A stretch of 64,000 bases of DNA from Bacteroidota bacterium. Lineage in GTDB: Bacteria; Bacteroidota; Bacteroidia; Chitinophagales; Chitinophagaceae. Below the pieces are notes generated by a model. The model was not told the DNA's origin, did no database searches, and saw nothing but the letters and a program-made list of their open reading frames with translations. The translations under genes and the position numbers were made by a program. Below are positions 1 to 64,000 of the stretch, in pieces. The stretch covers positions 1 to 64,000 of the forward strand of contig JAFDYG010000505.1 in NCBI GenBank assembly GCA_018267545.1, given 5' to 3'. The first letter of the stretch is position 1, and every line of letters begins with the position of its first letter.

Positions 1-1369
1 TGATCAGCTGCCCCAGCAACAACCGCTTGTACTCCGCCGTCCCCCTCACATCACTGATCGGCGTCACCTCCTCCCTGGCGCGGTCTACCACTTCCGCCAC
101 CAATCCCGCATCCACCCGCCGCCCGCTCATCACCCCCGACGCCTCCCTCAGATACGCCGGAACCGCACTCACCCCTCCCGCCGACAAATGCCCCTCTACA
201 ATCCTCCCCCCAGACACCCGCACCCGCATCGCCGAATTCACACTCGCAATATCCAGGCAAGTCCGTTTACTCACCTTCTCGAAATGGAAACGCATCTCGG
301 TCGACGGTACAACGAACCGTATCTGCTCGATATATTCCCCCTCCGATTTATCCAATAATTTATATCCCTTAAAAAATTCACGCAGCGGCAGCTCACGCCG
401 CTCATCCCCTTCCCGAAGTATCAGCTGCGCATCCAGCGCCAGGAAAAAGATCGAAAGATCCCCGATCGGCGAAGCATTTACAAAATTTCCCGCCACCGTC
501 GCTATATTCCGTATCGGCGTAGAAGAAATCAACCGGGCATACTCCCCAAACCGCGGAAACACACGCCGGATAATCTCCGAGTCCATCATATCCGAAACCG
601 TAGCCGCCCCCCCGATCACACAACATCCCGCTTCTTCCCGAATACCCATCAAATCAGGACGCCCCGACAACAGCTCCAGCTCCGCCCTCACCACCCCCAC
701 ATGATCCCGTACATATAAATCGGTCCCACCGCCTAAATACTTCTTCCCCTTTCCCCTGCCCCCAATCCCATTCGGCTCCAAAGCCAGCTCCGCCAACATC
801 CGCGGAATACCCGCAAACCACCCCGGAACGATCCCCTCCGCTATCGCAAAATCCATCCGCCCTTCCTCTACCCCCTCTCTGCGCAGCAGCTCCACTACTC
901 GCCCAAGAGCCCTTTCGATTGACTTATATCCCGTACACCTGCAAATATTTCCATCCACCGCCGCCAAAGCCTGCGCCTGCGTCGGCTCCTTATCACCCAG
1001 ACAAAAACCCGCCATCGACATGATAAACCCCGGAGTACAAAACCCACACTGCGTCCCCCCCTCCTCACAAACCACCCGCTGCAAAAAATTCAGTCCCGCC
1101 GACGCCCCTCTAACCTCCAACCCCTCTACCGTAACTACATGCTTATCACGCACATTCCCCAACGCCGTCAAACAAGAAGTAACCTGCCCATAAACCATCT
1201 TCCCATCCCTCAACGTCCCCACCAACACTGCACACGCACCGCAGTCCCCCTCACGACAGCCAATCTTGGTGCCCGTCAGATGCTCCCCATAACGGATAAA
1301 ATCGAGCAACGAAGTCCCCTCCGGCTCGTCCGTTCGAATCAGCTTGTTATTGAGTATGAATCGTATCAT
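1..1369 (-). CDS. xdhA: xanthine dehydrogenase small subunit (2Fe-2S + FAD), 3' end cut by window
   Basis: Small subunit of a molybdenum hydroxylase of the xanthine dehydrogenase type, which oxidises hypoxanthine and xanthine in purine breakdown and passes electrons through two 2Fe-2S clusters to FAD. Reading from the ATG at 1369, Cys38, Cys43, Cys46 and Cys66 form the plant-type ferredoxin cluster. Cys108, Cys111, Cys143 and Cys145 (QCGFC and ICRCTGY) form the second cluster. An FAD-binding loop LGGGTDLYVR follows near residue 205. The frame stays open for 456 codons to the window edge, so the C-terminal end and the expected molybdopterin subunit lie outside. A GGAGGG stretch precedes the start by about a dozen bases. 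The family call is secure; the exact substrate is inferred. Confidence 0.9.
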   Translation of the reverse strand, partial: MIRFILNNKLIRTDEPEGTSLLDFIRYGEHLTGTKIGCREGDCGACAVLVGTLRDGKMVYGQVTSCLTALGNVRDKHVVTVEGLEVRGASAGLNFLQRVVCEEGGTQCGFCTPGFIMSMAGFCLGDKEPTQAQALAAVDGNICRCTGYKSIERALGRVVELLRREGVEEGRMDFAIAEGIVPGWFAGIPRMLAELALEPNGIGGRGKGKKYLGGGTDLYVRDHVGVVRAELELLSGRPDLMGIREEAGCCVIGGAATVSDMMDSEIIRRVFPRFGEYARLISSTPIRNIATVAGNFVNASPIGDLSIFFLALDAQLILREGDERRELPLREFFKGYKLLDKSEGEYIEQIRFVVPSTEMRFHFEKVSKRTCLDIASVNSAMRVRVSGGRIVEGHLSAGGVSAVPAYLREASGVMSGRRVDAGLVAEVVDRAREEVTPISDVRGTAEYKRLLLGQLI

Positions 1370-1422
1370 GCAGCATTGATACCCTCCTATACCAATTTAC
1401 AAAATATTAGGCATAAATCCGC

Positions 1423-2115
1423 TCACTCGAGCCTTCCCAATAAAGTCGCCCCTACCGACCTCAACAAACCCCTCATCTCAGGTCCACACCCCAGCTTATG
1501 AAAATATACATCCATGTCCTTCCTCCTCTCCTCCTCCATCCACTGATAAGCCGGCAGACAGAAAGGCCCGCCAGGAGCCTTCATCCGTATATATTCCGCC
1601 AGGGGCAAATACATGCTTCCACACTTTAGTTCCAGCTCCTCCATTTTCCTAAAAATACCCGGAGCCAAAAATTTCTTGCACTCATGCCAAAGCCGTATAC
1701 CCGCAACATCCTCCTTCCCCCTCTCCACTAACTCCGCTAAAACATCCAATCCCTCGCCCCTGAAAAACTCGACCATCCATATCTTAAATCCCGAATCGTA
1801 CCAATCCAATATGTCCCTGCCAAACTTCCGATACTCCCACAAAAACACATCTACATCGAACCCCTGCTCCCGCTGACCGATCACATAGTCGATCGCCTGC
1901 CTATCCAATTCCTCGATCTGATCGATCGTAGTCGCCAAAAAATCATACTTCGGCTTGGAAAAAACCTCGAAATAATAACTTTTGAAAAAAATTGTCTTCC
2001 GGTTGAAGGTAAGCTGCACATACAATGGATGTACTTCATTTCCATTAAAAAGCACCGGTTTTATGCGCTCATTGAAGTATGTTTTATAGCTCACCGAATA
2101 GTATTCCTTGGCCAC
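1423..2115 (-). CDS. hypothetical protein next to mobilisation genes
   Basis: A 230-residue protein of unknown function, probably cytoplasmic. I see no signal peptide or membrane segment. Residues about 15-50 (KPVLFNGNEVHPLYVQLTFN and following) are short beta-rich lines that resemble the arm DNA-binding domain of Bacteroidota phage-type integrases, but no catalytic integrase domain follows. The rest is mostly helical, with Trp- and Glu-rich stretches. The start is a GTG at 2115; no in-frame ATG exists before about residue 110. It is divergent from mobC across a 78-bp A+T-rich gap with an inverted repeat, so a role in the mobilisation module is plausible but unproven. Confidence 0.6.
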   Translation of the reverse strand: MAKEYYSVSYKTYFNERIKPVLFNGNEVHPLYVQLTFNRKTIFFKSYYFEVFSKPKYDFLATTIDQIEELDRQAIDYVIGQREQGFDVDVFLWEYRKFGRDILDWYDSGFKIWMVEFFRGEGLDVLAELVERGKEDVAGIRLWHECKKFLAPGIFRKMEELELKCGSMYLPLAEYIRMKAPGGPFCLPAYQWMEEERRKDMDVYFHKLGCGPEMRGLLRSVGATLLGRLE

Positions 2116-2146
2116 TGTATAAAATTTTAATAGAACAAAATTAAAC

Positions 2147-2176
2147 GTTTTGACAAATCGATTGTCATATCAAAAC
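2147..2176. promoter_or_regulatory. nested inverted repeat, candidate oriT or operator
   Basis: Outer arms GTTTTGA (2147-2153) and TCAAAAC (2170-2176) enclose inner arms TGACAA (2151-2156) and TTGTCA (2162-2167) around ATCGA. The repeat sits in the A+T-rich divergent gap directly upstream of mobC and the relaxase gene. That is where transfer origins of small mobilisable elements and operators of ribbon-helix-helix MobC proteins usually lie. Which of the two it is cannot be told from sequence. Confidence 0.4.
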
Positions 2177-2193
2177 ATTTAAACCTAATCCTG

Positions 2194-2616
2194 ATGTCTA
2201 AGACAAAAAAGCTCCCCCCGGCCCGGCTCCGCCGTCTCAATATCCGTCTCTCCCAACAGGAATGGGACAAGATCCACAACCTCACAAAAAACACCACCTG
2301 CCGCAGCGTCAGCGAATACGCCCGCAAAGTGCTGTCGGAGAAGCCCGTAAAGGTCTTCTACCGCAACCAGTCCTTCGACGACTTCGAACAGCAGATGCTC
2401 CAGCTCCGCCCCCTCCTCGAAGCCTTTGGCGACAACATCGGACAGGCCATCAAAAAGCTACAAAACCCTCAGTACTACTGGAGCGAGCTCAAACCCATCC
2501 TGGCCATATTGCTTGAAAACGCCGCCGCCTTTTCAAAAACAACAACAGAAATAAACTCCCTCGTCGAAAAACTTGCCGACCAATGCGACCCAAAATCACA
2601 GCCCCACACAACATAG
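2194..2616 (+). CDS. mobC: MobC-like mobilisation accessory protein
   Basis: A 140-residue relaxosome accessory protein. The N-terminal 60 residues (basic start, RLNIRLSQQEWDKI, then SVSEYARKVL) have the beta-helix-helix pattern of a ribbon-helix-helix DNA-binding domain. The rest is helical, with the LRPLLEAFGDNIGQAIKKL pattern of the Bacteroidota MobC family. Such proteins bind oriT and help the relaxase nick it. The 3' end overlaps the relaxase gene by 34 bp, which suggests coupled translation. Codon use matches the C-rich neighbourhood, so the module is not a very recent arrival. The family is assigned by pattern, not by a search. Confidence 0.8.
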   Translation: MSKTKKLPPARLRRLNIRLSQQEWDKIHNLTKNTTCRSVSEYARKVLSEKPVKVFYRNQSFDDFEQQMLQLRPLLEAFGDNIGQAIKKLQNPQYYWSELKPILAILLENAAAFSKTTTEINSLVEKLADQCDPKSQPHTT

Positions 2617-3728
2617 CCCGTACCCTCTATTACAATGAAGACAAGGTCAAGCTGGGGAACGCCGTCTGCCTCCGCTCCGCCAACTTCCTAAAAACCCGCC
2701 CCACCCCCGAGGACAAGCTCCATGCCCTCCAAAAACGCATGTCCCTAAATGAGCGCGTCAGCACCTGTCTCCATATCACCCTCAACTTCGACCCGTCCGA
2801 CGTGATGGGCGATGAAACGATGAAACAGATCGCCGATCGCTATATGAAAGAAATCGGCTTCGAACGACAACCCTACCTCGTCTACCGCCACCACGACGCA
2901 GGCCACCCCCATTGCCATATCGTGACCACACACGTCCTCCCCAACGGCGACCCCATCGAACTCTACAATATCGGCCGCAACCAATCCGAACAGGCCCGCC
3001 AAAAAATCGAAGAAGAATTCGGCCTCATGACCAGCGAAAGAAAAAAGCAGCTCCTCCTCGAAAAAAAATACCAGCTTAGCCTGGAAGGAAAATATCAAAC
3101 CCAGGCCGAACGAATCACCTACGGCGAAAACTCGACCACCACCGCCATCGCCCAAGTCCTGCAGCACGTAACCAATAACTTTAAATGCTCCTCCCTCGAA
3201 GAGTTCAACACCGTACTCCGCCTCTACAACCTCGAAGCCTATCGCGGAAAGGAAAACTCGAAACTCTACCAAAACCGCGGCCTCCTCTACCGCGTCCTCG
3301 ACGAAAACGGCCGATACATCGGCGTCCCCCTCAAAGCCAGCATCTTCGACTGCAAACCGACCCTCCAAAACCTCGAACAACGCTTCCGGAAAAACCAATC
3401 CCTGAAACAGGAACACCGCATATACGTAGAAGGCAACGTAGGATGGGCGATGGACGGCGACCCATCGACTTTCGAAGAGTTCAGGGAAAAGCTGAGAAGA
3501 GACCAGATCTCCATAATCATCAAACGCGATAAAGAAGGCCACTGCACCAACGTCACCTACATCAACTTTTTTGACAAATGCGTCTTCAACGGCGACGAGC
3601 TCGAACCCTACTGCAACAAGCTCGCCATCCAAAAAATCCTCGACCGCGAAGCCTCCCTAACCCCCGAACAAATCCAGGAGCTGACCCAAAAACAAACCCA
3701 CCGCCACCGGCTCCGCCCCTCCTTCTAA
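2583..3728 (+). CDS. mobA: relaxase/mobilisation nuclease (HUH, MobA/VirD2 type)
   Basis: A 381-residue DNA relaxase that would nick one strand at an oriT and stay covalently attached through a tyrosine. The N-terminal pair Tyr16-Tyr17 (RTLYYNEDKV) is the expected nucleophile region. The metal-binding HUH motif lies at His103-His104, His108, His110 and His112 (HHDAGHPHCHIV). The C-terminal half is charged and less typical. Length is in the usual range for Bacteroidota mobilisation relaxases. No coupling protein, type IV secretion gene, replication gene or complete integrase is visible nearby, so this would need a helper element, or it is a stranded remnant. The family call is strong. Confidence 0.88.
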   Translation: MRPKITAPHNIARTLYYNEDKVKLGNAVCLRSANFLKTRPTPEDKLHALQKRMSLNERVSTCLHITLNFDPSDVMGDETMKQIADRYMKEIGFERQPYLVYRHHDAGHPHCHIVTTHVLPNGDPIELYNIGRNQSEQARQKIEEEFGLMTSERKKQLLLEKKYQLSLEGKYQTQAERITYGENSTTTAIAQVLQHVTNNFKCSSLEEFNTVLRLYNLEAYRGKENSKLYQNRGLLYRVLDENGRYIGVPLKASIFDCKPTLQNLEQRFRKNQSLKQEHRIYVEGNVGWAMDGDPSTFEEFREKLRRDQISIIIKRDKEGHCTNVTYINFFDKCVFNGDELEPYCNKLAIQKILDREASLTPEQIQELTQKQTHRHRLRPSF

Positions 3729-3833
3729 CCCCTCCCCACCTCCGCCCGCGCCTTTAGCAAACCACGAGTCATATCGGTTAAATAATGGCAACCCACCTCC
3801 CCCCATTTCCGATAAATTCGTCCAGCTAAAAAT

Positions 3834-5993
3834 ATGACCATGCACAAATACCTTCTACTGCTCTCGTTATCCTGGGCCGCTCAGCTCAGCGCCCAATCTA
3901 TAACCCGTTTCCAACCCACCCACGAACAGATGGTCGAACGCTACCGCCGCGCCGAACACATCGACGATATCACCCGGAACGCCGTCTTCAAAACCACCGT
4001 CGAACCCCACTGGTCCGCCGACGGCGAATCCTTCTGGTACTGCAACATCCTAAAAGACAGCGCCCGCGAATACTTCCGCGTCCAGGCCGCTACCGGTAAA
4101 AAGGAAAAGATCGACGGCCCCGGCCCCGAATCCGCCCCAACCGCAGGACCCCGCACCCGCGGAAACGGCAACGCAGGCCGCTTCGGCAACTTCCGCGGCG
4201 GAGCCACCTCCCCGGACAAACAATGGGAGGCCTACCTCCAAAATGGCAATCTCTATGTAAAGCCCACCAACGGCAACGCTACCCCCATCCAATTCACCAC
4301 CGACGGTACCGACTCCAATCCCTACGGTGCCTTTACCTGGAGCCCCGACAGTAAATACATCGCCGGCTACCACATCCACCCCGTAAAAGATTCCAACGTA
4401 TACGCCGTTCTCACCTCCGTCCCCGGCACCACCCGCGGCCAGCTGAGAGCCCGCCCCTATAAGCAACCCGGTGACCCCTTCACTTCCTACGAGCTCTATC
4501 TCTTCCCCATCGACGCCAAAAAAGCGGTCAAGGTCAACGCAGAAACCATCGACTTCCCCGCCAACGCCCCCATACTCCATTGGCGCTATGACAATCCCCG
4601 CTTCTTTACCTACGAAAAATTCGACCGCGGTCACCAACGCCTCCGCGTAATCGAAGTAGACGCCACCACCGCCCAGACCCGCAACGTCGTCGACGAAAAG
4701 ACAAAGACATTTATTTACCTCGACCGCCAGCTCATGTTCTACCCCCAGGGCACGAACTTCCTCATCCGCTCCTCCGAAAAAGACGGCTGGCGCCACATCT
4801 ACCTTGTCGACCTCGCCACCGGCGCCGAACAAGCCATCACCAAAGGCAACTGGGTCGTCCGCGGCGTCGACAGCATCGACATGACAAAGAAGGAAGTCTG
4901 GTTTAGCGCCAGCGGCATGAACCCCGGCGAAGACCCCTATCTTATCCACTATTATCGCATCAAGCTCAATGGGACCAACCTTTTTAGCCTCACACCCGAA
5001 GCAGGAAACCACAAGCTGACTTTCTCCCCTAACAGCAAATATTTTATCGATAATTATTCACAGGTAAACGTCGCGCCAATAACAAAGCTCCGCCGGACAT
5101 CCGACGGAAAAGAGCTCTCCCTCCTCGAAACCGCCGATCTGTCTTACTACAAAACGACCGGCGTCAACCCGCCCGAAGTCTTCGTCGCCAAAGCCCGCGA
5201 CGGCGTCACCGACATCTGGGGCATCGTACATCGTCCTTCCGACTATGACCCGACCAAAAAATACCCGGTCCTGGAAAACATCTACGCCGGCCCCCACGAC
5301 TCCTTCGTCCCTAAATCCTTCGTCCCCTATAGCGAAATGCAAAGTCTCGCCGAGCTCGGCTTCATCGTCGTCATGATCGACGGCATGGGCACCGCTAACA
5401 GATCGAAGGCCTTCCACGACGTCTGCTGGCAAAACATCGCCGACGCCGGATTCCCCGACCGCATTTTATGGATCAAGGCCCTCGCCCAAAAATATCCTTA
5501 CGTAGACGCCGAACGCGTCGGGATCTATGGCACGTCCGCAGGCGGACAAAATTCCACCGGAGCCCTCCTCTTCCACCCCGACTTCTATAAAGCCGCCGTC
5601 TCCGCATGCGGCTGCCACGACAACCGCGTGGACAAGCAATGGTGGAACGAACAATGGATGGGATACCCCGTAGCCAAACACTACGAAGACCAATCCAACG
5701 TCACCAACGCCTATAAGCTAAAAGGAAGCCTGATGCTCATCGTCGGCGAAGCCGATACCAACGTTCCCCCCGAATCCACCTACCGCGTCGCCGACGCTCT
5801 CATAAAAGCCGGTAAAGCCTTCGACTTCCTCTCCATCCCCGGCATGGACCACAGCGACGGCGGCCCCTATGGCCGTATCAAAAAGCGTAACTTCTTCGTC
5901 CAGCACCTCATGGGCATCCTCCCCCCCGACATCAACTCGGGCGAGCTCCCCTTCAAAAAAGATATCGGCCGCGAACGCTGGTCATTCCTATAA
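3834..5993 (+). CDS. secreted S9 family dipeptidyl/prolyl oligopeptidase
   Basis: A 719-residue secreted serine peptidase of the DPP-IV (S9B) type, expected to trim dipeptides or short proline-containing peptides in the periplasm. A signal peptide covers about residues 1-22 and ends at LSAQS. A DPP-IV-type beta-propeller spans about 70-460. The alpha/beta-hydrolase domain holds the triad Ser568 (GTSAGG), Asp641 (GEADTN) and His673 (GMDHSDGG). A second ATG two codons in (3840) is equally possible. It stands alone, with a strong terminator 42 bp downstream, and is not linked to the mobilisation genes. The exact exo- or endopeptidase specificity cannot be read from the sequence. Confidence 0.93.
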   Translation: MTMHKYLLLLSLSWAAQLSAQSITRFQPTHEQMVERYRRAEHIDDITRNAVFKTTVEPHWSADGESFWYCNILKDSAREYFRVQAATGKKEKIDGPGPESAPTAGPRTRGNGNAGRFGNFRGGATSPDKQWEAYLQNGNLYVKPTNGNATPIQFTTDGTDSNPYGAFTWSPDSKYIAGYHIHPVKDSNVYAVLTSVPGTTRGQLRARPYKQPGDPFTSYELYLFPIDAKKAVKVNAETIDFPANAPILHWRYDNPRFFTYEKFDRGHQRLRVIEVDATTAQTRNVVDEKTKTFIYLDRQLMFYPQGTNFLIRSSEKDGWRHIYLVDLATGAEQAITKGNWVVRGVDSIDMTKKEVWFSASGMNPGEDPYLIHYYRIKLNGTNLFSLTPEAGNHKLTFSPNSKYFIDNYSQVNVAPITKLRRTSDGKELSLLETADLSYYKTTGVNPPEVFVAKARDGVTDIWGIVHRPSDYDPTKKYPVLENIYAGPHDSFVPKSFVPYSEMQSLAELGFIVVMIDGMGTANRSKAFHDVCWQNIADAGFPDRILWIKALAQKYPYVDAERVGIYGTSAGGQNSTGALLFHPDFYKAAVSACGCHDNRVDKQWWNEQWMGYPVAKHYEDQSNVTNAYKLKGSLMLIVGEADTNVPPESTYRVADALIKAGKAFDFLSIPGMDHSDGGPYGRIKKRNFFVQHLMGILPPDINSGELPFKKDIGRERWSFL

Positions 5994-6034
5994 CGGCCTC
6001 GCTAAAACCCGGCCCACACCTCACTAAAACAGGA

Positions 6035-6065
6035 AACCCACTCCAAGAATGGAGTGGGTTTTTTT
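6035..6065 (+). terminator. intrinsic terminator of the S9 peptidase gene
   Basis: An 11-bp stem, AACCCACTCCA (6035-6045) with TGGAGTGGGTT (6050-6060), has loop AGAA and is followed by seven T. It also forms the first element of the repeat array described next. Confidence 0.9.
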
Positions 6066-6261
6066 AGACCCTTAAAACAACCTGTCGCAAGTCTTAAATG
6101 ACGTTATGATTAACAACCTCTCAATAATTAGTAAGAACCGACTGTAGTTTTGTAACTACGAAAGAGTAATTTTTTTACGAAACCATACAACTCCCTAATA
6201 ATCAGTTTCTAACTCCCCAAAACTCCCTTTCAACCAACCAAAACAGTCCTAAAAAAAGGTG

Positions 6262-6285
6262 CTCACTCCAAGAATGGAGTGAGCA
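6262..6285 (+). other. second copy of AGAA-loop hairpin with compensatory change
   Basis: A 10-bp stem, GCTCACTCCA (6262-6271) with TGGAGTGAGC (6276-6285), has the same loop AGAA as the hairpin at 6035. A C:G pair in the first copy is T:A here, changed on both sides, which suggests the fold has been kept by selection. No T run follows it, so this copy is not a simple terminator. Confidence 0.7.
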
Positions 6286-6672
6286 TTAGACCCTTAAAAA
6301 CAACCTGTCGCAAGTCTTAAATATCTTTATGAATTAACAACCTCTCATATATTAGTAAGAGCTGTTTGTAGTTTTGTAACTACAGTAACGTAGTTTTTTT
6401 ACCAAAAATTGCAACTGCGTATTAATCAGTAAAGAACTACTAAAAACTCCCTATAAACCGCTAAACAGATCTCACAATATTAACGAAAGCCGACTGTAGT
6501 TTAATAACTACAGTCGGTTCGTATTTTTACTAATAATCAGATAAATCATTAATAATCAGCCGGTAAATGTTAAAAATATACTAAAAAAAACCCTTATGGT
6601 ATCTAAAAAAACCCCTTACGGGCAAGCAACACACTAAAAAAGACGTCCTCAGGAATTTCTTACCTTTCCCCT

Positions 6673-7536
6673 ATGGAAATTCACCACCTCCCCCGCGACA
6701 TCTTCCAAAACTCCCCGGCCGCCCCGGACGAAATCATCATCCACCACTATAAAGCCTCCGCCCAAACATTCCGCGGCAAATGCATCCTCCACAGCAACGC
6801 CATCAGCCTCGTCATCTCCGGAACCAAATCGATGCACTTCGCCGACACATCCGTACACATAAATAGCAACGAAATCCACTTCCTCTCAGCCGGTAACTGC
6901 ATGGTCACGATGGAACTGGCCAAGGGCATTACCGTCGAAAGCATCCTCATCTTCTTCGACAACAAGACCCTCGCCGACTTCCATCATCGCTATAAAACCC
7001 AACCCCGCCCCAACGCCCCCCAGCCCTTCCTCAACTTCAAAAAAGACAGCTTCATCACCAACTATATCGACTCCCTCCATTTTCTCCTGCAATCCGGCAC
7101 ACCCCTCTCCTCTGAAATGCGGAGATTGAAATTCGAAGAAATCATGCTCTACCTCCTGGAAAGATATCCCTCCCAGATCCTTTCCTTCCCCCTATCCAAA
7201 AACAAAGACCTCGAAGACATCGAAATTCGAAAAGCCGTCGAATCCAATATTCTCACAGGCATCTCCCTCGACGACCTGGCCTTCCTTTGTAACCTCAGCA
7301 CGCCCACCTTCAAGCGTCGCTTCCAATCCATCTACGGTATATCCCCCCGCAAATGGTTCCTCCAAAAAAAGATGGAGCTCGCAAAAGAGCTCATCCTCAA
7401 GGACGGCGAACGCCCCGGTGACATCTACCACAAGCTCGGTTACGAAAACCACTCCAGCTTCTCCCAATCCTTCAAACAACACTTCGGCGTCAGCCCCTCT
7501 GAGCTAAAGGCGCCTACCCCCGCCACTCTGAGCTAA
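6673..7536 (+). CDS. AraC family transcriptional regulator
   Basis: A 287-residue regulator. The N-terminal 150 residues form a beta-rich sensing domain of the cupin-like AraC N-terminal type (SNAISLVISGTKSMHF and following). Two helix-turn-helix units lie at about 190-285; the signature region runs through ISLDDLAFLCNLSTPTFKRRF, YGISPRKWF and YHKLGYENHSSFSQSFKQHFGVSPSEL. It lies between the hairpin array and a SnoaL-like gene whose start carries an inverted repeat, so local control of that gene is possible. No effector can be named. Start is the first ATG of the frame. Confidence 0.9.
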   Translation: MEIHHLPRDIFQNSPAAPDEIIIHHYKASAQTFRGKCILHSNAISLVISGTKSMHFADTSVHINSNEIHFLSAGNCMVTMELAKGITVESILIFFDNKTLADFHHRYKTQPRPNAPQPFLNFKKDSFITNYIDSLHFLLQSGTPLSSEMRRLKFEEIMLYLLERYPSQILSFPLSKNKDLEDIEIRKAVESNILTGISLDDLAFLCNLSTPTFKRRFQSIYGISPRKWFLQKKMELAKELILKDGERPGDIYHKLGYENHSSFSQSFKQHFGVSPSELKAPTPATLS

Positions 7537-7587
7537 CAGCAACAGCTTTTGATCCCTCAGCCCTAACCCCACCCCTCGACCACTAGC

Positions 7588-7614
7588 TAATTTTGAGATA
7601 TAAAAAATATCTCA
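7588..7614 (+). promoter_or_regulatory. -7 element and operator-like inverted repeat at SnoaL gene start
   Basis: TAATTTTG (7588-7595) matches the Bacteroidota -7 consensus TAnnTTTG. Overlapping it is an inverted repeat with arms TGAGATAT (7594-7601) and ATATCTCA (7607-7614) separated by five A. The right arm ends on the A of the start codon. A protein bound here would cover the predicted transcription and translation start. Confidence 0.5.
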
Positions 7615-8027
7615 TGAACACAGAGCAGAACAAGCACATCGTCCAGCGCTTTAACCTCGAATGCATCCAGCAAGGCAACCTCGAATCCTTCAAAACCCTA
7701 CTATCCCCCGAAGTCATCAACCACTCCGCTCCCGCCGGCCGACCCAATGGCCCCGAAAGCTTCACCTTCTTCCTCAACGAAGTCCTTAGAAAAGCCTTCC
7801 CCGACCTACAGGTCCAAATCCTCGACCAGGTCGCCGAAGGCGACCTCGTTGCCACACGCAAAAAGATCACCGCCACACACACCGGTGAAATCTTCGGCAT
7901 CCCGCCCAGCAATAAAAAGGTAGAAATCCGTGTCATCGACATCATCCGTCTGAAAGACGGCCAATATCTCGAGCACTGGGGTGAAAGTAACTTCTCCGAA
8001 ATTTTATCTATTCTCCAACCACTCTAA
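7614..8027 (+). CDS. SnoaL-like ester cyclase family protein
   Basis: A 137-residue cytoplasmic protein with the SnoaL/NTF2-like fold. Its pattern includes NLESFKTLLSPEVINHSAP, LRKAFPDLQVQI and ATHTGEIFGIPPSNKKVEI. Members include polyketide cyclases and many small proteins of unknown substrate, so no reaction is assigned. An upstream in-frame start at 7593 would lie inside the promoter inverted repeat, so the ATG at 7614 (MNTEQNKH) is preferred. It follows the AraC gene and ends convergently in a two-component operon; the last 24 bp overlap the LytTR gene on the other strand. Confidence 0.82.
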   Translation: MNTEQNKHIVQRFNLECIQQGNLESFKTLLSPEVINHSAPAGRPNGPESFTFFLNEVLRKAFPDLQVQILDQVAEGDLVATRKKITATHTGEIFGIPPSNKKVEIRVIDIIRLKDGQYLEHWGESNFSEILSILQPL

Positions 8028-8765
8028 AAAATGAGTGGTTTTTTCCTTCCCTATCAACAATTCCTCCGGCGTCGGCACCTTCAATTTCACAAACAGCTTC
8101 CTCGCCGAATAATGCTCCACCTCCTGGATCGCATCGAAGTTGATCAAATACTGCCGGTTCAGCCGGTACCACTGTCGCTCCGACAACGATGCCTGCACCT
8201 GATCCATCGACATCGTAACCGGATACGACTGCTGCTGAAATGTCACGATCGTCGTGGTATCATACTTGAAATGAATAAAGGCGATCGACTCCGTCTGTAC
8301 CGTCGTATACTTGTTATGCTTAAAGACTAAAAAGCTCTTCTTCCCCTCGTCCTTCCCGATCTTGCGCAGCAATACGTCTAAGTCAGGCTGCGCATGCTGC
8401 TGAAAAAAGTTCTTGAATCCTTCCACCTTCTCGAAAGCCGCCTCCACATCCGCCTGCGAAAACGGCTTCACCAAATAATCGACCCCATTCGCCTTGATCG
8501 CCTCCATCGAATACTCCCCAAAAGCCGTACAAAAAACGATCGGACACCGCACTTTCACCGACTTCAATATCTCGAAGCTCAGTCCGTCGGAAAGCTGAAT
8601 ATCCATAAAAATCAAATCAGGAGCCTCATTGCTGCTCAAATATTCCACCGCGCTCTCGATACTTTGCAAATACGCCTCGACCTTCGCAGCAGGCCGAACC
8701 TTGGCAATCACCCCCGCCAACGACTTAGCCGCTTTCACCTCATCCTCAATGATGACTATTCTCAT
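8004..8765 (-). CDS. LytTR family response regulator
   Basis: A 253-residue two-component response regulator. The receiver domain (residues 1-120) has acidic residues Glu7-Asp8, phosphoacceptor Asp55 (LIFMDIQLSDG) and the KPF loop (YLVKPFS). The LytTR DNA-binding domain (about 145-250) carries the RLNRQYLINFDAI motif. Its start overlaps the end of the sensor kinase gene by 20 bp, so the pair is translated together. LytTR proteins bind pairs of 9-bp direct repeats about two helix turns apart. Such a pair exists at 23.3 kb in this window, but any link to this regulator is speculative. Confidence 0.95.
   Translation of the reverse strand: MRIVIIEDEVKAAKSLAGVIAKVRPAAKVEAYLQSIESAVEYLSSNEAPDLIFMDIQLSDGLSFEILKSVKVRCPIVFCTAFGEYSMEAIKANGVDYLVKPFSQADVEAAFEKVEGFKNFFQQHAQPDLDVLLRKIGKDEGKKSFLVFKHNKYTTVQTESIAFIHFKYDTTTIVTFQQQSYPVTMSMDQVQASLSERQWYRLNRQYLINFDAIQEVEHYSARKLFVKLKVPTPEELLIGKEKTTHFLEWLENR
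8017..8044 (+). terminator. terminator of SnoaL gene lying inside the opposing LytTR gene
   Basis: Stem AACCACTC (8017-8024) with GAGTGGTT (8033-8040) is followed by TTTT. The TAA stop of the SnoaL gene is in the loop, and the right part lies in the last codons of the LytTR gene on the other strand. Confidence 0.75.
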
Positions 8766-9765
8766 AAATAACCGGAAGTTTTACAGTAAACAATGCCTCA
8801 CCGGGTAAAATCTCGATACCCTTGTCGATAAAATGGACATATCGCTGATCGATATTCTCCAACCCCACACCCGTCGACGCCTCCGGTGTCTTCTTCAGCT
8901 GAACCCGGTTTTCCACGACTATCTTGCCCTCCTCCGAAAAAACCCTCACCCGAAGCGGCTTATCCAATGAAACTACATTGTGCTTGATACAATTCTCGAC
9001 CAATAGCTGTAACGTAAACGGCGGTATCAGTGTTCGCTCATAAACCGAATCCACCGAAATTGTAAGGTCGATCCCCTCCTCGAAACGAGCCTCTAAAAGG
9101 TAAACGTAGGACCTGAGAATATCCAACTCCTCCGAAACTTTTATCAGATCCGACTTCCGTTTCTCCAGGGCATATCGGTAGAAGTCAGATAGCTTCAAAA
9201 TAAAATCCACCGAATGCTCATCCTGGCTCTCCACCATATACTTCAACGTGTTCAAGCTGTTGAACAGAAAATGAGGATTCACCTGCTGCTTCAACAGCTC
9301 ATAATGGGCGCCCATATTATCCACCTTCGCCTTCTCCAGCTCGATGCTCACCCGCTGGTTATGATAGCTTTGGTATAATAGGTGAACAAACATATAAAAG
9401 CCAAGGTTCACCATCACCCCCCTAACTTCCATCATCAATACATCCGGGCCAAAATAAATATTGGACAACAGCCACTGCTGCAAAAACGCCAACGCCGTCA
9501 TCACCCCAAGCCCCAGCAAAAGATTCTTCACCAGTCGCGTCATCGAAAACCCCTTGACAATATCCCGCGAAGAATACAACGGCAGCGTAATAAAATTGTA
9601 ATACCAAACAAACAACGAAAACAAAGCGGTAATCCCGCCATTCACGATCGCCTCATACCAGTTGAAATGCGGCCTGACGATCATCGGTATGATACAGAGC
9701 GCCCCCAGTAGCAGAGAGCTCCCCCAAATTATCCACGGCGATATCTTAAACGTTTCTCTTTTCAT
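8746..9765 (-). CDS. LytS/YehU-type sensor histidine kinase
   Basis: A 339-residue membrane sensor kinase. Four hydrophobic segments lie in about the first 130 residues (IIWGSSLLLGALCIIPMIV, ITALFSLFVWYYNFI and two more). A coiled linker follows, then the His_kinase domain with phosphoacceptor motif QVNPHFLFNSLN and the ATPase motifs LVENCIKHN and GVGLENIDQRY. The ATG at 9765 (MKRETFK) is chosen because the longer reading upstream is a Gly-rich low-complexity stretch with no family match. It forms an operon with the LytTR regulator. The signal is unknown. Confidence 0.93.
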   Translation of the reverse strand: MKRETFKISPWIIWGSSLLLGALCIIPMIVRPHFNWYEAIVNGGITALFSLFVWYYNFITLPLYSSRDIVKGFSMTRLVKNLLLGLGVMTALAFLQQWLLSNIYFGPDVLMMEVRGVMVNLGFYMFVHLLYQSYHNQRVSIELEKAKVDNMGAHYELLKQQVNPHFLFNSLNTLKYMVESQDEHSVDFILKLSDFYRYALEKRKSDLIKVSEELDILRSYVYLLEARFEEGIDLTISVDSVYERTLIPPFTLQLLVENCIKHNVVSLDKPLRVRVFSEEGKIVVENRVQLKKTPEASTGVGLENIDQRYVHFIDKGIEILPGEALFTVKLPVIYENSHH

Positions 9766-9775
9766 AATGCCGGGC

Positions 9776-9783
9776 CAAATATA
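9776..9783 (-). promoter_or_regulatory. TAnnTTTG promoter element of the LytS-LytTR operon
   Basis: Reverse-strand TATATTTG matches the Bacteroidota -7 consensus and lies 10 bases before the kinase ATG, which would give a very short leader. I see no convincing -33 TTTG at the right distance, so it is tentative. Confidence 0.35.
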
Positions 9784-9938
9784 GCACAATCCCCCCGCCC
9801 GCCCATTCCCGCCACACGTCCCGTCTCCCCACCACATGCCCCGTCCCCCGCCCCCCGCGTTGTCCATTTCAACCCCCACTTTGCCTAACTCACGGTTTTC
9901 CCACTTTTCCCCCCACAAATAAGCCGTCAATTTGTGTC

Positions 9939-10781
9939 ATGAAACAAAACAAAAAAGCAAAGGATATGAAACACATTAAGACTTTCCTCCTAAGTATCGG
10001 CCTTTCCGGCGTCCTGATCGCCCTGGCCGCATTCATGAAAATGCAAAACGAAAAGACCCTCTCCAACATCCAAAAAGACGGGGATAACAAAGGCTTCGCC
10101 GTCGTCGAGCTCTTCACCTCCGAAGGTTGCTCCAGCTGTCCTCCCGCCGACGAGCTAGTGGCCAATCTCGAAAAAGACAATAAAAACAAAAATCTTTTCA
10201 TCCTGGCCTACCATGTCGACTACTGGAACCACCAGGGCTGGAAAGACCGCTTCAGCGACCCCGCCTACTCCGCCAGGCAACAACAATACTCCGACTGGCT
10301 CAACCTCCAAACCATCTACACCCCGCAAATCGTCGTCAACGGGACCAGCGAGTACGTAGGCTCCGATGAACCCCGCATCATCAAAGCCATCTCCAATGGC
10401 CTCGGCCACGAATCCCCCGCACCCAATAATCTAATCATCGACTGCGGCCTCGTCGGACGCAAGCTCAACATCACTTTCTCAGGCGCCAGCGCACCCTCCG
10501 GAGACCCTTCCGAGAGCTCTCGCAGCAACAAACACACCGAGCTCGTCCTTGCCCTCATCGAAAAACAAGCCCAAAGCGACGTCAAAGCTGGAGAAAACGC
10601 CGGCCACGTCCTCTCCCATGCCCAAATCGTCCGACAGCTCCTCCACGTCGACCCCAACAGCAAATCCCCCGTCACCCTATCCCTGCCCGATAACTTCCAA
10701 AAAGACAACTACGAACTGATCGGCTTCGTCCAAAACACAAAAACCGGCCAAATCACCGCCGCAACAAAATCACAACTGTAA
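9939..10781 (+). CDS. DUF1223 family thioredoxin-fold exported protein
   Basis: A 280-residue protein with an N-terminal hydrophobic segment (about residues 14-31, FLLSIGLSGVLIALAAFM) acting as signal or anchor. The DUF1223 domain follows, with AVVELFTSEGCSSCPPADEL near residue 60 holding the paired cysteines of a thioredoxin-like fold, then YHVDYWNHQGWKDRF and IYTPQIVVNG. The family has no established reaction; the CxxC-type motif suggests redox chemistry outside the cytoplasm. An alternative ATG lies at 9966. It heads a tight three-gene run with an alpha/beta hydrolase and an Ohr peroxidase, which fits an oxidative-stress theme (inference). Confidence 0.85.
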   Translation: MKQNKKAKDMKHIKTFLLSIGLSGVLIALAAFMKMQNEKTLSNIQKDGDNKGFAVVELFTSEGCSSCPPADELVANLEKDNKNKNLFILAYHVDYWNHQGWKDRFSDPAYSARQQQYSDWLNLQTIYTPQIVVNGTSEYVGSDEPRIIKAISNGLGHESPAPNNLIIDCGLVGRKLNITFSGASAPSGDPSESSRSNKHTELVLALIEKQAQSDVKAGENAGHVLSHAQIVRQLLHVDPNSKSPVTLSLPDNFQKDNYELIGFVQNTKTGQITAATKSQL

Positions 10782-10819
10782 AAACTAAATATATGCTCAA
10801 TCGTCTCAGTTTTATACGC

Positions 10820-11800
10820 ATGAAAACACTAGCCCTCGCAACAGCCGGCCTTCTCATATCCAGCGCCGCAGGCGCCCAAACAACCCCAACCGCCCTCGGC
10901 CCCATAAAACAAATCAACGCCGGCGTCCTCAACATCGGCTACGTCGACGCCGGTCCAACATCCGGCCCCGTAGTCATCCTCCTCCACGGTTGGCCCTACG
11001 ACATCAATAGCTTTACAGAAGTCGCCCCAATCCTAACCGCAAAAGGCTACCGCGTCATCATACCCCACCTCCGCGGCCACGGCACCACCCGCTTCCTATC
11101 CGATACCACTTTTAGAAACGGCCAACCATCAGCCATTGCCAAGGATATCGTCGACCTGATGGACGCGCTGAAAATCCCCAAAGCCATCCTCGCCGGCTTC
11201 GACTGGGGCGCACGTACCGCCGATATCATCGCAGCCCTCTGGCCCGAACGCGTAAAAGGATTGGTATCCGTCAGCGGCTACCTGATCAGCAACCAGGAAG
11301 CCGGCAAAGCCCCCCTGCCTCCCGCAGCCGAGCTACAATGGTGGTATCAATACTACTTCTCCACCGAACGTGGCAAAGAAGGCTATGAAAAATATCGTCA
11401 CGACTTCGCCAAGCTGATTTGGAAGCTCGCTTCCCCCAAATGGAACTTTGACGACGCCACCTTCGACCGCAGCGCAGCCTCTTTCGACAACCCCGACCAC
11501 GTCGCCATCGTCATACACAATTATCGCTGGAGGCTCGGCCTCGCCAACGGCGAATCCAAATACGACCCCTATGAACAACGGCTCAAAACCTCCCCCATCA
11601 TCACCGTCCCAACCATTACCCTCGAAGGCGACGCCAACGGCGCCCCCCATCCACCCGAAACCTCCTATGCGAACAAATTCTCAGGGAAATACACGCACAA
11701 AACTATCACCGGCGGTATCGGCCACAACCTTCCCCAGGAAGCACCCAAAGCCTTCGCCGACGCAATTCTCGAAGTAGACACGTATACAAATAACCAGTAA
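10820..11800 (+). CDS. exported alpha/beta hydrolase, epoxide hydrolase/dehalogenase type
   Basis: A 326-residue hydrolase with a signal peptide (MKTLALATAGLLISSAAGA, cleavage before QTTP). The oxyanion-hole motif is HGWP at His56, the nucleophile is Asp128 in GFDWG, and the general base is His302 in GIGHNLP. An Asp rather than Ser nucleophile places it with epoxide hydrolases and haloalkane dehalogenases. Substrate is not predictable. A longer start at 10793 would put nine residues before the signal peptide, so the ATG at 10820 is preferred. It lies between the DUF1223 and Ohr genes; 11 bp separate it from ohr. Confidence 0.9.
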   Translation: MKTLALATAGLLISSAAGAQTTPTALGPIKQINAGVLNIGYVDAGPTSGPVVILLHGWPYDINSFTEVAPILTAKGYRVIIPHLRGHGTTRFLSDTTFRNGQPSAIAKDIVDLMDALKIPKAILAGFDWGARTADIIAALWPERVKGLVSVSGYLISNQEAGKAPLPPAAELQWWYQYYFSTERGKEGYEKYRHDFAKLIWKLASPKWNFDDATFDRSAASFDNPDHVAIVIHNYRWRLGLANGESKYDPYEQRLKTSPIITVPTITLEGDANGAPHPPETSYANKFSGKYTHKTITGGIGHNLPQEAPKAFADAILEVDTYTNNQ

Positions 11801-11811
11801 AAATAAAAGTC

Positions 11812-12243
11812 ATGGAATACAACGTAATGCAAGTCGAAAAAGTCCTCTACACAGGCAAGACACATTCTATCGGCGGCCGCGTAGGCGGCACCGCCAAAAG
11901 CACCGACGGCCGTCTCGACATCGCCTTCTCCATCCCCGGCACCCCCGGCAGCGGCACCAACCCCGAACAGCTCTTCGCTGCCGGCTGGTCCGCCTGCTTC
12001 ATCGGCGCCCTCGGCCTCGCCGCAGCCCAACAAAAACTGCGCCTCCCCACCGATACCACCGTCGACGCAGAAGTAGACCTCGCCACCATCGGAGAAGCCT
12101 ACTTCCTCCAGGCCCGTCTCAACATCCATATCCCTGGTATCGACCGTGAAGTCGCCCAGGCCCTTGTCGAAACCGCACACGAAACCTGTCCCTATTCCAA
12201 ACTGACAAAGGGCAACATCAACGTCACCCTCAATCTGGTATAA
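11812..12243 (+). CDS. ohr: organic hydroperoxide resistance protein (Ohr/OsmC family)
   Basis: A 143-residue cytoplasmic thiol peroxidase that reduces organic hydroperoxides. The two catalytic cysteines are Cys62 (WSACFIGAL) and Cys126 (ETCPYSK). The N-terminal GRVGGTAKSTDGRLDIAFSIPG and the GTNPEQLFAAG stretch are typical of Ohr. Length is normal. It is the last gene of the cluster, followed 17 bp later by a strong two-way terminator. No MarR-type OhrR regulator is present in the window. Confidence 0.95.
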   Translation: MEYNVMQVEKVLYTGKTHSIGGRVGGTAKSTDGRLDIAFSIPGTPGSGTNPEQLFAAGWSACFIGALGLAAAQQKLRLPTDTTVDAEVDLATIGEAYFLQARLNIHIPGIDREVAQALVETAHETCPYSKLTKGNINVTLNLV

Positions 12244-12260
12244 AATACTCAGTCTGATAA

Positions 12261-12298
12261 AAAGAGGCCGTCTCGAAAACAACCGAGACGGCCTCTTT
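12261..12298. terminator. bidirectional terminator between ohr and dinB-like gene
   Basis: A 15-bp perfect stem, AAAGAGGCCGTCTCG (12261-12275) with CGAGACGGCCTCTTT (12284-12298), has an 8-base loop. It sits between convergent genes and can serve both. Confidence 0.92.
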
Positions 12299-12299
12299 A

Positions 12300-12797
12300 T
12301 CATTCAAAAGGATTCTCATCCGCACTCGGCCCATACACCGAAGGTATTGTCACATCCAACGCCCGCAGATACGTCACCAATTCCCCCCGATGATGTATCC
12401 AGTGATTCATCACCAACAACCGGCACATCACTCCCCTCGAAATTTTAAATACGCTCTCCCCATTCTTTATCAGCTCCCAGCTTTCCGCATCCCACTCCTC
12501 CGTCGCCCTTCCCAATACCTCCCTCGCCTTCGCCATACTCTCCACCCACCGCTCCGCAATTTCCTCCTTCGTCTCCGGCACATAGTGCTCGACCAATACC
12601 TCCACCTTCGTCTTCCCCTCATTGGCAAACATTACATAATTCCCAGGAATGCTCGCCACATGAAAAGCCAGCTGCCCCAGACTCATCGCCTTTTCATGCG
12701 GTTTCCACGTAAGCCTCCCCGCCGGAACTCTTTCCAATAGCTTCCTCGTCGATTCAACCTCGAACTCCAATTCATCAATCAAATTTTTTGAGCTCAT
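12300..12797 (-). CDS. DinB superfamily protein
   Basis: A 165-residue four-helix-bundle protein of the DinB/YfiT type. Three histidines expected to bind a metal are visible: QLAFHVASI near 48, then NHWIHHRGEL near 130-136. Many members are metal-dependent thiol transferases using bacillithiol or similar thiols; this one has no assigned substrate. The start codon overlaps the stop of the upstream membrane protein as ATGA, so the two are probably translated together. Confidence 0.88.
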   Translation of the reverse strand: MSSKNLIDELEFEVESTRKLLERVPAGRLTWKPHEKAMSLGQLAFHVASIPGNYVMFANEGKTKVEVLVEHYVPETKEEIAERWVESMAKAREVLGRATEEWDAESWELIKNGESVFKISRGVMCRLLVMNHWIHHRGELVTYLRALDVTIPSVYGPSADENPFE

Positions 12798-13159
12798 AAC
12801 TGTTTATTTTTTTTATATAAAAGATAGTTTCTGACCATTACAAAAACAGTAACGATGGATGACATCGCCATGACAGGAAAATAGATCCTCTTCCGCAGCG
12901 GCTGCCACGGCTGAAACACAAACTTCAGCGACATCCTCGTCAACATCACTCCGAACGCCAGCACGATCACGAATAACACCGCATCCCTTACCCTGCCGGC
13001 GCCAAAAAACGAAATACCCGCCACCAGCAGCCCCATCGCCGCCGGTATACACGCCGTGATCTGAAAAAAATGATTCTGGAAATAATAGCCAAAAAGGCCA
13101 ATAAGACTACAGCCAATGAGTATTAGGCCGTGTATTCGAACGATTCGCATTGTATCCAT
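12794..13159 (-). CDS. small four-helix membrane protein, unknown
   Basis: A 121-residue inner membrane protein with four hydrophobic segments: about 8-27 (IHGLILIGCSLIGLFGYYF), 32-53, 58-78 and 92-112. It has no recognised domain. It overlaps the DinB-like gene by 4 bp. The ATG at 13159 is only 4 bases from a TAnnTTTG element, so the second ATG (13150, MRIV) may be the true start. I cannot assign a function. Confidence 0.7.
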   Translation of the reverse strand: MDTMRIVRIHGLILIGCSLIGLFGYYFQNHFFQITACIPAAMGLLVAGISFFGAGRVRDAVLFVIVLAFGVMLTRMSLKFVFQPWQPLRKRIYFPVMAMSSIVTVFVMVRNYLLYKKNKQL

Positions 13160-13163
13160 GCGA

Positions 13164-13171
13164 CAAATCTA
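13164..13171 (-). promoter_or_regulatory. TAnnTTTG promoter element for membrane protein-DinB operon
   Basis: Reverse-strand TAGATTTG is a perfect match to the Bacteroidota -7 consensus, right before the first gene of the operon. Confidence 0.45.
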
Positions 13172-13193
13172 CCCCGGCATCACAACCCGAAAC

Positions 13194-13209
13194 GGTATCA
13201 AAAGATACC
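13194..13209. promoter_or_regulatory. GGTATC/GATACC inverted repeat
   Basis: A perfect 6-bp inverted repeat separated by AAAA lies between the end of the Crp/Fnr gene and the promoter element of the next operon. It has no T run, so it looks more like an operator than a terminator. The binder is unknown. Confidence 0.4.
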
Positions 13210-13212
13210 AAC

Positions 13213-13848
13213 CTATAAATCGATCACCTCGATACTGCTCCTCAACAGCTTCACCTTCCCCTCCTGCTCGAACCGCTTCAATATCCTCGACACCACTACC
13301 CTCGTCGTCCCCAGCACATTCGCCAGCTCCAGGTGCGTGATCGGCACCCTATTCGACTGCTGCCTGTCACAACGGTTGGTCAGATAGTTGGCAATCCGGA
13401 TCTCTATATTATTGAAAGCAACGCTGCTAAACAGACTCAGCAGCTCATTATACCTACCCTGAAAAGTACCGATCACAAATTCATTCCACGGGTCGAACCT
13501 CCGCTGCCACTCCCTGATCAGCCCCGCCGGAACACACAAAATCTCCGACTCCGCCTCCGCAACCGCCTCCGTAGGGCTCTTTGCATTAAAAAAGCAAGAG
13601 CTCAGCGACATGATACAAGTCTCCCCCGGCAGCACATGATACAGCAAGATCGACCGCTCCTCCGAATGTTGCACAACTCGTAAAGATCCGGTAATGACCA
13701 GCGGCAGAACCTTCAAATACTGCCCCTCCCTCACCAGCACATCCCCCTCCACCGCATTCATCACCGTCGTATGTGTCAACACCTCTTTCTCAAGCTCGCT
13801 ATCCCCCAAAAAAGGAAACGTCCGCAGTATATTAGATATCGATTCCAT
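13213..13848 (-). CDS. Crp/Fnr family transcriptional regulator
   Basis: A 211-residue regulator with an N-terminal cyclic-nucleotide-binding-like beta barrel (about 15-115, VEGDVLVREGQYLKVLPLVITGSLRVV, then LPGETCIMSLSSCF) and a C-terminal winged helix (about 140-205, RIANYLTNRC and LANVLGTTRVVVSRILKRFEQEG). No Fnr-type N-terminal cysteine cluster is present. ATG 13848 (MESISNIL) is chosen, as the 23 residues upstream do not match the family. It may control the membrane protein-DinB operon downstream, whose promoter region holds an inverted repeat. Confidence 0.92.
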   Translation of the reverse strand: MESISNILRTFPFLGDSELEKEVLTHTTVMNAVEGDVLVREGQYLKVLPLVITGSLRVVQHSEERSILLYHVLPGETCIMSLSSCFFNAKSPTEAVAEAESEILCVPAGLIREWQRRFDPWNEFVIGTFQGRYNELLSLFSSVAFNNIEIRIANYLTNRCDRQQSNRVPITHLELANVLGTTRVVVSRILKRFEQEGKVKLLRSSIEVIDL

Positions 13849-13951
13849 AATGGCAAAAATTAAGCCTCCTAAATTACCAAAGAAAAAGGGATTCCCTTTC
13901 GAAAATCCCTTTTCCAATATGAAGGGCCCACCCCCAACAAAAGGCCTCCGC

Positions 13952-15259
13952 CTAATACAATGGCTTCGTCAGCTTGATAAAATAAATACTATTCCTATCG
14001 AGACTGTTCGTCGCCGGCAATATCTTCGGCTGATACACACCATTGCTGCCCGTAATCCCAAAATCATCGTCGTTGCTCACCGCAATCATCTTGGAATTGA
14101 TAATGATCAAACCCTCCGCCTTATCATGCGGATACACCGGGTTGATATCCACCATCAGATCCGAAACCAGCGTCTTCGTCACCGGCTTGATGCCATTGGA
14201 AGCCAGCGTAGCCGCATCCTTCAATTCTTCTACCGTCTTACCGCCATACAATTTACCGCCAGCGCCATTCGCCGGATCGGACACATCCGTAGCACCATCC
14301 AGGCTGATCTTATAAACGCGCTTGATAATGCCGCTCCGCGTCGCCTCTGTCGGAAACTCTCCTCCCCTTTCCAATACCAGGAAATTCTTATTATCGATCG
14401 CCGCAATCTCGCTCACCGCCTGTAGATTCGCATTCTCCATCAGGTAAACATACTGCTTGCTCTTACCACTGCTGATATCATAGGTCAGAATCCGTATAGC
14501 CAGCGAACCGCTGATAGCCGCAGACGAAGGATTGTACAAAGGGAACTGCATGATCCCCACCAGCGTTTTACCGTCCGGAGTCATCGTCAATCCCTCCATG
14601 CCCCTGTTCGGACGACGGCGGGCAAACACCAGCGGCAGCTTCCTTCCACCCGTACCCGTGCCAAAAGGATTGATACGTTCGATCGTCTTGCCATTCTTAT
14701 CGAAATGGACGATATGCGGACCATATTCGTCACTCACCCAAAACGTTCCATCAGGCGCCAGCGTAAACCCTTCCGAATCCAAACCATCCGGATCGGCAGG
14801 CAACAAATTCCCATTCAAATCATACGCCACCTCACCCGTCGCACCCGCATTGGCAGGATTCGGCAAACCCGTCACCTCTACACCATTCTTATTCTTCAAC
14901 GTCACCACCGACTCCAGCACCAGCTTGTTTCCTTTCAATCTAAACTTCCCGATCTGCGGATGAAAACCAGGCGTAGCAATCACAATGCTATTGGCAACCG
15001 TTCCCGTCACATTCGGTCCCCTGTCCGTCATCAGATAGAACACATCCTTCTCAAAAGGGTCCTGCTGCATCGCCGAACCATATCCCCCATTCCACAGCGT
15101 AACCCCATTGGCAGTCGCCAACACTTTCGGATCGGCAGCCTCCGCCATCACAGGATAATCCGGGTCCTTTCCCGGGTGATTAAGAATCCAACCCAGCTTT
15201 TCACAGCTGGAAAAAGCAGCAATCGTTACTGCACCGGCAAGTAAGAGTCTCAGTTTCAT
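13952..15259 (-). CDS. lipoprotein with esterase-like phytase domain
   Basis: A 435-residue lipoprotein of the 'esterase-like activity of phytase' family, a beta-propeller fold. The signal peptide ends in a lipobox-like AFSSC at about residue 19. Repeated propeller blades include DSEGFTLAPDGTFWVSDEYGPHIVHFD, RGMEGLTMTPDGKTLVGIMQ and VSEIAAIDNKNFLVLERGG. The name is historical and neither phytase nor esterase activity can be assumed. It is probably anchored in the outer membrane. The gene stands alone; base use is more balanced than in neighbours. Confidence 0.88.
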   Translation of the reverse strand: MKLRLLLAGAVTIAAFSSCEKLGWILNHPGKDPDYPVMAEAADPKVLATANGVTLWNGGYGSAMQQDPFEKDVFYLMTDRGPNVTGTVANSIVIATPGFHPQIGKFRLKGNKLVLESVVTLKNKNGVEVTGLPNPANAGATGEVAYDLNGNLLPADPDGLDSEGFTLAPDGTFWVSDEYGPHIVHFDKNGKTIERINPFGTGTGGRKLPLVFARRRPNRGMEGLTMTPDGKTLVGIMQFPLYNPSSAAISGSLAIRILTYDISSGKSKQYVYLMENANLQAVSEIAAIDNKNFLVLERGGEFPTEATRSGIIKRVYKISLDGATDVSDPANGAGGKLYGGKTVEELKDAATLASNGIKPVTKTLVSDLMVDINPVYPHDKAEGLIIINSKMIAVSNDDDFGITGSNGVYQPKILPATNSLDRNSIYFIKLTKPLY

Positions 15260-15376
15260 ACATGAAGATTTTCCATAAAGGAAACCGGCTTAAGTTAACT
15301 GAGCATTAACAATCAACATTTAATAAAATGGTAACACTCACCCTACCCACTCCACTGTGCAATCTCCACTTTCATA

Positions 15377-16024
15377 TCATCCACCCTTGACAGCTTCTAC
15401 AATATCAAGTTTTATCAATTCCCAATGCTTACCCCTGAGACATTTAGGCTCAAAATCTCCATCTGCTTCATTGAAATCGATAATATTTTCCAAAATGAGC
15501 CTCCGGTTATGATAATAAGGGTAGCGCTCTTCATGAAGCTCGATCATCCTTTCTATAGAATAACTATCCAACAGTTCATGCAAATCCCAAAAGTCTTTTT
15601 TACGCCCCCCTCTTTGTACCACATCCATTTTCATGGCAATTATTTCTTCAATAGAGGCCATTCGAATTGACTCGACAATTAATGGAGAACGTATAAAAGC
15701 GTCTGTATAATAAAGATCAAGTTTTATAGGATTGCCTTCGCTTTCCCCAACAAAATACTGCCTCCCCATACCTACAAGTCCGGATGTTATATTGGAAACA
15801 TAAGAATATTTCTTTCGTAAAAAACTATCCAGCAAGCTGAAATCTATCGACCCATATTCAGCGTCAGTAAAAAGATCAATATCTATCGATTCCCGATGAC
15901 CCAATTGAAGAGCCAAAGATGTCCCGCCAACCAATCGAAAAGGAGCAAATAATGCCGAATTCATTAAATCTTCCAAGGTGGTTCGCAATAAAGGAGATGC
16001 CGTATTCCAATACAAGTTTTTCAT
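15377..16024 (-). CDS. AbiEii-type nucleotidyltransferase toxin
   Basis: A 215-residue protein of the AbiEii/AbiGii toxin family. The nucleotidyltransferase core is GGTSLAL at residues 33-39 with the metal-binding Asp48 and Asp50 in DIDLF. A helical region with EEIIAMKMDVVQRGGRKKDFWDLHELL around 125-150 is typical of the family. AbiE toxins transfer nucleotides, in known cases to tRNA, and block growth on phage infection. It follows the antitoxin gene by 7 bp. The whole stretch is A+T-rich and lacks the C-rich strand bias of the region, which points to acquisition by transfer. Confidence 0.88.
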   Translation of the reverse strand: MKNLYWNTASPLLRTTLEDLMNSALFAPFRLVGGTSLALQLGHRESIDIDLFTDAEYGSIDFSLLDSFLRKKYSYVSNITSGLVGMGRQYFVGESEGNPIKLDLYYTDAFIRSPLIVESIRMASIEEIIAMKMDVVQRGGRKKDFWDLHELLDSYSIERMIELHEERYPYYHNRRLILENIIDFNEADGDFEPKCLRGKHWELIKLDIVEAVKGG

Positions 16025-16031
16025 TTCTCAT

Positions 16032-16526
16032 CTAATGATTATAATTATCCAGCCTTTTAGAATTCATATTGCTTAAAATCTCTTCGACCTTATCCTTCCC
16101 ATAATATCGAATTATCTCATCCTTCTCATCTGCGTTTCCCCTCTCAAAAACTCGCTGAATAACAGCCTTCTTTTGTTTCTGCCAGTCGATTTTCTCAGGC
16201 TCTGTATCCCAAAAAAGAATAGGTCTAAGCTTTGGAGCAGGAAGCTCCAAAATTTTTTGCTGTTTACTCTTCTCAACTTCAATATCATAAAATACTTGTA
16301 ATACCATAAAATACCCCTCTTCTAATCCAAGCTCACGTTCGATTCTTAAGGACAATGCGGTATTCATACCCCTCTTTCCTTTAGTAATCGCACCAATGGT
16401 TTGAGGAAATTCATTAATAGAAATAGCGAACCTTCCCTTTGAAAGGTTTCGCTTCTTCAATTCCCTTTCAAGAACAAATCCCGGATGAATTCCTTTTATT
16501 ATATCTAATTGATTTCCAATCTTCAT
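16032..16526 (-). CDS. HigA-like antitoxin with DUF6922-like C-terminus
   Basis: A 164-residue DNA-binding antitoxin. Residues about 10-75 form a HigA/XRE-type helix-turn-helix (IHPGFVLERELKKRNLSKGRFA, then INEFPQTIGAITKGKRGMNTALSLRIEREL). The C-terminal part (LRPILFWDTEPEKIDW, then IIRYYGKDKVEEIL) resembles the DUF6922 domain found next to AbiEii-like toxins in Bacteroidota. This differs from the classic AbiEi antitoxin. The ATG at 16526 (MKIGNQ) is chosen; the longer reading starts at TTG. Two palindromes lie just upstream, fitting autoregulation. Domain naming of the C-terminus is by resemblance only. Confidence 0.8.
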   Translation of the reverse strand: MKIGNQLDIIKGIHPGFVLERELKKRNLSKGRFAISINEFPQTIGAITKGKRGMNTALSLRIERELGLEEGYFMVLQVFYDIEVEKSKQQKILELPAPKLRPILFWDTEPEKIDWQKQKKAVIQRVFERGNADEKDEIIRYYGKDKVEEILSNMNSKRLDNYNH

Positions 16527-16542
16527 TATAAACAAATATAAC

Positions 16543-16579
16543 TAAACAATTTTGTTTACACAAATTTGATGCATCAAAT
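16543..16579. promoter_or_regulatory. paired 16-bp palindromic operators for the toxin-antitoxin operon
   Basis: TAAACAATTTTGTTTA (16543-16558) and ATTTGATGCATCAAAT (16564-16579) are both perfect palindromes. They lie just upstream of the antitoxin start in the divergent gap shared with the HsdR-N-like gene. Antitoxins of the HigA type usually repress their own promoter through such sites. Confidence 0.65.
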
Positions 16580-16671
16580 ATATTTATGATACTTCAAAAT
16601 ACCGTTAAAACACCGTTTTCTATGATCATAACATATTCTATTTTCCAAAATACATTGATAACTCAAGCCAT

Positions 16672-17769
16672 ATGGAATTTAAAGATCAAATCAAATTACT
16701 TGCTGACCGTGTAGCTAAGATGCAGGACAAAATACAAACTGAAGAGGCAACCAAGAATGCCCTGATTATGCCTTTTATTCAAACAATGGGATATGACGTA
16801 TTTAATCCATTGGAAGTGGTACCTGAGTTTATCGCAGACATTGGAATAAAAAAGGGAGAAAAGGTCGATTACGCGATTATCAAAGACGACGTTCCTATCA
16901 TACTTATTGAATGTAAACATTGGTCGGCCAACCTCGACCCGCACGATAGTCAGTTATTTAGATATTTTCATACAACGACTGCCAAGTTTGGAATTCTAAC
17001 TAACGGAATAATGTATCGTTTCTACACCGACCTGGTAGAGTCGAATAAGATGGATGAGAAGCCTTTCTTTGAATTTCGGATAGACGACATAAAAGAAGCT
17101 CAAATTGAAAAGCTAAAAGAGTTTACAAAAGCCCATTTCAACATAGACAACATAAATAATACCGCAAGCGAATTAAAATATATGTCGGAATTAAGATCCC
17201 TTATCGTAAAAGAAATAAGCGATCCCTCAGAAGACTTTGCAAAGTATTTTGCAAGAAATGTATACCACTCAATGGTTACAGCAAAAATACTGGAAATGTT
17301 TAAGGGCCTGGTAAAAAGAACTTTCAGTCAATATATCAATGACACGATTAATGAAAGACTAAAGACTGCGCTAGCCACTGAACAGCAAAAAGCCGAGCAA
17401 ATCGACAAACAGGAGCTTACTGCGGGTGCTCCAGAAGAAACAACCGTCGTAACAACTGCGGAAGAAATGGAAGCGTTTTATATTGTGAGAGCGATTCTGG
17501 CAGCCAAAATAAATGTCACCCGAGTAGTCATTAGAGACAATCAATCTTACTGCGGTGTTTTGCTGGATGATAATAATAGAAGGCCAATTTGTCGATTGCA
17601 TTTCAATCAAAAGAAAAAACAAATCTCCTTCTTTGATACAGGCAAAGAAGAAAAATTGATACTTGATAGTAATAATAAAATATATGACTATGCTTCAAGA
17701 TTGATAAAAGTCATTGACATATATGATAAATCCAATGTTAATGTAGTTGCCGAAGTCTCTGATAAATAG
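16672..17769 (+). CDS. HsdR N-terminal-like PD-(D/E)xK nuclease domain protein
   Basis: A 365-residue protein whose first 150 residues match the type I restriction enzyme R-subunit N-terminal fold. Putative catalytic residues are Glu25, Asp66 (KVDYAII), Glu80 and Lys82 (LIECKHW). No helicase motor follows, so it is a stand-alone nuclease-like protein, not a restriction complex. Residues about 235-260 are a Glu- and Thr-rich linker, and a C-terminal beta-rich domain of about 100 residues follows. It is divergent from the AbiEii/HigA pair and shares its A+T-rich composition, so a joint defence island is likely. Its target is unknown. Confidence 0.8.
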   Translation: MEFKDQIKLLADRVAKMQDKIQTEEATKNALIMPFIQTMGYDVFNPLEVVPEFIADIGIKKGEKVDYAIIKDDVPIILIECKHWSANLDPHDSQLFRYFHTTTAKFGILTNGIMYRFYTDLVESNKMDEKPFFEFRIDDIKEAQIEKLKEFTKAHFNIDNINNTASELKYMSELRSLIVKEISDPSEDFAKYFARNVYHSMVTAKILEMFKGLVKRTFSQYINDTINERLKTALATEQQKAEQIDKQELTAGAPEETTVVTTAEEMEAFYIVRAILAAKINVTRVVIRDNQSYCGVLLDDNNRRPICRLHFNQKKKQISFFDTGKEEKLILDSNNKIYDYASRLIKVIDIYDKSNVNVVAEVSDK

Positions 17770-17844
17770 CACCCTCTCGATTCGCTCCGAAAAATTTAAC
17801 AATCGCAAAAAATAATCGGATATTTAGGGATAAACTCCCCTGCC

Positions 17845-19566
17845 ATGAGAATCCTCCTCCTCGCCTTAAGCCTTCTCCTCCTGGAAGGCTTCACCAGCTA
17901 TCGCCCCTTCACCTCAGCCAGACAACAAGTCTTGCTCAAAAAACGACTGACCAGCATCCGCTGCACCGCCAACCCCGCCGACTTCGACCCCAGCGCAAAT
18001 CCCATCCCCCTCCTCCAGGGCTGGGGCTCCTACCGCATGCCCGTCACCGGCGCCAAAGACAGCGCCCTCCTCTACTTCCAACAAGGGATCAATATGTACT
18101 ACGGCTTCCACATCATCGAAGCCCTCGCCTCCTTCGATAAAAGCATCCACTTCGATAGCACCTTCGCCATGGGCTATTGGGGTAAAGCCCTCTCCTATGG
18201 CCCCAACATAAACGACAACGGCTACACCGCCTCCCCCCTCGCCCTCGCAGCCGCCCAAAAAGCAAAAACCTTAAGCAACTCATCCACCCTCTCCGAAAAA
18301 GCTTTGATAGACGCCCAGCTCACCCGCTATTCCACCGACTCCACCATCAGCCGCGAGTCCCTCAACCAACAATACTCGGACGCCATGAAAAGCGTCTATC
18401 AAAAATTCCCAAAAAATCCCGACGTCGCCGCCCTCTACGCCGACGCCCTCATGCAGCAACATCCCTGGGACCTCTACGACCGCTTCGGCAAGGCCAAAAG
18501 CTGGACGCCACCCCTCGTCTCCACCCTCGAACAAATTCTAAAAACCAACCCCAAACACCCCGGCGCAGCACACTATTACATCCACGCCGTCGAAGCATCC
18601 AACCATCCCGAAAAAGCCCTCGACGCAGCCGACGAGCTCCCCTCCCTTATGCCCGGCGTCTCACACATCGTCCATATGCCCGCACACATCTACATCCGTA
18701 CCGGCAACTACGCCCGCGGCTGGACGGTCAACATCGACGCCGTGAAAGGCTACTATGACTACCTGGGGAAATTTCCCGCCGTCGCCGACAACAGCCCTCT
18801 CTACCTCGTACACAACCTCCACATGGAAGCCGCCTGCGCCAGCATGGACGGCCGCTACGCCAACGCCATAAAAGCCTCCATCGATACCCGCAACAGCTTC
18901 GACAGCAGCTGGCTCAGCTTCCCCGACTTCATGGGCACTTATATACAATACATCTACATGACACCCCTCCTCACCCAAGTACGCTTCGGCAAATGGGACG
19001 ACATCATCGCTGACAAACCCATCTCCCCGAACTATATCTACGCAGACATCATCACTCACTACGCCCGCGGAATCGCCTTCGCCCGTAAAGGCCAGCTTAC
19101 CGAAGCCGAACAAGAGCTTACCGCCCTGCAACACGACACCACTAGCCCCCAGTTGCTAGCGCCCGCCCCCAACTACTCCAATCCCGGCATCAACGGCGCC
19201 CACGTAGCCGAAAGAATCCTCGCCGGCGTCATCGCCGAAAGCCACAACAACCTGCCTGCCGCCATAACCGCCCTCCAAAAAGCCGTAGAATACGAAGACG
19301 CCATGATCTACGACGAACCCAAAGACTGGCAGCAGCCCGCCCGCCAATTCCTCGGCAACATCCTCCTGAAGGCAAACAAATACAAAGAAGCCGAAACCGC
19401 CTTCCGCGAAGACCTCCGCCTCAACCCCAAAAACGGATGGTCCTACACCGGCCTCGCCACCGCCCTGTCCAAACAAGGCCGCACCGCCGAAGCCAATACC
19501 GTCCAGGCCCAAGCCACCAAAGCCTTTTCCCGCAGCGACATGAAAATCACAACCGCCGTATTTTAA
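17845..19566 (+). CDS. exported TPR repeat protein
   Basis: A 573-residue protein with an N-terminal signal peptide (MRILLLALSLLLLEGFTSY). It has tetratricopeptide-like helical repeats along its length, for example YFQQGINMYYGFHIIEALASFDKSI near 80, LSEKALIDAQLTRY near 150, and C-terminal units LGNILLKANKYKEAETAFREDLRLNP and GWSYTGLATALSKQGRTAEA. A conserved middle part carries PKHPGAAHYYIHAVEAS and HMPAHIYIRTGNY, a pattern common in exported TPR proteins of Bacteroidota. It probably acts as a periplasmic scaffold; no enzyme activity is evident. Composition matches the host. Confidence 0.85.
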   Translation: MRILLLALSLLLLEGFTSYRPFTSARQQVLLKKRLTSIRCTANPADFDPSANPIPLLQGWGSYRMPVTGAKDSALLYFQQGINMYYGFHIIEALASFDKSIHFDSTFAMGYWGKALSYGPNINDNGYTASPLALAAAQKAKTLSNSSTLSEKALIDAQLTRYSTDSTISRESLNQQYSDAMKSVYQKFPKNPDVAALYADALMQQHPWDLYDRFGKAKSWTPPLVSTLEQILKTNPKHPGAAHYYIHAVEASNHPEKALDAADELPSLMPGVSHIVHMPAHIYIRTGNYARGWTVNIDAVKGYYDYLGKFPAVADNSPLYLVHNLHMEAACASMDGRYANAIKASIDTRNSFDSSWLSFPDFMGTYIQYIYMTPLLTQVRFGKWDDIIADKPISPNYIYADIITHYARGIAFARKGQLTEAEQELTALQHDTTSPQLLAPAPNYSNPGINGAHVAERILAGVIAESHNNLPAAITALQKAVEYEDAMIYDEPKDWQQPARQFLGNILLKANKYKEAETAFREDLRLNPKNGWSYTGLATALSKQGRTAEANTVQAQATKAFSRSDMKITTAVF

Positions 19567-19577
19567 AATCACCTACT

Positions 19578-20435
19578 ATGAAATATGATATCAAAAGCAA
19601 ATTGTCCGACCAATTCCTGGAAACGAAAATCGAGCTCCTTGAATATTTAATCAATCAGGCAAAACAAGGGAAATCAAATAAATCCTTTACTCAGGATATC
19701 GATAATTATTTGTCGGAAAAAGAACACTTCCCTTATATGACCAGCTATTGCATGGTTGGCCCAAAATATGGATTAGGATGCCTCCTGGGACATTTCCTAT
19801 ACCATTATATAAACGAACCCGACTTCACTAAACAGGTTTTCCTGCTGACAGACTTGCTCGAATATATTCAAGCCTTCAGACCTTCAAAAAATGCACTCCT
19901 AAAACAAACGACTACAGTCAAATTGATAGGCCTAATCGAAGACTTCGGAATTTTCAGCGCCTTTTTTCGAAACAGCGATCATCGGCCACTGCGCATCCAT
20001 TATATTCCTTATGATCGGGCCGATTCTAACGGACATTATTACCCCAATCTAAACATCATTGCCCTGTATAAATACAAAGAGAATAGTTATCCCGAATATG
20101 TTTTTATCCATGAAATAGCACACCTGATCACTCATAACCTTACCGGCTCGCCACACAAAGTCCCCGATTCTTTCAACGAGTTCAACAAGACATTCCACCC
20201 TACATGGAAACCCCGCTCTACTGACGATATCATCGAAATATTCGTAGACCTATTCTCTATAGCGATCATGGCAGAAACAGAATTTGCCTCGCGAAATCCA
20301 TTGATAGACCGGTTTTCCGATCACGGACTAAAAATGATAAAAGACTATTTCATTACACTGACACGCAAGCTCAAGTATGCAAAACAGTCGCCTATTCTCT
20401 CTAGACTGGCACAAAAACCCCCAGGAACCTCGTAG
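19578..20435 (+). CDS. putative HExxH zinc metallopeptidase, unknown family
   Basis: A 285-residue protein without a signal peptide. The motif HEIAHLITH near residue 190 is a zinc-binding HExxH signature as in ImmA/IrrE-like and minigluzincin peptidases, and a downstream DDIIEIFVDLFSIAIMA helix may supply the third ligand. The N-terminal half is helical and unrecognised. It starts 11 bp after the TPR gene but is clearly more A+T-rich and lacks the C bias, so it may have been inserted. A peptidase role is inferred from the motif alone. Confidence 0.65.
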   Translation: MKYDIKSKLSDQFLETKIELLEYLINQAKQGKSNKSFTQDIDNYLSEKEHFPYMTSYCMVGPKYGLGCLLGHFLYHYINEPDFTKQVFLLTDLLEYIQAFRPSKNALLKQTTTVKLIGLIEDFGIFSAFFRNSDHRPLRIHYIPYDRADSNGHYYPNLNIIALYKYKENSYPEYVFIHEIAHLITHNLTGSPHKVPDSFNEFNKTFHPTWKPRSTDDIIEIFVDLFSIAIMAETEFASRNPLIDRFSDHGLKMIKDYFITLTRKLKYAKQSPILSRLAQKPPGTS

Positions 20436-20479
20436 CTAAATTTTTTTCCAAAAACTTGCGAAAGTCAAAAGTTCTTTTT

Positions 20480-20564
20480 ACTTTGCGATTCAAAGTACTT
20501 TTATATCACATATAGGCAATGCCTATATTTTTTGCAATATACACTTTGAAACACAAAGCACTTT
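20480..20564. promoter_or_regulatory. two ACTTTG-N5-CAAAG repeats around a palindrome
   Basis: ACTTTG-N5-CAAAG occurs at 20480-20495 and again at 20543-20558, each followed by a base and ACTT. Between them is a perfect 8-bp inverted repeat ATATAGGC (20510-20517) and GCCTATAT (20521-20528). The cluster lies just upstream of the radical SAM gene and looks like regulator binding sites. Confidence 0.55.
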
Positions 20565-20580
20565 CTAAAATAGCAACATC

Positions 20581-21990
20581 ATGACCATCGACATCATCAT
20601 CGCCTACATCAAACGATACGAATTCGGCCACGAAAAAGACTTCGTCCCCCCCATCACCGGCATCCACCTCGCCGCCATCACTCCCAAAGAACACACCGTC
20701 CGCGTCTTCCACCAACAAGTCGATCGCATCGATCTCGACACCCAAGCCGACCTGATCGCCCTATCCTTCTTCAGCGGCTTCGCCCCCTCCGCCTTCGACC
20801 TCGCCAAAGAATTCCGAAAACGCGGCAAAACCGTCGTGGCTGGCGGCCCCCACGTCACATTCAATATCGACGAATCCCTCGACCACTTCGACGCCGTCGT
20901 TGCCGGTGAAGCCGAAACAGCCTGGCTGGAATTATTACAAGACCTCGAAAAAAACCAGCTAAAGAGAATTTACCGCGGCCGCCCATGCGATATGAAAGAC
21001 CTCCCTACTCCTCGCTACGATCTCCTATCCAACAAGTTCTTCGTCCGCAAAGTAATCCAGGCAACACGCGGCTGCCCCTTCACCTGCTCCTTCTGCACCG
21101 TCCCCACCCTCAACCCCGGCTTCCGCCTGCGACCCGTCGAAGACGTCATCAGGGACGCCTCCTACGATGATTTCCCCCACTGGTGGCAACGCAAAGTCGT
21201 CTGGTTCTGGGACGACAACCTCACCATTAATCGAAAATATATCCACGAGCTCCTGGCCGAACTGAAACCCCTGAAAAAATGGTGGCTCACCCAGGCCAGC
21301 CTGGACATCGCCAAAGACGACAAGCTCCTCGACATGATGCGCGACTCCGGCTGCATCGGCGTCTTCCTCGGCATCGAATCCTTCGACAAAGAAAGCCTCG
21401 CCGACGCACACAAACGACAAAACAAAATATCCCACTACAAGACCGCCGTTGCCGCCATCCACAAACGTGGCATCGCCGTCATGGCCGGCTTCATCGCCGG
21501 CTTCGACCACGACACCCCCGAAAGCATCGAGACAATGGCCGACCAGATCATGGAGATCGGCATCGACGTCCCCTTCCTCAGCATCATGACTCCCTTCCGC
21601 GGCACTCCCATCTACCACGAGCTGGTAAAGGAAGACCGCATGCTGGAAAGAGGCTGGCAGTTCTACAACGGCTATAACGTCGCCTTCAAACCCAAAAGAA
21701 TGAGCCCCTCCGAACTCCTTCACTCTCATCGAAATCTATGGAAGAAATCATTTTCCGTACTCTATTCCCTAAAACGCATCCTCCGCGGACTATTCACACT
21801 TCGCCCTGGCGCCTTATGCCTCTCCTTCTTCATGAACAGCTTCTATATGTATAAACGTATCAGGAAGAATTATCCCGTCGACATGAACAAATACCACATC
21901 CCCAATTCATCCCCCGTTTCTGCGCCTTCATACACCACAGCCTTTCCCTCCCCGGTTTCCGAACCTTTCTTTGCAAGAAAAATAAGTTAA
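20581..21990 (+). CDS. B12-binding domain radical SAM protein
   Basis: A 469-residue enzyme. The N-terminal 145 residues form a cobalamin-binding Rossmann-like domain ([36 protein letters not shown]). The radical SAM domain has its 4Fe-4S cysteines at Cys165, Cys169 and Cys172 ([10 protein letters not shown]), with WDDNLTIN and [10 protein letters not shown] downstream. Such enzymes carry out radical methylations or rearrangements using methylcobalamin or cobalamin. The C-terminus has hydrophobic helices ([25 protein letters not shown]) suggesting membrane contact, so a lipid-like substrate is possible. It is 5 bp upstream of a porin gene. The substrate cannot be inferred. Confidence 0.92.
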
Positions 21991-21995
21991 CCGTT

Positions 21996-22601
21996 ATGAA
22001 AAAGACATTACTACTCGCAATCGGAATCTTTACTGCTTACCTCTCCCAAGCCCAGGTAACCTTCGGAGCCAAAGCAGGCTTCAACCTCTCCAGCGTAAAA
22101 GGCAAGGACGTAGAAGGTACCAGCTCACTCCCCGGCTTCCACGTGGGCGTGCTGGCAGGCATCCCGCTGAATGACGTCTTAAACCTGCAGCCCGAGCTCT
22201 TCTACTCCGCCGAAGGCGCAAAGATGAAGACCGTCTTCCCAGGAGACGGCGACGAGCTGATCGAAGGCAAAGCCAGCGCTCACCTCAATTACCTGAACCT
22301 CCCCGTCCTCCTGCAATACCACCATACCAGCGGTTTTGCCGTACAGTCAGGCCCTCAGTTCGGCTACCTGCTGTCCGCCAAGGTCAAAGCAAACGGCGAG
22401 TCCAGTGACATAAAGGACCAATTCAAAAAGACGAACCTTTCCTGGGTTCTCGGCGTGAGCTACCTCATCCCCGACAACAACATCGGCTTTAACATACGTT
22501 ATAATTTCGGAATCACTAAACTAGGCAAGGCCGAAGACGGAGAAACGGCCAAAGCCTTTGGCAGAACTTTACAGGCAGGAGTGTTTTACATGTTCAAGTA
22601 G
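21996..22601 (+). CDS. outer membrane beta-barrel (porin family) protein
   Basis: A 201-residue outer membrane protein of the eight-stranded OmpA/OmpX-like PorT class found in Bacteroidota. A signal peptide covers residues 1-19 (LLLAIGIFTAYLSQAQ). It is followed by alternating beta strands (VTFGAKAGFNLSSV, LPGFHVGVLAGIPLNDVLNLQPELFYSAEG, LNYLNLPVLLQYHH, FAVQSGPQFGYLLSA) and a C-terminal aromatic strand TLQAGVFYMFK. It is likely cotranscribed with the radical SAM gene and followed by a terminator. Ligand unknown. Confidence 0.9.
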   Translation: MKKTLLLAIGIFTAYLSQAQVTFGAKAGFNLSSVKGKDVEGTSSLPGFHVGVLAGIPLNDVLNLQPELFYSAEGAKMKTVFPGDGDELIEGKASAHLNYLNLPVLLQYHHTSGFAVQSGPQFGYLLSAKVKANGESSDIKDQFKKTNLSWVLGVSYLIPDNNIGFNIRYNFGITKLGKAEDGETAKAFGRTLQAGVFYMFK

Positions 22602-22617
22602 TACCCTTCAGAGGTAA

Positions 22618-22642
22618 GGGGGAGGCAGCTCCCCCTTTTTTT
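22618..22642 (+). terminator. intrinsic terminator after porin gene
   Basis: Stem GGGGGAG (22618-22624) with CTCCCCC (22629-22635) has loop GCAG and is followed by seven T. The T run touches the stop codon of the reverse-strand LytTR remnant. Confidence 0.88.
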
Positions 22643-23216
22643 ATGCCTGCATCGCCTTCAAAAATTCGCTCTTCTTTCTTTTAGAAACATCCAGTACCGC
22701 CCCATTCTTCATCACCACCTGCCCTCCTTCTCCCTTAATATACCTCTCCACCGCATTGCAATTGATGATATAGGAATGATGTATCCTGACAAACAACGTC
22801 CCCGGAAGCATATCCTCAAAATCCTTTAATGTTCTGGAAACAGTCAGCTTCCCCCCACTTTTGCTCCTTATCCATTTTCAGATTCTCCAGCAACAGGTCC
22901 AGCCGCTGGTTCTCCTTATCCTTCGACTGCCTCTCAACCGCCTTACCAACTGCCCCCTTCAAATCTTCTATTTCTACAGGCTTGACTAAATAATCCAAAG
23001 CGCTAAACTTAATCGCCTTTATCGCATAGTGATCATACGCCGTAACAAAGATCACCTCGAAGTCCCGCCGCTCAATCCGCTGCAGCATCGCAAACCCATT
23101 GAGCCATGGCATCTCGATATCCAGAAAAACGACCTGCGGCTTGTATTCCTCGATAACCTTCACCCCCTCTTCGCTGTCAACAGACCAACGAAAAAAAACG
23201 CGATTAACTTTCTCAT
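22641..23216 (-). pseudogene. degraded LytTR response regulator
   Basis: Remains of a LytTR regulator in two frames. From about 23190 to 22850 the reverse strand encodes the middle and end of a receiver domain (VVFLDIEMPWLNGF, VTAYDHYAIKAI, YLVKPVE). Its first 30 or so residues, including the acidic pocket, are missing. After KMDKEQK the frame shifts; the other frame resumes inside a LytTR domain (LTVSRTLKDFEDMLPGTLFVRIHHSYIIN) and ends at 22641. About 40-50 residues of the LytTR domain are absent, so there has been an internal deletion as well as a shift. At 23216 an ATG in another frame begins a signal-peptide-like MRKLIAFFFVGLLTA that soon stops. The gene cannot make a working regulator. 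Confidence 0.85.
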
Positions 23217-23260
23217 ATACTAAAAATAGCCTGACCCTTAGCTCCAACCCACCTATACTT

Positions 23261-23376
23261 AGCAAGTGGAAAATCTATTTGAGCAAGTGGGAGCGGCCTT
23301 TTACAACTACCCACTCACCCTCGCAAACTCCCTCATTCAATAACCGTCAGCGGCTAAATAAACACCCCCACTTGCT
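23261..23376. promoter_or_regulatory. AGCAAGTGG direct repeats, LytTR-type binding site candidate
   Basis: AGCAAGTGG occurs at 23261-23269 and 23282-23290, exactly 21 bp apart, with an inverted copy CCACTTGCT at 23368-23376. Two 9-bp direct repeats with a 12-bp spacer are the known arrangement for LytTR regulators. The sites lie between the LytTR remnant and the collagen-like lipoprotein gene. Confidence 0.5.
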
Positions 23377-23439
23377 AAATCGACATTTCCAGAAAAAAAT
23401 TTACCGCTACGTTCGTCCACATTTTAAACCGACAATTTT

Positions 23440-23985
23440 ATGCTAACGAAAAGACTTCTAATAGCAGGATTGCTCCTGCTAACTTTTACCGCATTCTTTA
23501 CCGCATGTAAAAAAGGGGATACCGGCCCAGCCGGCGCCCAGGGCCCCGCAGGTCCCCAAGGCCCCAAAGGCGATACCGGCGTCGCCAACGCCATCTGGTC
23601 CTCCTGGGCCTACGCCGGCACTATCAAAGACTCCGTCATCGACAACTCCAACGTGAGCATTGCCCCCCTGCTCGCGCCAGCCCTCACCAGCGCAAGAATA
23701 GCCAATTCCACCATCCTGGTATATTTCACCTATGGCTCAGGCTACCTGCTCCTCCCCTACACCTCCTACGCAGGCAACAAACCCAACACCATGGGCTTTG
23801 TAACCCTGCCAGGAAAATTTATAATTACACGCTTCACACACGACAACTCAAATGCAGTCAAGCTCAGCTCCATCCTCCAATACCGCTACGTGATCATACC
23901 CGGCGGCACCCCCGCCCCCACTTCCTACGACTATAACACAGTCACCCGCTACTACCACGCTCCCCCCGAACAACCAATCTACTAA
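23440..23985 (+). CDS. lipoprotein with short collagen-like Gly-X-Y segment
   Basis: A 181-residue lipoprotein. The signal peptide ends in a lipobox (FFTACKK, Cys at about residue 23). It is followed directly by a run of Gly-X-Y triplets (GDTGPAGAQGPAGPQGP and on, about seven triplets), then a beta-rich domain of about 130 residues. Short collagen-like stems followed by a folded head recur in Bacteroidota lipoproteins and may form trimers on the surface. No function is known. The promoter region holds the AGCAAGTGG repeats. Confidence 0.85.
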   Translation: MLTKRLLIAGLLLLTFTAFFTACKKGDTGPAGAQGPAGPQGPKGDTGVANAIWSSWAYAGTIKDSVIDNSNVSIAPLLAPALTSARIANSTILVYFTYGSGYLLLPYTSYAGNKPNTMGFVTLPGKFIITRFTHDNSNAVKLSSILQYRYVIIPGGTPAPTSYDYNTVTRYYHAPPEQPIY

Positions 23986-24034
23986 CCCACACAACATAAC
24001 CCTCACACAAACCCTCAAAAAAACCGCACAAAAA

Positions 24035-24058
24035 AAGCCGCTGGGGAACCAGCGGCTT
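24035..24058 (-). terminator. terminator-like hairpin on the reverse strand with no gene upstream
   Basis: A 10-bp stem, AAGCCGCTGG (24035-24044) with CCAGCGGCTT (24049-24058), has loop GGAA. On the reverse strand it is followed by a run of seven T; on the forward strand no T run follows. No reverse-strand gene leads into it, so it may end an unseen short transcript or act as a weak forward terminator of the lipoprotein gene. Confidence 0.6.
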
Positions 24059-24217
24059 AACAACACCCAAGGATCAAGCGACCCAAGATTCATTTACGAA
24101 CCCCGAATATACCCCACCCCTCCCACCTCCAACAAACCATTGAGCCATTAACGGCAATGAGTGAGTCATTCCCAAATCCAACCCAATATCCAATTTTACC
24201 GAAGCATCAATTTATAA

Positions 24218-24225
24218 TACCTTTG
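24218..24225 (+). promoter_or_regulatory. TAnnTTTG promoter element of the DUF3800 gene
   Basis: TACCTTTG matches the -7 consensus exactly. TTTA 20 bases upstream (24194-24197) could serve as the -33 element. It implies a leader of roughly 60 bases. Confidence 0.5.
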
Positions 24226-24257
24226 AATCGCTCCCGCGATGATTCTTGCCTCCCACC

Positions 24258-24285
24258 AAGCTCTTAGATTTCTCTAAAAGAGCTT
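24258..24285 (+). promoter_or_regulatory. 5' leader hairpin before DUF3800 start
   Basis: Arms AAGCTCTT (24258-24265) and AAGAGCTT (24278-24285), extended inside by TTAGA and TCTAA, form a stable hairpin that ends 3 bases before the ATG. It could hide the ribosome site or be an operator. Confidence 0.5.
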
Positions 24286-24288
24286 ATT

Positions 24289-25062
24289 ATGGACAAGTAT
24301 ATTTTCATCGACGAATCCGGCAATCCCCAATTTTACGCTAAACGCAAACGCCCCCTATGGACAGAACCTAATTTTGTCCCCATCATATGCCTCGGCATGG
24401 TCACCACAGACGACAGAATACGCCTACGAAAAGAAATCGTAGACTTTCAAAATCAAATCCTTAACGACATACTGCTTAATTCCATCTACTCTGTAAGCAA
24501 ACCTGATTGGTTCCTACATGCCTGCAAGGACCATTCAGACATCAATCTAAAGACCGTAGAATTCCTTCGCAAGCTGGATGGTTTCCAATTCCATGCAGTG
24601 ATTGGACGAAAGATTCCCGAAATATTCATCCGCAAACACAACGGCAACGCCACTGAATTTTATTTTGACTTGATTCACAAATTATTAGCACTATACCCTC
24701 CTACAGAAGATACACACTATAATTTATTCCTCAGCCAAAGGAACAACAACACTGCCCAAAGATTTGCACAAGCTTTTGAAAAAGTATTAGCTACAAAAAG
24801 TAAAGACTATAACATATCTTATAACTGTACCGTTGTAAGGAGCCGTGATTTTCCAGAATTGAGTGTGGTAGACTACCTTCTATGGGCGCTGCAGCGCTAC
24901 ATCCTGCAAGGAGAAAAACGGTACTTCGCTGCTATGCAGCATCACTATAAACAAATCCTGGATATCTACGAAGATAATGGCCAGGGAAGGCTCTATACTA
25001 CTGAAAATCAATTTGAATTGGAAAAAGCTTCGCCCTTTGTAATAGAAGAGACAAAAAAATAA
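24289..25062 (+). CDS. DUF3800 family protein
   Basis: A 257-residue protein of the DUF3800 family, which has an RNase H-like fold and is common in accessory and defence regions. The hallmark FIDESGNP at residues 6-13 carries Asp8 of the putative active site. Further acidic positions lie in the C-terminal half (SVVDYLLWALQRY near 195). The sequence is A+T-rich and lacks the C bias of the region, so it was probably acquired. It is monocistronic, with its own promoter and a leader hairpin. Nuclease activity is suspected from the fold but not shown here. Confidence 0.82.
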   Translation: MDKYIFIDESGNPQFYAKRKRPLWTEPNFVPIICLGMVTTDDRIRLRKEIVDFQNQILNDILLNSIYSVSKPDWFLHACKDHSDINLKTVEFLRKLDGFQFHAVIGRKIPEIFIRKHNGNATEFYFDLIHKLLALYPPTEDTHYNLFLSQRNNNTAQRFAQAFEKVLATKSKDYNISYNCTVVRSRDFPELSVVDYLLWALQRYILQGEKRYFAAMQHHYKQILDIYEDNGQGRLYTTENQFELEKASPFVIEETKK

Positions 25063-25212
25063 CGCCTCTCCAAGGCACCGTGCCAATACTGGCAACCCCC
25101 ACAGGGCGCGAGTTTATGAAACCTTGGAAAAACGTCCACCACAAAGATACAATTTATTCCCGGACTCCAAAATCCCCTGTAACATTTCCCCGCCCCCACC
25201 GACAAATAAACT

Positions 25213-25707
25213 ATGAAATCCCGCATACTCCTCCTCTGCATCCTCTCCCTCTCCCTCATCAGCTGGGACCGCGCAAGCAAATCCCTTGCAAAAGAATACC
25301 TTGCAAACACACCCCCACGCTCCTTCCTCAACAACACCTTCCGCCTCGAATACGTCGAAAACACCGGCGCAGCCATGAGCATGGGCGACAACCTCCCCCC
25401 ACACCTAAGCTTCTGGCTCCTCGGCATCCTCCCCCTAACCATCCTGCTGGGACTCTTCACCTACCTCGTCACCCACACCCGCAACATCAGCCTCCCCCGG
25501 CTAACGGCCCTCACCCTGATCTTCGCCGGCGGTATCGGAAATATCCTCGACAGACTCCTGTTCGACCGCCACGTCTCCGACTTCATGATCATAAAACTAT
25601 TCTCCCTCCAAACAGGCATCTTCAACTTCGCAGACATATGGATAACAGCCGGAGTCCTATGGATCGCACTAGACTCCCTCAAGATCAAAAAGCAGCCTGC
25701 TTCTTGA
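25213..25707 (+). CDS. lspA: lipoprotein signal peptidase (signal peptidase II)
   Basis: A 164-residue inner membrane aspartic peptidase that removes signal peptides from diacylglyceryl-modified prolipoproteins. Four membrane helices are visible. Conserved boxes are WDRASK near 18, YVENTGAAMSMG near 47, GGIGNILDRLLFDRHVSDF with catalytic Asp113, and FNFADIWITAG with Asp141. Length is normal. Its natural substrates include the many lipoproteins encoded nearby. The last 23 bp overlap the convergent serine hydrolase gene. It is preceded by an A+T-rich acquired gene, so a second copy in the genome is possible. Confidence 0.95.
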   Translation: MKSRILLLCILSLSLISWDRASKSLAKEYLANTPPRSFLNNTFRLEYVENTGAAMSMGDNLPPHLSFWLLGILPLTILLGLFTYLVTHTRNISLPRLTALTLIFAGGIGNILDRLLFDRHVSDFMIIKLFSLQTGIFNFADIWITAGVLWIALDSLKIKKQPAS

Positions 25708-27016
25708 TCTTCATCACCTGCTTACCGTTTTCATAAATCGCAAGCTCCCCATCACCCGGGAACTCGATCTGCACGTCATACCCCTCTAAAAAAAACCTGC
25801 TATTCGATTCCGGATACAAAGTAGCCGTAGGTACCCCATCCCCCGACACCTTTATCGCATTCCCCTCCTTCTCTACCTTCATGATCTTCCCATTCGCCTG
25901 TACATACGAACCCGTATACGACTGAATTACCTCATCAGGCAGCGTAATCCGAACATGCGCCGACCCGCTTTTATTCATCGTAGCAAGCACCTGCTCACCC
26001 GCAGACAGGGCGCGCTTGATAACCAGGTCACTCACGAACATCCCATTGTCCCCATTTGTCATGACCACCACGCCGCTATGAGACTTAGGCAGAAAAATAG
26101 CCATAGTCCGAACACCCACATCCGAGCCCCCATGCTCCAGAGCATATTCTCCATTGGGAAGCCCCGTTACAAGTCCCCATCCCAAACATCGGTAATAATT
26201 GTCTTTTACTTTTATCTGCGGCCTGACCATATCGCGGAAAAGCGTATCCGACACCCCTAGCCCACTCATCGTATAGATCCCAAACCGGCAATAATCCCCG
26301 ACCGAAGCAATAAGGTCATCGGCCGCGCTTATCGGAGTATGCATAGAAATAGTATAAGGCCGTCCCTGACCATCATGCCACATCGCAAACCGCGTGCTAT
26401 CCATATCCAAACCCCAATAACGCATATCCCCAAGTCGCTGTGGAACCGTAAGCCATTTAGCAAGAAGAGCGCTCAGCGACTGATGAAATTTGTTCTCGAG
26501 AGCACGACGAAGATATTCGAAGCCTTCACCGGAGTAGCCGAACTTAGTACCCGGCTCTGCAATAAACTGTAGCTTCATACCCCCATTGTCCGTTCGCCAG
26601 TTCGGAAACCCCGTCTGATGGCTAAGCACAAGCCTCGTCGTAAGCTTAACCAAATGAGGATCCCCAGCCAGGTCAGGATCCACCCAGTAACGGGAAAGAG
26701 GTTCATCCAGATTCCACAACCCCGCCTGCACCAGCTTTATCGTAAGCATAGCCGTTACCGGCTTTGTCTGGGACGCTATATTGAAGAGAGTATTATCTGG
26801 AGCCGGATGCCCCTGCCGAAGAACGCCAAAAACCTTTAACCATTTTATTTTACCTGCTTCGATCAGACCGATACCGGCACACGGAACATGATTCCGCTCC
26901 ATCCAAACAGGAACATCCCGAATAAGAGAAGGAATAAGAGTGTCTGAAGACTGGGCCAAAAGAGTAGGCCCGGCATAGCATAAGGTAATAACCAACAACA
27001 GCAGTCGAAGTCGCAT
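25685..27016 (-). CDS. exported serine hydrolase (beta-lactamase/class C-like)
   Basis: A 443-residue exported serine hydrolase. The signal peptide is MRLRLLLLVITLCYAGPTLLAQ. The SxxK motif is SQTK with nucleophile Ser at about residue 82; the Tyr motif is FGYSGEG and the third motif is HGGSD. A C-terminal beta domain follows (YTGSYVQANGKIMKVEKEG). Relatives include esterases and D-aminopeptidases as well as class C beta-lactamases. The longer reading begins at TTG (27025), so the ATG at 27016 is preferred. As last gene of the PUL-like operon it may act as an esterase on glycan substituents (inference). Confidence 0.88.
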   Translation of the reverse strand: MRLRLLLLVITLCYAGPTLLAQSSDTLIPSLIRDVPVWMERNHVPCAGIGLIEAGKIKWLKVFGVLRQGHPAPDNTLFNIASQTKPVTAMLTIKLVQAGLWNLDEPLSRYWVDPDLAGDPHLVKLTTRLVLSHQTGFPNWRTDNGGMKLQFIAEPGTKFGYSGEGFEYLRRALENKFHQSLSALLAKWLTVPQRLGDMRYWGLDMDSTRFAMWHDGQGRPYTISMHTPISAADDLIASVGDYCRFGIYTMSGLGVSDTLFRDMVRPQIKVKDNYYRCLGWGLVTGLPNGEYALEHGGSDVGVRTMAIFLPKSHSGVVVMTNGDNGMFVSDLVIKRALSAGEQVLATMNKSGSAHVRITLPDEVIQSYTGSYVQANGKIMKVEKEGNAIKVSGDGVPTATLYPESNSRFFLEGYDVQIEFPGDGELAIYENGKQVMKIKKQAAF

Positions 27017-27039
27017 TGGGGTCAATTTCCCTAAATATA

Positions 27040-28614
27040 CTACATCCTCTTCAACCGCTCCTCTTCCAAATCGATTTGATACAATTCCAACCGAATAATC
27101 CCCTCATCAACCGCCGGGTCCCTATTCAGCTCCGTTAGATACCCCCGCTGACTTTCCAGCAGCTCGATAAACACACCCCTCGTTCGCTCATTCATCTGGC
27201 TATCTTCCGCAGACGTCATCTTCGCCTCCCAAATTTTCAAAACATGCTCCACCCCTGCATGCCCCTTATCATGCTTATCCTTCAAAAAAGCATAGCTATG
27301 CGTCTTCAAACCCTTCTTCACGTCTTCCCTGCTAACTTCCCCCGGCCTGCCGATCACAAGATTTTCGAATACACGCGATCGCGTAATAAACGCCGGCAAC
27401 GTCAACCCCTGTACCACCAGCGTAAGTAGGATGACGATAAATGTTATAAATAAAATAAGATTCCGCTGTGGAAACTCCATCCCATTATCCAATGTAACAG
27501 GTATCGCTAAAGCCGCCGCCAAAGAAACCACACCCCGCATCCCACACCATCCCAGCAGCAGCGGGAGCAACGCCGTCCTACGCCTGCTCCCCGATCTCGG
27601 AACCACACTTCGCCGGAACAGATAGGTGGCTAACATCGCCATATACGCACTGATAATCCGGACCAGGATCAACGCCCCCGTCACCAATACCCCATAACCA
27701 ATGGCCGTCCTCAGCGGAATACCCTTCACCCGCAGCCCTTCTACGATCTCCGGAAGCTCCAAACCGATAATCAGGAAAACGATCCCATTTAATATAAAGA
27801 CGAAACTCTCCCAGACATTAAAGCCCTGGATTCGACTATCGCTGTTCAGAAACTCGAGCCGCCTCGTCGACATAAACAGTCCCCCGCTTACCACAGCCAG
27901 CACACCGGAACAGTGCAGTTGCTCCGCCACCCAATACATACAATAGGGCTCGATCAGCGTGAAGGTTATACTGGAGGAAGCATCCATCTGCAGACGCTTA
28001 TGTACCTTGACGAAAATCCAGGCCAGCAGCAGGCCGATACCCACTCCGCCGACGACCATCCACAAGAAGCTAAGAGCCGCCTGCTGCCAGATAAACTGCC
28101 CCGTGCCGACCGCCACCAGGGCAAATCGATAAATGATCAAAGAAGAAGCATCGTTCAATAAACTCTCGCCCTCTAAAATCGCAGAAGTAGACCTGGGGAT
28201 GGTCACAAACTTCGTAATCGCCCCCGTGCTCACCGCATCCGGCGGAGCCACAATCCCGCCAAGCACAAGCCCTAGCGCGATACTAAACCCTGGGATAAAA
28301 TGATTGACGACCACAGCGACCGACACCGCCGTAAAAAAGACGACCAAAAAGGCAAAGCTGCCAATGATCCGCCACCACTTCTTCATCTCCTTAAAGGAAA
28401 TAGACCACGACGCCTCGAACAGCAGCGGCGGCATAAAAATCAAAAAGATCAGATCGGGATTTATCCTTACTATCGGCAAACCCGGTACAAAGCTGATCAG
28501 CAGTCCCGCTATGACCAGCAAAATAGGATAGGCAATCCGCAGTTTGTTCGCCCACATCTCCAATAGCACCACGGCGGCAACCATTGCGAGCAGAAATGGT
28601 AAATTGGCATGCAT
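27040..28614 (-). CDS. CPA1 family Na+/H+ antiporter
   Basis: A 524-residue inner membrane antiporter of the NhaP/NHE type that exports sodium in exchange for protons. About 12 hydrophobic helices are visible. Ion-site motifs are VAPPDAVSTGA near 125 and GESLLNDASSLIIY near 150 with the Asn-Asp pair. The last 100 residues form a charged cytoplasmic tail. It starts 11 bp after the fucosidase stop, in line with the glycan operon. Because that operon also holds a Na+-driven symporter, it may clear the sodium taken up with the sugar (inference). Confidence 0.93.
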   Translation of the reverse strand: MHANLPFLLAMVAAVVLLEMWANKLRIAYPILLVIAGLLISFVPGLPIVRINPDLIFLIFMPPLLFEASWSISFKEMKKWWRIIGSFAFLVVFFTAVSVAVVVNHFIPGFSIALGLVLGGIVAPPDAVSTGAITKFVTIPRSTSAILEGESLLNDASSLIIYRFALVAVGTGQFIWQQAALSFLWMVVGGVGIGLLLAWIFVKVHKRLQMDASSSITFTLIEPYCMYWVAEQLHCSGVLAVVSGGLFMSTRRLEFLNSDSRIQGFNVWESFVFILNGIVFLIIGLELPEIVEGLRVKGIPLRTAIGYGVLVTGALILVRIISAYMAMLATYLFRRSVVPRSGSRRRTALLPLLLGWCGMRGVVSLAAALAIPVTLDNGMEFPQRNLILFITFIVILLTLVVQGLTLPAFITRSRVFENLVIGRPGEVSREDVKKGLKTHSYAFLKDKHDKGHAGVEHVLKIWEAKMTSAEDSQMNERTRGVFIELLESQRGYLTELNRDPAVDEGIIRLELYQIDLEEERLKRM

Positions 28615-28625
28615 ATGCCCCTAAT

Positions 28626-30062
28626 TTACAACACATTCTCCAACTTCACCACCCACGCATATCCCCCGGAAGGAAGATTAGGATAAACCCCCTTCAAATC
28701 GACAACACACTTCCCCTTGCTAAACGTGAAGCTGACCTTCTTATCGGAAGAACCTAATAAACTAACTTTCCCCGGCGCATGCGCCAAACCCACCGAAACC
28801 ATCCCCGGCGCCGTAACGATCAAATACACATCCTTACCCTTCTGTGTCGCAAAAACATCCTTCCCCTTCTGCTCCGCAAAAACATCCTTCCCCTGAGCCG
28901 CATCCGCCCCGCCCATAGCAACCTTCGGCCCCGCCGTCGTCCCATAAATAGCCTCCCCATTCACCCCCAGCCACGCCCCAAGATCGGCAAGCCGCTGCTG
29001 CATAATCACAGGAATGCTCCCATCCGCCGCCGGCCCGATATCCAACAATAGATTCCCACCCCTCGCCACTTTCTGAATCAGCATATGTATCACCGCATCC
29101 GAGGTCTCATAATCCCCCAGACTCTCATTTCTATTATACCCAAAGGAACCCCCAATCCCCCGGCACTCCTCCCAGGGATGATCGAACTTCTTCTTGCTCG
29201 CATCCTCATCATGCACGATATCATACTCGGTGGTATAATATCCCCCATGCTTGCTCCTCGTCTCCTTCCCCCAGCGATCGTTGACCACCACCGAATTCTT
29301 CACCGGACTTTCGTTATACAACCAGGCCAAAAACTCCTGACTCTTCCAATCCCCGCTCGGGTGCTCCCATTCTCCATCGGGCCAAACAACATCCGGCTTA
29401 TACCGCATCACCAAATCCTTCAGCTGCGGCATCATATGCTCAGATACGTACTTCGAAAAGTCAGACTTATACAACGGATTGAACCACTCATAAAGCGAAT
29501 AATAAAAACCCATATGCAAACCCTTCGCCTTTACCGCATCCGTCAGCTCACCCGCCAGATCACGATGCGGCCCGACATCCATCGCATTCCAGTTCCACGA
29601 CTGCGCACTGGGCCATAACGCAAACCCATCGTGGTGCTTCGAGGTAAGGACCACGTACTGCGCACCCGATTTCTTGAATACCTCCGCCCACTGCTCCGGA
29701 TTGAAAAGCTCCGCCTTGAACATGGGCGCAAAATCCTGGTACAAAAAATTAGGCCCATAGGTCTTATTATGATAGGCCCTAAAAGCCTTCCCCACCTTGG
29801 AGCTATCCGTAACGAGCCTATTCCAATACCACTCCGAGTATTTGGAATAAACCGCATAGTCCTTCCCAACCGGGGCCCACGCCGGAACCGAATACACCCC
29901 CCAATGGATGAAAATACCCAGCTTGGCATCCCTGAACCACTGCGGAACAGGACGGGCATCCAAACTGGCCCAATCAGCCGTATAAGTTGGCTGTGCATAA
30001 ACCGCGTGAACCGCACCGCCACTCAAAAAAACCAACAACAATAACTTGAATACCTTCTTCAT
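28626..30062 (-). CDS. GH29 alpha-L-fucosidase
   Basis: A 478-residue exported retaining alpha-L-fucosidase. A signal peptide (MKKVFKLLLLVFLSGGAVHAVYA) is followed by the GH29 barrel: WFRDAKLGIFIHWGVYSVPAW near 45, AQYVVLTSKHHDGFALWPS near 120 and the nucleophile motif VVWPDGEW near 215. A beta-sandwich follows. The stretch KDVFAEQKGKDVFATQKGKDVY near 415 is a small internal repeat of 10-11 residues. ATG 30062 is chosen because it begins the signal peptide. It lies 5 bp after the preceding gene. It removes fucose from glycan side chains in the periplasm. Confidence 0.94.
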   Translation of the reverse strand: MKKVFKLLLLVFLSGGAVHAVYAQPTYTADWASLDARPVPQWFRDAKLGIFIHWGVYSVPAWAPVGKDYAVYSKYSEWYWNRLVTDSSKVGKAFRAYHNKTYGPNFLYQDFAPMFKAELFNPEQWAEVFKKSGAQYVVLTSKHHDGFALWPSAQSWNWNAMDVGPHRDLAGELTDAVKAKGLHMGFYYSLYEWFNPLYKSDFSKYVSEHMMPQLKDLVMRYKPDVVWPDGEWEHPSGDWKSQEFLAWLYNESPVKNSVVVNDRWGKETRSKHGGYYTTEYDIVHDEDASKKKFDHPWEECRGIGGSFGYNRNESLGDYETSDAVIHMLIQKVARGGNLLLDIGPAADGSIPVIMQQRLADLGAWLGVNGEAIYGTTAGPKVAMGGADAAQGKDVFAEQKGKDVFATQKGKDVYLIVTAPGMVSVGLAHAPGKVSLLGSSDKKVSFTFSKGKCVVDLKGVYPNLPSGGYAWVVKLENVL

Positions 30063-30067
30063 ATTAC

Positions 30068-33000
30068 TCAATATAAAATTGCTCCTATAAACATCGCCTG
30101 CCCCTGATAAGGGGCCCAATCCTTCACCACCGCATTACGCGTCTTCAAAATCGCAGCTTTATCTATCGGCGCCTTCGACAACCGGATAGTAGCCGTATGT
30201 TTCCCCTCCGGCAGATCCGAAAGGATAAAATAATTCAATCTATAATACGTACAAAACGCATCGAATCTACTAATGACCCTCGGCGCCTGCCCATCGATAA
30301 CCACTTCGACCGCTCCGGTCCCCGGCCCCATGATATCCGCCAATCCAAAACGCGTCCCCTTGAACCTCACCGTAACGCTCGCATCCGTCGACGAGGTCCC
30401 ATACACCTTCGGCAACAACGGAAAATATTCCCTCCCCTTCGTCACCGAATCCGTGATCCCCCAATCCCCGCTCAGCTTCGCATTCCCCGGTAGACTAATC
30501 ATCCCCGCCTCGCTCCAATTTTCCTTCTCCAACGCCGCCGGCAAATTATGCTTCACCGCAACCCCTTGCCCCGCCATCTTCAGCAGACCCTCACCCAACA
30601 CCCTCGTATATATCTTATGCCCGGTCTCCGGCAACGGATGCACCCCATCTATCGAAAACAAAGGCACAGCAGAAGAATCCTCTCTCTTCCCCAATATCAG
30701 CATCTTACCATTAGTAATCTCATCCACAACCCGCAACCCCATATGAATACTGGGAATATCATAATGCGACGCAACCTCTTCCATCGCCGTAACAGAAGTA
30801 GGAAACACCCCCTTCTGTAAAAGCGCAAGATTCTCCGCGGCAAAAGTATATATAAAACATACATCCGTAGAAGCCCCACCCTTCCTGATCTGTCTCACTA
30901 TCCCCTCCATCGTCTCCCTCACAAACCGCATAGGCATCTTATTATCATTGACCGCAAACTCGACAAATACCAGATCAGGCCGATGATCGATCACATGCTC
31001 CTTAACCCTGCACGCGCCAAAATCCGAACCCGTCCCACTCACCGCCGCCATGATCTCTTCGAACTGAACACCCGGATACTTCCCGCGAAGCCACGTCATA
31101 ATCTGATCCCGATAGCCGCCGCCCGCCCTCGTTATACTTCCCCCCAAAAAAGCAACCCGCACAGGCCCTCCACTTCTAATCTTCGCAAAAAAATTAGGCA
31201 ACCCACCCCTAATCGTAATCTCCTTCGCAGGCAACAACGAATCAGGCCTCCCATACCCCTTCATCGCCTCCAACCACCGGCCGGCAATAACCCTCGCCCC
31301 TTCCCGATTCGGATGCACCTTATCATCGATCGTATACTTCGACCAATCCCACCCCTTACTCTGATCCACAAATACCACCGTCGAGTCCCGCAACGAATCC
31401 ACCATCCGCCGAATAGCCCCATTCAATTCCGGAATATAGGAATACTTCGGCAGCTTGCCGCTGGTGATAACACCCGCCACAAAAACCAAAGCCCTTGGAT
31501 TGATTTTTTTAATAGTCTGTATAATAGTCAGCTGCGCCCGCACGATCCCCTGCACCGGAGCCTCCTCGACAAAATGATTATGGCCAGCATGCAACAAAAC
31601 CACATCCGCCGGAAACGCCCGATAGATGCTATCGATATGCGCAGCCAAAAACTCCGCCGTCTTCCCGCTAAACCCCGAATGATACAGGCTGTCGCCCCCC
31701 TGCACCGAAAGACGAGGCCCAACCAACCGCCCCGCAAACCCACTCGCCTTCATCAACGAATCCAACGGAAACAGATACGAAAAGAACCCCGGCCCTCCCT
31801 CCGTAATCGAATCCCCCAATCCCAACACCGTCATCCCATTAACCCTTCGCACCGGAAAGCTTACCCTACTCCCATCATTCCTAACAGCAACAATATCAAA
31901 CGCAACAACATCGCCTACGGAAGAAAGCGGAATCGAAAACTCGAACGGATAAGCCGCATCCCTAACCGTCTTCCATTCTCCACCATTGATGCTATATCTC
32001 AAGCTGCACTCCTTCCACTCCTTCTCCGTCTTATTACAATAAGCATAAAACACAGCCATCGTATCATTAGGCTGAATAATCATTGCCGTAGCCGTAGCCA
32101 GACTATCCTCCCTCGACACAACTCGAACAAATCTCTCCCCACCAACGCGCTTACCAGCCCCCCCCACTCCACCCAAACCAAAAATCCCCTTTATCTGTAC
32201 ACACCCCAACCCTCCCGCCGGCAATTCCACCGACACCTCCCCATTCACCATCTCCCCATTCACTTTCTTCCCCTCCTTATCATATATAACCACCTCATAC
32301 CGCTTACCACCTACCCACGGAATAACAGACCTATTCAACCGCACATGCTCCGTCCCCCCCACACCCGAAGTATTCGCAAACGCAATAAACAAATCCCGGG
32401 AATTCCGCCCCATCAAATAATTAAACGCCACCCCATCCGACACCAACGCCCGCGACGGCATCCACAGCTGCACCCCCTCATTACCCATCATCTTTCCCTT
32501 CTTCGCCCCATACACCTGGCTGCTCAAAAACGCATACCCCGGCGCATAAGTCCCCGGAAAATCAATCCTACCGGAAGAACGATAGTAAAAATCAGAAACC
32601 AAAAAATCCACCAGCAACGCTAGGTGCGGCCAAACATGGTTATAAAAGATCGCATTGTATTTTACATCATAAAACGGATGCATCGGATAATCCGCTCTTT
32701 GATACACATCCGTATGCAACGAAGTGACATAATAGCCCGGAAAATTAGCATACCGCCCCACAACAGCATTATAAGCCGCATTCCTCAATAACGTGTCCCC
32801 CGTATAATGAGCCAGCCTAAGCAGCCAGGCCGCATGATGCGCCAGCATCACCGGACCGAAAGCATACGTATTCGGGGCCTCCGGCACAAGCCCATTCAAA
32901 GAGGTCTGCCAAGCAGGAACCGAAGCCTCCGGGACCGCCGATACCTCATCCATCGGGACAAAAGGTGAACCCTCCACCGCACTCACCCGCCGACCCGGAA

Positions 33001-34702
33001 ATATCCCTTTGACAGCTCCCCCCTTATTCACAACAACATTCCCCGCCGGCGGCATAGGATTACTTCTCGTCCATAGCAAAAACTGCCTCGCCCCCACCAA
33101 AGCGGCTTCCAAAAACTCCCGGTCATGACTCTCCTCGAAAAGCTCGAAAAGATCGTAGATCCTATAACCATAGTCGGTAGTAAAGCCCGCTCCCCGGTCC
33201 CTAAGCCCCGGCGAGTCGAAGAAAGACTTCGAATAACGATAATATACCTGCTGCAGATACTCCTTCGCCCCCTCTACCGCCTTGCCCAAATCCTCCTGCC
33301 TATGATGAAGCCTATATCTCGCCAGATAATCCTGCCAGCTGCCTCCACCTGTCTCCGTATTCATATTCAATGACCTCCGATGACCGAAAAGTCGATCAAC
33401 CTCTACAGCAAAAGCAGGCGTACGTCCCCCCGTCAATTCATCCAGCCCCACCAGCTCCCCGATATCCGCACACGGTCCCTTCAACAAATGCGAAGGAGCC
33501 TGCGCCTGCCCCGGCGTATCGCTCGTCGAATACAAAAATTTCTCCCGGCTCATGACATATTCCATCATCGGAATCGCCCTGCGCCGCAAAATCTCATTAT
33601 TTCCCGTAAGCATCGCCAGACTCAACGAATGCAGCGCCGAAACATTCTTTACCGTCCCCGGTACATCGAACTGATAGTTCGATGCTTTCAATTCTTCATT
33701 CCACCCGCTATAAACATCGTTCATCGCAAAGTCCAGCATATTGTCCAAAACACCATTCAACGAAGTCCTCACATTCTCCCTCTCACTCCTATAATGAAAT
33801 ACCGAGCCCAAAATCCACGAGATCCCCTTCTGCCAATCCCCAGGATAAAGCAAATACACCAACGAAAGATGAAATTTATCCCCCTTCTTCAACCTCGCAC
33901 CAGCAGTCCCCGGCAACGGCGCATAAATCGAAGGCTGCGCCTTCCCATTCATACCCCGAACCGCCAATCCAAAAAGACTATTAGCCTTCGGCCCATCCTC
34001 CGGAAACACCGACCAAAATTTATTATCAGCCCTACCCGCATTGTTCCACTGCGCAGCCAATGCATACCGATAAGGGATATCCGACAACGACACCGCTAAC
34101 CCCTCACTATACCCATCATGATTCGTAAACACCGCCGCCGTATTGGCATAAGCCTCCTCCGTCAACGCAAACCGGCTCGGAAACCTCTTCCAGCTCCAGG
34201 TCAACGGCTGATAAACAAAATCCACCGCCGACGAATCCACCTGCGGCATTCCAACAAACCCAAGCGAATAATTCCCCGGCTTCTCCGCCTCGAACCCCAT
34301 CTCAAACACCGGCGCCTGCTGGTCCTCCACAAACTTCACCACCAACGACACCTTCGCAGCACCAAAAGAAAACACAATCCGCCCACCCTTCACCTCGTAC
34401 GATTTAGCCATCACCTCCACACTCCCAAGCGCCCCTATATCCTGCGTCTGCCCACCACCAACCTTCCACGCCACCACCCCCGGCTGCCCATCCATCGACG
34501 AACCAACCATCTCAGTCTCCCCCGCCCTATATACCAACCGCAGCTTTGCTAAAATCGTCCGCTTCAATCCACTCGCCTTATGCATGACCACAAACGACGA
34601 ACCACCCGCAGGCTGCACCGAGTAATAGGCATTCTCAATGCCAACCTGCCCCCAGACATCCACAGAAAAAAACAATAGCGCCGCAAAAACGAAAGTCTTC
34701 AT
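30068..34702 (-). CDS. giant exported protein: alpha-toroid-like region plus two SGNH esterase domains
   Basis: A 1544-residue exported protein (signal peptide MKTFVFAALLFFSVDVWG). Residues about 20-300 are a beta-sandwich. About 310-720 are helical with repeated Trp/Tyr-rich segments, looking like an (alpha/alpha) toroid of a lyase or hydrolase that I do not recognise. A first SGNH hydrolase has Ser965 (GLGDSITEGG), Asn in HAGHNHF and the Asp-His pair in DKVHPN. A second has Ser1189 (FLGGSITRAG), AVNDNK and DGVHPLPETGH. A C-terminal beta domain follows. It probably removes acyl groups and cuts the glycan in one polypeptide. It starts one base after the previous stop. Confidence 0.85.
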   Translation of the reverse strand: MKTFVFAALLFFSVDVWGQVGIENAYYSVQPAGGSSFVVMHKASGLKRTILAKLRLVYRAGETEMVGSSMDGQPGVVAWKVGGGQTQDIGALGSVEVMAKSYEVKGGRIVFSFGAAKVSLVVKFVEDQQAPVFEMGFEAEKPGNYSLGFVGMPQVDSSAVDFVYQPLTWSWKRFPSRFALTEEAYANTAAVFTNHDGYSEGLAVSLSDIPYRYALAAQWNNAGRADNKFWSVFPEDGPKANSLFGLAVRGMNGKAQPSIYAPLPGTAGARLKKGDKFHLSLVYLLYPGDWQKGISWILGSVFHYRSERENVRTSLNGVLDNMLDFAMNDVYSGWNEELKASNYQFDVPGTVKNVSALHSLSLAMLTGNNEILRRRAIPMMEYVMSREKFLYSTSDTPGQAQAPSHLLKGPCADIGELVGLDELTGGRTPAFAVEVDRLFGHRRSLNMNTETGGGSWQDYLARYRLHHRQEDLGKAVEGAKEYLQQVYYRYSKSFFDSPGLRDRGAGFTTDYGYRIYDLFELFEESHDREFLEAALVGARQFLLWTRSNPMPPAGNVVVNKGGAVKGIFPGRRVSAVEGSPFVPMDEVSAVPEASVPAWQTSLNGLVPEAPNTYAFGPVMLAHHAAWLLRLAHYTGDTLLRNAAYNAVVGRYANFPGYYVTSLHTDVYQRADYPMHPFYDVKYNAIFYNHVWPHLALLVDFLVSDFYYRSSGRIDFPGTYAPGYAFLSSQVYGAKKGKMMGNEGVQLWMPSRALVSDGVAFNYLMGRNSRDLFIAFANTSGVGGTEHVRLNRSVIPWVGGKRYEVVIYDKEGKKVNGEMVNGEVSVELPAGGLGCVQIKGIFGLGGVGGAGKRVGGERFVRVVSREDSLATATAMIIQPNDTMAVFYAYCNKTEKEWKECSLRYSINGGEWKTVRDAAYPFEFSIPLSSVGDVVAFDIVAVRNDGSRVSFPVRRVNGMTVLGLGDSITEGGPGFFSYLFPLDSLMKASGFAGRLVGPRLSVQGGDSLYHSGFSGKTAEFLAAHIDSIYRAFPADVVLLHAGHNHFVEEAPVQGIVRAQLTIIQTIKKINPRALVFVAGVITSGKLPKYSYIPELNGAIRRMVDSLRDSTVVFVDQSKGWDWSKYTIDDKVHPNREGARVIAGRWLEAMKGYGRPDSLLPAKEITIRGGLPNFFAKIRSGGPVRVAFLGGSITRAGGGYRDQIMTWLRGKYPGVQFEEIMAAVSGTGSDFGACRVKEHVIDHRPDLVFVEFAVNDNKMPMRFVRETMEGIVRQIRKGGASTDVCFIYTFAAENLALLQKGVFPTSVTAMEEVASHYDIPSIHMGLRVVDEITNGKMLILGKREDSSAVPLFSIDGVHPLPETGHKIYTRVLGEGLLKMAGQGVAVKHNLPAALEKENWSEAGMISLPGNAKLSGDWGITDSVTKGREYFPLLPKVYGTSSTDASVTVRFKGTRFGLADIMGPGTGAVEVVIDGQAPRVISRFDAFCTYYRLNYFILSDLPEGKHTATIRLSKAPIDKAAILKTRNAVVKDWAPYQGQAMFIGAILY

Positions 34703-34703
34703 A

Positions 34704-37700
34704 TCATTTAATAATATCAGGTTCAATCTGAATAAGCCGCATCCCATACGCATCCACCCCCACAGAAAGTCTAACCTCCCCTCCCTCAGCCTTAACCACC
34801 GACGACCTCCGGTCCATCCCATTCAACGCTGCCACCTCCTCCGAAGAAAAATCCTTCTCATACCGGTCAGCGCCCCTCGTCAGCGGCAACGTCTGGTACT
34901 TTCCTTGCGACAAAACCTTTTCAAAAACACTTCCCCCGGAGCTACTATACCACTCCGTAACCTTCACCCTCCCAAAACCAGCCGGCAGTCCCTTCACCAG
35001 CACCTCCACATCCGCATAACGAAGCGGCGCCGCCTCCCTATAAAAAATCGAAGGAGACGCACAAAAAACCAAAACACTGACCTTCCCCTCCTCCTTTGTA
35101 GCTATCGCATGTAACCCATACCCCTGCTCATCCACAGGCGTTGCACGAACCGGCACTTTCCAATCCCCCAGCTTACTCCGCAACAACATCCCCTTCGCAT
35201 AGGCGGATAATACATTCTGCCGCCCATAAGTAAGCAAGGCAAAATGCCACCCTGCCCCACTAATAGGAAGCCAACGACCCAAAAATTCTTTTTCATAGTA
35301 ATCCTGAAGCGCCGTCGTAAAAGAAGCCATCGCCGCCTCCTTCTTCATCGCCCCCTCCAAATCGCTCAGGTCCTCGATCGTAGACGGCTCCGCCAGCCCC
35401 ATCTCATCCACGATCACCGGCAGCCCCATATCCATCTTATGAATCTTCAACAAACGCCGCAAGCTATCCCCCACCCCCTGCACCATCGCAGGATAGTTAC
35501 CCGGAAATAGATAGGTATGCCACGTAATATAATCGAGCCGCTTTGCAGCAGACTTATCCCTGCTATACCTCGACAAAAATCCGTCGATAAACGCCCATCG
35601 GCTGCCCGGATTATTGCTCCCCAATCCCGCAACCATCAATTGCTCTCCCAAAGGCCGTCCTTTATTGAACACAGCTACCGCCTCATACAAACACTTAAAA
35701 AATTCATAATGCGCATTCGCATGCACCTCGGACGAAGACATATTATCCAGCTCATAAGGCATCTGAACAATCTTCAATGCAGGACAGGCCCCCTTTGCAA
35801 ACCGAAGCGTCGTCAAATATCCCTCTCGTATCTTATCCCATTCCGCGCCCGGAATACCCGAAGCCGGCAACGCCAAACGCCCCGCCTGACTATATTGTCT
35901 GTATAATTTTACGATCGGAGACAGCTGCAAATCCAGCACGACAGTATCGGAAAAATCCCCCGCCACGCTCAACCAATTTCTCAAATAAGCCGCCTCCACA
36001 GAATCCATCTCCGAAGGATTATCCATCTTCCAAGGCAGATTATGATGTTGATATCGGAACAAGGAAAACCGCCTCCCCAACGCCCCCGTCACCGCCCTCG
36101 CCATCTCTTTCATCTGCCCCGACGGCGCCCCATACTGAAAATCCTTAACCGGATTCCCAGAATAAGCCGTCACCCGCAGTTCCCCCCTATCTCGTTTCTC
36201 CATAGGCCCCTGACAAAAAACCTCCACCTTTCCCTTCTTCATCAATCTTTCCGACACTAAAGCCGTCGACTCCTTCCATTCCCGAAGCCGCTGGTCATGC
36301 AGCCGGGAAGCCGCCGCAATAGAATCTACAGAAACCCCGCCAAGCAAATCCACACTCCTATACAACGATCCCAACACCAACGACGACTCCACATCCATAT
36401 GATGAGTAACCGAGCTAAAAACAAACCGGACCCTCTCTCCATATGCCACCAATTGCGGATACACCCGTATCCGCATCATCCCCACCACACTCACCAGCGG
36501 CTTCACCCCCACAGGACTAACGACCTTCTGTGCAATAAACTCCACCTTACACATCCCGCCCGTAAAAGAAACGAAAGGCTGCGGACGCAGCTTACAAACG
36601 ATCGTCTCCTCTCCCGCTCCCTTTATCCGAAGCGAAAAAGCAATATCTTCTTCCGACCCTATCGTATACATAAAAGGCAGCAAAAACGAAACCGCCGTCC
36701 CCGCCGCCCCATAAGGCACCACTTCACTAACACACTCCACCTCCCTCGCATAAGGCGAGCCTCCCCTAAAAAGCAACGGCACACCCTGTATCACCGAACC
36801 ATCCCACCCCTGATACGACTGCGACCACAACGACCCATCATACCACCCAAACTTCCCCCGCATCGCATCCTCCCGCGCAGCTGCCCCTTCCGGAAACGGA
36901 AACTCGCTATACCCATACCTCCATTTAAATAATATCTGCTGATCTCCCCGATACTCCTGCGCAGCACCCTTGACACAAAAAAGCAGCACCAGCCCCAAAA
37001 CCATATACTGCTTCACCAGCACTCCCCCCGCAACACCCACAATCACAATCCCCACCACAAGTGCCACACCCCCATTATCCGCAATCGCCCCCAGCACCGC
37101 AATCCCCAACCCCACAAACGCCGTACTCCACGCAATCACTCTTATCCCAAACCGATTTTGCCGAACAGCCTCCTCCGAACCAGACCGCTCTCCGCCCCCA
37201 TCCCCCGATGAGAGCGACAACGACAAATAATCCATATCCTTCCCCTTCATCCACCCATACAGCTCGAACAACAACAGTAGTACCAACGGAAAACCCACCC
37301 CCAACGCCGTCTCAGCCGTACGAGACAGCTTGACCCCAATCACCACCGGCCCAAGTATCTTAAAAAACAAACTCACTACCAATGAAACCACAGAAACAAA
37401 AAGCAGCGACCCCGAAGTCTGCCGCCGGGAGAAAAGCGAATAAATCACCGGCCCAAACAAACTCCCACCCGCAATAGCCGCCGTACTCAGCACCACCTCC
37501 ACAATACCCCCAGCCGCCGGCACCAGTATCGCCAAAAATATCGTCCCCGCGCCAAACAAAACGGTGAACACACGAGCGACCAATATCGTCCGCTTCTCCG
37601 AGCTCCGCTTAAAAAAGACATCCCTATAAATATCCTGCGCAAAAATGACCGCCGCAGTATTGATCGTCGTATTCGCCTTGCTCGCAGTAGCCGCAATCAT

Positions 37701-38651
37701 CCCCGAAAGCACCAGACCGATCAGCCCCGCCGGAAGCACCTTCTGGCAAAGCATCATATAAGCCCCCTCGGCCTCCATCCCCTGTAATCCAGGATTGATG
37801 ACCCGATAGATCATCGGCGGCAGCATCCAGATAACCGGAGCAACCAGGTAAAGCGCCGTAAACAAATACGCCACCTTCTTCGCATTACCAATAGAAGACA
37901 CCGAAGTGTACCGCTGTACATAGCTCCAATTACCCGCAATGTAGACCACCTGGTAGATAAAGAAGGCTACCATAAACCCAATACTATATTCCTTATTGAC
38001 CGGCTCGAAAAACCGCGCAGGCGCGCGCTGCAGAAATTCCCCCATCCCCCCGACGGTATGAAGGGACAGCGGTATGATGATGATCACCGCCGCCGTAAGA
38101 ATGACAAACTGCACCACATCGGTCGCAAGCACCCCCCAAAGACCACCCCCGGTAGTATAAATGATGATCGTAATCCCGATAACCGTAATACAAGCCTCCA
38201 AAGAAAAAGGTGTAGCCACATAAACGATCTTACCCACCGCATACAAAACCGCGGCCGTCGAAGCAAGACTATATAGCAGCACCATATAGCTATAATACTG
38301 CTTTGCCGTCTTCCCAAACCGCTTTCCCAAATACTCCGCAGCCGTCGTAGCCCCGGTCTTCTTCCATCGCCCCGCAATAAACAAGGCCGTAACAAAACCG
38401 CTAAGACACATCGTAAACTGTATCGCATTTGCCACCAGCCCATATCGATACGCGATAGAACCCCAAACCACAAAGGTTGCCGCAGAAAAGTAGGAGATAA
38501 AAAGCGAGAGACCATTGATCCACCAGGGCGTCTGACCACCCGCCTCGAAAAACGACTTCGAACTCTTGCTGCTTTGCACAGTAAAGACCAGCCCGATGAT
38601 AACCATAAGGACGGCAAAAATGCTCATTACCCCAAAATCCAGTTTACCCAT
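34704..38651 (-). CDS. Na+/solute symporter fused to exported GH-A-like glycosidase
   Basis: A single frame of 1315 residues. Residues 1-549 are a sodium:solute symporter (SSS) with 13 or more membrane helices (GQTPWWINGLSLFISYFSAATF, IYTTGGGLWGVLATDVVQF, SGMIAATASKANTTINT). Residue 550 is a Met that begins a perfect signal peptide (MVLGLVLLFCVKGAAQ). It is followed by a 750-residue exported protein with a clan GH-A-like barrel; candidate acid/base is Glu967 (MPYELDN) and nucleophile Glu1083 (VDEMG). The codon just before Met550 is TAT (37005-37007), one base from TAA or TAG. So this is a stop-loss fusion or a sequencing error. Neighbours are the FAD oxidoreductase (12 bp) and the SGNH giant (1 bp). 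Confidence 0.85.
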   Translation of the reverse strand: MGKLDFGVMSIFAVLMVIIGLVFTVQSSKSSKSFFEAGGQTPWWINGLSLFISYFSAATFVVWGSIAYRYGLVANAIQFTMCLSGFVTALFIAGRWKKTGATTAAEYLGKRFGKTAKQYYSYMVLLYSLASTAAVLYAVGKIVYVATPFSLEACITVIGITIIIYTTGGGLWGVLATDVVQFVILTAAVIIIIPLSLHTVGGMGEFLQRAPARFFEPVNKEYSIGFMVAFFIYQVVYIAGNWSYVQRYTSVSSIGNAKKVAYLFTALYLVAPVIWMLPPMIYRVINPGLQGMEAEGAYMMLCQKVLPAGLIGLVLSGMIAATASKANTTINTAAVIFAQDIYRDVFFKRSSEKRTILVARVFTVLFGAGTIFLAILVPAAGGIVEVVLSTAAIAGGSLFGPVIYSLFSRRQTSGSLLFVSVVSLVVSLFFKILGPVVIGVKLSRTAETALGVGFPLVLLLLFELYGWMKGKDMDYLSLSLSSGDGGGERSGSEEAVRQNRFGIRVIAWSTAFVGLGIAVLGAIADNGGVALVVGIVIVGVAGGVLVKQYMVLGLVLLFCVKGAAQEYRGDQQILFKWRYGYSEFPFPEGAAAREDAMRGKFGWYDGSLWSQSYQGWDGSVIQGVPLLFRGGSPYAREVECVSEVVPYGAAGTAVSFLLPFMYTIGSEEDIAFSLRIKGAGEETIVCKLRPQPFVSFTGGMCKVEFIAQKVVSPVGVKPLVSVVGMMRIRVYPQLVAYGERVRFVFSSVTHHMDVESSLVLGSLYRSVDLLGGVSVDSIAAASRLHDQRLREWKESTALVSERLMKKGKVEVFCQGPMEKRDRGELRVTAYSGNPVKDFQYGAPSGQMKEMARAVTGALGRRFSLFRYQHHNLPWKMDNPSEMDSVEAAYLRNWLSVAGDFSDTVVLDLQLSPIVKLYRQYSQAGRLALPASGIPGAEWDKIREGYLTTLRFAKGACPALKIVQMPYELDNMSSSEVHANAHYEFFKCLYEAVAVFNKGRPLGEQLMVAGLGSNNPGSRWAFIDGFLSRYSRDKSAAKRLDYITWHTYLFPGNYPAMVQGVGDSLRRLLKIHKMDMGLPVIVDEMGLAEPSTIEDLSDLEGAMKKEAAMASFTTALQDYYEKEFLGRWLPISGAGWHFALLTYGRQNVLSAYAKGMLLRSKLGDWKVPVRATPVDEQGYGLHAIATKEEGKVSVLVFCASPSIFYREAAPLRYADVEVLVKGLPAGFGRVKVTEWYSSSGGSVFEKVLSQGKYQTLPLTRGADRYEKDFSSEEVAALNGMDRRSSVVKAEGGEVRLSVGVDAYGMRLIQIEPDIIK

Positions 38652-38663
38652 AGAATCCGATTA

Positions 38664-40952
38664 CTAACCAGGCTGCGCCTGGCTATAACACCTAATCTCA
38701 AAAATAGCAGCAGGAACATTGGACGACGGATGCTCGCATTTAATTACAAGCTCATCCGTAACAAGCGGTTCCTCCAGCTCGACAATATTCCTCGTTTGAT
38801 AATTACCCGTGATCGCCTTAACCAACACACCCCTACCATCATAAATATAATAATTTCGAACGCAAAAGGGCATGCCCCTATCCGGATGCTGCATAAGGAC
38901 CGATTCCATTGGATGATCCATATCGGTATCCAATACTACCTGAATCCTCCGAAGAGAAACCTTCGACGGCCACTTCAGCAAAATCCGCGGCGACGCATCC
39001 GTCAGAGACGCCGCCCACGCATTAGGAGCAAAATACGGCCTCGCCACCCCATTCCCCACATTCTCCGCCTCATACGCATGAATCGGCTTCGAAAAGCTCA
39101 TCGCCAGATTCTGCCCGCCCGGCCTCCTTTTTGGCGTCCAAAATTCAAAAGCATCTACACCGATATTCTCCGGAGGCGTCTGCACCCCCGTATTCGAAAC
39201 CGCCTTATTCTCCGCCTGGAACAGCGACAACACCCCCGTCAGACGCAAATCGGACAAATAAGCCGAAACAGTCTCATTCTTCCGAAGAATAATAAACGCA
39301 TACTGATGTTCAGGAAAAACGGTCTCCCACTCCAGCGTTACACAGTTACGCCCCTTCTCCAGCGACAAAACACGCTCCTCCAAAATAACGTCAGGCGTAT
39401 AGCTTCCCTTCCGGCTACAAACAGCCAGATGCGCAAGCACCGTCGTCTTCTCCCCCGCATGCAGGTGAAACCGAATCTCCGGCAATTTCCCCGGCGACAC
39501 CGGCAACAGCTGCGCCACCCCCGTATCCATAGGATACAGCTCCCCGCTCTCCGGCATCCCCGACAATTTAAACTCCGAGCTGGCGCTAATCGTCGCCCCC
39601 TTGACAAGGTCGAGACTATCCTCATTTCGGATCCCCGGTATGAATTGTCCCGCCTTCAGCAATCGCTGTTGCAGCTCTCCAATCTTCCCCAGCACCCCTC
39701 TAGGCAACAGCCCATACTCCTTCGCCAGAACAGCGGCCATAGCCACCGCCTGCGCATTGTTGGCAGACGTGGCCATTACCCGCGAAGAACCAAACGCCAC
39801 GTGCGAGGCGCTGATAATTCGTCCTGTCAAAAAAAGGTTATCGATATTTTTACTGTAAAGCGAACGATAAGGAATGGAATAAATGCCCTTACTATGCCAC
39901 TGATTACAACCCGGCAACTCGCTAAAGACACCATCCGCCGGGTGAAGATCTATCGACCAACCGCCATACGACACAGCATCCTCCTGGTACCGCTGCTCCA
40001 CCACATCCTGCTGTATCAACATATAATCCCCTTCGAACCGCCGGCTCTCCCGCTTCCCCGGGATCGAACCAACCCACTCCAATGTATAATTGGCAGCTTC
40101 AGGGAACTTCCCCGAGTTCTTTATGTAATTCCACACGCCATATACGATCCTCCACAGCTCCCACTTTATCTTCTCCGTATCCTTCACCGTATCCAGCCTG
40201 CCGCCATATTCCAGCCACCAGAGCTTACAACCCTGGTCCTGCAGGCTAAACGTCTTATAGCGGGGAATGGTCTCGATATCCATCAGCGCAAACGAAGGCG
40301 GGATAAACTCCACCGGCTTCCCCGTATCTCTCGAATAGAAATAAAGGCTATGACCAAGCAGCTCACCATACGCCGCAGAAGGCGCGAACTTCTCATCGAA
40401 CTCTTCGCGAGATTCCGCCCCCATCCGGAACGACGCCCCCGATAGAAAAGCCACGACACCATCGCCGGAGCCATCACAGAAAAGTGGAGCGGACAACGTA
40501 TATTCGGTCTGATTCTGACTGCAAAATCCTTTAACGGCCTTAATCCTATCCGCCCCTTCCTTCACCACCTCATACACTCCCGTATTCAACAAAAGCCGGA
40601 CATTCGGCTCCTTCACCACCTTCTCGAGCAAAATAGAGTCGAATATCACCGGATTACCCTCCGGATTGCGATACGTATTCTCTACCAGCAGCTCATCCAG
40701 CAAACCGCCCTCTCTCGCCCACCGGTTGTTATTACCCATATGCGAGGTAGCGCCCAATATCCACAACCGTATCTCGCTCGATGCATTCCCCCCCAATACG
40801 GGCCTGTCCTGCACCAGCACAACCTTCAACCCTTCCCGCGCAGCGGTTATAGCACAACACACACCGGAAACTCCTCCGCCCACAACAACCAGGTCAGCAT
40901 TGATTGATTCATTAAAAAGACTTCTCGCGTTACCGCCTTCATTCAATATCAT
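38664..40952 (-). CDS. FAD-dependent oxidoreductase of PUL type
   Basis: A 762-residue flavoprotein. Residues about 18-60 are an FAD-binding Rossmann fold (ADLVVVGGGVSGVCCAITAAREGLKVVLVQDRPVLGGNASSE). A second FAD contact lies in NLFLTGRIISASHVAFGSSRVMATSANNAQAVAMA around 400. Residues about 470-760 are beta-rich and look like carbohydrate-binding sandwiches. No signal peptide is visible. Such FAD_oxidored proteins are frequent in polysaccharide loci but their reaction is mostly unknown; oxidation of a sugar hydroxyl is a guess. It lies between susD and the symporter fusion, with gaps of 12-17 bp. Confidence 0.88.
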   Translation of the reverse strand: MILNEGGNARSLFNESINADLVVVGGGVSGVCCAITAAREGLKVVLVQDRPVLGGNASSEIRLWILGATSHMGNNNRWAREGGLLDELLVENTYRNPEGNPVIFDSILLEKVVKEPNVRLLLNTGVYEVVKEGADRIKAVKGFCSQNQTEYTLSAPLFCDGSGDGVVAFLSGASFRMGAESREEFDEKFAPSAAYGELLGHSLYFYSRDTGKPVEFIPPSFALMDIETIPRYKTFSLQDQGCKLWWLEYGGRLDTVKDTEKIKWELWRIVYGVWNYIKNSGKFPEAANYTLEWVGSIPGKRESRRFEGDYMLIQQDVVEQRYQEDAVSYGGWSIDLHPADGVFSELPGCNQWHSKGIYSIPYRSLYSKNIDNLFLTGRIISASHVAFGSSRVMATSANNAQAVAMAAVLAKEYGLLPRGVLGKIGELQQRLLKAGQFIPGIRNEDSLDLVKGATISASSEFKLSGMPESGELYPMDTGVAQLLPVSPGKLPEIRFHLHAGEKTTVLAHLAVCSRKGSYTPDVILEERVLSLEKGRNCVTLEWETVFPEHQYAFIILRKNETVSAYLSDLRLTGVLSLFQAENKAVSNTGVQTPPENIGVDAFEFWTPKRRPGGQNLAMSFSKPIHAYEAENVGNGVARPYFAPNAWAASLTDASPRILLKWPSKVSLRRIQVVLDTDMDHPMESVLMQHPDRGMPFCVRNYYIYDGRGVLVKAITGNYQTRNIVELEEPLVTDELVIKCEHPSSNVPAAIFEIRCYSQAQPG

Positions 40953-40969
40953 GATAAGGTACTTTATTA

Positions 40970-42460
40970 CTATTTCCAGGCATCATTCTGCGTCAGCAGA
41001 GGATTCGCATTGATCTCCACCTGGGGTATCGGAAAATATTTATTCTTCGCCGTAGGAGTCCGCGTCGGATAATCCGCATTCACCGCAGTCGGAATCACCG
41101 TCAGGAACTTCCCCGTACGCGTAAGATCATACCAGCGATCCCCCTCGCCATAAAACTCCCAGGAGCGCTCCTGCAAAACCGAATCGACAAATGCACCCTG
41201 CGCAAGTCCCCCCGTAAGCGCCGGAACACCCGCACGCGACCTCACCGTATTGATATACGAATAGGCCGTTGCCGTTGCCCCATTGGCACGACCTTCCGCC
41301 TCGGCAGCGATCAGGTACGCATCCGCAAGACGCAGCAGATAGATGTTATTGCTCGCATAAGCTCCGACAGAATTGGGGTCCTTATACTTCCCCATGAGCA
41401 CGAGGTCTTTGGTGGCCAATCGTGTATCGATGCTCGCCTGCGGCACAAACACCCCCGCCGTAGTAGTATAGCTGGTGGCCAGCAAATCCTTCCGCTTGTC
41501 CCCGGCAGGAAAAGAATTATAAAAGGCACTAAATACGTAGATGCCGCCAGCTCCACCCTTATTATAATCGGAAGACCCGTTCGGCGCATAGAAATAGTGA
41601 ATCTGCGACTGACGCACAGGATTGGTCGTATTGTTCAGCTCGACATCGAACAGAACTTCCTGGCGGCCCAGGTCTTTCTTGGCAGCCGTAAACAGATCCG
41701 TAAAAGAAGGGACCAGCGAATACTTGTTGGAAGTAATCACCGCCTTCGCGCTGGTCAACGCATCCGCCCACTTCTCGTTATAAAGGGCCGCCTTCGCATG
41801 CAACAGCTGGGCACCCTGTTTGTAAACACGTCCCTTGACCGCAGTAGCAGCCGCATAATCCGGCAGAAGCGATTCGGCCTTGGTAAGGTCATCGAAGATC
41901 TGTTTATAGACATCGTCGATCGACGACTTCCCGACAAATGCATTATCGATCGAGTTCGTCGGCTTCGTCTTCACTACGATGCTCCCGAAATTCCGGCTGA
42001 GCGTCCAGAGGCAATAGGCCCGCATAAACAACGCCTCCCCGACGATATTATCCCTTCTCGTAGCATCCATAGGCGTCGACGGAACCTTATCGATCACCCA
42101 GTTGGCGCTTTCGATAGTGATATAGGCCCTCTTCCAGACCTCCATCGGAGACTCATTGGACCGGCCAAAACTGTTCTGCAAGGAGTAAGCCGGATCATAG
42201 GAAAATTGGGTAAGCGTATTTCTACCCACGACATTCCTTGGAAACGTCTGATCCGCCGACCAGTCGGACGCAAAGAACGGGGCGCCGCTATTGTACATTC
42301 CATAAAGATTCCCATACACAGCGGTAATCGCCGCCTCGGCCTCGGCCGCATTGGAATAAAAATCCTTGGTATAGGTGGCAGAATAAGCCTTTTCTTCCAG
42401 CGTCTTCTTGCAGCCGGAAAGAACCATCAGCAGTATGAATATATAAATGAGTTGTTTCAT
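40970..42460 (-). CDS. susD: SusD/RagB family glycan-binding lipoprotein
   Basis: A 496-residue surface lipoprotein that caps the SusC transporter and binds the glycan. The lipobox is LMVLSGC with Cys at about residue 16. The N-terminal SusD pattern (EAEAAITAVYGNLYGMY), mid-region TPR-like helices and the C-terminal RagB pattern (YLIAAEAEGRANGATATAYSYINTVRSRAGVP, LQERSWEFYGEGDRWYDLTRTGKFL) are all clear. ATG 42460 gives a proper signal peptide. It follows susC by 10 bp. Confidence 0.96.
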   Translation of the reverse strand: MKQLIYIFILLMVLSGCKKTLEEKAYSATYTKDFYSNAAEAEAAITAVYGNLYGMYNSGAPFFASDWSADQTFPRNVVGRNTLTQFSYDPAYSLQNSFGRSNESPMEVWKRAYITIESANWVIDKVPSTPMDATRRDNIVGEALFMRAYCLWTLSRNFGSIVVKTKPTNSIDNAFVGKSSIDDVYKQIFDDLTKAESLLPDYAAATAVKGRVYKQGAQLLHAKAALYNEKWADALTSAKAVITSNKYSLVPSFTDLFTAAKKDLGRQEVLFDVELNNTTNPVRQSQIHYFYAPNGSSDYNKGGAGGIYVFSAFYNSFPAGDKRKDLLATSYTTTAGVFVPQASIDTRLATKDLVLMGKYKDPNSVGAYASNNIYLLRLADAYLIAAEAEGRANGATATAYSYINTVRSRAGVPALTGGLAQGAFVDSVLQERSWEFYGEGDRWYDLTRTGKFLTVIPTAVNADYPTRTPTAKNKYFPIPQVEINANPLLTQNDAWK

Positions 42461-42470
42461 GATTTCGGTA

Positions 42471-45400
42471 TTAGAAAGTGACTTGAACACCTAAAAGATA
42501 AGAGCGGGACGCAGGATACACGACGTTATCCACCCCGAATTGCGTGTTGGAATTGCCAAAGCTGCCCACTTCAGGGTCGAAGCCCGTATACTTCGTAACC
42601 GTGAACAGATTATTGGCGCTCGCATAAGCCCTCAGATTGGAAATGCCCTTTACTTTGAAGGTATAGCCCAGCGAGATATTCTTACAGCGCAGAAACGACC
42701 CGTCCTCGAGGTAACGATCCGACAGCGGCAATCTTCCACCCTGGCTGCCCGCCGCCACCTGGAAAGTCCCGGTCGTATTGGTCGTGCTCCACCGGTTTGC
42801 AGCGCCCGCCAGCAGATTACGTCCCCCCGAAGGATTCTCGAGCGACCAGCGCGCGAGGTTGTAGATCTTACCGCCATACACACCCGAGAAGAAGGCGGAA
42901 AAGTCGAAGCCTTTATACTGCACATTGGTAGAGAACCCATAGATGAACTTGGGATTCGCATTGCCGGTGATAATCCGGTCTGCATCCGTGATCTTGCCAT
43001 CGGGTTTACCATCAGCACCACCCGCTACATCCTTCACCCGCTGAGCGCCGGGACGGGGATTGGTCACCGGCTGACCAGGAAGAATCGGGTCGCCTACCTG
43101 GAACAGCCCATCATAGACATAGGTCTTGAAAAGACCCAGCGGACTTCCTACACGCAGGATATTGTAGTTGTTGATAGCCGTCTCCTTGGTCGTGTCATCG
43201 GAAAGACGCAGCAGCTTGTTCCGGTTGATGGTGAAGTTGGTATTGACATTCCACCGCAGGTCCTTGCTCCGGATGATGTCCCCGCCAAGCGAAAGCTCGA
43301 TACCCTTGTTTTGAATAGAAGCAAAATTCCCCGTTACCGCATCATACCCGGAGGATAGCGGGAGACTCTTCTTGTAAATCAGGTCCGTCGTCTTTTTCTG
43401 GTATACATCGACGACAAAGTTCAACCGGCTATTAAAGAAATCCGCTTCCAAACCGACATCCGATTGTACCGAAGTCTCCCATTTCAAATCGGGGTTGGGA
43501 ACTCCAGTCGGCAGAATAGCCTTGTTGAGCGTATTGTTAAAGATATAATCGTTCCCCGCAGAAACCGTCGCCAGCGACTGATAAGGGTCGATAGCCGCCT
43601 GGTTACCCGTCTTCCCGATGCTGGCCCTGAGCCGCAGATTGGAAATAGCCCGCATCCCCGACATAAAGTCTTCCCTCATGATATTCCACGCCGCCGAAGC
43701 CGCCGGGAAGAACCCGTACTTGTTGTTGGTCCCGAACTTGCTGCTGCCGTCCGCACGCGCAGTGAGGTCCAGGAAGTATTTACCCTTGTAGTTATAATTG
43801 ATCCGGCCCAGGTACGAAAGAAGGTTGTCCTTCGTCCTGCCCGTGCTGATCGAAAAGTTCTTGGCCGTTTGAAGGGCCTCGTTGGTAGTGGCATCATTGA
43901 TGAAGCCATAACCGATCATATAGTTGTAATTGTTATTGTTCGATATGGTGCTGAACACGCCCGTAAACTTGAACGTATGGTCTTCATTAAAGGTCTTGTC
44001 ATACGTCAGGATGCTTTCGTGCATCAGCCGGATGAAATTGCTGTTGTACTTCATCCCATAACCACCCAAACCACCCGCCAGCGAGATCTCACCGGCAGAA
44101 AAGGCGGAAGTGGGGAAATAATAATCGTTCAGGCTATTGTTCGTATTCACACTCAGGTTAGCCCGGTACTTCAGCCCCTTCAGCAGGGTCAGATCGACAT
44201 AGAAATTGCTGAGTATCGTATTGGTGCGGGTTACATCCATCGTCTGCAGACCCAGCGCCGGGTTTCTCAGCTCGGAATAATAAGACCCATAAGGCTGATC
44301 CTTCCAGGCATACACGCTGCCATCGGCATTATAAGCCTTCAGTACGGGCGGCGCAGACAAGGCCGCTCCGATCAATGACTGGGTAAGCCCCCCACCGTCG
44401 TTGTTGACCGACCCCGTTTGTACCCGGTTATTGATAGAACGCGTCATCGTCGTATTCGTCCCGATCTTCAGCCATTTCTTTACTTCATGGTCCAGGTTCA
44501 ACCGTACCGAAAACCGGTCGAATTTTGAATTGACCACAATACCCTCCTGACCGAAATAATTCAGCGACATCAGCACCTGCGTCTTATCCGACCCGCCGGA
44601 GAAAGTAACCTGGTGGTTCTGAATAGGCGCCGTACGGAAAAGGACGTCCTGCCAGTTGGTGCCTACGCCAAAAGAATCCGTATTCGGATAACGCGGCGTA
44701 CCGCCATATATCTCGTTCTCAATCTTTGCAAATTGCGAAGCATTCAGCACGGGGATTTCCCTCGTTATCTTCTGGATGCCGTAATAACCATCGTAGCTAA
44801 CGGACGAATTACCCGCCTTGCCCCGTTTGGTCGTAATGATGATTACCCCGTTTGCCGCCTGGGAGCCGTAAATGGCGGCCGCAGAGGCATCTTTCAGCAC
44901 CTCGATCGACTCGATATCGTTGGGATTCAAAAAAGATAAGGAGCTTGGCGCGTTGGCATTTCCACCCACCCCGCTGATATTACCGAGCGTGGCAGGACCA
45001 GAAACCCCCGGCGCCGTAGTGTTCTGCACCTGAATACCATCGATGATATACAGCGGCTCCGACGACCCATTGATAGAGTTGGTGCCCCGCAGTCGGATGC
45101 TGATGCTCCCGCCCGGCGCCGCATTGTTCTGCGTCACCTGCAACCCGGCTACCCGGCCCTGCAGCCCCTGCGCCAGGTTGGCTACAGGCGTCTGCAAAAG
45201 CTCCGAGCCCTTCACCTTGGTGATAGCGCCCGTAACCTCCGACCTCTTCCGCGAGCCATACCCCACCACGATCACGTCGTCCAGGCTCTGGTTCCGCTTT
45301 TTCAGCAGAACCCGCTCATACCCCTTTCCCGAGGTGCTAAGCTCCTGCTCCTCGAAACCGGTATGGCTAATAATAATGGAAGCCCCGGCCTTTACATTCG

Positions 45401-45614
45401 CCAGGGTATAACCGCCGTCTTCTCCGGTCATGGTCGTCTGCCGCTCGCCTTTTACGCGTACGGTAGCCCCCGCAACCGGTTGGCCGTTCTCATCGATGAT
45501 AGTTCCCTTGATGGTTTGTGTCTGGGCTGACGCCGCCAGCATGGAGAGTAGTGCGACTAATAGAGTCAGGGTCGAGCGTAACCCCGCCAGCAGCCTTGGT
45601 TTTCTTTTGTTCAT
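42471..45614 (-). CDS. susC: SusC/RagA family TonB-linked outer membrane transporter
   Basis: A 1047-residue TonB-dependent glycan transporter and first gene of the operon. The signal peptide is long (MNKRKPRLLAGLRSTLTLLVALLSMLAASA). A carboxypeptidase-regulatory-like domain lies at about 33-110 (IKGTIIDENGQPVAGATVRVKG). The TonB-box region is DDVIVVGYGSRKRSEVTGAIT; the plug follows with LRGTNSINGSSEPLYIIDGIQV, then a 22-strand barrel ending in a C-terminal aromatic-rich strand. The ATG at 45614 is chosen over the upstream reading, which crosses the LacI operator region. It imports oligosaccharides captured by SusD. Confidence 0.96.
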   Translation of the reverse strand: MNKRKPRLLAGLRSTLTLLVALLSMLAASAQTQTIKGTIIDENGQPVAGATVRVKGERQTTMTGEDGGYTLANVKAGASIIISHTGFEEQELSTSGKGYERVLLKKRNQSLDDVIVVGYGSRKRSEVTGAITKVKGSELLQTPVANLAQGLQGRVAGLQVTQNNAAPGGSISIRLRGTNSINGSSEPLYIIDGIQVQNTTAPGVSGPATLGNISGVGGNANAPSSLSFLNPNDIESIEVLKDASAAAIYGSQAANGVIIITTKRGKAGNSSVSYDGYYGIQKITREIPVLNASQFAKIENEIYGGTPRYPNTDSFGVGTNWQDVLFRTAPIQNHQVTFSGGSDKTQVLMSLNYFGQEGIVVNSKFDRFSVRLNLDHEVKKWLKIGTNTTMTRSINNRVQTGSVNNDGGGLTQSLIGAALSAPPVLKAYNADGSVYAWKDQPYGSYYSELRNPALGLQTMDVTRTNTILSNFYVDLTLLKGLKYRANLSVNTNNSLNDYYFPTSAFSAGEISLAGGLGGYGMKYNSNFIRLMHESILTYDKTFNEDHTFKFTGVFSTISNNNNYNYMIGYGFINDATTNEALQTAKNFSISTGRTKDNLLSYLGRINYNYKGKYFLDLTARADGSSKFGTNNKYGFFPAASAAWNIMREDFMSGMRAISNLRLRASIGKTGNQAAIDPYQSLATVSAGNDYIFNNTLNKAILPTGVPNPDLKWETSVQSDVGLEADFFNSRLNFVVDVYQKKTTDLIYKKSLPLSSGYDAVTGNFASIQNKGIELSLGGDIIRSKDLRWNVNTNFTINRNKLLRLSDDTTKETAINNYNILRVGSPLGLFKTYVYDGLFQVGDPILPGQPVTNPRPGAQRVKDVAGGADGKPDGKITDADRIITGNANPKFIYGFSTNVQYKGFDFSAFFSGVYGGKIYNLARWSLENPSGGRNLLAGAANRWSTTNTTGTFQVAAGSQGGRLPLSDRYLEDGSFLRCKNISLGYTFKVKGISNLRAYASANNLFTVTKYTGFDPEVGSFGNSNTQFGVDNVVYPASRSYLLGVQVTF

Positions 45615-45662
45615 AAAGCATTCAATCGTTAAGGTAATAGAAGTTTGCTGGCCCAATTTACA

Positions 45663-45733
45663 ATCGTTCCCCAATCTGCAAAATTGCCACATATACAATA
45701 TGTATCGGGAACGATTTCGGCACCGTTCCCGAT
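45663..45733. promoter_or_regulatory. three LacI-type operator copies in the divergent PUL promoter
   Basis: The motif ATCGTTCCCGAT occurs at 45663-45675 (ATCGTTCCCCAAT), at 45704-45715 on the reverse strand (ATCGGGAACGAT read forward) and at 45722-45733 (ACCGTTCCCGAT). An extra 6-bp palindrome, ACATAT and ATATGT, lies at 45689-45703. The gap divides susC from the LacI-family gene, so these are likely repressor sites controlling both directions. Confidence 0.65.
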
Positions 45734-45767
45734 AAGCAATCCGCCAAATTTTCGTACTTTCAACCCA

Positions 45768-46916
45768 GTGATAAAATGTATAAAATGTAATGAAGTAAGC
45801 GGCATCGCCAAAGCCGGCCAGGTAAGAGGCAAGCAACGCTATCATTGCAAATACTGCAACTATTACTTCACGATTGGTTCCAAACCCCAGACCTCTCCCA
45901 CCAGCACGTCCAAACACCACGCAACCATCCTCGACATTGCCACCAAGCTCAAAATATCTAAATCCACCGTCTCCCGCGCCCTAAGAAACAGCAGCGAGAT
46001 CAACCAGGAGACCAGGAACGCCGTCCTAAAGATGGCCCAGCAGCTCAACTATGTCCCCAACTATTTCGCATCGAGCCTCGTGAGACGAAAAAGCTACTCC
46101 ATCGGCATCGTCGTCCCCGAGCTCATCACCAACTTCTTCTCCCAATTCATCATCATCGCCCAAAAAGCCGCCTCCCTCGCAGGCTATGAGGTCGTCATCT
46201 GCCACTCCAACGAAAACTACAGCAACGAAATGGACGTCCTCAAACGCCTCTTCGCCTACCAGGTCGACGGCATCCTCCTCTCCCTGAGCAGCGAGACAAA
46301 ATCCCTCGACCACCTCCAGGCCTTCGAAGACGCCGGCGTCCCCGTCATCCTCTTCAACCGCGTCAAAAACCGCCCCGGTCTCCCCAAAGTCCTCGCCGAC
46401 GACTATCAGGGCGCCTTCGCCGGCGTCGAGCACCTCATAAAAAACGGCTATCGTAAAATCGGTCACATCGGCGGCCCAGGCAACCTCCAAATCAGCAAAG
46501 ACCGCCTCCGCGGCTATCGCGACGCCCTCATCAAATACAGCCTCGAATTCAATCCCAACTGGATCGTCTACCACGACCTCACCCCCCAGGGCGCCCGCAA
46601 ATGCGCCCAAACCATCCTCGAACAACCCCTCGACGCCGTCTTCGCCGTCAACGACCCCGCCGCCATCGCCCTCATCATCGAAGCAAAAAAACGCGGCATC
46701 CACGTCGGCCCCGACCTCGGCATCGTCGGCTTCAGCAACGACTCCCGCTCCGAAGTCATCGAACCCTCCCTCACCACCCTCGAACAACCCATCGAACAAA
46801 TGGCCGAAACCTGCATCCACCTCCTGCTAAACAAAATCTCCGACCCCCAATTCTCCCTCCCCGCCACCACCGTCCTCAAAACAATGCTCATCGAGCGCTG
46901 CTCCTCCAAAAAATAA
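45768..46916 (+). CDS. LacI family regulator with N-terminal zinc ribbon
   Basis: A 382-residue repressor for the adjacent PUL. Before the usual LacI helix-turn-helix (about residues 51-100, TILDIATKLKISKSTVSRALRNSSEINQET) sits a 40-residue zinc ribbon with Cys4, Cys7, Cys27 and Cys30 (CIKCN, then RYHCKYCNYYF). It resembles the DNA-binding N-terminus of IS1-type InsA proteins. A periplasmic-binding-protein-like sensor follows (SIGIVVPELITNFFSQFI, GILLSLSS, DAVFAVNDPAAIA, LGIVGFSNDSRSEVI). The start is probably GTG 45768; the only earlier option is a TTG at 45645 in the operator region. The ligand is probably a sugar from the target glycan. Confidence 0.88.
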   Translation: MIKCIKCNEVSGIAKAGQVRGKQRYHCKYCNYYFTIGSKPQTSPTSTSKHHATILDIATKLKISKSTVSRALRNSSEINQETRNAVLKMAQQLNYVPNYFASSLVRRKSYSIGIVVPELITNFFSQFIIIAQKAASLAGYEVVICHSNENYSNEMDVLKRLFAYQVDGILLSLSSETKSLDHLQAFEDAGVPVILFNRVKNRPGLPKVLADDYQGAFAGVEHLIKNGYRKIGHIGGPGNLQISKDRLRGYRDALIKYSLEFNPNWIVYHDLTPQGARKCAQTILEQPLDAVFAVNDPAAIALIIEAKKRGIHVGPDLGIVGFSNDSRSEVIEPSLTTLEQPIEQMAETCIHLLLNKISDPQFSLPATTVLKTMLIERCSSKK

Positions 46917-46932
46917 CCCCCCAATCTCCCCC

Positions 46933-47430
46933 ATGCATTCCGAAGCTCAAATTCAACCTTCCGAAAGATATTTATTATGCACCGCGTACTTCTCCGATCA
47001 GTTGGTGAAAAAAATAAAAACCGGAGTAAAAAAATTCATGGAGAATCGGCCCAAAGACGAGACTTATTACCGTTTCATGAGCTGGTCAGGGAAAAAAAAT
47101 GAAATTGCCGTATTGACCACGTATGCCTCGGCAGGATTTTCACTACCTATATCTTTTGACTTCATTTTTGCAGACAACGATCATACACTGACCGTCGATA
47201 CCAGGTACAAAGCCACACAAGCAGTTTGGAATGGCTGGACCCCAATAGAATTCGTAGATCGTGGTCACAAGCATATCCTTATACTCGAATTCGACACAGA
47301 AATTCCCACCATCTTTTCTTCCCTCCCTAAGTTTATAGAAGGAACCTATCCTGACGGTCAATACCTGTGTTTTTGCAACAAAACTGATTTCGAAGCCATC
47401 AAAAATAAAAAGGGCATTCTTGAGCCTTAA
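46933..47430 (+). CDS. hypothetical protein between LacI regulator and rhamnosidase
   Basis: A 165-residue protein, no signal peptide or membrane helix, and no family that I recognise. It is mixed alpha/beta with an acidic second half (ILILEFDTEIPTIFSSLPKFI). Base composition is A+T-rich and lacks the C bias of its neighbours, so it was likely inserted between the regulator (16 bp upstream) and the rhamnosidase gene. It could be an orphan immunity or cargo protein; nothing in the sequence decides. Confidence 0.6.
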   Translation: MHSEAQIQPSERYLLCTAYFSDQLVKKIKTGVKKFMENRPKDETYYRFMSWSGKKNEIAVLTTYASAGFSLPISFDFIFADNDHTLTVDTRYKATQAVWNGWTPIEFVDRGHKHILILEFDTEIPTIFSSLPKFIEGTYPDGQYLCFCNKTDFEAIKNKKGILEP

Positions 47431-47472
47431 CACGTACCGATTTTGATCAGTTTTATTTTTTAACTTGGCCCC

Positions 47473-50325
47473 ATGTTTAGAAGAGATTTTATCCGACTGG
47501 CCTCACTCGCCGGAGGCGTCTTCGCGCTCCCCGACAACCTCCGATCATTCGTCACAACCAACGACAACTCCGACAAATTATACGAAATCTTCTCCAACCC
47601 CAGCGCAGAATACCGCCCCTTCGTCCGCTGGTGGTGGAACGGCGACCGCCTCCAATCCGCCGAGCTCCTCCGAGAGCTCGACGTCCTAAAAGCCGCCGGC
47701 ATCGGCGGCGTCGAAATCAATCCCATCAAATTCCCCTCCTCCGCCGACCCCATGAACATCCCATCGCTGACCTACCTCAGCGACGAATGGATCGACATGC
47801 TAAAAATTGCGCTAAACGGCGCCAAAGAACGCGGCATCATCTGCGACATGATCGTCGGCTCCGGCTGGCCCTACGGCGGAGAATTCCTGACCCGCGACGA
47901 CCAATGTCAAATGGTAGCGCTCGGCACCCGTAACCTCGAAGGCGGAGCAAAAGTCCAGCTCTCTGAAAAAGAACTCGTCGACAGCGTCCACCCCGCCTTC
48001 GTCTCCGCCTGGTCCGACCCGCTAAAAGAGCTGATCGCAGCCTACCTCGTGCCCGCCGAAATGAAGGACATCACCCAAAGCAAAGAAATCCACCTCGCCC
48101 CCTCGCAAGAACGCGAAACCATAACCATCGACGTCCCCGCAGGGCCCCACGTACTTTATTATCTGATCAAAATAACCGGCTTCGCAGCCGTCATCCAGGG
48201 AGCCCCCGGCGCCGCCGGCCCCGTCCTCAACCACTACGACGCTGCAGCCGTCGAAAGATACCTCGACCGCATCGAATCCAAGCTCACCCCAAAGCTCGGC
48301 AAGCTCGGCGACCACTTCCGCGCCCTCTTCACCGACAGCATCGAGCTGGAAGGGGCCAACTGGTGCAACGACCTCTTCGAACAGTTCAAAAAGGTCAAAG
48401 GCTATGATCTCAAACCCTGGCTCCCCTTCGTCCTGTTCAAAGTCGGCGAAATGGGCAACGCCGTCCAGGAAGCCTACGGGGCCCAATATACCCCCGAACT
48501 CCAAAGCCGCATCGAAACCATCCGCTACGACTTCGAAACCCTCAAACGCTACCTCTTCCAGGAACGCTTCATAAAAACCTTCGCGGACTGGTGTACCCGA
48601 AACGGGGTCAAATCCCGCATGCAAGCCTATGGAATGGACTGCGACCCCATCACCTCGGGCATGATGGTAGACATCCCCGAATGCGAAACCTGGATCTGGA
48701 CTGAAGCCATCGACGAGTTCGGCACCGGAGACTATCGCAAAGGAAGGAACTATACCATGATCAATAAATTCGTTTCCTCATCCGCACACCTGTCGGGCAA
48801 ACGACTCGTCAGCTGCGAGGAAATGACCAATACGGACGATCCCTTCCACGGCACGCTCGAACGCATAAAGCTCGCCGGCGACCAAAGCATGCTCTCGGGC
48901 GTAACCGGCTCCGTCCTCCACGGCTTCAACTATACGCCGCTAGAAGCGCCCTTCCCCGGCTGGATCCGCTACGGTTCCTTCTTCAACGAACGCAACCCCT
49001 GGTGGCCCTGGTTCCACCTATGGGCCGACTATAAAGCCCGCCTCTCCGCCGTCTTCCAACAATGCGACATGCAGGCCGCCGTTGCCGTGCTCCATCCCAT
49101 GGCCGACCTGGCAGCCAAATACGGCTTTCAACGCGACCCCTATCCCGTCGTCACCTATCCGTCCTACGCGCCCAAAATATGGGAAGCCATTCACCAAAAC
49201 GGTCACGGCTGCGACTATCTCTCCGAAGAAGTCATCAGCCAAAGCACCGTCAACCAAAAAGGACTAACCTATAAAAACCGAACCTACAAAGCCATCCTCC
49301 TGGCCGAAGTAGAAACCATCCAGCTCTCTACCGCAAAAGCCCTCGGAAAATTTGCAGCTGCAGGTGGAAAGATCATCTTTATCGGCAAGACACCTCACCT
49401 GTCCGCTGGCATGGTCGACCACCAGAAGCGCTCAGCGCAAATAAAAACCCTCATGGAATCCGTAATAAAAAAACACCCTACAACCACCGGCATCGAAGCC
49501 ATCGACGAAGCCAACCTCGTCGACTGGTTCGGCAAGCTCGCCGACCGCTATAAGCTGACCCCTGAAGTTAAGATCAGCCATCCCGTAGACTATATGAGCA
49601 CGCTCCACTATTCTAACGGTGAGCATCAGCTCTACTTTTTCTCCAATTATAGCGGGACCAAAACAAACACCTTCGAGGCAACCTTCCCCGAAGGAAACAA
49701 ACCCGCCTGGATCTGGGACGCTGAAACCGGCGAACGCCGCCCCTACCCCTCCCGCCAGAGCGCCGCACTAAAAATAACCCTCGGACCCACAGAGTCGAAA
49801 CTAATCGTTTTTAGTCCCGAAACCCCGCCTGCCGTCCTCCCCTCCGAACCAGCATCAGAGCTCGCAACCCTGCTACCAGGCCCCTGGGAAGTAACCCTTC
49901 ATCACGTAAACGGAGTCACCCGCACCATCACCGTAAACAATCTCACCCAACTCAGCGAAGACAAAGACTGGATGACCTTCGCCGGAACCATCGAATACCG
50001 CGCCCGCTTCCACAGCACCAAACCCTCCCCCACTAACGCCAAACCCTCCCCCGCCAAACAAACCTGGATCGGCCTCGGCCGCCTGCGCGACCTCTCCCGG
50101 CTCGAGCTAAACGGCCGGCCCATCGGCACAAAATGGCATGGCGAACACCTCTACGACATAACATCTGCCATAGTCGACGGCGACAACTACCTCACCATCC
50201 AGGTCATAACGACCCTGGGCAATTACATGAAAACATTAAAAGACAATAAAACAGCGAGGGAATGGACCTCCCGATCGCCCTACTACCCGGCGGGTTTAAA
50301 AGAAGTGACCTTGGTAACTTTCTAA
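47473..50325 (+). CDS. GH106 alpha-L-rhamnosidase
   Basis: A 950-residue glycoside hydrolase of the GH106-like alpha-L-rhamnosidase family. The N-terminus has a Tat-type signal (RRDFIRLASLAGG). Early motifs VRWWWNGDRLQSAELLRELDVLKAAGIGGVEINP and GSGWPYGGEFL are characteristic. The barrel runs to about residue 600, then beta domains including a C-terminal sandwich with a jelly-roll pattern (TWIGLGRLRDLSRLELNGRPIG). It releases rhamnose from pectin-like glycans in the periplasm. It is divergent from the SusC operon but functionally part of the locus. It ends one base before the convergent RRM gene. Confidence 0.92.
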   Translation: MFRRDFIRLASLAGGVFALPDNLRSFVTTNDNSDKLYEIFSNPSAEYRPFVRWWWNGDRLQSAELLRELDVLKAAGIGGVEINPIKFPSSADPMNIPSLTYLSDEWIDMLKIALNGAKERGIICDMIVGSGWPYGGEFLTRDDQCQMVALGTRNLEGGAKVQLSEKELVDSVHPAFVSAWSDPLKELIAAYLVPAEMKDITQSKEIHLAPSQERETITIDVPAGPHVLYYLIKITGFAAVIQGAPGAAGPVLNHYDAAAVERYLDRIESKLTPKLGKLGDHFRALFTDSIELEGANWCNDLFEQFKKVKGYDLKPWLPFVLFKVGEMGNAVQEAYGAQYTPELQSRIETIRYDFETLKRYLFQERFIKTFADWCTRNGVKSRMQAYGMDCDPITSGMMVDIPECETWIWTEAIDEFGTGDYRKGRNYTMINKFVSSSAHLSGKRLVSCEEMTNTDDPFHGTLERIKLAGDQSMLSGVTGSVLHGFNYTPLEAPFPGWIRYGSFFNERNPWWPWFHLWADYKARLSAVFQQCDMQAAVAVLHPMADLAAKYGFQRDPYPVVTYPSYAPKIWEAIHQNGHGCDYLSEEVISQSTVNQKGLTYKNRTYKAILLAEVETIQLSTAKALGKFAAAGGKIIFIGKTPHLSAGMVDHQKRSAQIKTLMESVIKKHPTTTGIEAIDEANLVDWFGKLADRYKLTPEVKISHPVDYMSTLHYSNGEHQLYFFSNYSGTKTNTFEATFPEGNKPAWIWDAETGERRPYPSRQSAALKITLGPTESKLIVFSPETPPAVLPSEPASELATLLPGPWEVTLHHVNGVTRTITVNNLTQLSEDKDWMTFAGTIEYRARFHSTKPSPTNAKPSPAKQTWIGLGRLRDLSRLELNGRPIGTKWHGEHLYDITSAIVDGDNYLTIQVITTLGNYMKTLKDNKTAREWTSRSPYYPAGLKEVTLVTF

Positions 50326-50326
50326 T

Positions 50327-50581
50327 CTACTGAGGCTTACGCCCCCCGTCCTTCACTTCCTTGATATTAAGGGGGTTAGTCCCCAGCACCTTACCTTGCA
50401 GAGCCTCCATAGCCTGCTTAGCCTGAGCATCTTCCATCTCCACGATGCCCTTTCCCCGGCTCAGCCCGGAAAGCGGATCGATGAGGATTTTCGTATAATT
50501 CACCCACCCGTAGGGGTTGAAAAGCCGTTGAAGATCAAACTTGTCGAAGTGGCGAGGAAGCCCGGATATTGTCATACGCAT
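50327..50581 (-). CDS. small RRM-domain RNA-binding protein
   Basis: An 84-residue protein consisting of one RNA recognition motif. The RNP2-like strand is MTISGLPRHF, and the RNP1-like stretch is SRGKGIVEME; AQAKQAMEALQGKVLGTNPLNIKEV is the usual last helix and strand. The RNP1 aromatic positions are partly replaced (GKGIVEM rather than GFGFVEM), so RNA affinity may be altered. A second ATG at 50575 (MTISG) is possible. Such small RRM proteins are common in Bacteroidota and often linked to global RNA control. Confidence 0.88.
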   Translation of the reverse strand: MRMTISGLPRHFDKFDLQRLFNPYGWVNYTKILIDPLSGLSRGKGIVEMEDAQAKQAMEALQGKVLGTNPLNIKEVKDGGRKPQ

Positions 50582-50791
50582 ACGACAAATATAGGGTTTA
50601 TTCCGTTCTTAGGCTTTTTCTCCCCTCTCGCAGCCCACCATTACCCCTATCCCCAGCCCGCTATTACCCGCCCCCCAGTCCACCCACTGGCTTGTCGGCA
50701 ACCCTCCGCCACCCAAACCACCTGCTAAACCATTCCTGCCAATTGCTCAATTAACCACTTCCGTCCCCAGCTGAACACTAATTTGGAGACC

Positions 50792-52780
50792 ATGCACATG
50801 CGTTTCGGGAAACAGCTGGCAATACTAATCTCTCTCCTGCTAACCATAGCAGCCAACGCCCAAACCAGCTTCTGCCGCACTTCTTTCAGCTTTAGACAAG
50901 CCACCCAATCGAATATACCCATCATTCCCGCCGGAACCGGAGCCTGGAGTCAGTTTTACAATACCAACGGTTATACCTGGGAAGCCTGGTTCCGCCTAAG
51001 AGCCCCCATCGTCAACAACAGTATAATCATCAGCACCGAAGACGCCGTACCCTACCAGGACGTTTTCCTGGGCTTCGGATGGGGCTCCATCCCCAATGCC
51101 CTCTGCTTCCACATCACCGACGATGGGACCAGCAATACCGTCGTGGACGCAGAATCCCTCCAAACCTTTGCCCTCAATACCTGGTACCACGTTGCCGGCG
51201 TATGCGACTACGCCAACGCAACCCTAAGACTCTATTTAAATGGAAATCTTATAGCGACAAAAGCAATCCCCGCAAACGTGCTCGCCCATCGCATGTCTCA
51301 AAATCACAGCACCTTTATCGGAAACGCCTCGGCCAGCGCCTCAGCCTCCGACATCGACATCGACGAAGTCCGGTTCTGGAATACCGTAAGAACCCAATCC
51401 GACATCCAAAGCGCCATGACCCAATGCCTTTCCCTGCCCCAAACAGGCCTTGTAGCCTGGTTCAAAGCAAACGAAGCAGGCGCCCCCACGGCCAAAAGCG
51501 CCGTCGACGCCAACTTCACCGCCACCCTCCAAAACGCCGGCTACGGCCCCTCCGCCCCCGTTTCGGACTGCTTTACGATGACGATCGGCCAAACCCCAAC
51601 CTCCTGCAAAGGCATCGACTTCGCTGCAACAGTTAGCAGCGGCATCACCGTCCTCGACTATTCCTGGGACTTCGGCGACGGCAACACCGGCAGCGGACAG
51701 AATACCTCCCACACCTACACGAGCTTCGGCAACAAAACCATAACCCTGGATGCAAAAGACAACGCCGGCTGTGGCGCCACGACAACCCTCATCCTCCCGC
51801 TAAACCCCGCCTACGTATACGATAATAAAAACATCGACATCTGCCAGGGACAAACCTTCCTCGGACACACTTCCAGCGCAACCTTCACGAGCACTATCAC
51901 CTCTCCCGACGGCTGCGACACCATGCGAACCTATAATTTAACGGTGAAAGATAAACCCGACCTCGGCCCCGACCAATCCACCGACTTCTGCGAAGGCAGC
52001 TCTGTAGCCCTCCCCCCCTTATTTGACCTAACCGGCTTTACATCCATCAGATGGAACAACCCCGATCCTCAGCACGCCATCGCCGGCACAGACTCCCTTT
52101 TCGTATCCAACTCCGAAGGCTGTAGCGACACAGCCGTCGTCACCGTCATCGGACATCCCAAACCGCAACTGGGCCCCGACCAAAACATAGACGTCTGCTA
52201 TTCGACCTCCGTCAACCTCGACGACCTCTACGACGTCACCTCCTTCTCCTCCGCAACCTGGAGCACCCCCACCGTCAGCAACGTCGGCCCCGGCTCCTAC
52301 ACCCTCATCGTCTCCAACAACAGCGGCTGCACAGACACCGCCATTGCAACCATAAAACAATATCCCCTCATCCGCACCGTTATCGATACCTCCCTCTGCG
52401 AAACCACCACTATCGAAGGCTACACCAAACCCGGCTCCTACACCGACATCTTCCACGCCGCCAACGGCTGCGACTCCACCCGCATCCTAAACATCACCGC
52501 TTGCGAAATCTTCTTCCCCAACGCCTTCTCCCCCAACGGCGACGGCAACAACGATCTCTTCAAAGCCATCAACGCCACAGGCCTCACCGACTTCCACCTC
52601 ACCATCTACAACCGCTGGGGCCAGCAAGTCTTCGAAACCACCAACCCCACCACCGCCTGGAACGGCCAAATCAACAACAAACCCGCTCCCCCCGGCAGCT
52701 ATATCTACTTCTGCGAATACGCCAAACGCCAACAGCCCCAGCACATCAAGCTAAAGGGCATGCTATTACTTCTCAGATAA
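50792..52780 (+). CDS. surface protein with LamG and PKD domains and CHU_C T9SS sorting domain
   Basis: A 662-residue secreted protein. The signal peptide ends at TIAANAQ. A concanavalin/LamG domain lies at about 35-220 (YTWEAWFRLRAP, WYHVAGVCDYANATLRLYLNG, IDEVRFWNTVRTQSDIQ). A PKD domain follows at about 250-320 (YSWDFGDGNTGSGQNTSHTY). Three repeats of about 75-80 residues with CDTMRTYNLTV-like ends come next. The C-terminal 85 residues form the gliding-motility/CHU_C type B sorting domain (FFPNAFSPNGDGNNDLF, then YNRWGQQVFETT). It is exported by T9SS and held at or released from the cell surface. The frame reaches further up to a TTG, but the ATG at 50792 is preferred. Confidence 0.93.
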   Translation: MHMRFGKQLAILISLLLTIAANAQTSFCRTSFSFRQATQSNIPIIPAGTGAWSQFYNTNGYTWEAWFRLRAPIVNNSIIISTEDAVPYQDVFLGFGWGSIPNALCFHITDDGTSNTVVDAESLQTFALNTWYHVAGVCDYANATLRLYLNGNLIATKAIPANVLAHRMSQNHSTFIGNASASASASDIDIDEVRFWNTVRTQSDIQSAMTQCLSLPQTGLVAWFKANEAGAPTAKSAVDANFTATLQNAGYGPSAPVSDCFTMTIGQTPTSCKGIDFAATVSSGITVLDYSWDFGDGNTGSGQNTSHTYTSFGNKTITLDAKDNAGCGATTTLILPLNPAYVYDNKNIDICQGQTFLGHTSSATFTSTITSPDGCDTMRTYNLTVKDKPDLGPDQSTDFCEGSSVALPPLFDLTGFTSIRWNNPDPQHAIAGTDSLFVSNSEGCSDTAVVTVIGHPKPQLGPDQNIDVCYSTSVNLDDLYDVTSFSSATWSTPTVSNVGPGSYTLIVSNNSGCTDTAIATIKQYPLIRTVIDTSLCETTTIEGYTKPGSYTDIFHAANGCDSTRILNITACEIFFPNAFSPNGDGNNDLFKAINATGLTDFHLTIYNRWGQQVFETTNPTTAWNGQINNKPAPPGSYIYFCEYAKRQQPQHIKLKGMLLLLR

Positions 52781-52794
52781 TAACCAACGTCCAA

Positions 52795-52989
52795 CTATGT
52801 CGCCTTATCCCTCGTATTCTTCACCAACGCAATCCCCGAAAAGAAAAAAATCGCACCCAAAATCGAATAAATAAAAATCATCCGAATCCCCTGCCCGCCC
52901 GACACACCATTGGCAAATCGTACCGCGGCTAGTATAAGCCCGATCACCCCCAGTATAGATAGGACAACCCCCAAAATGCGTTTTTCCAT
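52795..52989 (-). CDS. small two-helix membrane protein
   Basis: A 64-residue inner membrane protein with two hydrophobic helices (about 5-25 ILGVVLSILGVIGLILAAV and 37-56 IFIYSILGAIFFFSGIALV) and a basic tail. Many Bacteroidota genomes carry similar short proteins of unknown role. No partner is evident; it is convergent with the CHU_C gene. Confidence 0.7.
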   Translation of the reverse strand: MEKRILGVVLSILGVIGLILAAVRFANGVSGGQGIRMIFIYSILGAIFFFSGIALVKNTRDKAT

Positions 52990-53042
52990 TCTATTTGTTT
53001 ATGACTGCACATGCAAATCGAATGCCCCTACCAAAAACAAAA

Positions 53043-53061
53043 AACCGCTGAAAACCAGCGG
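53043..53061 (-). terminator. terminator of the broken metallo-beta-lactamase-fold gene
   Basis: Reverse-strand stem ACCGCTG with CAGCGGT around a 5-base loop, followed by a T-rich run. It lies about 50 bp past the end of the pseudogene. Confidence 0.7.
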
Positions 53062-53109
53062 TCGCAATATTAGTCTGCCCAAGGCCAAACCCCACAGCCT
53101 ACACTGAGG

Positions 53110-54066
53110 CTAAACCCCCTTATAAACCAACCTCGCAAAAAAATCCGGCCCAATCACAAAATTCCCCCACTTCTTATCAAACTCCTTCGTCGGCTTCGCC
53201 GCCACCACCTCCGCCATCGTCCTCCCCTCCTTCTTCAACCCCGCCACCTTCCCCCTTACCCCACTCAACATCTCATGATACTCCACCATCGCCGCCCTGC
53301 TCCCCAACGGCCCATGCCCCGGAACGATAATCGTCTTCTACGTCGTCACTTTTAGATTCCTCTCCGCCGCCCTTATCATCCCATCGATATTCCCCCCCGT
53401 ACTATAATCGATAAAAGGATAAAAGCCATTCCACCACGTATCCGCCACATGCAGCACATCATCCTCCTGAAAATGCACCGAAATATCACTATCCGTATGC
53501 GCCGGCCCATAATACTGAAGAACAATCGTCCTCCCATTATGGTGAATCGTCTTTCCCGACTCGAAAGTCGTACCCGGCAACGCACCCGCAGGAGCCGCCG
53601 GAAACGTAAAATTCCAATCCTCCACCCGCGTCGAACGAGCTAAATGCCGACGCGTATTCACATGAGCCGTAATAGCAGCCCCCGACTTATGCAGCCATTC
53701 ATTCCCATCGGTATGATCGAAATGCCAGTGCGTATTGACCAACCGGCTCACCGGCTCTCGACCGATCGCCTCCAACGCCACCGATAGCTGCGGCTTCGAA
53801 ACATCAATCCCCGCATCGACCAGCAGCTTCCCCTCCTTCCCCGGCAATACAACAACATTTCCCCCCGAACCATCCAGCATCGATATTCCCCCACGCAACG
53901 GAGTCGTCGTAATTTTAGCAGTCGCAGCCGCTTTCCTGATAATTATCACCGGACTGGTCCCACCACCCTGCGCAATCGCAGGAAAACCTTTCAATACCAT
54001 CCCCGCAGCAGCCATTCCGCCCATAGCGATAAAATTTCTTCTCGACAGATGTTTTGTATTTTCCAT
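53110..54066 (-). pseudogene. metallo-beta-lactamase-fold hydrolase interrupted by in-frame TAG
   Basis: Reads as one 318-codon frame except for a single TAG at codon 243 (53338-53340). Before it lies a normal enzyme: Tat-type signal (SRRNFIAMGG), metal ligands His113, His115, Asp117 and His118 (THWHFDHTDG), then GPAHTDSD and VADTWW. After the stop, in the same frame, the sequence continues with KTIIVPGHGPLGSRAAM, which carries the last metal-ligand histidine. The truncated product lacks this ligand and about 75 residues, so it should be inactive unless TAG is read through. A good promoter and terminator remain, so decay is recent, or this is a sequencing error. Confidence 0.85.
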
Positions 54067-54070
54067 CCTA

Positions 54071-54101
54071 CAAAGCTATCGTTCCCTCACCCTCTTGTCA
54101 A
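54071..54101 (-). promoter_or_regulatory. promoter of the metallo-beta-lactamase-fold gene
   Basis: Reverse-strand TAGCTTTG (54071-54078) matches the -7 consensus exactly, and TTG (54099-54101) lies 20 bases upstream as a -33 element. It is the best-formed promoter pair in the window. Confidence 0.6.
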
Positions 54102-54189
54102 TTGGCAAACACTCGAAAAACTTGTGCTTTTTACTACACCTCCCCCGGGCACTCATCCCAACATATTATTTTCGTAACTTTATATTATC

Positions 54190-54585
54190 ATGCGACGCGG
54201 CAGCAGACCATACCAAAAGCTCCTATTCACCCTCGGGGTGATCCTCTTTCTATTACGCCCGTTCACATTCTATTTTCTTATAGGAAACTCCGGCTCATCC
54301 GCCGATGGACAGCGAATAAACCAGCTGATGCAGCGGACCATCAAGAAAAAAGAAGACCACCACGAGCCCGAAGCCGAAGCACTTTCAGAATCCGGCAGGC
54401 ATCGCTCAACCCTCCGCCTGCTCACCCCTAAGTATCTTTGGACCACCTGCCAATCCTTTTGGAACACCTGCCAATCCCTTTGGCACGCCCGAAAAACGCG
54501 GGACAAACACCCCTTCACCGCCAGCGTCTTTCTAATCACCCCGGATAATCATCATTACCGATCGTCATCATTATTCCGCATCTGA
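54190..54585 (+). CDS. small membrane-anchored hypothetical protein with 7-residue repeat
   Basis: A 131-residue basic protein with one hydrophobic segment (about 12-32, LFTLGVILFLLRPFTFYFLI). The middle is charged. Near 82-105 the pattern Trp-x-Thr-Cys-Gln-Ser-Phe/Leu occurs twice and begins a third time, because the DNA has a 21-bp tandem repeat from 54439. It resembles no family I know. It may be a real short gene or a chance frame; the signal-anchor start and divergent position favour a gene. Confidence 0.45.
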   Translation: MRRGSRPYQKLLFTLGVILFLLRPFTFYFLIGNSGSSADGQRINQLMQRTIKKKEDHHEPEAEALSESGRHRSTLRLLTPKYLWTTCQSFWNTCQSLWHARKTRDKHPFTASVFLITPDNHHYRSSSLFRI

Positions 54586-54655
54586 TACCTGTTACTCCCA
54601 AGGACCATTCCTTCCAGGAAAAATTCTCCATTGCTAACAAGTAACAGATCAACCC

Positions 54656-55945
54656 ATGAATCAACATTTTTTTGTCTCCGTTCCACCCGTTTCAGCAGCC
54701 CTGAAAATGGCGATAGCCATTGCAATCGGCATGCTCATCGGCATGGAACGCAAATGGTCGCATAAAGAAACCGGGATCCGCACTTTTGCCATTGTTGCAC
54801 TGCTGGGCATGCTGGCCAGCGAAGTGGGTGAGGCCTTCGAGCTCGCAGGCTTAGCCGGCGTGCTGCTATTGGTAGGATTTGCCAACTACCGCAGCTTAAA
54901 AACAGAAGCATCACTGGAGCTCACCACATCGGCCGTACTCATGGTCGCCTATATCCTTGGAGTATTGGTCGGAAGAGGACATATCTTTATGCCCGTCGCA
55001 GCCGCCATCATGGTGACCATGCTGCTGGCCTTAAAACAAGAGCTCAATAGATTTGCCGGCGGACTCAAACCGGCCGAAATCAAAAGCGCAATCCTCCTCG
55101 GCCTGATTGGCTTCGTGATCTATCCCGTAATGCCCGATCGATACATCGACCCATGGCAGCTCCTAAACCCCGCCGACGCTTGGATCAGCGTAATCGCCAT
55201 TGCCGGCATTGCCTTCGTTAACTATGTATGTCTGCGATTGTTCAGCACCAACGGCCTCTACCTCGGCGCCGTATTCGGGGGACTCATCAACAGCAGCGCC
55301 ACAGTGGCCGAAATCAGCTCCAATGCAAAAAAGAGTGGAATGACCTCGCGGTTGACCAGCCTGGTGCTCATCACCACCATGGCCATGTTCGCCCGAAATC
55401 TCTTGCTGGTGGTCCTGTTTTCACCGGCTTCTCTTGCCTCCGTGCTGATGCCGCTGGCAGCCATGATGATCGTTTCGGCTTGCTGGCTTTGGATGGACCA
55501 GCGCCAGGAAACCTCGACAACCGAAGAAAGGATTACCCCCCAGCTCGACTCCCCCATCTCGCTAAAGAAAATTCTATGGTTTGGTCTGCTCTTTGTACTC
55601 ATTGCCATCGGCGGAACACTGCTAACCCGGCTTTTTGGTAATTATGGGATGATGGTCACCGGCTTCTTCGGCGGCCTGGTAAGCAGCGCCAGCACCACGA
55701 CAGCGGCTGCTACAATGGCCAGCCATGGCAAGATCAGCGCGGCGATAGCTGGCAGCGTCGCGATCATCTCATCGCTGGCCAGCGCTGCGGTCAACCTTCC
55801 GATTATCTGGAAGACGGCCAAAGATAAGCTCGTAACCCGCCGCCTCATCGTGGAAATGATCACAGTGCTCACCGTAGGGATTACAGTCGTATTTTTAGAC
55901 CGGACCTTCGAAATCTCGGAATGGCTTTTAAAAAACGTACACTAA
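54656..55945 (+). CDS. MgtC/SapB-like plus DUF4010 membrane protein
   Basis: A 429-residue inner membrane protein with about 12 helices. The N-terminal part matches MgtC/SapB (AIAIGMLIGMERKWSHKETGIRTFAIVALLGML), and the C-terminal part is the DUF4010 domain (VFGGLINSSATVAEIS, then GFFGGLVSSASTTTAAATMA), so two related SSATVAE/SSASTTT repeats are present. Function is unclear; MgtC relatives affect Mg2+ stress and ATPase regulation. Codon use is less C-biased than in neighbours, which may point to later arrival or stronger selection. 9 bp separate it from the deacetylase gene. Confidence 0.87.
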   Translation: MNQHFFVSVPPVSAALKMAIAIAIGMLIGMERKWSHKETGIRTFAIVALLGMLASEVGEAFELAGLAGVLLLVGFANYRSLKTEASLELTTSAVLMVAYILGVLVGRGHIFMPVAAAIMVTMLLALKQELNRFAGGLKPAEIKSAILLGLIGFVIYPVMPDRYIDPWQLLNPADAWISVIAIAGIAFVNYVCLRLFSTNGLYLGAVFGGLINSSATVAEISSNAKKSGMTSRLTSLVLITTMAMFARNLLLVVLFSPASLASVLMPLAAMMIVSACWLWMDQRQETSTTEERITPQLDSPISLKKILWFGLLFVLIAIGGTLLTRLFGNYGMMVTGFFGGLVSSASTTTAAATMASHGKISAAIAGSVAIISSLASAAVNLPIIWKTAKDKLVTRRLIVEMITVLTVGITVVFLDRTFEISEWLLKNVH

Positions 55946-55954
55946 AATAAACAC

Positions 55955-56752
55955 ATGAAACAGTTGCTCACCCTCTTAGGACTATTCTTATTCAGCCATG
56001 CCTTCACGCAAACACCCGCATGGCCCCATCATAAAAAAGCCGTGATCGTCCTTACCTACGACGACGGCCTGCTCTCCCAGCTGGACAACGCAGTACCCCA
56101 GCTAAAAAAAGCCGGCTTCAAAGCCACCTTCTTCCTGACCAGCGACGTAGACAGCTCCACAATCCCCCGATGGCGCGCCCTGGCCAAAAAAGGCTTCGAG
56201 CTGGGAAACCACACGCTCTACCATCCCTGCTCTCCCTCCGAAGACGTACCCGTCACGTCCGAACACTACACCCCCATCCAGGTCATCCGCGAGATCGAGA
56301 TCATGAACCGCATTCTCTTCGCCATCGACGGCCGTAACGGTAGAACATACGCCTACCCCTGCGCCGAAACAACCGTAGGAGGAGACAAAGACTACGTAGA
56401 CACCCTACGCCGTTACAACCTGGTAAAATATGCGCGCATCGGCGGCGACACCGGCGCCATCATCACCGACTTCCACCACCTCGACCCACTACGCATCCCC
56501 TCCCTCGGACTGGAGGACAGCACAAGCGCCAGCGCCCTTATCGACTACGTAAAAAGCGTCCAAGCCAGAAACGGCATGGGAATAATCATGTTCCACGGCA
56601 TCAGCGGCGACTACATCACCACCGACAAAGCCGTCCACCAACAGCTCCTCGACTATCTCAAGAAAAACAAAAAAGACATCTGGGTCACCACCTTCCGCGA
56701 AGCCATGGACTACGCTACTCATTCCTCAACACCTCCACCGGATTCACACTAG
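55955..56752 (+). CDS. exported polysaccharide deacetylase family protein
   Basis: A 265-residue exported deacetylase of the NodB type. The signal peptide covers residues 1-18. The metal-binding motif 1 is LTYDDG with catalytic Asp and metal Asp near 32-35. Motif 2 is GNHTLYHPC near 89, with the two metal histidines. The last motif MIIMFHGISG-like stretch (GIIMFHGISGDY) lies near 208. It may remove acetyl groups from peptidoglycan, chitin-type or plant glycans. Its last 38 bp overlap the convergent permease gene. Confidence 0.9.
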   Translation: MKQLLTLLGLFLFSHAFTQTPAWPHHKKAVIVLTYDDGLLSQLDNAVPQLKKAGFKATFFLTSDVDSSTIPRWRALAKKGFELGNHTLYHPCSPSEDVPVTSEHYTPIQVIREIEIMNRILFAIDGRNGRTYAYPCAETTVGGDKDYVDTLRRYNLVKYARIGGDTGAIITDFHHLDPLRIPSLGLEDSTSASALIDYVKSVQARNGMGIIMFHGISGDYITTDKAVHQQLLDYLKKNKKDIWVTTFREAMDYATHSSTPPPDSH

Positions 56753-59195
56753 CCACCCTAAACGTCTGGAACCCCACCGCCACCGCAGCCAACAACAACG
56801 CCGCACCCCCGGCCTCCACAAACACCCACATATCCATCGCAACCCGATACCCATAATTCTGTAGCCACGTATTCACCAGAAACCACGCCAACGGCGAAGC
56901 AATCACTATCGCCATCATAACCAGCAACAAAAACTCCCGGCTCAAAAGCAACGACACCCCCGCCACCGTAGCCCCCATAACCTTCCGTATCCCGATCTCC
57001 TTCGCCCGCCTGCTCGCAGAGAACAACGCCAGCCCAAACAACCCCATACACGAGATCAACAGCATAATCACCGTCGCCGATTGCATCAGCATCGCCGTCC
57101 GATTCTCCTCCAGATACAACCGGTCCACCGTCTCCTGTAGCGAACTAAATGTAAACGGAGCCCACGGAAACATCGCCCTCCACTTCGACGCCAGCGCCGC
57201 CGTCACCCTCCTCGCCGAGTCCCCCTTGACACTCAATCGAACCGCCACGCTCCTCGCGTCGGACAACCACGTAATGACAATCAACGGCTTGATAGTCTCA
57301 TGAAAAGAAGTTTGATGATAATCCTTGATTATCCCCGAAATTGTATACCACAAGCCATTCTCCCGGTATAGAAGCTGCTTCCCGCAAGCCTGCACCGGGT
57401 CGTTAAAACCCAACGCCCTGGCATACGCTTCGTTAATCATCACGAGTATCTTATTCTCCCCCGGATACACATTCCCACCCGCCACCAGCTTCATCTGGTA
57501 GAACTGGATAAAGTTATTGTCCCCGATCTCGGCTTCCACCGTCATCTCACGCGCTTTCTTCATATTCTCCCACCGGTACACAAACGTCGCCATTGGATGC
57601 TCCCTGCCCATCGGCGCATGCCCCTGCAGGATCGCCTGCTTTACACCCGGCAGACCACTCACCGCCTCTGCATATTTCTGCATCTGCCCCCGCTCCGCCC
57701 CCTGATAATCCACCGTCACCACTCCCTCACTATTAAATCCCTTATCCGCATTCTTCATATACCTGACCTGCCGGCCAATGATCAGCGACCCAATGATAAA
57801 AAGCAGAGAAACGGAAAATTGAAAAATGATCAACGCCCGTCGCAGCCCCACACCGCCCTTTCCGCTTTTATCCAGCGACCCCTTGAGACTCAGCACAGGC
57901 AGATAAGAAGACATCAGCCGCGCAGGATAATATCCCGCCACGAGCGTCGTAAATGCTACCATCCCTAGCAAAAACAACCAGTTACCCCCATCCCAAAACC
58001 GAAACCGAACTCCCACAGGAATAATATCGCCAAAAAGCCATAAAGCCGGTAATACCAGCATCATCGAAAGAACAAGAGCGCACATAGTCAGCACCAGCGT
58101 CTCGATAAAAAATTGTCCTAGAAGCGCCCCCCTGCTACTCCCCAGCACCTTCCTCACCCCCACCTCCTTCATCCGCTGAAAGCTCTGCGCCGTCGACAGG
58201 TTGATGAAGTTGATGACGGCCAGCCCCAATACGAACAACGCCACCCACATCAACGAATACAGCAGCGGCAAATAAGCCTTTCGAAAATCATCGCCCAGAT
58301 CTGCAGCGTGAAAATCCGGAGTATAGTGCATCTCACCCATCGACTGCAAGTACAGCCGCAGATGATTCGAACCGGCGAAAAGTACCGGCGTCGGGACCAG
58401 CGTATGAATATATTCGGCGATCTGCGCATTCACGCGCGCAGGCATTACCCCTTTCTTCAGCCGGATAAAAGCCTGCGACTGCCGGGGCCGCAGACTGCTC
58501 CAATCCTTCGTCGGAATCCGCGCCCGAAGCCAGCTCTCCGGTGCCGTACCGATCGAGATAAAAGAGGTATAACCGACATCCGAAGGCCGTCCCCAATCCC
58601 TCACGATACCCGACACCGTTAGCACCAGGCTGTCATCATAGATCACCTTCCGCCCCATCATCAGCTGCAGGCTGCCCGCCCCAAAATACTTCCGCGCCAC
58701 ACTCTCCGCCAGTACTATTTGCCCCGGATGATCAAGCACGGAAGAATCCCCCTCCATCCACTCATGCGGAAAGAGACGAAAAAACTCCGGCCCCGTCAAA
58801 ATCGTAGATAACGCATAGCTGCCTTCCTGCCGATTATCATAATTCTTCCTGGTCTCTCCCTTCTCCGAAGGCACCGAAATAGTCCCGCTAAAAAGATGAA
58901 AAGCCGCCTTTGCCTCGACCCCATCGATCACATGCTCGAGCCCCGCCACCTCCTTAAAGGGACTGTTGAGAAAAATCACATTCCCATCCTTGTCCCGCAC
59001 ATCCCCTATAATACGATAGATCCTATCCACCCCCGGATGAAATTTATCGAAGCTCAGCTCATACCTGCCGATCAGGTAGATCACGATACAAACGCAAATG
59101 CCTATCGCCAACCCCAGCACATGTATAACCGAATACCACCGTTGCCGGAGAATATTACGCCACGCTACCTTCACCGAGATGGCACCTGCAGACAT
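56715..59195 (-). CDS. FtsX/MacB-like ABC transporter permease
   Basis: An 826-residue permease of the duplicated FtsX type. An N-terminal helix (VIHVLGLAIGICVCIVIYLIG) is followed by a large periplasmic MacB-like domain (residues about 45-300). Three helices follow (YSLMWVALFVLGLAVINFINLS and on), then a second periplasmic domain (about 480-680) and a closing set of helices (VIMLLISCMGLFGLALFSASRR, EFLLLVMMAIVIASPLAWFLV). The characteristic EVGVRKVLGSSRG and EIGIRKVMGA motifs are present. Such permeases export lipids, peptides or drugs with a separate ATPase, which is not in this window. Confidence 0.93.
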   Translation of the reverse strand: MSAGAISVKVAWRNILRQRWYSVIHVLGLAIGICVCIVIYLIGRYELSFDKFHPGVDRIYRIIGDVRDKDGNVIFLNSPFKEVAGLEHVIDGVEAKAAFHLFSGTISVPSEKGETRKNYDNRQEGSYALSTILTGPEFFRLFPHEWMEGDSSVLDHPGQIVLAESVARKYFGAGSLQLMMGRKVIYDDSLVLTVSGIVRDWGRPSDVGYTSFISIGTAPESWLRARIPTKDWSSLRPRQSQAFIRLKKGVMPARVNAQIAEYIHTLVPTPVLFAGSNHLRLYLQSMGEMHYTPDFHAADLGDDFRKAYLPLLYSLMWVALFVLGLAVINFINLSTAQSFQRMKEVGVRKVLGSSRGALLGQFFIETLVLTMCALVLSMMLVLPALWLFGDIIPVGVRFRFWDGGNWLFLLGMVAFTTLVAGYYPARLMSSYLPVLSLKGSLDKSGKGGVGLRRALIIFQFSVSLLFIIGSLIIGRQVRYMKNADKGFNSEGVVTVDYQGAERGQMQKYAEAVSGLPGVKQAILQGHAPMGREHPMATFVYRWENMKKAREMTVEAEIGDNNFIQFYQMKLVAGGNVYPGENKILVMINEAYARALGFNDPVQACGKQLLYRENGLWYTISGIIKDYHQTSFHETIKPLIVITWLSDARSVAVRLSVKGDSARRVTAALASKWRAMFPWAPFTFSSLQETVDRLYLEENRTAMLMQSATVIMLLISCMGLFGLALFSASRRAKEIGIRKVMGATVAGVSLLLSREFLLLVMMAIVIASPLAWFLVNTWLQNYGYRVAMDMWVFVEAGGAALLLAAVAVGFQTFRVASVNPVEVLRNE

Positions 59196-59575
59196 AAGAT
59201 AGATTTTATAAAAACATACCCGGCAATCCTACTGCCAGACTCATAACATCCCTGATACTCATCCCAATATCCTTTTCCTCCCGCCCTCGCTTGTCCGCAA
59301 ACGATACATCCACTGTCCGGTCAAAATCCCCCAGCGCCGCAACCGCCGATACCCCCGCCCATCACAACCACTCCCACCCTGCAAATAATCCCTCCTCAAG
59401 ACTACTTTCCCATTTCAGGAACACTCCTTCCCACCCCACTCACGAAACCCCCTAAAAACCAATCACTTAAAAAATGGCACCAAATTGACTGCTCCTTCGG
59501 TAACCGAACGTCCATTTGACCTAAACAAGGCCTCACCAGCCTTAGGCCCTAACCAGGCCCCTAAATCCAAATCTC
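59196..59575. other. gene-free stretch, no recognised element
   Basis: Between the divergent permease gene and the repeat protein gene. I see no ORF with family features, no convincing TAnnTTTG pair, no strong hairpin and no RNA gene. It presumably holds both promoters. Confidence 0.4.
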
Positions 59576-62500
59576 ATGAAACATCTGACACATGTTTTAT
59601 TGTTCATCGTCCTGTCCGTATCCTGCCTAAAAGCCTCCGCGCAACCAGGCAACAACAACTTCGCCAACGCCACAGACGTAACCTCCCAGATCAATAATAC
59701 ATGTACCACCGGAGGCGCCTACACCACCCAAGCCGCTACCGGCGACCAAACTAAACCCGCCTGCTGGAGCAACGGCCCTAACAACAACGTCTGGTTCAAA
59801 TTTACCGCCACACCTACCGGCTTCATCAACGTAAAAGTAAAAGCCAGCGGCTCCGGCGAAACAATCCAATACCCCTTCGTCGCCATCTTCGACGCCAGCG
59901 CCAACCCGCTCGCCTGCCAGAACTACCAGGGAAGCAAAACCGACCTCAGCCTCAGCTACCTCGGTCTCACCCCAGGCAGCACCTACTATATATCCGTCGA
60001 CAACTACGCCGGCTACGCAGGCTCCTTCGACCTATGCCTTTCCGACGTAGTAGACTATGACTTTAAACAGGGAGCAAAAGACGTCACCTCCCAGATCAAT
60101 AGCTCCTGCACTTCCGGCGGAACCTATACCACCCAGTTCGCCACCCCCGACCAGTCCAAAGCCTCCTGCTGGAGCAACGGCCCCAATAACAACGTCTGGT
60201 TCAAATTCACCGCCACAGCCACCGGCTTTATCAACGCAAAAGTAAAAATCAGCGGCTCCGGCGAAACAATCCAATACCCCTTCGTCGCCATCTATGACGC
60301 CAGCAATAATCAGCTCGCCTGCCAGAACTACCAGGGAAGCAAGACCGACCTCAGCCTCAGCTACCTCGGCCTCACACCCGGCAATACTTATTACATAACA
60401 GTCGACAATTACGCCGGCTACGCAGGCTCCTTCGACCTTTGTCTCTCCGACGTAGTAGACTATGACTTCAAGCTAGGCGCCAAAGACGTCACCTCCATCA
60501 TCAACGCTTGCACTTCCGGCGGAACTTACACTACCCAGTTCGCCACCCCCGACCAATCCAAGGCCTCCTGCTGGAGCAACGGCCCCAACAACAACGTCTG
60601 GTTCAAATTCACCGCCACGGCCACCGGCTTCATCAACGCAAAAGTAAAAGTCAGCGGCACCGGCGAAACCCTCCAATACCCGTTCTTAGCCATCTACGAC
60701 GCCAGCACCAGTCAGCTCACCTGCCAAAACTACCAGGGAAACAAAACCGACCTCAGCCTCAGCTACCTCGGCCTTACGCCCGGTAACACTTACTATATCG
60801 GCGTCGATAACTACGCCGGCTACGCAGGCTCCTTCGACCTTTGTCTTTCCGACGTGGTAGACTATGATTTTAAACAGGGAGCCACAGACGTCACTCCCCT
60901 GATCAACTCCTGTACTTCCGGTGGTACCTATACCACTCAATTCGCTACACCCGACCAGTCCAAAGCGTCCTGCTGGAGCAACGGCCCCAACAACAACGTC
61001 TGGTTCAAATTCACCGCCACAGCCACCGGCTTTATCAACGCAAAGGTAAAAGTCAGCAGCACCGGCGAAACGCTTCAAAACCCAGCCGTAGCCATCTACG
61101 ACGCCAGCACCAATCAGCTGGCCTGTCAAAATCTTATCCAGGGCAAGACCGACCTTAGTCTCAGCTACCTCGGTCTTACCCCCGGCAATACTTATTATAT
61201 CGCCGTCGACAACTACGCCGGATACGCAGGTTCCTTCGACCTCTGCCTTTCCGACGTAGTAGACTATGATTATAAACAGGGAGCAAAAGACGTTACCGCC
61301 CAGATCAATTCCTGCACCTCCGGCGGAACCTACACCACCCTTTACGGCACCCCCGACGGCTCCAAACCCTCCTGCTGGAGCAATGGCCCCAATAACAACG
61401 TCTGGTTCAAATTTACCGCCACCTCCACCGGCTTCATCAACGCAAAAGTAAAGGTCAGCGGTACGGGCGAAACTATGCAAAATCCCTTTGTCGCTATCTA
61501 CGACGCCAGCAGCAGCCTCCTGACTTGTCAGAACTTCCTCGGAGCCAAGACCGACCTCAGCCTCAGCTATCTCGGTCTTACCCCCGGCAATACTTATTAC
61601 ATCGCCGTCGACAACTACGCCGGATACATAGGCTCCTTCGACCTCTGCCTCTCCGACGTGGTAGACTATGACTATAAACAAGGAGCAAAAGACGTTACCT
61701 CCCAGATCAACTCCTGTACTTCCGGCGGAACTTATACGACGCTCTACGCCACACCGGACCAATCTAAACCCGGATGCTGGAGCAACGGACCCAACAGCAA
61801 CGTCTGGTTCCAATTCACCGCCACCTCCACAGGTTTTATCAATACAAAGGTAAAGGTCAGCGGCTCCGGCGAAAGCATGCAGAACCCCTTCGTCGCCATC
61901 TACGACGCCAGCCTGAACCTCCTCAACTGCCAGAACTATAAAGGAGCCAAGACCGATCTCAGCCTAAGCTATTATGGCCTCACTCCCGGCAGTACCTACT
62001 ATATCGCCGTCGACAACTATGTCGGCTATCGAGGCTCTTTCGACCTGTGTCTCTCCGATGTACCGGACTACGATTATAAACAAGGAGCGCTCGATGTCAG
62101 CGGCCAAATGAATAGCGTTACCTCAGGCGGCGCCTACAGCACCTTCTACGCCACACCGGACCAATCCAAAGCCTCCTGCTGGAGCAACGGCCCCAATAAC
62201 AACGTCTGGTTCAAGTTCACCGCCGCCACCGCCGGTATCACCGCCGGCGTGAAAGTCAGCGGCTCCGGCGAAACCATGCAAAATCCCTTCCTCGCCATCT
62301 ACGACGCCAGCCTGAACCAGCTCGGCTGCCAAAACTATTCGGGCGCCAAAACCGACCTGAGCATCACTTATACATCCCTGACCCCCGGCAACACTTATTA
62401 TATCGTCGTCGACAACTACGCAGGCTACGCCGGCTCTTTCGACCTGGCTGTCTACGACAACATGATGATCCTTCCGCTGAAGCTGACATCCTTCACCGCA

Positions 62501-63034
62501 TCGGCATCTCAAAAACAGGTCAATATAAATTGGAGTACCACCCAGGAAGAAAATATACACTCATTCACTATTCAGCGAGCTGCCACCCTGCCCGACTTCA
62601 AGGACATCGGCCAGATCCCACCCTCCGCTCAAACTAACTATACCTTCATCGATAACACTCCCCTACCCGGAGACAACTATTATCGCCTAAAAACAACCGA
62701 GACCTCCGGCACCACCTCCTACTCCAGCACGGCAAGGGTAAACTATACCAGCGCCGCACCCATATCCTTCACCCTATACCCCAACCCAAGCAGCAGCAAG
62801 GAACCTACCTGGATCCGAATAGAAAACACGCAGAATCTAACACCTATCATCATCAATATATACGACATGCTAGGCAGAACCCTGTCCACCCAAACACAGA
62901 ACCTAACCAACCCTGGCCCCAATCTTATCCGGCTGCCCATAACCCAGCGCCTAAACACTGGCTGCTACAACGTAACGATAACCAATGCCAGAAACGGCGA
63001 CATCATCGACCGCCAACAATTACTAATTAAATAA
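59576..63034 (+). CDS. T9SS-secreted protein with seven near-identical 134-residue domains
   Basis: A 1152-residue secreted protein. The signal peptide is MKHLTHVLLFIVLSVSCLKASA. Seven beta-rich domains follow (about 24-960), each with CWSNGPNNNVWFKF, SGETIQ/MQ, TDLSLSYLGLTPG and AGYAGSFDLCLSDV. The conserved Cys63 recurs every 134-135 residues. The domain resembles the pre-peptidase C-terminal (PPC) fold used for substrate or matrix binding. The C-terminal 190 residues hold a fibronectin-like region (LPLKLTSFTASASQKQVNINWSTT) and the type A T9SS sorting domain (FTLYPNPSSSK). No catalytic domain is seen, so an adhesin or cell-surface layer protein is likely. Confidence 0.92.
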   Translation: MKHLTHVLLFIVLSVSCLKASAQPGNNNFANATDVTSQINNTCTTGGAYTTQAATGDQTKPACWSNGPNNNVWFKFTATPTGFINVKVKASGSGETIQYPFVAIFDASANPLACQNYQGSKTDLSLSYLGLTPGSTYYISVDNYAGYAGSFDLCLSDVVDYDFKQGAKDVTSQINSSCTSGGTYTTQFATPDQSKASCWSNGPNNNVWFKFTATATGFINAKVKISGSGETIQYPFVAIYDASNNQLACQNYQGSKTDLSLSYLGLTPGNTYYITVDNYAGYAGSFDLCLSDVVDYDFKLGAKDVTSIINACTSGGTYTTQFATPDQSKASCWSNGPNNNVWFKFTATATGFINAKVKVSGTGETLQYPFLAIYDASTSQLTCQNYQGNKTDLSLSYLGLTPGNTYYIGVDNYAGYAGSFDLCLSDVVDYDFKQGATDVTPLINSCTSGGTYTTQFATPDQSKASCWSNGPNNNVWFKFTATATGFINAKVKVSSTGETLQNPAVAIYDASTNQLACQNLIQGKTDLSLSYLGLTPGNTYYIAVDNYAGYAGSFDLCLSDVVDYDYKQGAKDVTAQINSCTSGGTYTTLYGTPDGSKPSCWSNGPNNNVWFKFTATSTGFINAKVKVSGTGETMQNPFVAIYDASSSLLTCQNFLGAKTDLSLSYLGLTPGNTYYIAVDNYAGYIGSFDLCLSDVVDYDYKQGAKDVTSQINSCTSGGTYTTLYATPDQSKPGCWSNGPNSNVWFQFTATSTGFINTKVKVSGSGESMQNPFVAIYDASLNLLNCQNYKGAKTDLSLSYYGLTPGSTYYIAVDNYVGYRGSFDLCLSDVPDYDYKQGALDVSGQMNSVTSGGAYSTFYATPDQSKASCWSNGPNNNVWFKFTAATAGITAGVKVSGSGETMQNPFLAIYDASLNQLGCQNYSGAKTDLSITYTSLTPGNTYYIVVDNYAGYAGSFDLAVYDNMMILPLKLTSFTASASQKQVNINWSTTQEENIHSFTIQRAATLPDFKDIGQIPPSAQTNYTFIDNTPLPGDNYYRLKTTETSGTTSYSSTARVNYTSAAPISFTLYPNPSSSKEPTWIRIENTQNLTPIIINIYDMLGRTLSTQTQNLTNPGPNLIRLPITQRLNTGCYNVTITNARNGDIIDRQQLLIK
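59640..62475 (+). repeat. seven tandem copies of a 402-405 bp coding repeat
   Basis: The codon for the conserved Cys lies at 59762, 60167, 60569, 60971, 61373, 61775 and 62177. One interval is 405 bp and five are exactly 402 bp. Many stretches are identical between copies, including silent positions, which points to recent amplification or ongoing gene conversion. Copy 7 is the most diverged. Confidence 0.9.
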
Positions 63035-64000
63035 GCTTGACATTGGACTTCAAATAGTCCGTCGGAGAAACGCCGAATTTTTCCCTGAAACAGGTGCTGA
63101 AATACTTGGCGTCATTAAAACCTACAGAATACGCGACGGTCGAAATATTCGTTTCACCCCCGTCCAGATACTGCTTGCTGCGCTTGAGACGCATATCCCG
63201 GATGAATTCCACCACGGTCAAATTGGTAAGACTCTTGAATTTCTTATAAAAAGTGCTCCTCGCCATATTCATCGACTCGGCCATCGAATCGATACTAAAG
63301 TCGGAATCCGCCATCCCATTCTCGACAATTGCAATTACCTGCTTCAAAAAAAGCTCATCCCGCGACGTAATAGTAATCGTCTCCGGATTAGGTTCGAACG
63401 AACCTTCCTTAAATGATCTCTCCTTAACCCCCTCCTTCGAAGAAGAAATCGACTCGAACAATTTCCTCCGCCGGTGTAACAAATTTGCCAGCGACGCCAT
63501 CAACAGATCGTTATTGAAAGGCTTGACCATATATAGGTCCGCCCCATACTGCAACCCCTCGATCTGATTCTCTACCGACGACTTCGCCGAAAGCAACACC
63601 ACCGGTATATGACTGGTTGCTATATTATCCTTCAGATGCGCCAGCATTTTTAAGCCATCCATCCGCGGCATCATCACATCGCTTAAAATAAGGTCCGGCA
63701 TGACAGCCGTCGCTTTCTCCAGTCCCTCCTCCCCATTGCTGGCCGTCTCCACACGAAAGATGACGCTAAGCTGGCTCTTCAAAAACGCCTGCAGCTCGAA
63801 ATTATCCTCCACTAACAACAGCAGGGGCAGATCTTCGGCATGCAGCCCCCTTGACTGCACCCCCATATCCTCGACCGCCAAAGCAGACTTAGTCTCGGCA
63901 GGAGTATGCAGAACCGTCCCCGGAGAATCGACCCACATGGTTTCACCCGCCGGAAAATGATCCTTCCCGGACAGCAATTCTATAAACACCGACAATCCAT
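63027..64000 (-). CDS. hybrid two-component regulator, C-terminal part (receiver + AraC)
   Basis: The last part of a hybrid two-component system protein; its sensor and kinase parts are beyond the window. At the edge, GLSVFIELLSGKDHFP is the last strand of the kinase ATPase domain. A receiver follows (LLLLVEDNFELQAFL, phosphoacceptor Asp in LILSDVMMPRMDG, VLLSAKSS, YMVKPFNN), then an AraC-type double helix-turn-helix (FSIDSMAESMNMARSTFYKKFKSLT and VAYSVGFNDAKYFSTCFREKFGVSPTDYL). Such regulators usually sense periplasmic glycan fragments. Its 3' end overlaps the T9SS gene by 8 bp. There is no start inside the window. Confidence 0.93.
   Translation of the reverse strand, partial: GLSVFIELLSGKDHFPAGETMWVDSPGTVLHTPAETKSALAVEDMGVQSRGLHAEDLPLLLLVEDNFELQAFLKSQLSVIFRVETASNGEEGLEKATAVMPDLILSDVMMPRMDGLKMLAHLKDNIATSHIPVVLLSAKSSVENQIEGLQYGADLYMVKPFNNDLLMASLANLLHRRRKLFESISSSKEGVKERSFKEGSFEPNPETITITSRDELFLKQVIAIVENGMADSDFSIDSMAESMNMARSTFYKKFKSLTNLTVVEFIRDMRLKRSKQYLDGGETNISTVAYSVGFNDAKYFSTCFREKFGVSPTDYLKSNVKLI

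What the first reader, a model, noticed from the sequence alone, without database searches (positions are those of the whole stretch)
34704..38651. Symporter and exported glycosidase joined by loss of a stop codon
A Na+/solute symporter (residues 1-549) runs in frame into a protein that begins with Met and a complete signal peptide. The codon just before that Met is TAT at 37005-37007, one base from TAA or TAG. If real, a transporter and a glycosidase are made as one membrane-tethered chain, so sugars could be cut next to the importer. The internal signal sequence could also be cleaved to give two proteins from one frame. I know of no described SSS-GH fusion.
Basis: partly seen in the sequence, partly recalled or inferred. 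Interest (0 to 1): 0.8.

Follow-up and report, generated by a model that had tools for sequence, protein, structure and literature searches.

The report
Symporter–glycosidase polyprotein with internal signal peptide
A bacterium related to Niastella encodes a sugar importer and an exported sugar-cutting enzyme as one continuous protein with the enzyme's export signal kept in the middle, and its close relatives have made the same kind of join for several other importer-enzyme pairs, which suggests a real way of making two proteins from one gene.

Summary
The 1315-codon frame at 34704-38651 (minus strand) is real: a sodium/solute symporter (SSS, residues 1-549) runs without a stop into a signal-peptide core (550-564) and a 751-residue exported enzyme, probably a clan GH-A glycosidase. 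Stop loss is not supported: in Niastella yeongjuensis the operon is syntenic with separate genes, and the TAT tyrosine is conserved inside its SSS; about 93 bp differ. The join is not isolated. I found 15 stop-free junctions from an SSS into a signal-peptide-like segment in 8 genomes of this unnamed genus (3 in the window's own), in five SSS kinds, with five partners: this GH, esterase-like, rhamnosidase, sialidase, and a 2170-residue protein. All 15 have a K/R-preceded hydrophobic core followed by A|Q, the signal peptidase I site of the Bacteroidetes Q-rule; in two the contig ends before the enzyme. Best reading: a polyprotein whose internal signal peptide exports the enzyme and is cut by signal peptidase I, as in Bradyrhizobium FbcH (recalled). 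Cleavage is inferred. An uncleaved tether is the main rival, and two SSS-mutarotase fusions in the genus lack any A|Q. New variant of a known kind.

The parts
34704..38651 (-). fused ORF, 1315 aa, SSS transporter + internal signal peptide + exported enzyme
37005..38651 (-). SSS (PF00474) transporter part, residues 1-549; conserved Tyr549 = TAT at 37007-37005
36960..37004 (-). internal signal-peptide h- and c-region, residues 550-564 (MVLGLVLLFCVKGAA); predicted signal peptidase I cut after Ala564, Q565 at 36959-36957
   Evidence: cleavage inferred
34707..36959 (-). exported enzyme, residues 565-1315; no Pfam or NCBIfam match; weak model resembles GH39/iduronidase (clan GH-A)
30068..34702 (-). 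second fusion in the same operon: homologues of Niastella 1191-aa and 436-aa GDSL-type proteins in one frame (join near 31252), internal signal peptide of the second one lost
28626..30062 (-). alpha-L-fucosidase (PF01120), next gene of operon
38664..40952 (-). FAD-dependent oxidoreductase (PF12831), gene upstream of the fusion
40970..42490 (-). SusD-like protein
42471..45920 (-). SusC-like TonB-dependent receptor (true start probably near residue 103 of this ORF)
45645..46916 (+). LacI-family regulator beside the operon

Best explanation
The ORF encodes a polyprotein. Ribosomes make the SSS transporter first. Its cytoplasmic C-terminal tail (VKQY) acts as the n-region, and residues 550-564 act as the signal-peptide core, so the chain crosses the membrane again and the glycosidase is exported to the periplasm. 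Signal peptidase I then cuts after Ala564, leaving the transporter with an extra C-terminal helix and releasing the enzyme with an N-terminal glutamine (pyroglutamate by the Q-rule), in 1:1 amounts. The fused gene arose by loss of roughly 93 bp between two adjacent operon genes, and the same kind of join arose separately for five kinds of SSS in this genus. Shown: the ORF, the homologies, the separate genes in Niastella, the recurrence, the A|Q pattern. Inferred: topology, deletion, cleavage, stoichiometric benefit.
For: Niastella has the operon's genes separate and syntenic. 15 stop-free junctions in 8 genomes fall in five SSS kinds 21-31% identical to each other; each kind is closest, at 51-84%, to a different Niastella SSS that is not fused to the enzyme. 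All 15 have Ala at -1, Gln at +1, G/A/V/T/I/L at -3, a hydrophobic core and 1-5 K/R in the 12 residues before it. Of 33 AQ dipeptides in those proteins, exactly the 15 at junctions have this context (criteria set after seeing the junctions). In the rhamnosidase type the SSS's own last helix replaced the enzyme's signal core, yet [SA]A[SKH]A|Q is present in 5 of 5 species. In the esterase type 3 of 5 lack about 75 residues right after the site and still have A|Q. Cores are short in part: 5 of 15 do not reach a 19-residue hydropathy mean of 1.6. Where both partners are periplasmic (GDSL-GDSL, esterase-isomerase) the internal signal peptide is absent by inspection. SiaT, an SSS, is N-out/C-in (PMC5931594, passage). 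The mean Q-value is 71% across Bacteroidetes species (PMC5837995, passages).
Against: No protein data: cleavage, topology and stoichiometry are unproven. Junctions within a type share ancestry. A|Q could be a relic if the fusions are young; SSS parts within a type are 71-90% identical. Two SSS-L-rhamnose mutarotase fusions in the genus (G014, G007) have no A|Q, so uncut SSS-enzyme chains seem tolerated. 10 of 15 cores do reach a membrane-helix hydropathy. The window's own fusion is seen in one draft genome and its n-region has a single Lys. AlphaFold on residues 1-620 was useless (pLDDT 34).
Confidence: 0.6

Rival explanations
1. Uncleaved tether: the former signal peptide is now an extra transmembrane helix that holds the enzyme on the periplasmic face beside the importer.
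For: Same topology argument; 10 of 15 junction cores reach a 19-residue hydropathy mean of 1.6, the window's among them at 1.96. In the rhamnosidase type the helix is the SSS's own. The genus also has two SSS-mutarotase fusions without A|Q. Enzyme next to importer would capture product.
Against: A plain anchor has no need of small-x-A|Q at its outer end, yet 15 of 15 have it, even where neighbouring residues changed or were lost. 5 of 15 cores look too short or weak for an anchor.
Confidence: 0.24
2. Two translation starts: the enzyme is also, or mainly, made from an internal start (ATG at 37004 or GTG at 37016) and the read-through chain is minor.
For: In-frame ATG lies 15 codons before Q in the window, and GTG-AAG-CAG-TAT-ATG would read as a normal signal peptide start.
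Against: 4 of 15 junctions have no ATG in the 40 codons before Q, and 2 more have only one at -5 or -8, inside or at the end of the core. GTG/TTG codons are frequent there and uninformative.
Confidence: 0.08
3. Neutral or decaying fusion in this strain: a recent in-frame deletion with no selected function.
For: The GH has one known relative; a second fusion (GDSL-GDSL) lies in the same operon; G012 carries a rearranged esterase-type SSS with part missing.
Against: Both halves remain full length; similar joins recur in 8 genomes and five SSS kinds; a non-random sample of 573 kb of the same genome (414 ORFs, 43 polytopic; known fusions left out) held no further polytopic-signal-soluble ORF by my criteria.
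Confidence: 0.06
4. Assembly or base-call artefact at the junction.
For: Window genome is a 553-contig draft (94.7% complete); one substitution at codon 549 would make a stop.
Against: Tyr549 is conserved in Niastella; the same architecture is in other genomes, including near-complete ones: G002 (about 20 contigs), G007 (50), G009 (30).
Confidence: 0.02

Closest known systems
Bradyrhizobium japonicum FbcH cytochrome b/c1 polyprotein (recalled; not brought up)
   Same: One ORF, polytopic membrane protein followed by an exported protein, internal signal sequence cut by signal peptidase (recalled).
   Different: Different families; here transporter plus carbohydrate-active enzyme, repeated for several enzymes, in Bacteroidota.
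Niastella yeongjuensis operon (L028)
   Same: Same genes in same order, 66-84% identity for the four compared; SSS and GH 6 bp apart.
   Different: Genes are separate; the enzyme has its own full signal peptide.
SSS-sensor kinases CbrA / CrbS (PMC7918813, passages seen)
   Same: SSS domain with C-terminal fusion partner.
   Different: Partner is signalling domains after a STAC domain; no internal signal peptide described in the passages seen.
SSS-L-rhamnose mutarotase fusions in the same genus (L159, L160)
   Same: SSS with a C-terminal sugar enzyme (PF00474 + PF05336).
   Different: No A|Q site at the junction.
NanM/Kelch-SSS fusions (e.g. L090, and the front part of L063)
   Same: Sugar enzyme fused to an SSS; some here extended by a sialidase.
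   Different: Enzyme at the N-terminus, which in SiaT-type SSS faces the periplasm.
Bacteroidetes Q-rule substrates (PMC5837995 passages, PMC10653852 abstract)
   Same: A|Q at the predicted signal peptidase I site.
   Different: In what I saw those are N-terminal signal peptides; here it is internal.

Membership tests
SSS transporter (PF00474) | Profile match over curated cut-off, near full length | tested here: met
   126.4 bits vs 22.8, profile 1-396 of 406
Internal-signal-peptide polyprotein (FbcH-like) | Polytopic protein and exported protein in one frame with a signal core between them | tested here: met
Internal-signal-peptide polyprotein (FbcH-like) | Proteolytic cleavage into two products | not testable with these tools
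   needs proteomics or blot
Bacteroidetes Q-rule substrate | Gln directly after a signal peptidase I consensus (small at -1 and -3) | tested here: met
   G562-A563-A564|Q565
Bacteroidetes Q-rule substrate | N-terminal pyroglutamate after cleavage | not testable with these tools
   needs mass spectrometry
Stop-codon-loss fusion | Codon at the junction aligns with a stop in unfused relatives | tested here: not met
   aligns with Tyr in the one unfused full relative; its stop comes after 12 more codons
Glycoside hydrolase GH39 | Sequence profile match | tested here: not met
   no Pfam match for window or Niastella protein; no NCBIfam match for window
Clan GH-A glycosidase | TIM-barrel fold with two catalytic Glu | tested here: inconclusive
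   Foldseek best hits GH39 xylosidase/iduronidase, E 8e-11, TM-scores only 0.2-0.4, on a model of pLDDT 43; E967 and E1083 conserved in 2 of 2 sequences, roles inferred

The most novel reading that the evidence does not exclude
A bacterial genus repeatedly turned adjacent importer and exported-enzyme genes into polyproteins: the importer's C-terminal tail or last helix becomes the front of an internal signal peptide, and signal peptidase I cuts the chain, giving obligate 1:1 delivery of importer and periplasmic glycosidase.
Probability: 0.53. Interest if true: 0.75.

Novelty: new variant of a known kind. Interest (0 to 1): 0.6.

Why it matters
Cellular polyproteins cut at an internal signal peptide are rare in bacteria (recalled). 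Here the same arrangement appears for five importer kinds in one genus, which gives a natural set for testing how Sec and signal peptidase I handle internal signals, and why an importer and its enzyme would be made in equal amounts. It also warns annotators that a 1300-residue 'symporter' may in fact yield two proteins.

Tried and rejected
Stop-codon loss: rejected (conserved Tyr). Spread of the fusion to other genera: searches listed frames of 1043-1341 aa in G514, G536, G705, G578, G657 and G502, but the DNA showed separate SSS and enzyme genes in 6 of these 6. In one search, 12 rhamnosidase rows have frames of 1257-1311 aa; 12 of 12 have a stop listed inside the adjoining SSS match (DNA not read). 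A few other long-frame rows (for example G519, G628) were not read. So I claim fusions only for the one genus. More relatives of the GH: 0 of 97 other genomes, 0 of 394, 0 of 32, sets that overlap; one locus in genome contigs by six exact peptide patterns, which finds close relatives only. Structure prediction: GH part pLDDT 43, SSS part pLDDT 34; only the first was used, weakly. PDB searches by sequence: nothing credible. Papers: the titles and abstract starts listed by searches (15, 12, 12 and 12 papers) show no SSS-glycosidase fusion or bacterial transporter polyprotein; searches did not list the FbcH work and 65 and 66 found no paper, so FbcH is cited from recall. The library holds open-licence papers only.

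Which rows were counted: one search gave 231 PF00474 matches in 33 genomes (sum of its table; pieces of one protein can count twice) but its list was cut. I read the DNA of the listed rows with frames of 680 aa or more and some at contig ends. Left out of the 15: two SSS-L-rhamnose mutarotase proteins (G014, G007; no signal site) and a Kelch-SSS of 867 aa with no C-terminal partner (G023). Among the 15, G004 and G021 rhamnosidase type reach the contig end 25 and 9 residues after Q, so the enzyme there is assumed from the SSS kind; G021 esterase type reaches the contig end inside the esterase; G012 esterase type has a rearranged SSS front.
Full report
What is there. The minus-strand frame 38651-34704 is open for 1315 codons. 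Residues 1-549 are an SSS transporter (PF00474, 126 bits). Codon 549 is TAT at 37007-37005 and codon 550 is ATG. Residues 550-564, MVLGLVLLFCVKGAA, look like the core and cut region of a signal peptide, followed by an enzyme of 751 residues beginning with Q565.

Where it sits. The gene lies in a carbohydrate-utilisation operon on the minus strand: SusC, SusD, FAD-dependent oxidoreductase, the fusion, a GDSL-type protein, alpha-L-fucosidase, with a LacI regulator on the other strand. The gene after the fusion starts 1 bp beyond its stop. The genus is unnamed in the held data; its nearest named match here, Niastella yeongjuensis, is in Chitinophagaceae.

How the join arose. A pattern scan of the 84,980-species collection found one relative of the enzyme, in Niastella yeongjuensis (66% identity). 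There the operon is syntenic and the two genes are separate, 6 bp apart. The Niastella SSS ends VLIKQYSNTSKVELNISQ-stop; the window reads VLVKQY and goes straight into MVLGLVLLFCVKGAAQ. So Tyr549 is an old sense codon. Counting from the two sequences, the window lacks 12 SSS codons, the stop, 6 bp and 16 codons of the enzyme gene: 93 bp, a multiple of three. One in-frame deletion would do it; that is inference. A second join lies in the same operon: window ORF 30068-34702 equals two Niastella genes of 1191 and 436 aa (68% and 72% identity), and here the second partner's signal peptide is gone.

It is a pattern. A search of 33 genomes of the genus with PF00474 and reading of the listed long frames gave 15 stop-free junctions in 8 genomes: the window GH (G000); SSS-esterase-like (G000, G031, G004, G021, G012); SSS-rhamnosidase (G000, G012, G031, G004, G021); NanM-SSS-sialidase (G031, G002, G007); and a 2170-aa SSS protein in G009. 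In G004 and G021 rhamnosidase type the contig ends 25 and 9 residues after the site, so the enzyme is assumed. Pfam on one representative of each type other than the window's gives SSF with rhamnosidase domains, SSF with AXE1/glucuronyl-esterase-like matches just over cut-off plus AP_endonuc_2, NANM with SSF and BNR_2, and SSF with GLAA-B domains; three more esterase-type proteins were scanned (the esterase match is under its cut-off in two of them, and in G012 the shortened SSS is not matched).

Separate origins. The five SSS kinds are 21-31% identical to each other and each has its own closest Niastella SSS at 51-84%. In Niastella those are not fused to the enzyme: the longest of 13 PF00474 frames is 853 aa, a Kelch-SSS. 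So at least five separate joins is the simplest reading. Outside the genus I verified none (see Tried and rejected).

The junctions share one design. In 15 of 15 a hydrophobic core is preceded by K/R and followed by Ala at -1 and Gln at +1, with G, A, V, T, I or L at -3. Those 15 sites are the only ones among 33 AQ dipeptides in the proteins that have this context; the criteria were set after the junctions had been seen. In the window, esterase and sialidase types the SSS tail appears to supply the charged front and the enzyme the core; in the rhamnosidase type the SSS's own last helix is the core and only the cut region of a signal is added. Esterase-type proteins of G031, G004 and G021 lack about 75 residues after the site and still have A|Q. 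When both partners are periplasmic the internal signal is absent (GDSL-GDSL in the window; esterase-isomerase in fused proteins, against separate signal-bearing genes in Niastella).

A contrary case. G014 and G007 carry SSS proteins fused to an L-rhamnose mutarotase domain (PF05336). Their junctions have a helix but no A|Q. The partner family normally lacks a signal peptide (recalled), so there was none to keep. These show that an SSS-enzyme chain without a cut site is tolerated, which helps the tether reading; they also show that A|Q does not come with every SSS-enzyme join.

Mechanism. SiaT has 13 helices, N-out and C-in (PMC5931594, passage seen). Simple hydropathy of the window's SSS missed some helices; my own count of 15 with a cytoplasmic KQY tail is inference. 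The chain must then cross the membrane once more to bring the enzyme out, and the signal core does that. In Bacteroidetes, Gln is enriched after signal peptidase I sites (mean Q-value 71% over species, PMC5837995, passages), and its cyclisation stabilises exported proteins in Porphyromonas gingivalis (PMC10653852, abstract). A|Q is what cleavage needs and what a plain anchor does not, so I favour cleavage into transporter and free enzyme. Hydropathy does not settle it: 10 of 15 cores reach a 19-residue mean of 1.6, 5 do not. In the passages seen, PMC5837995 says pyroglutamate formation remains untested for inner membrane proteins.

Controls. A scan with similar criteria of 573 kb of the window's genome outside the window (40 pieces, not random, known fusions in C38 left out; 414 ORFs, 43 with four or more predicted helices) gave four hits, none with more than one helix before the site. 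The window gave the fusion and one SusC start artefact. In 400 kb of G002 there were two hits, one with four helices before and two after the site, one with none before; in 400 kb of Niastella one hit, with one helix before. So nothing in these samples has the fusion's architecture. Three of eight PF00474 matches of the own genome are fused.

The enzyme. No Pfam profile matches the window or Niastella protein and no NCBIfam profile the window's. A two-sequence AlphaFold model is poor (pLDDT 43), better in its centre; Foldseek places it with GH39 beta-xylosidases and alpha-L-iduronidases (E near 1e-10, TM-scores 0.2-0.4). I call it a probable clan GH-A glycosidase; E967 (PYELDN) and E1083 (VDEMG) are candidate catalytic residues by inference.

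Known or new. In the review of prokaryotic SSS proteins (PMC7918813; 12 of 19 passages for six terms seen) SSS domains fused to sensor-kinase parts are described; the passages shown mention no glycosidase. Searches listed no such case. FbcH of Bradyrhizobium is the precedent for an internal signal peptide cut from a bacterial polyprotein, from recall. I therefore rate this a new variant of a known kind.

Limits. No reads, transcripts or proteins were available. The window's own GH fusion is known from one genome. Junctions within a type share ancestry, so 15 of 15 overstates the independent evidence; five types is the fair count.

Noticed in passing
window 30068-34702: Second in-frame fusion of two GDSL-type genes in the same operon, with loss of the internal signal peptide.
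   Followed up: partly
L159 5836-7890 (G014) and L160 6611-8692 (G007): SSS fused to an L-rhamnose mutarotase domain (PF05336) with no A|Q at the junction.
   Followed up: partly
L068 1437-7949 (G009): 2170-aa ORF: SSS, A|Q junction, a large unassigned region and GLAA-B/beta-helix domains.
   Followed up: partly
L156 3352-5805 (G012): ORF whose first residues look like a different enzyme's start, joined to the end part of an SSS and then the esterase; rearranged or misassembled.
   Followed up: no
L148 3539-6253 (G697): 904-aa ORF beginning as a sialidase and continuing into another domain.
   Followed up: no
window 59576-63034: 1152-aa exported protein with about seven similar repeats of roughly 135-150 residues (by eye).
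   Followed up: no
window 47473-50325: GH106 alpha-L-rhamnosidase near the LacI regulator, plus strand.
   Followed up: no
window 2583-3728: MobA/VirD2-type relaxase (PF03432), a mobile-element trace.
   Followed up: no
Genome search output: open_frame_aa can span a stop between neighbouring genes; six long-frame rows proved to be separate genes.
   Followed up: yes
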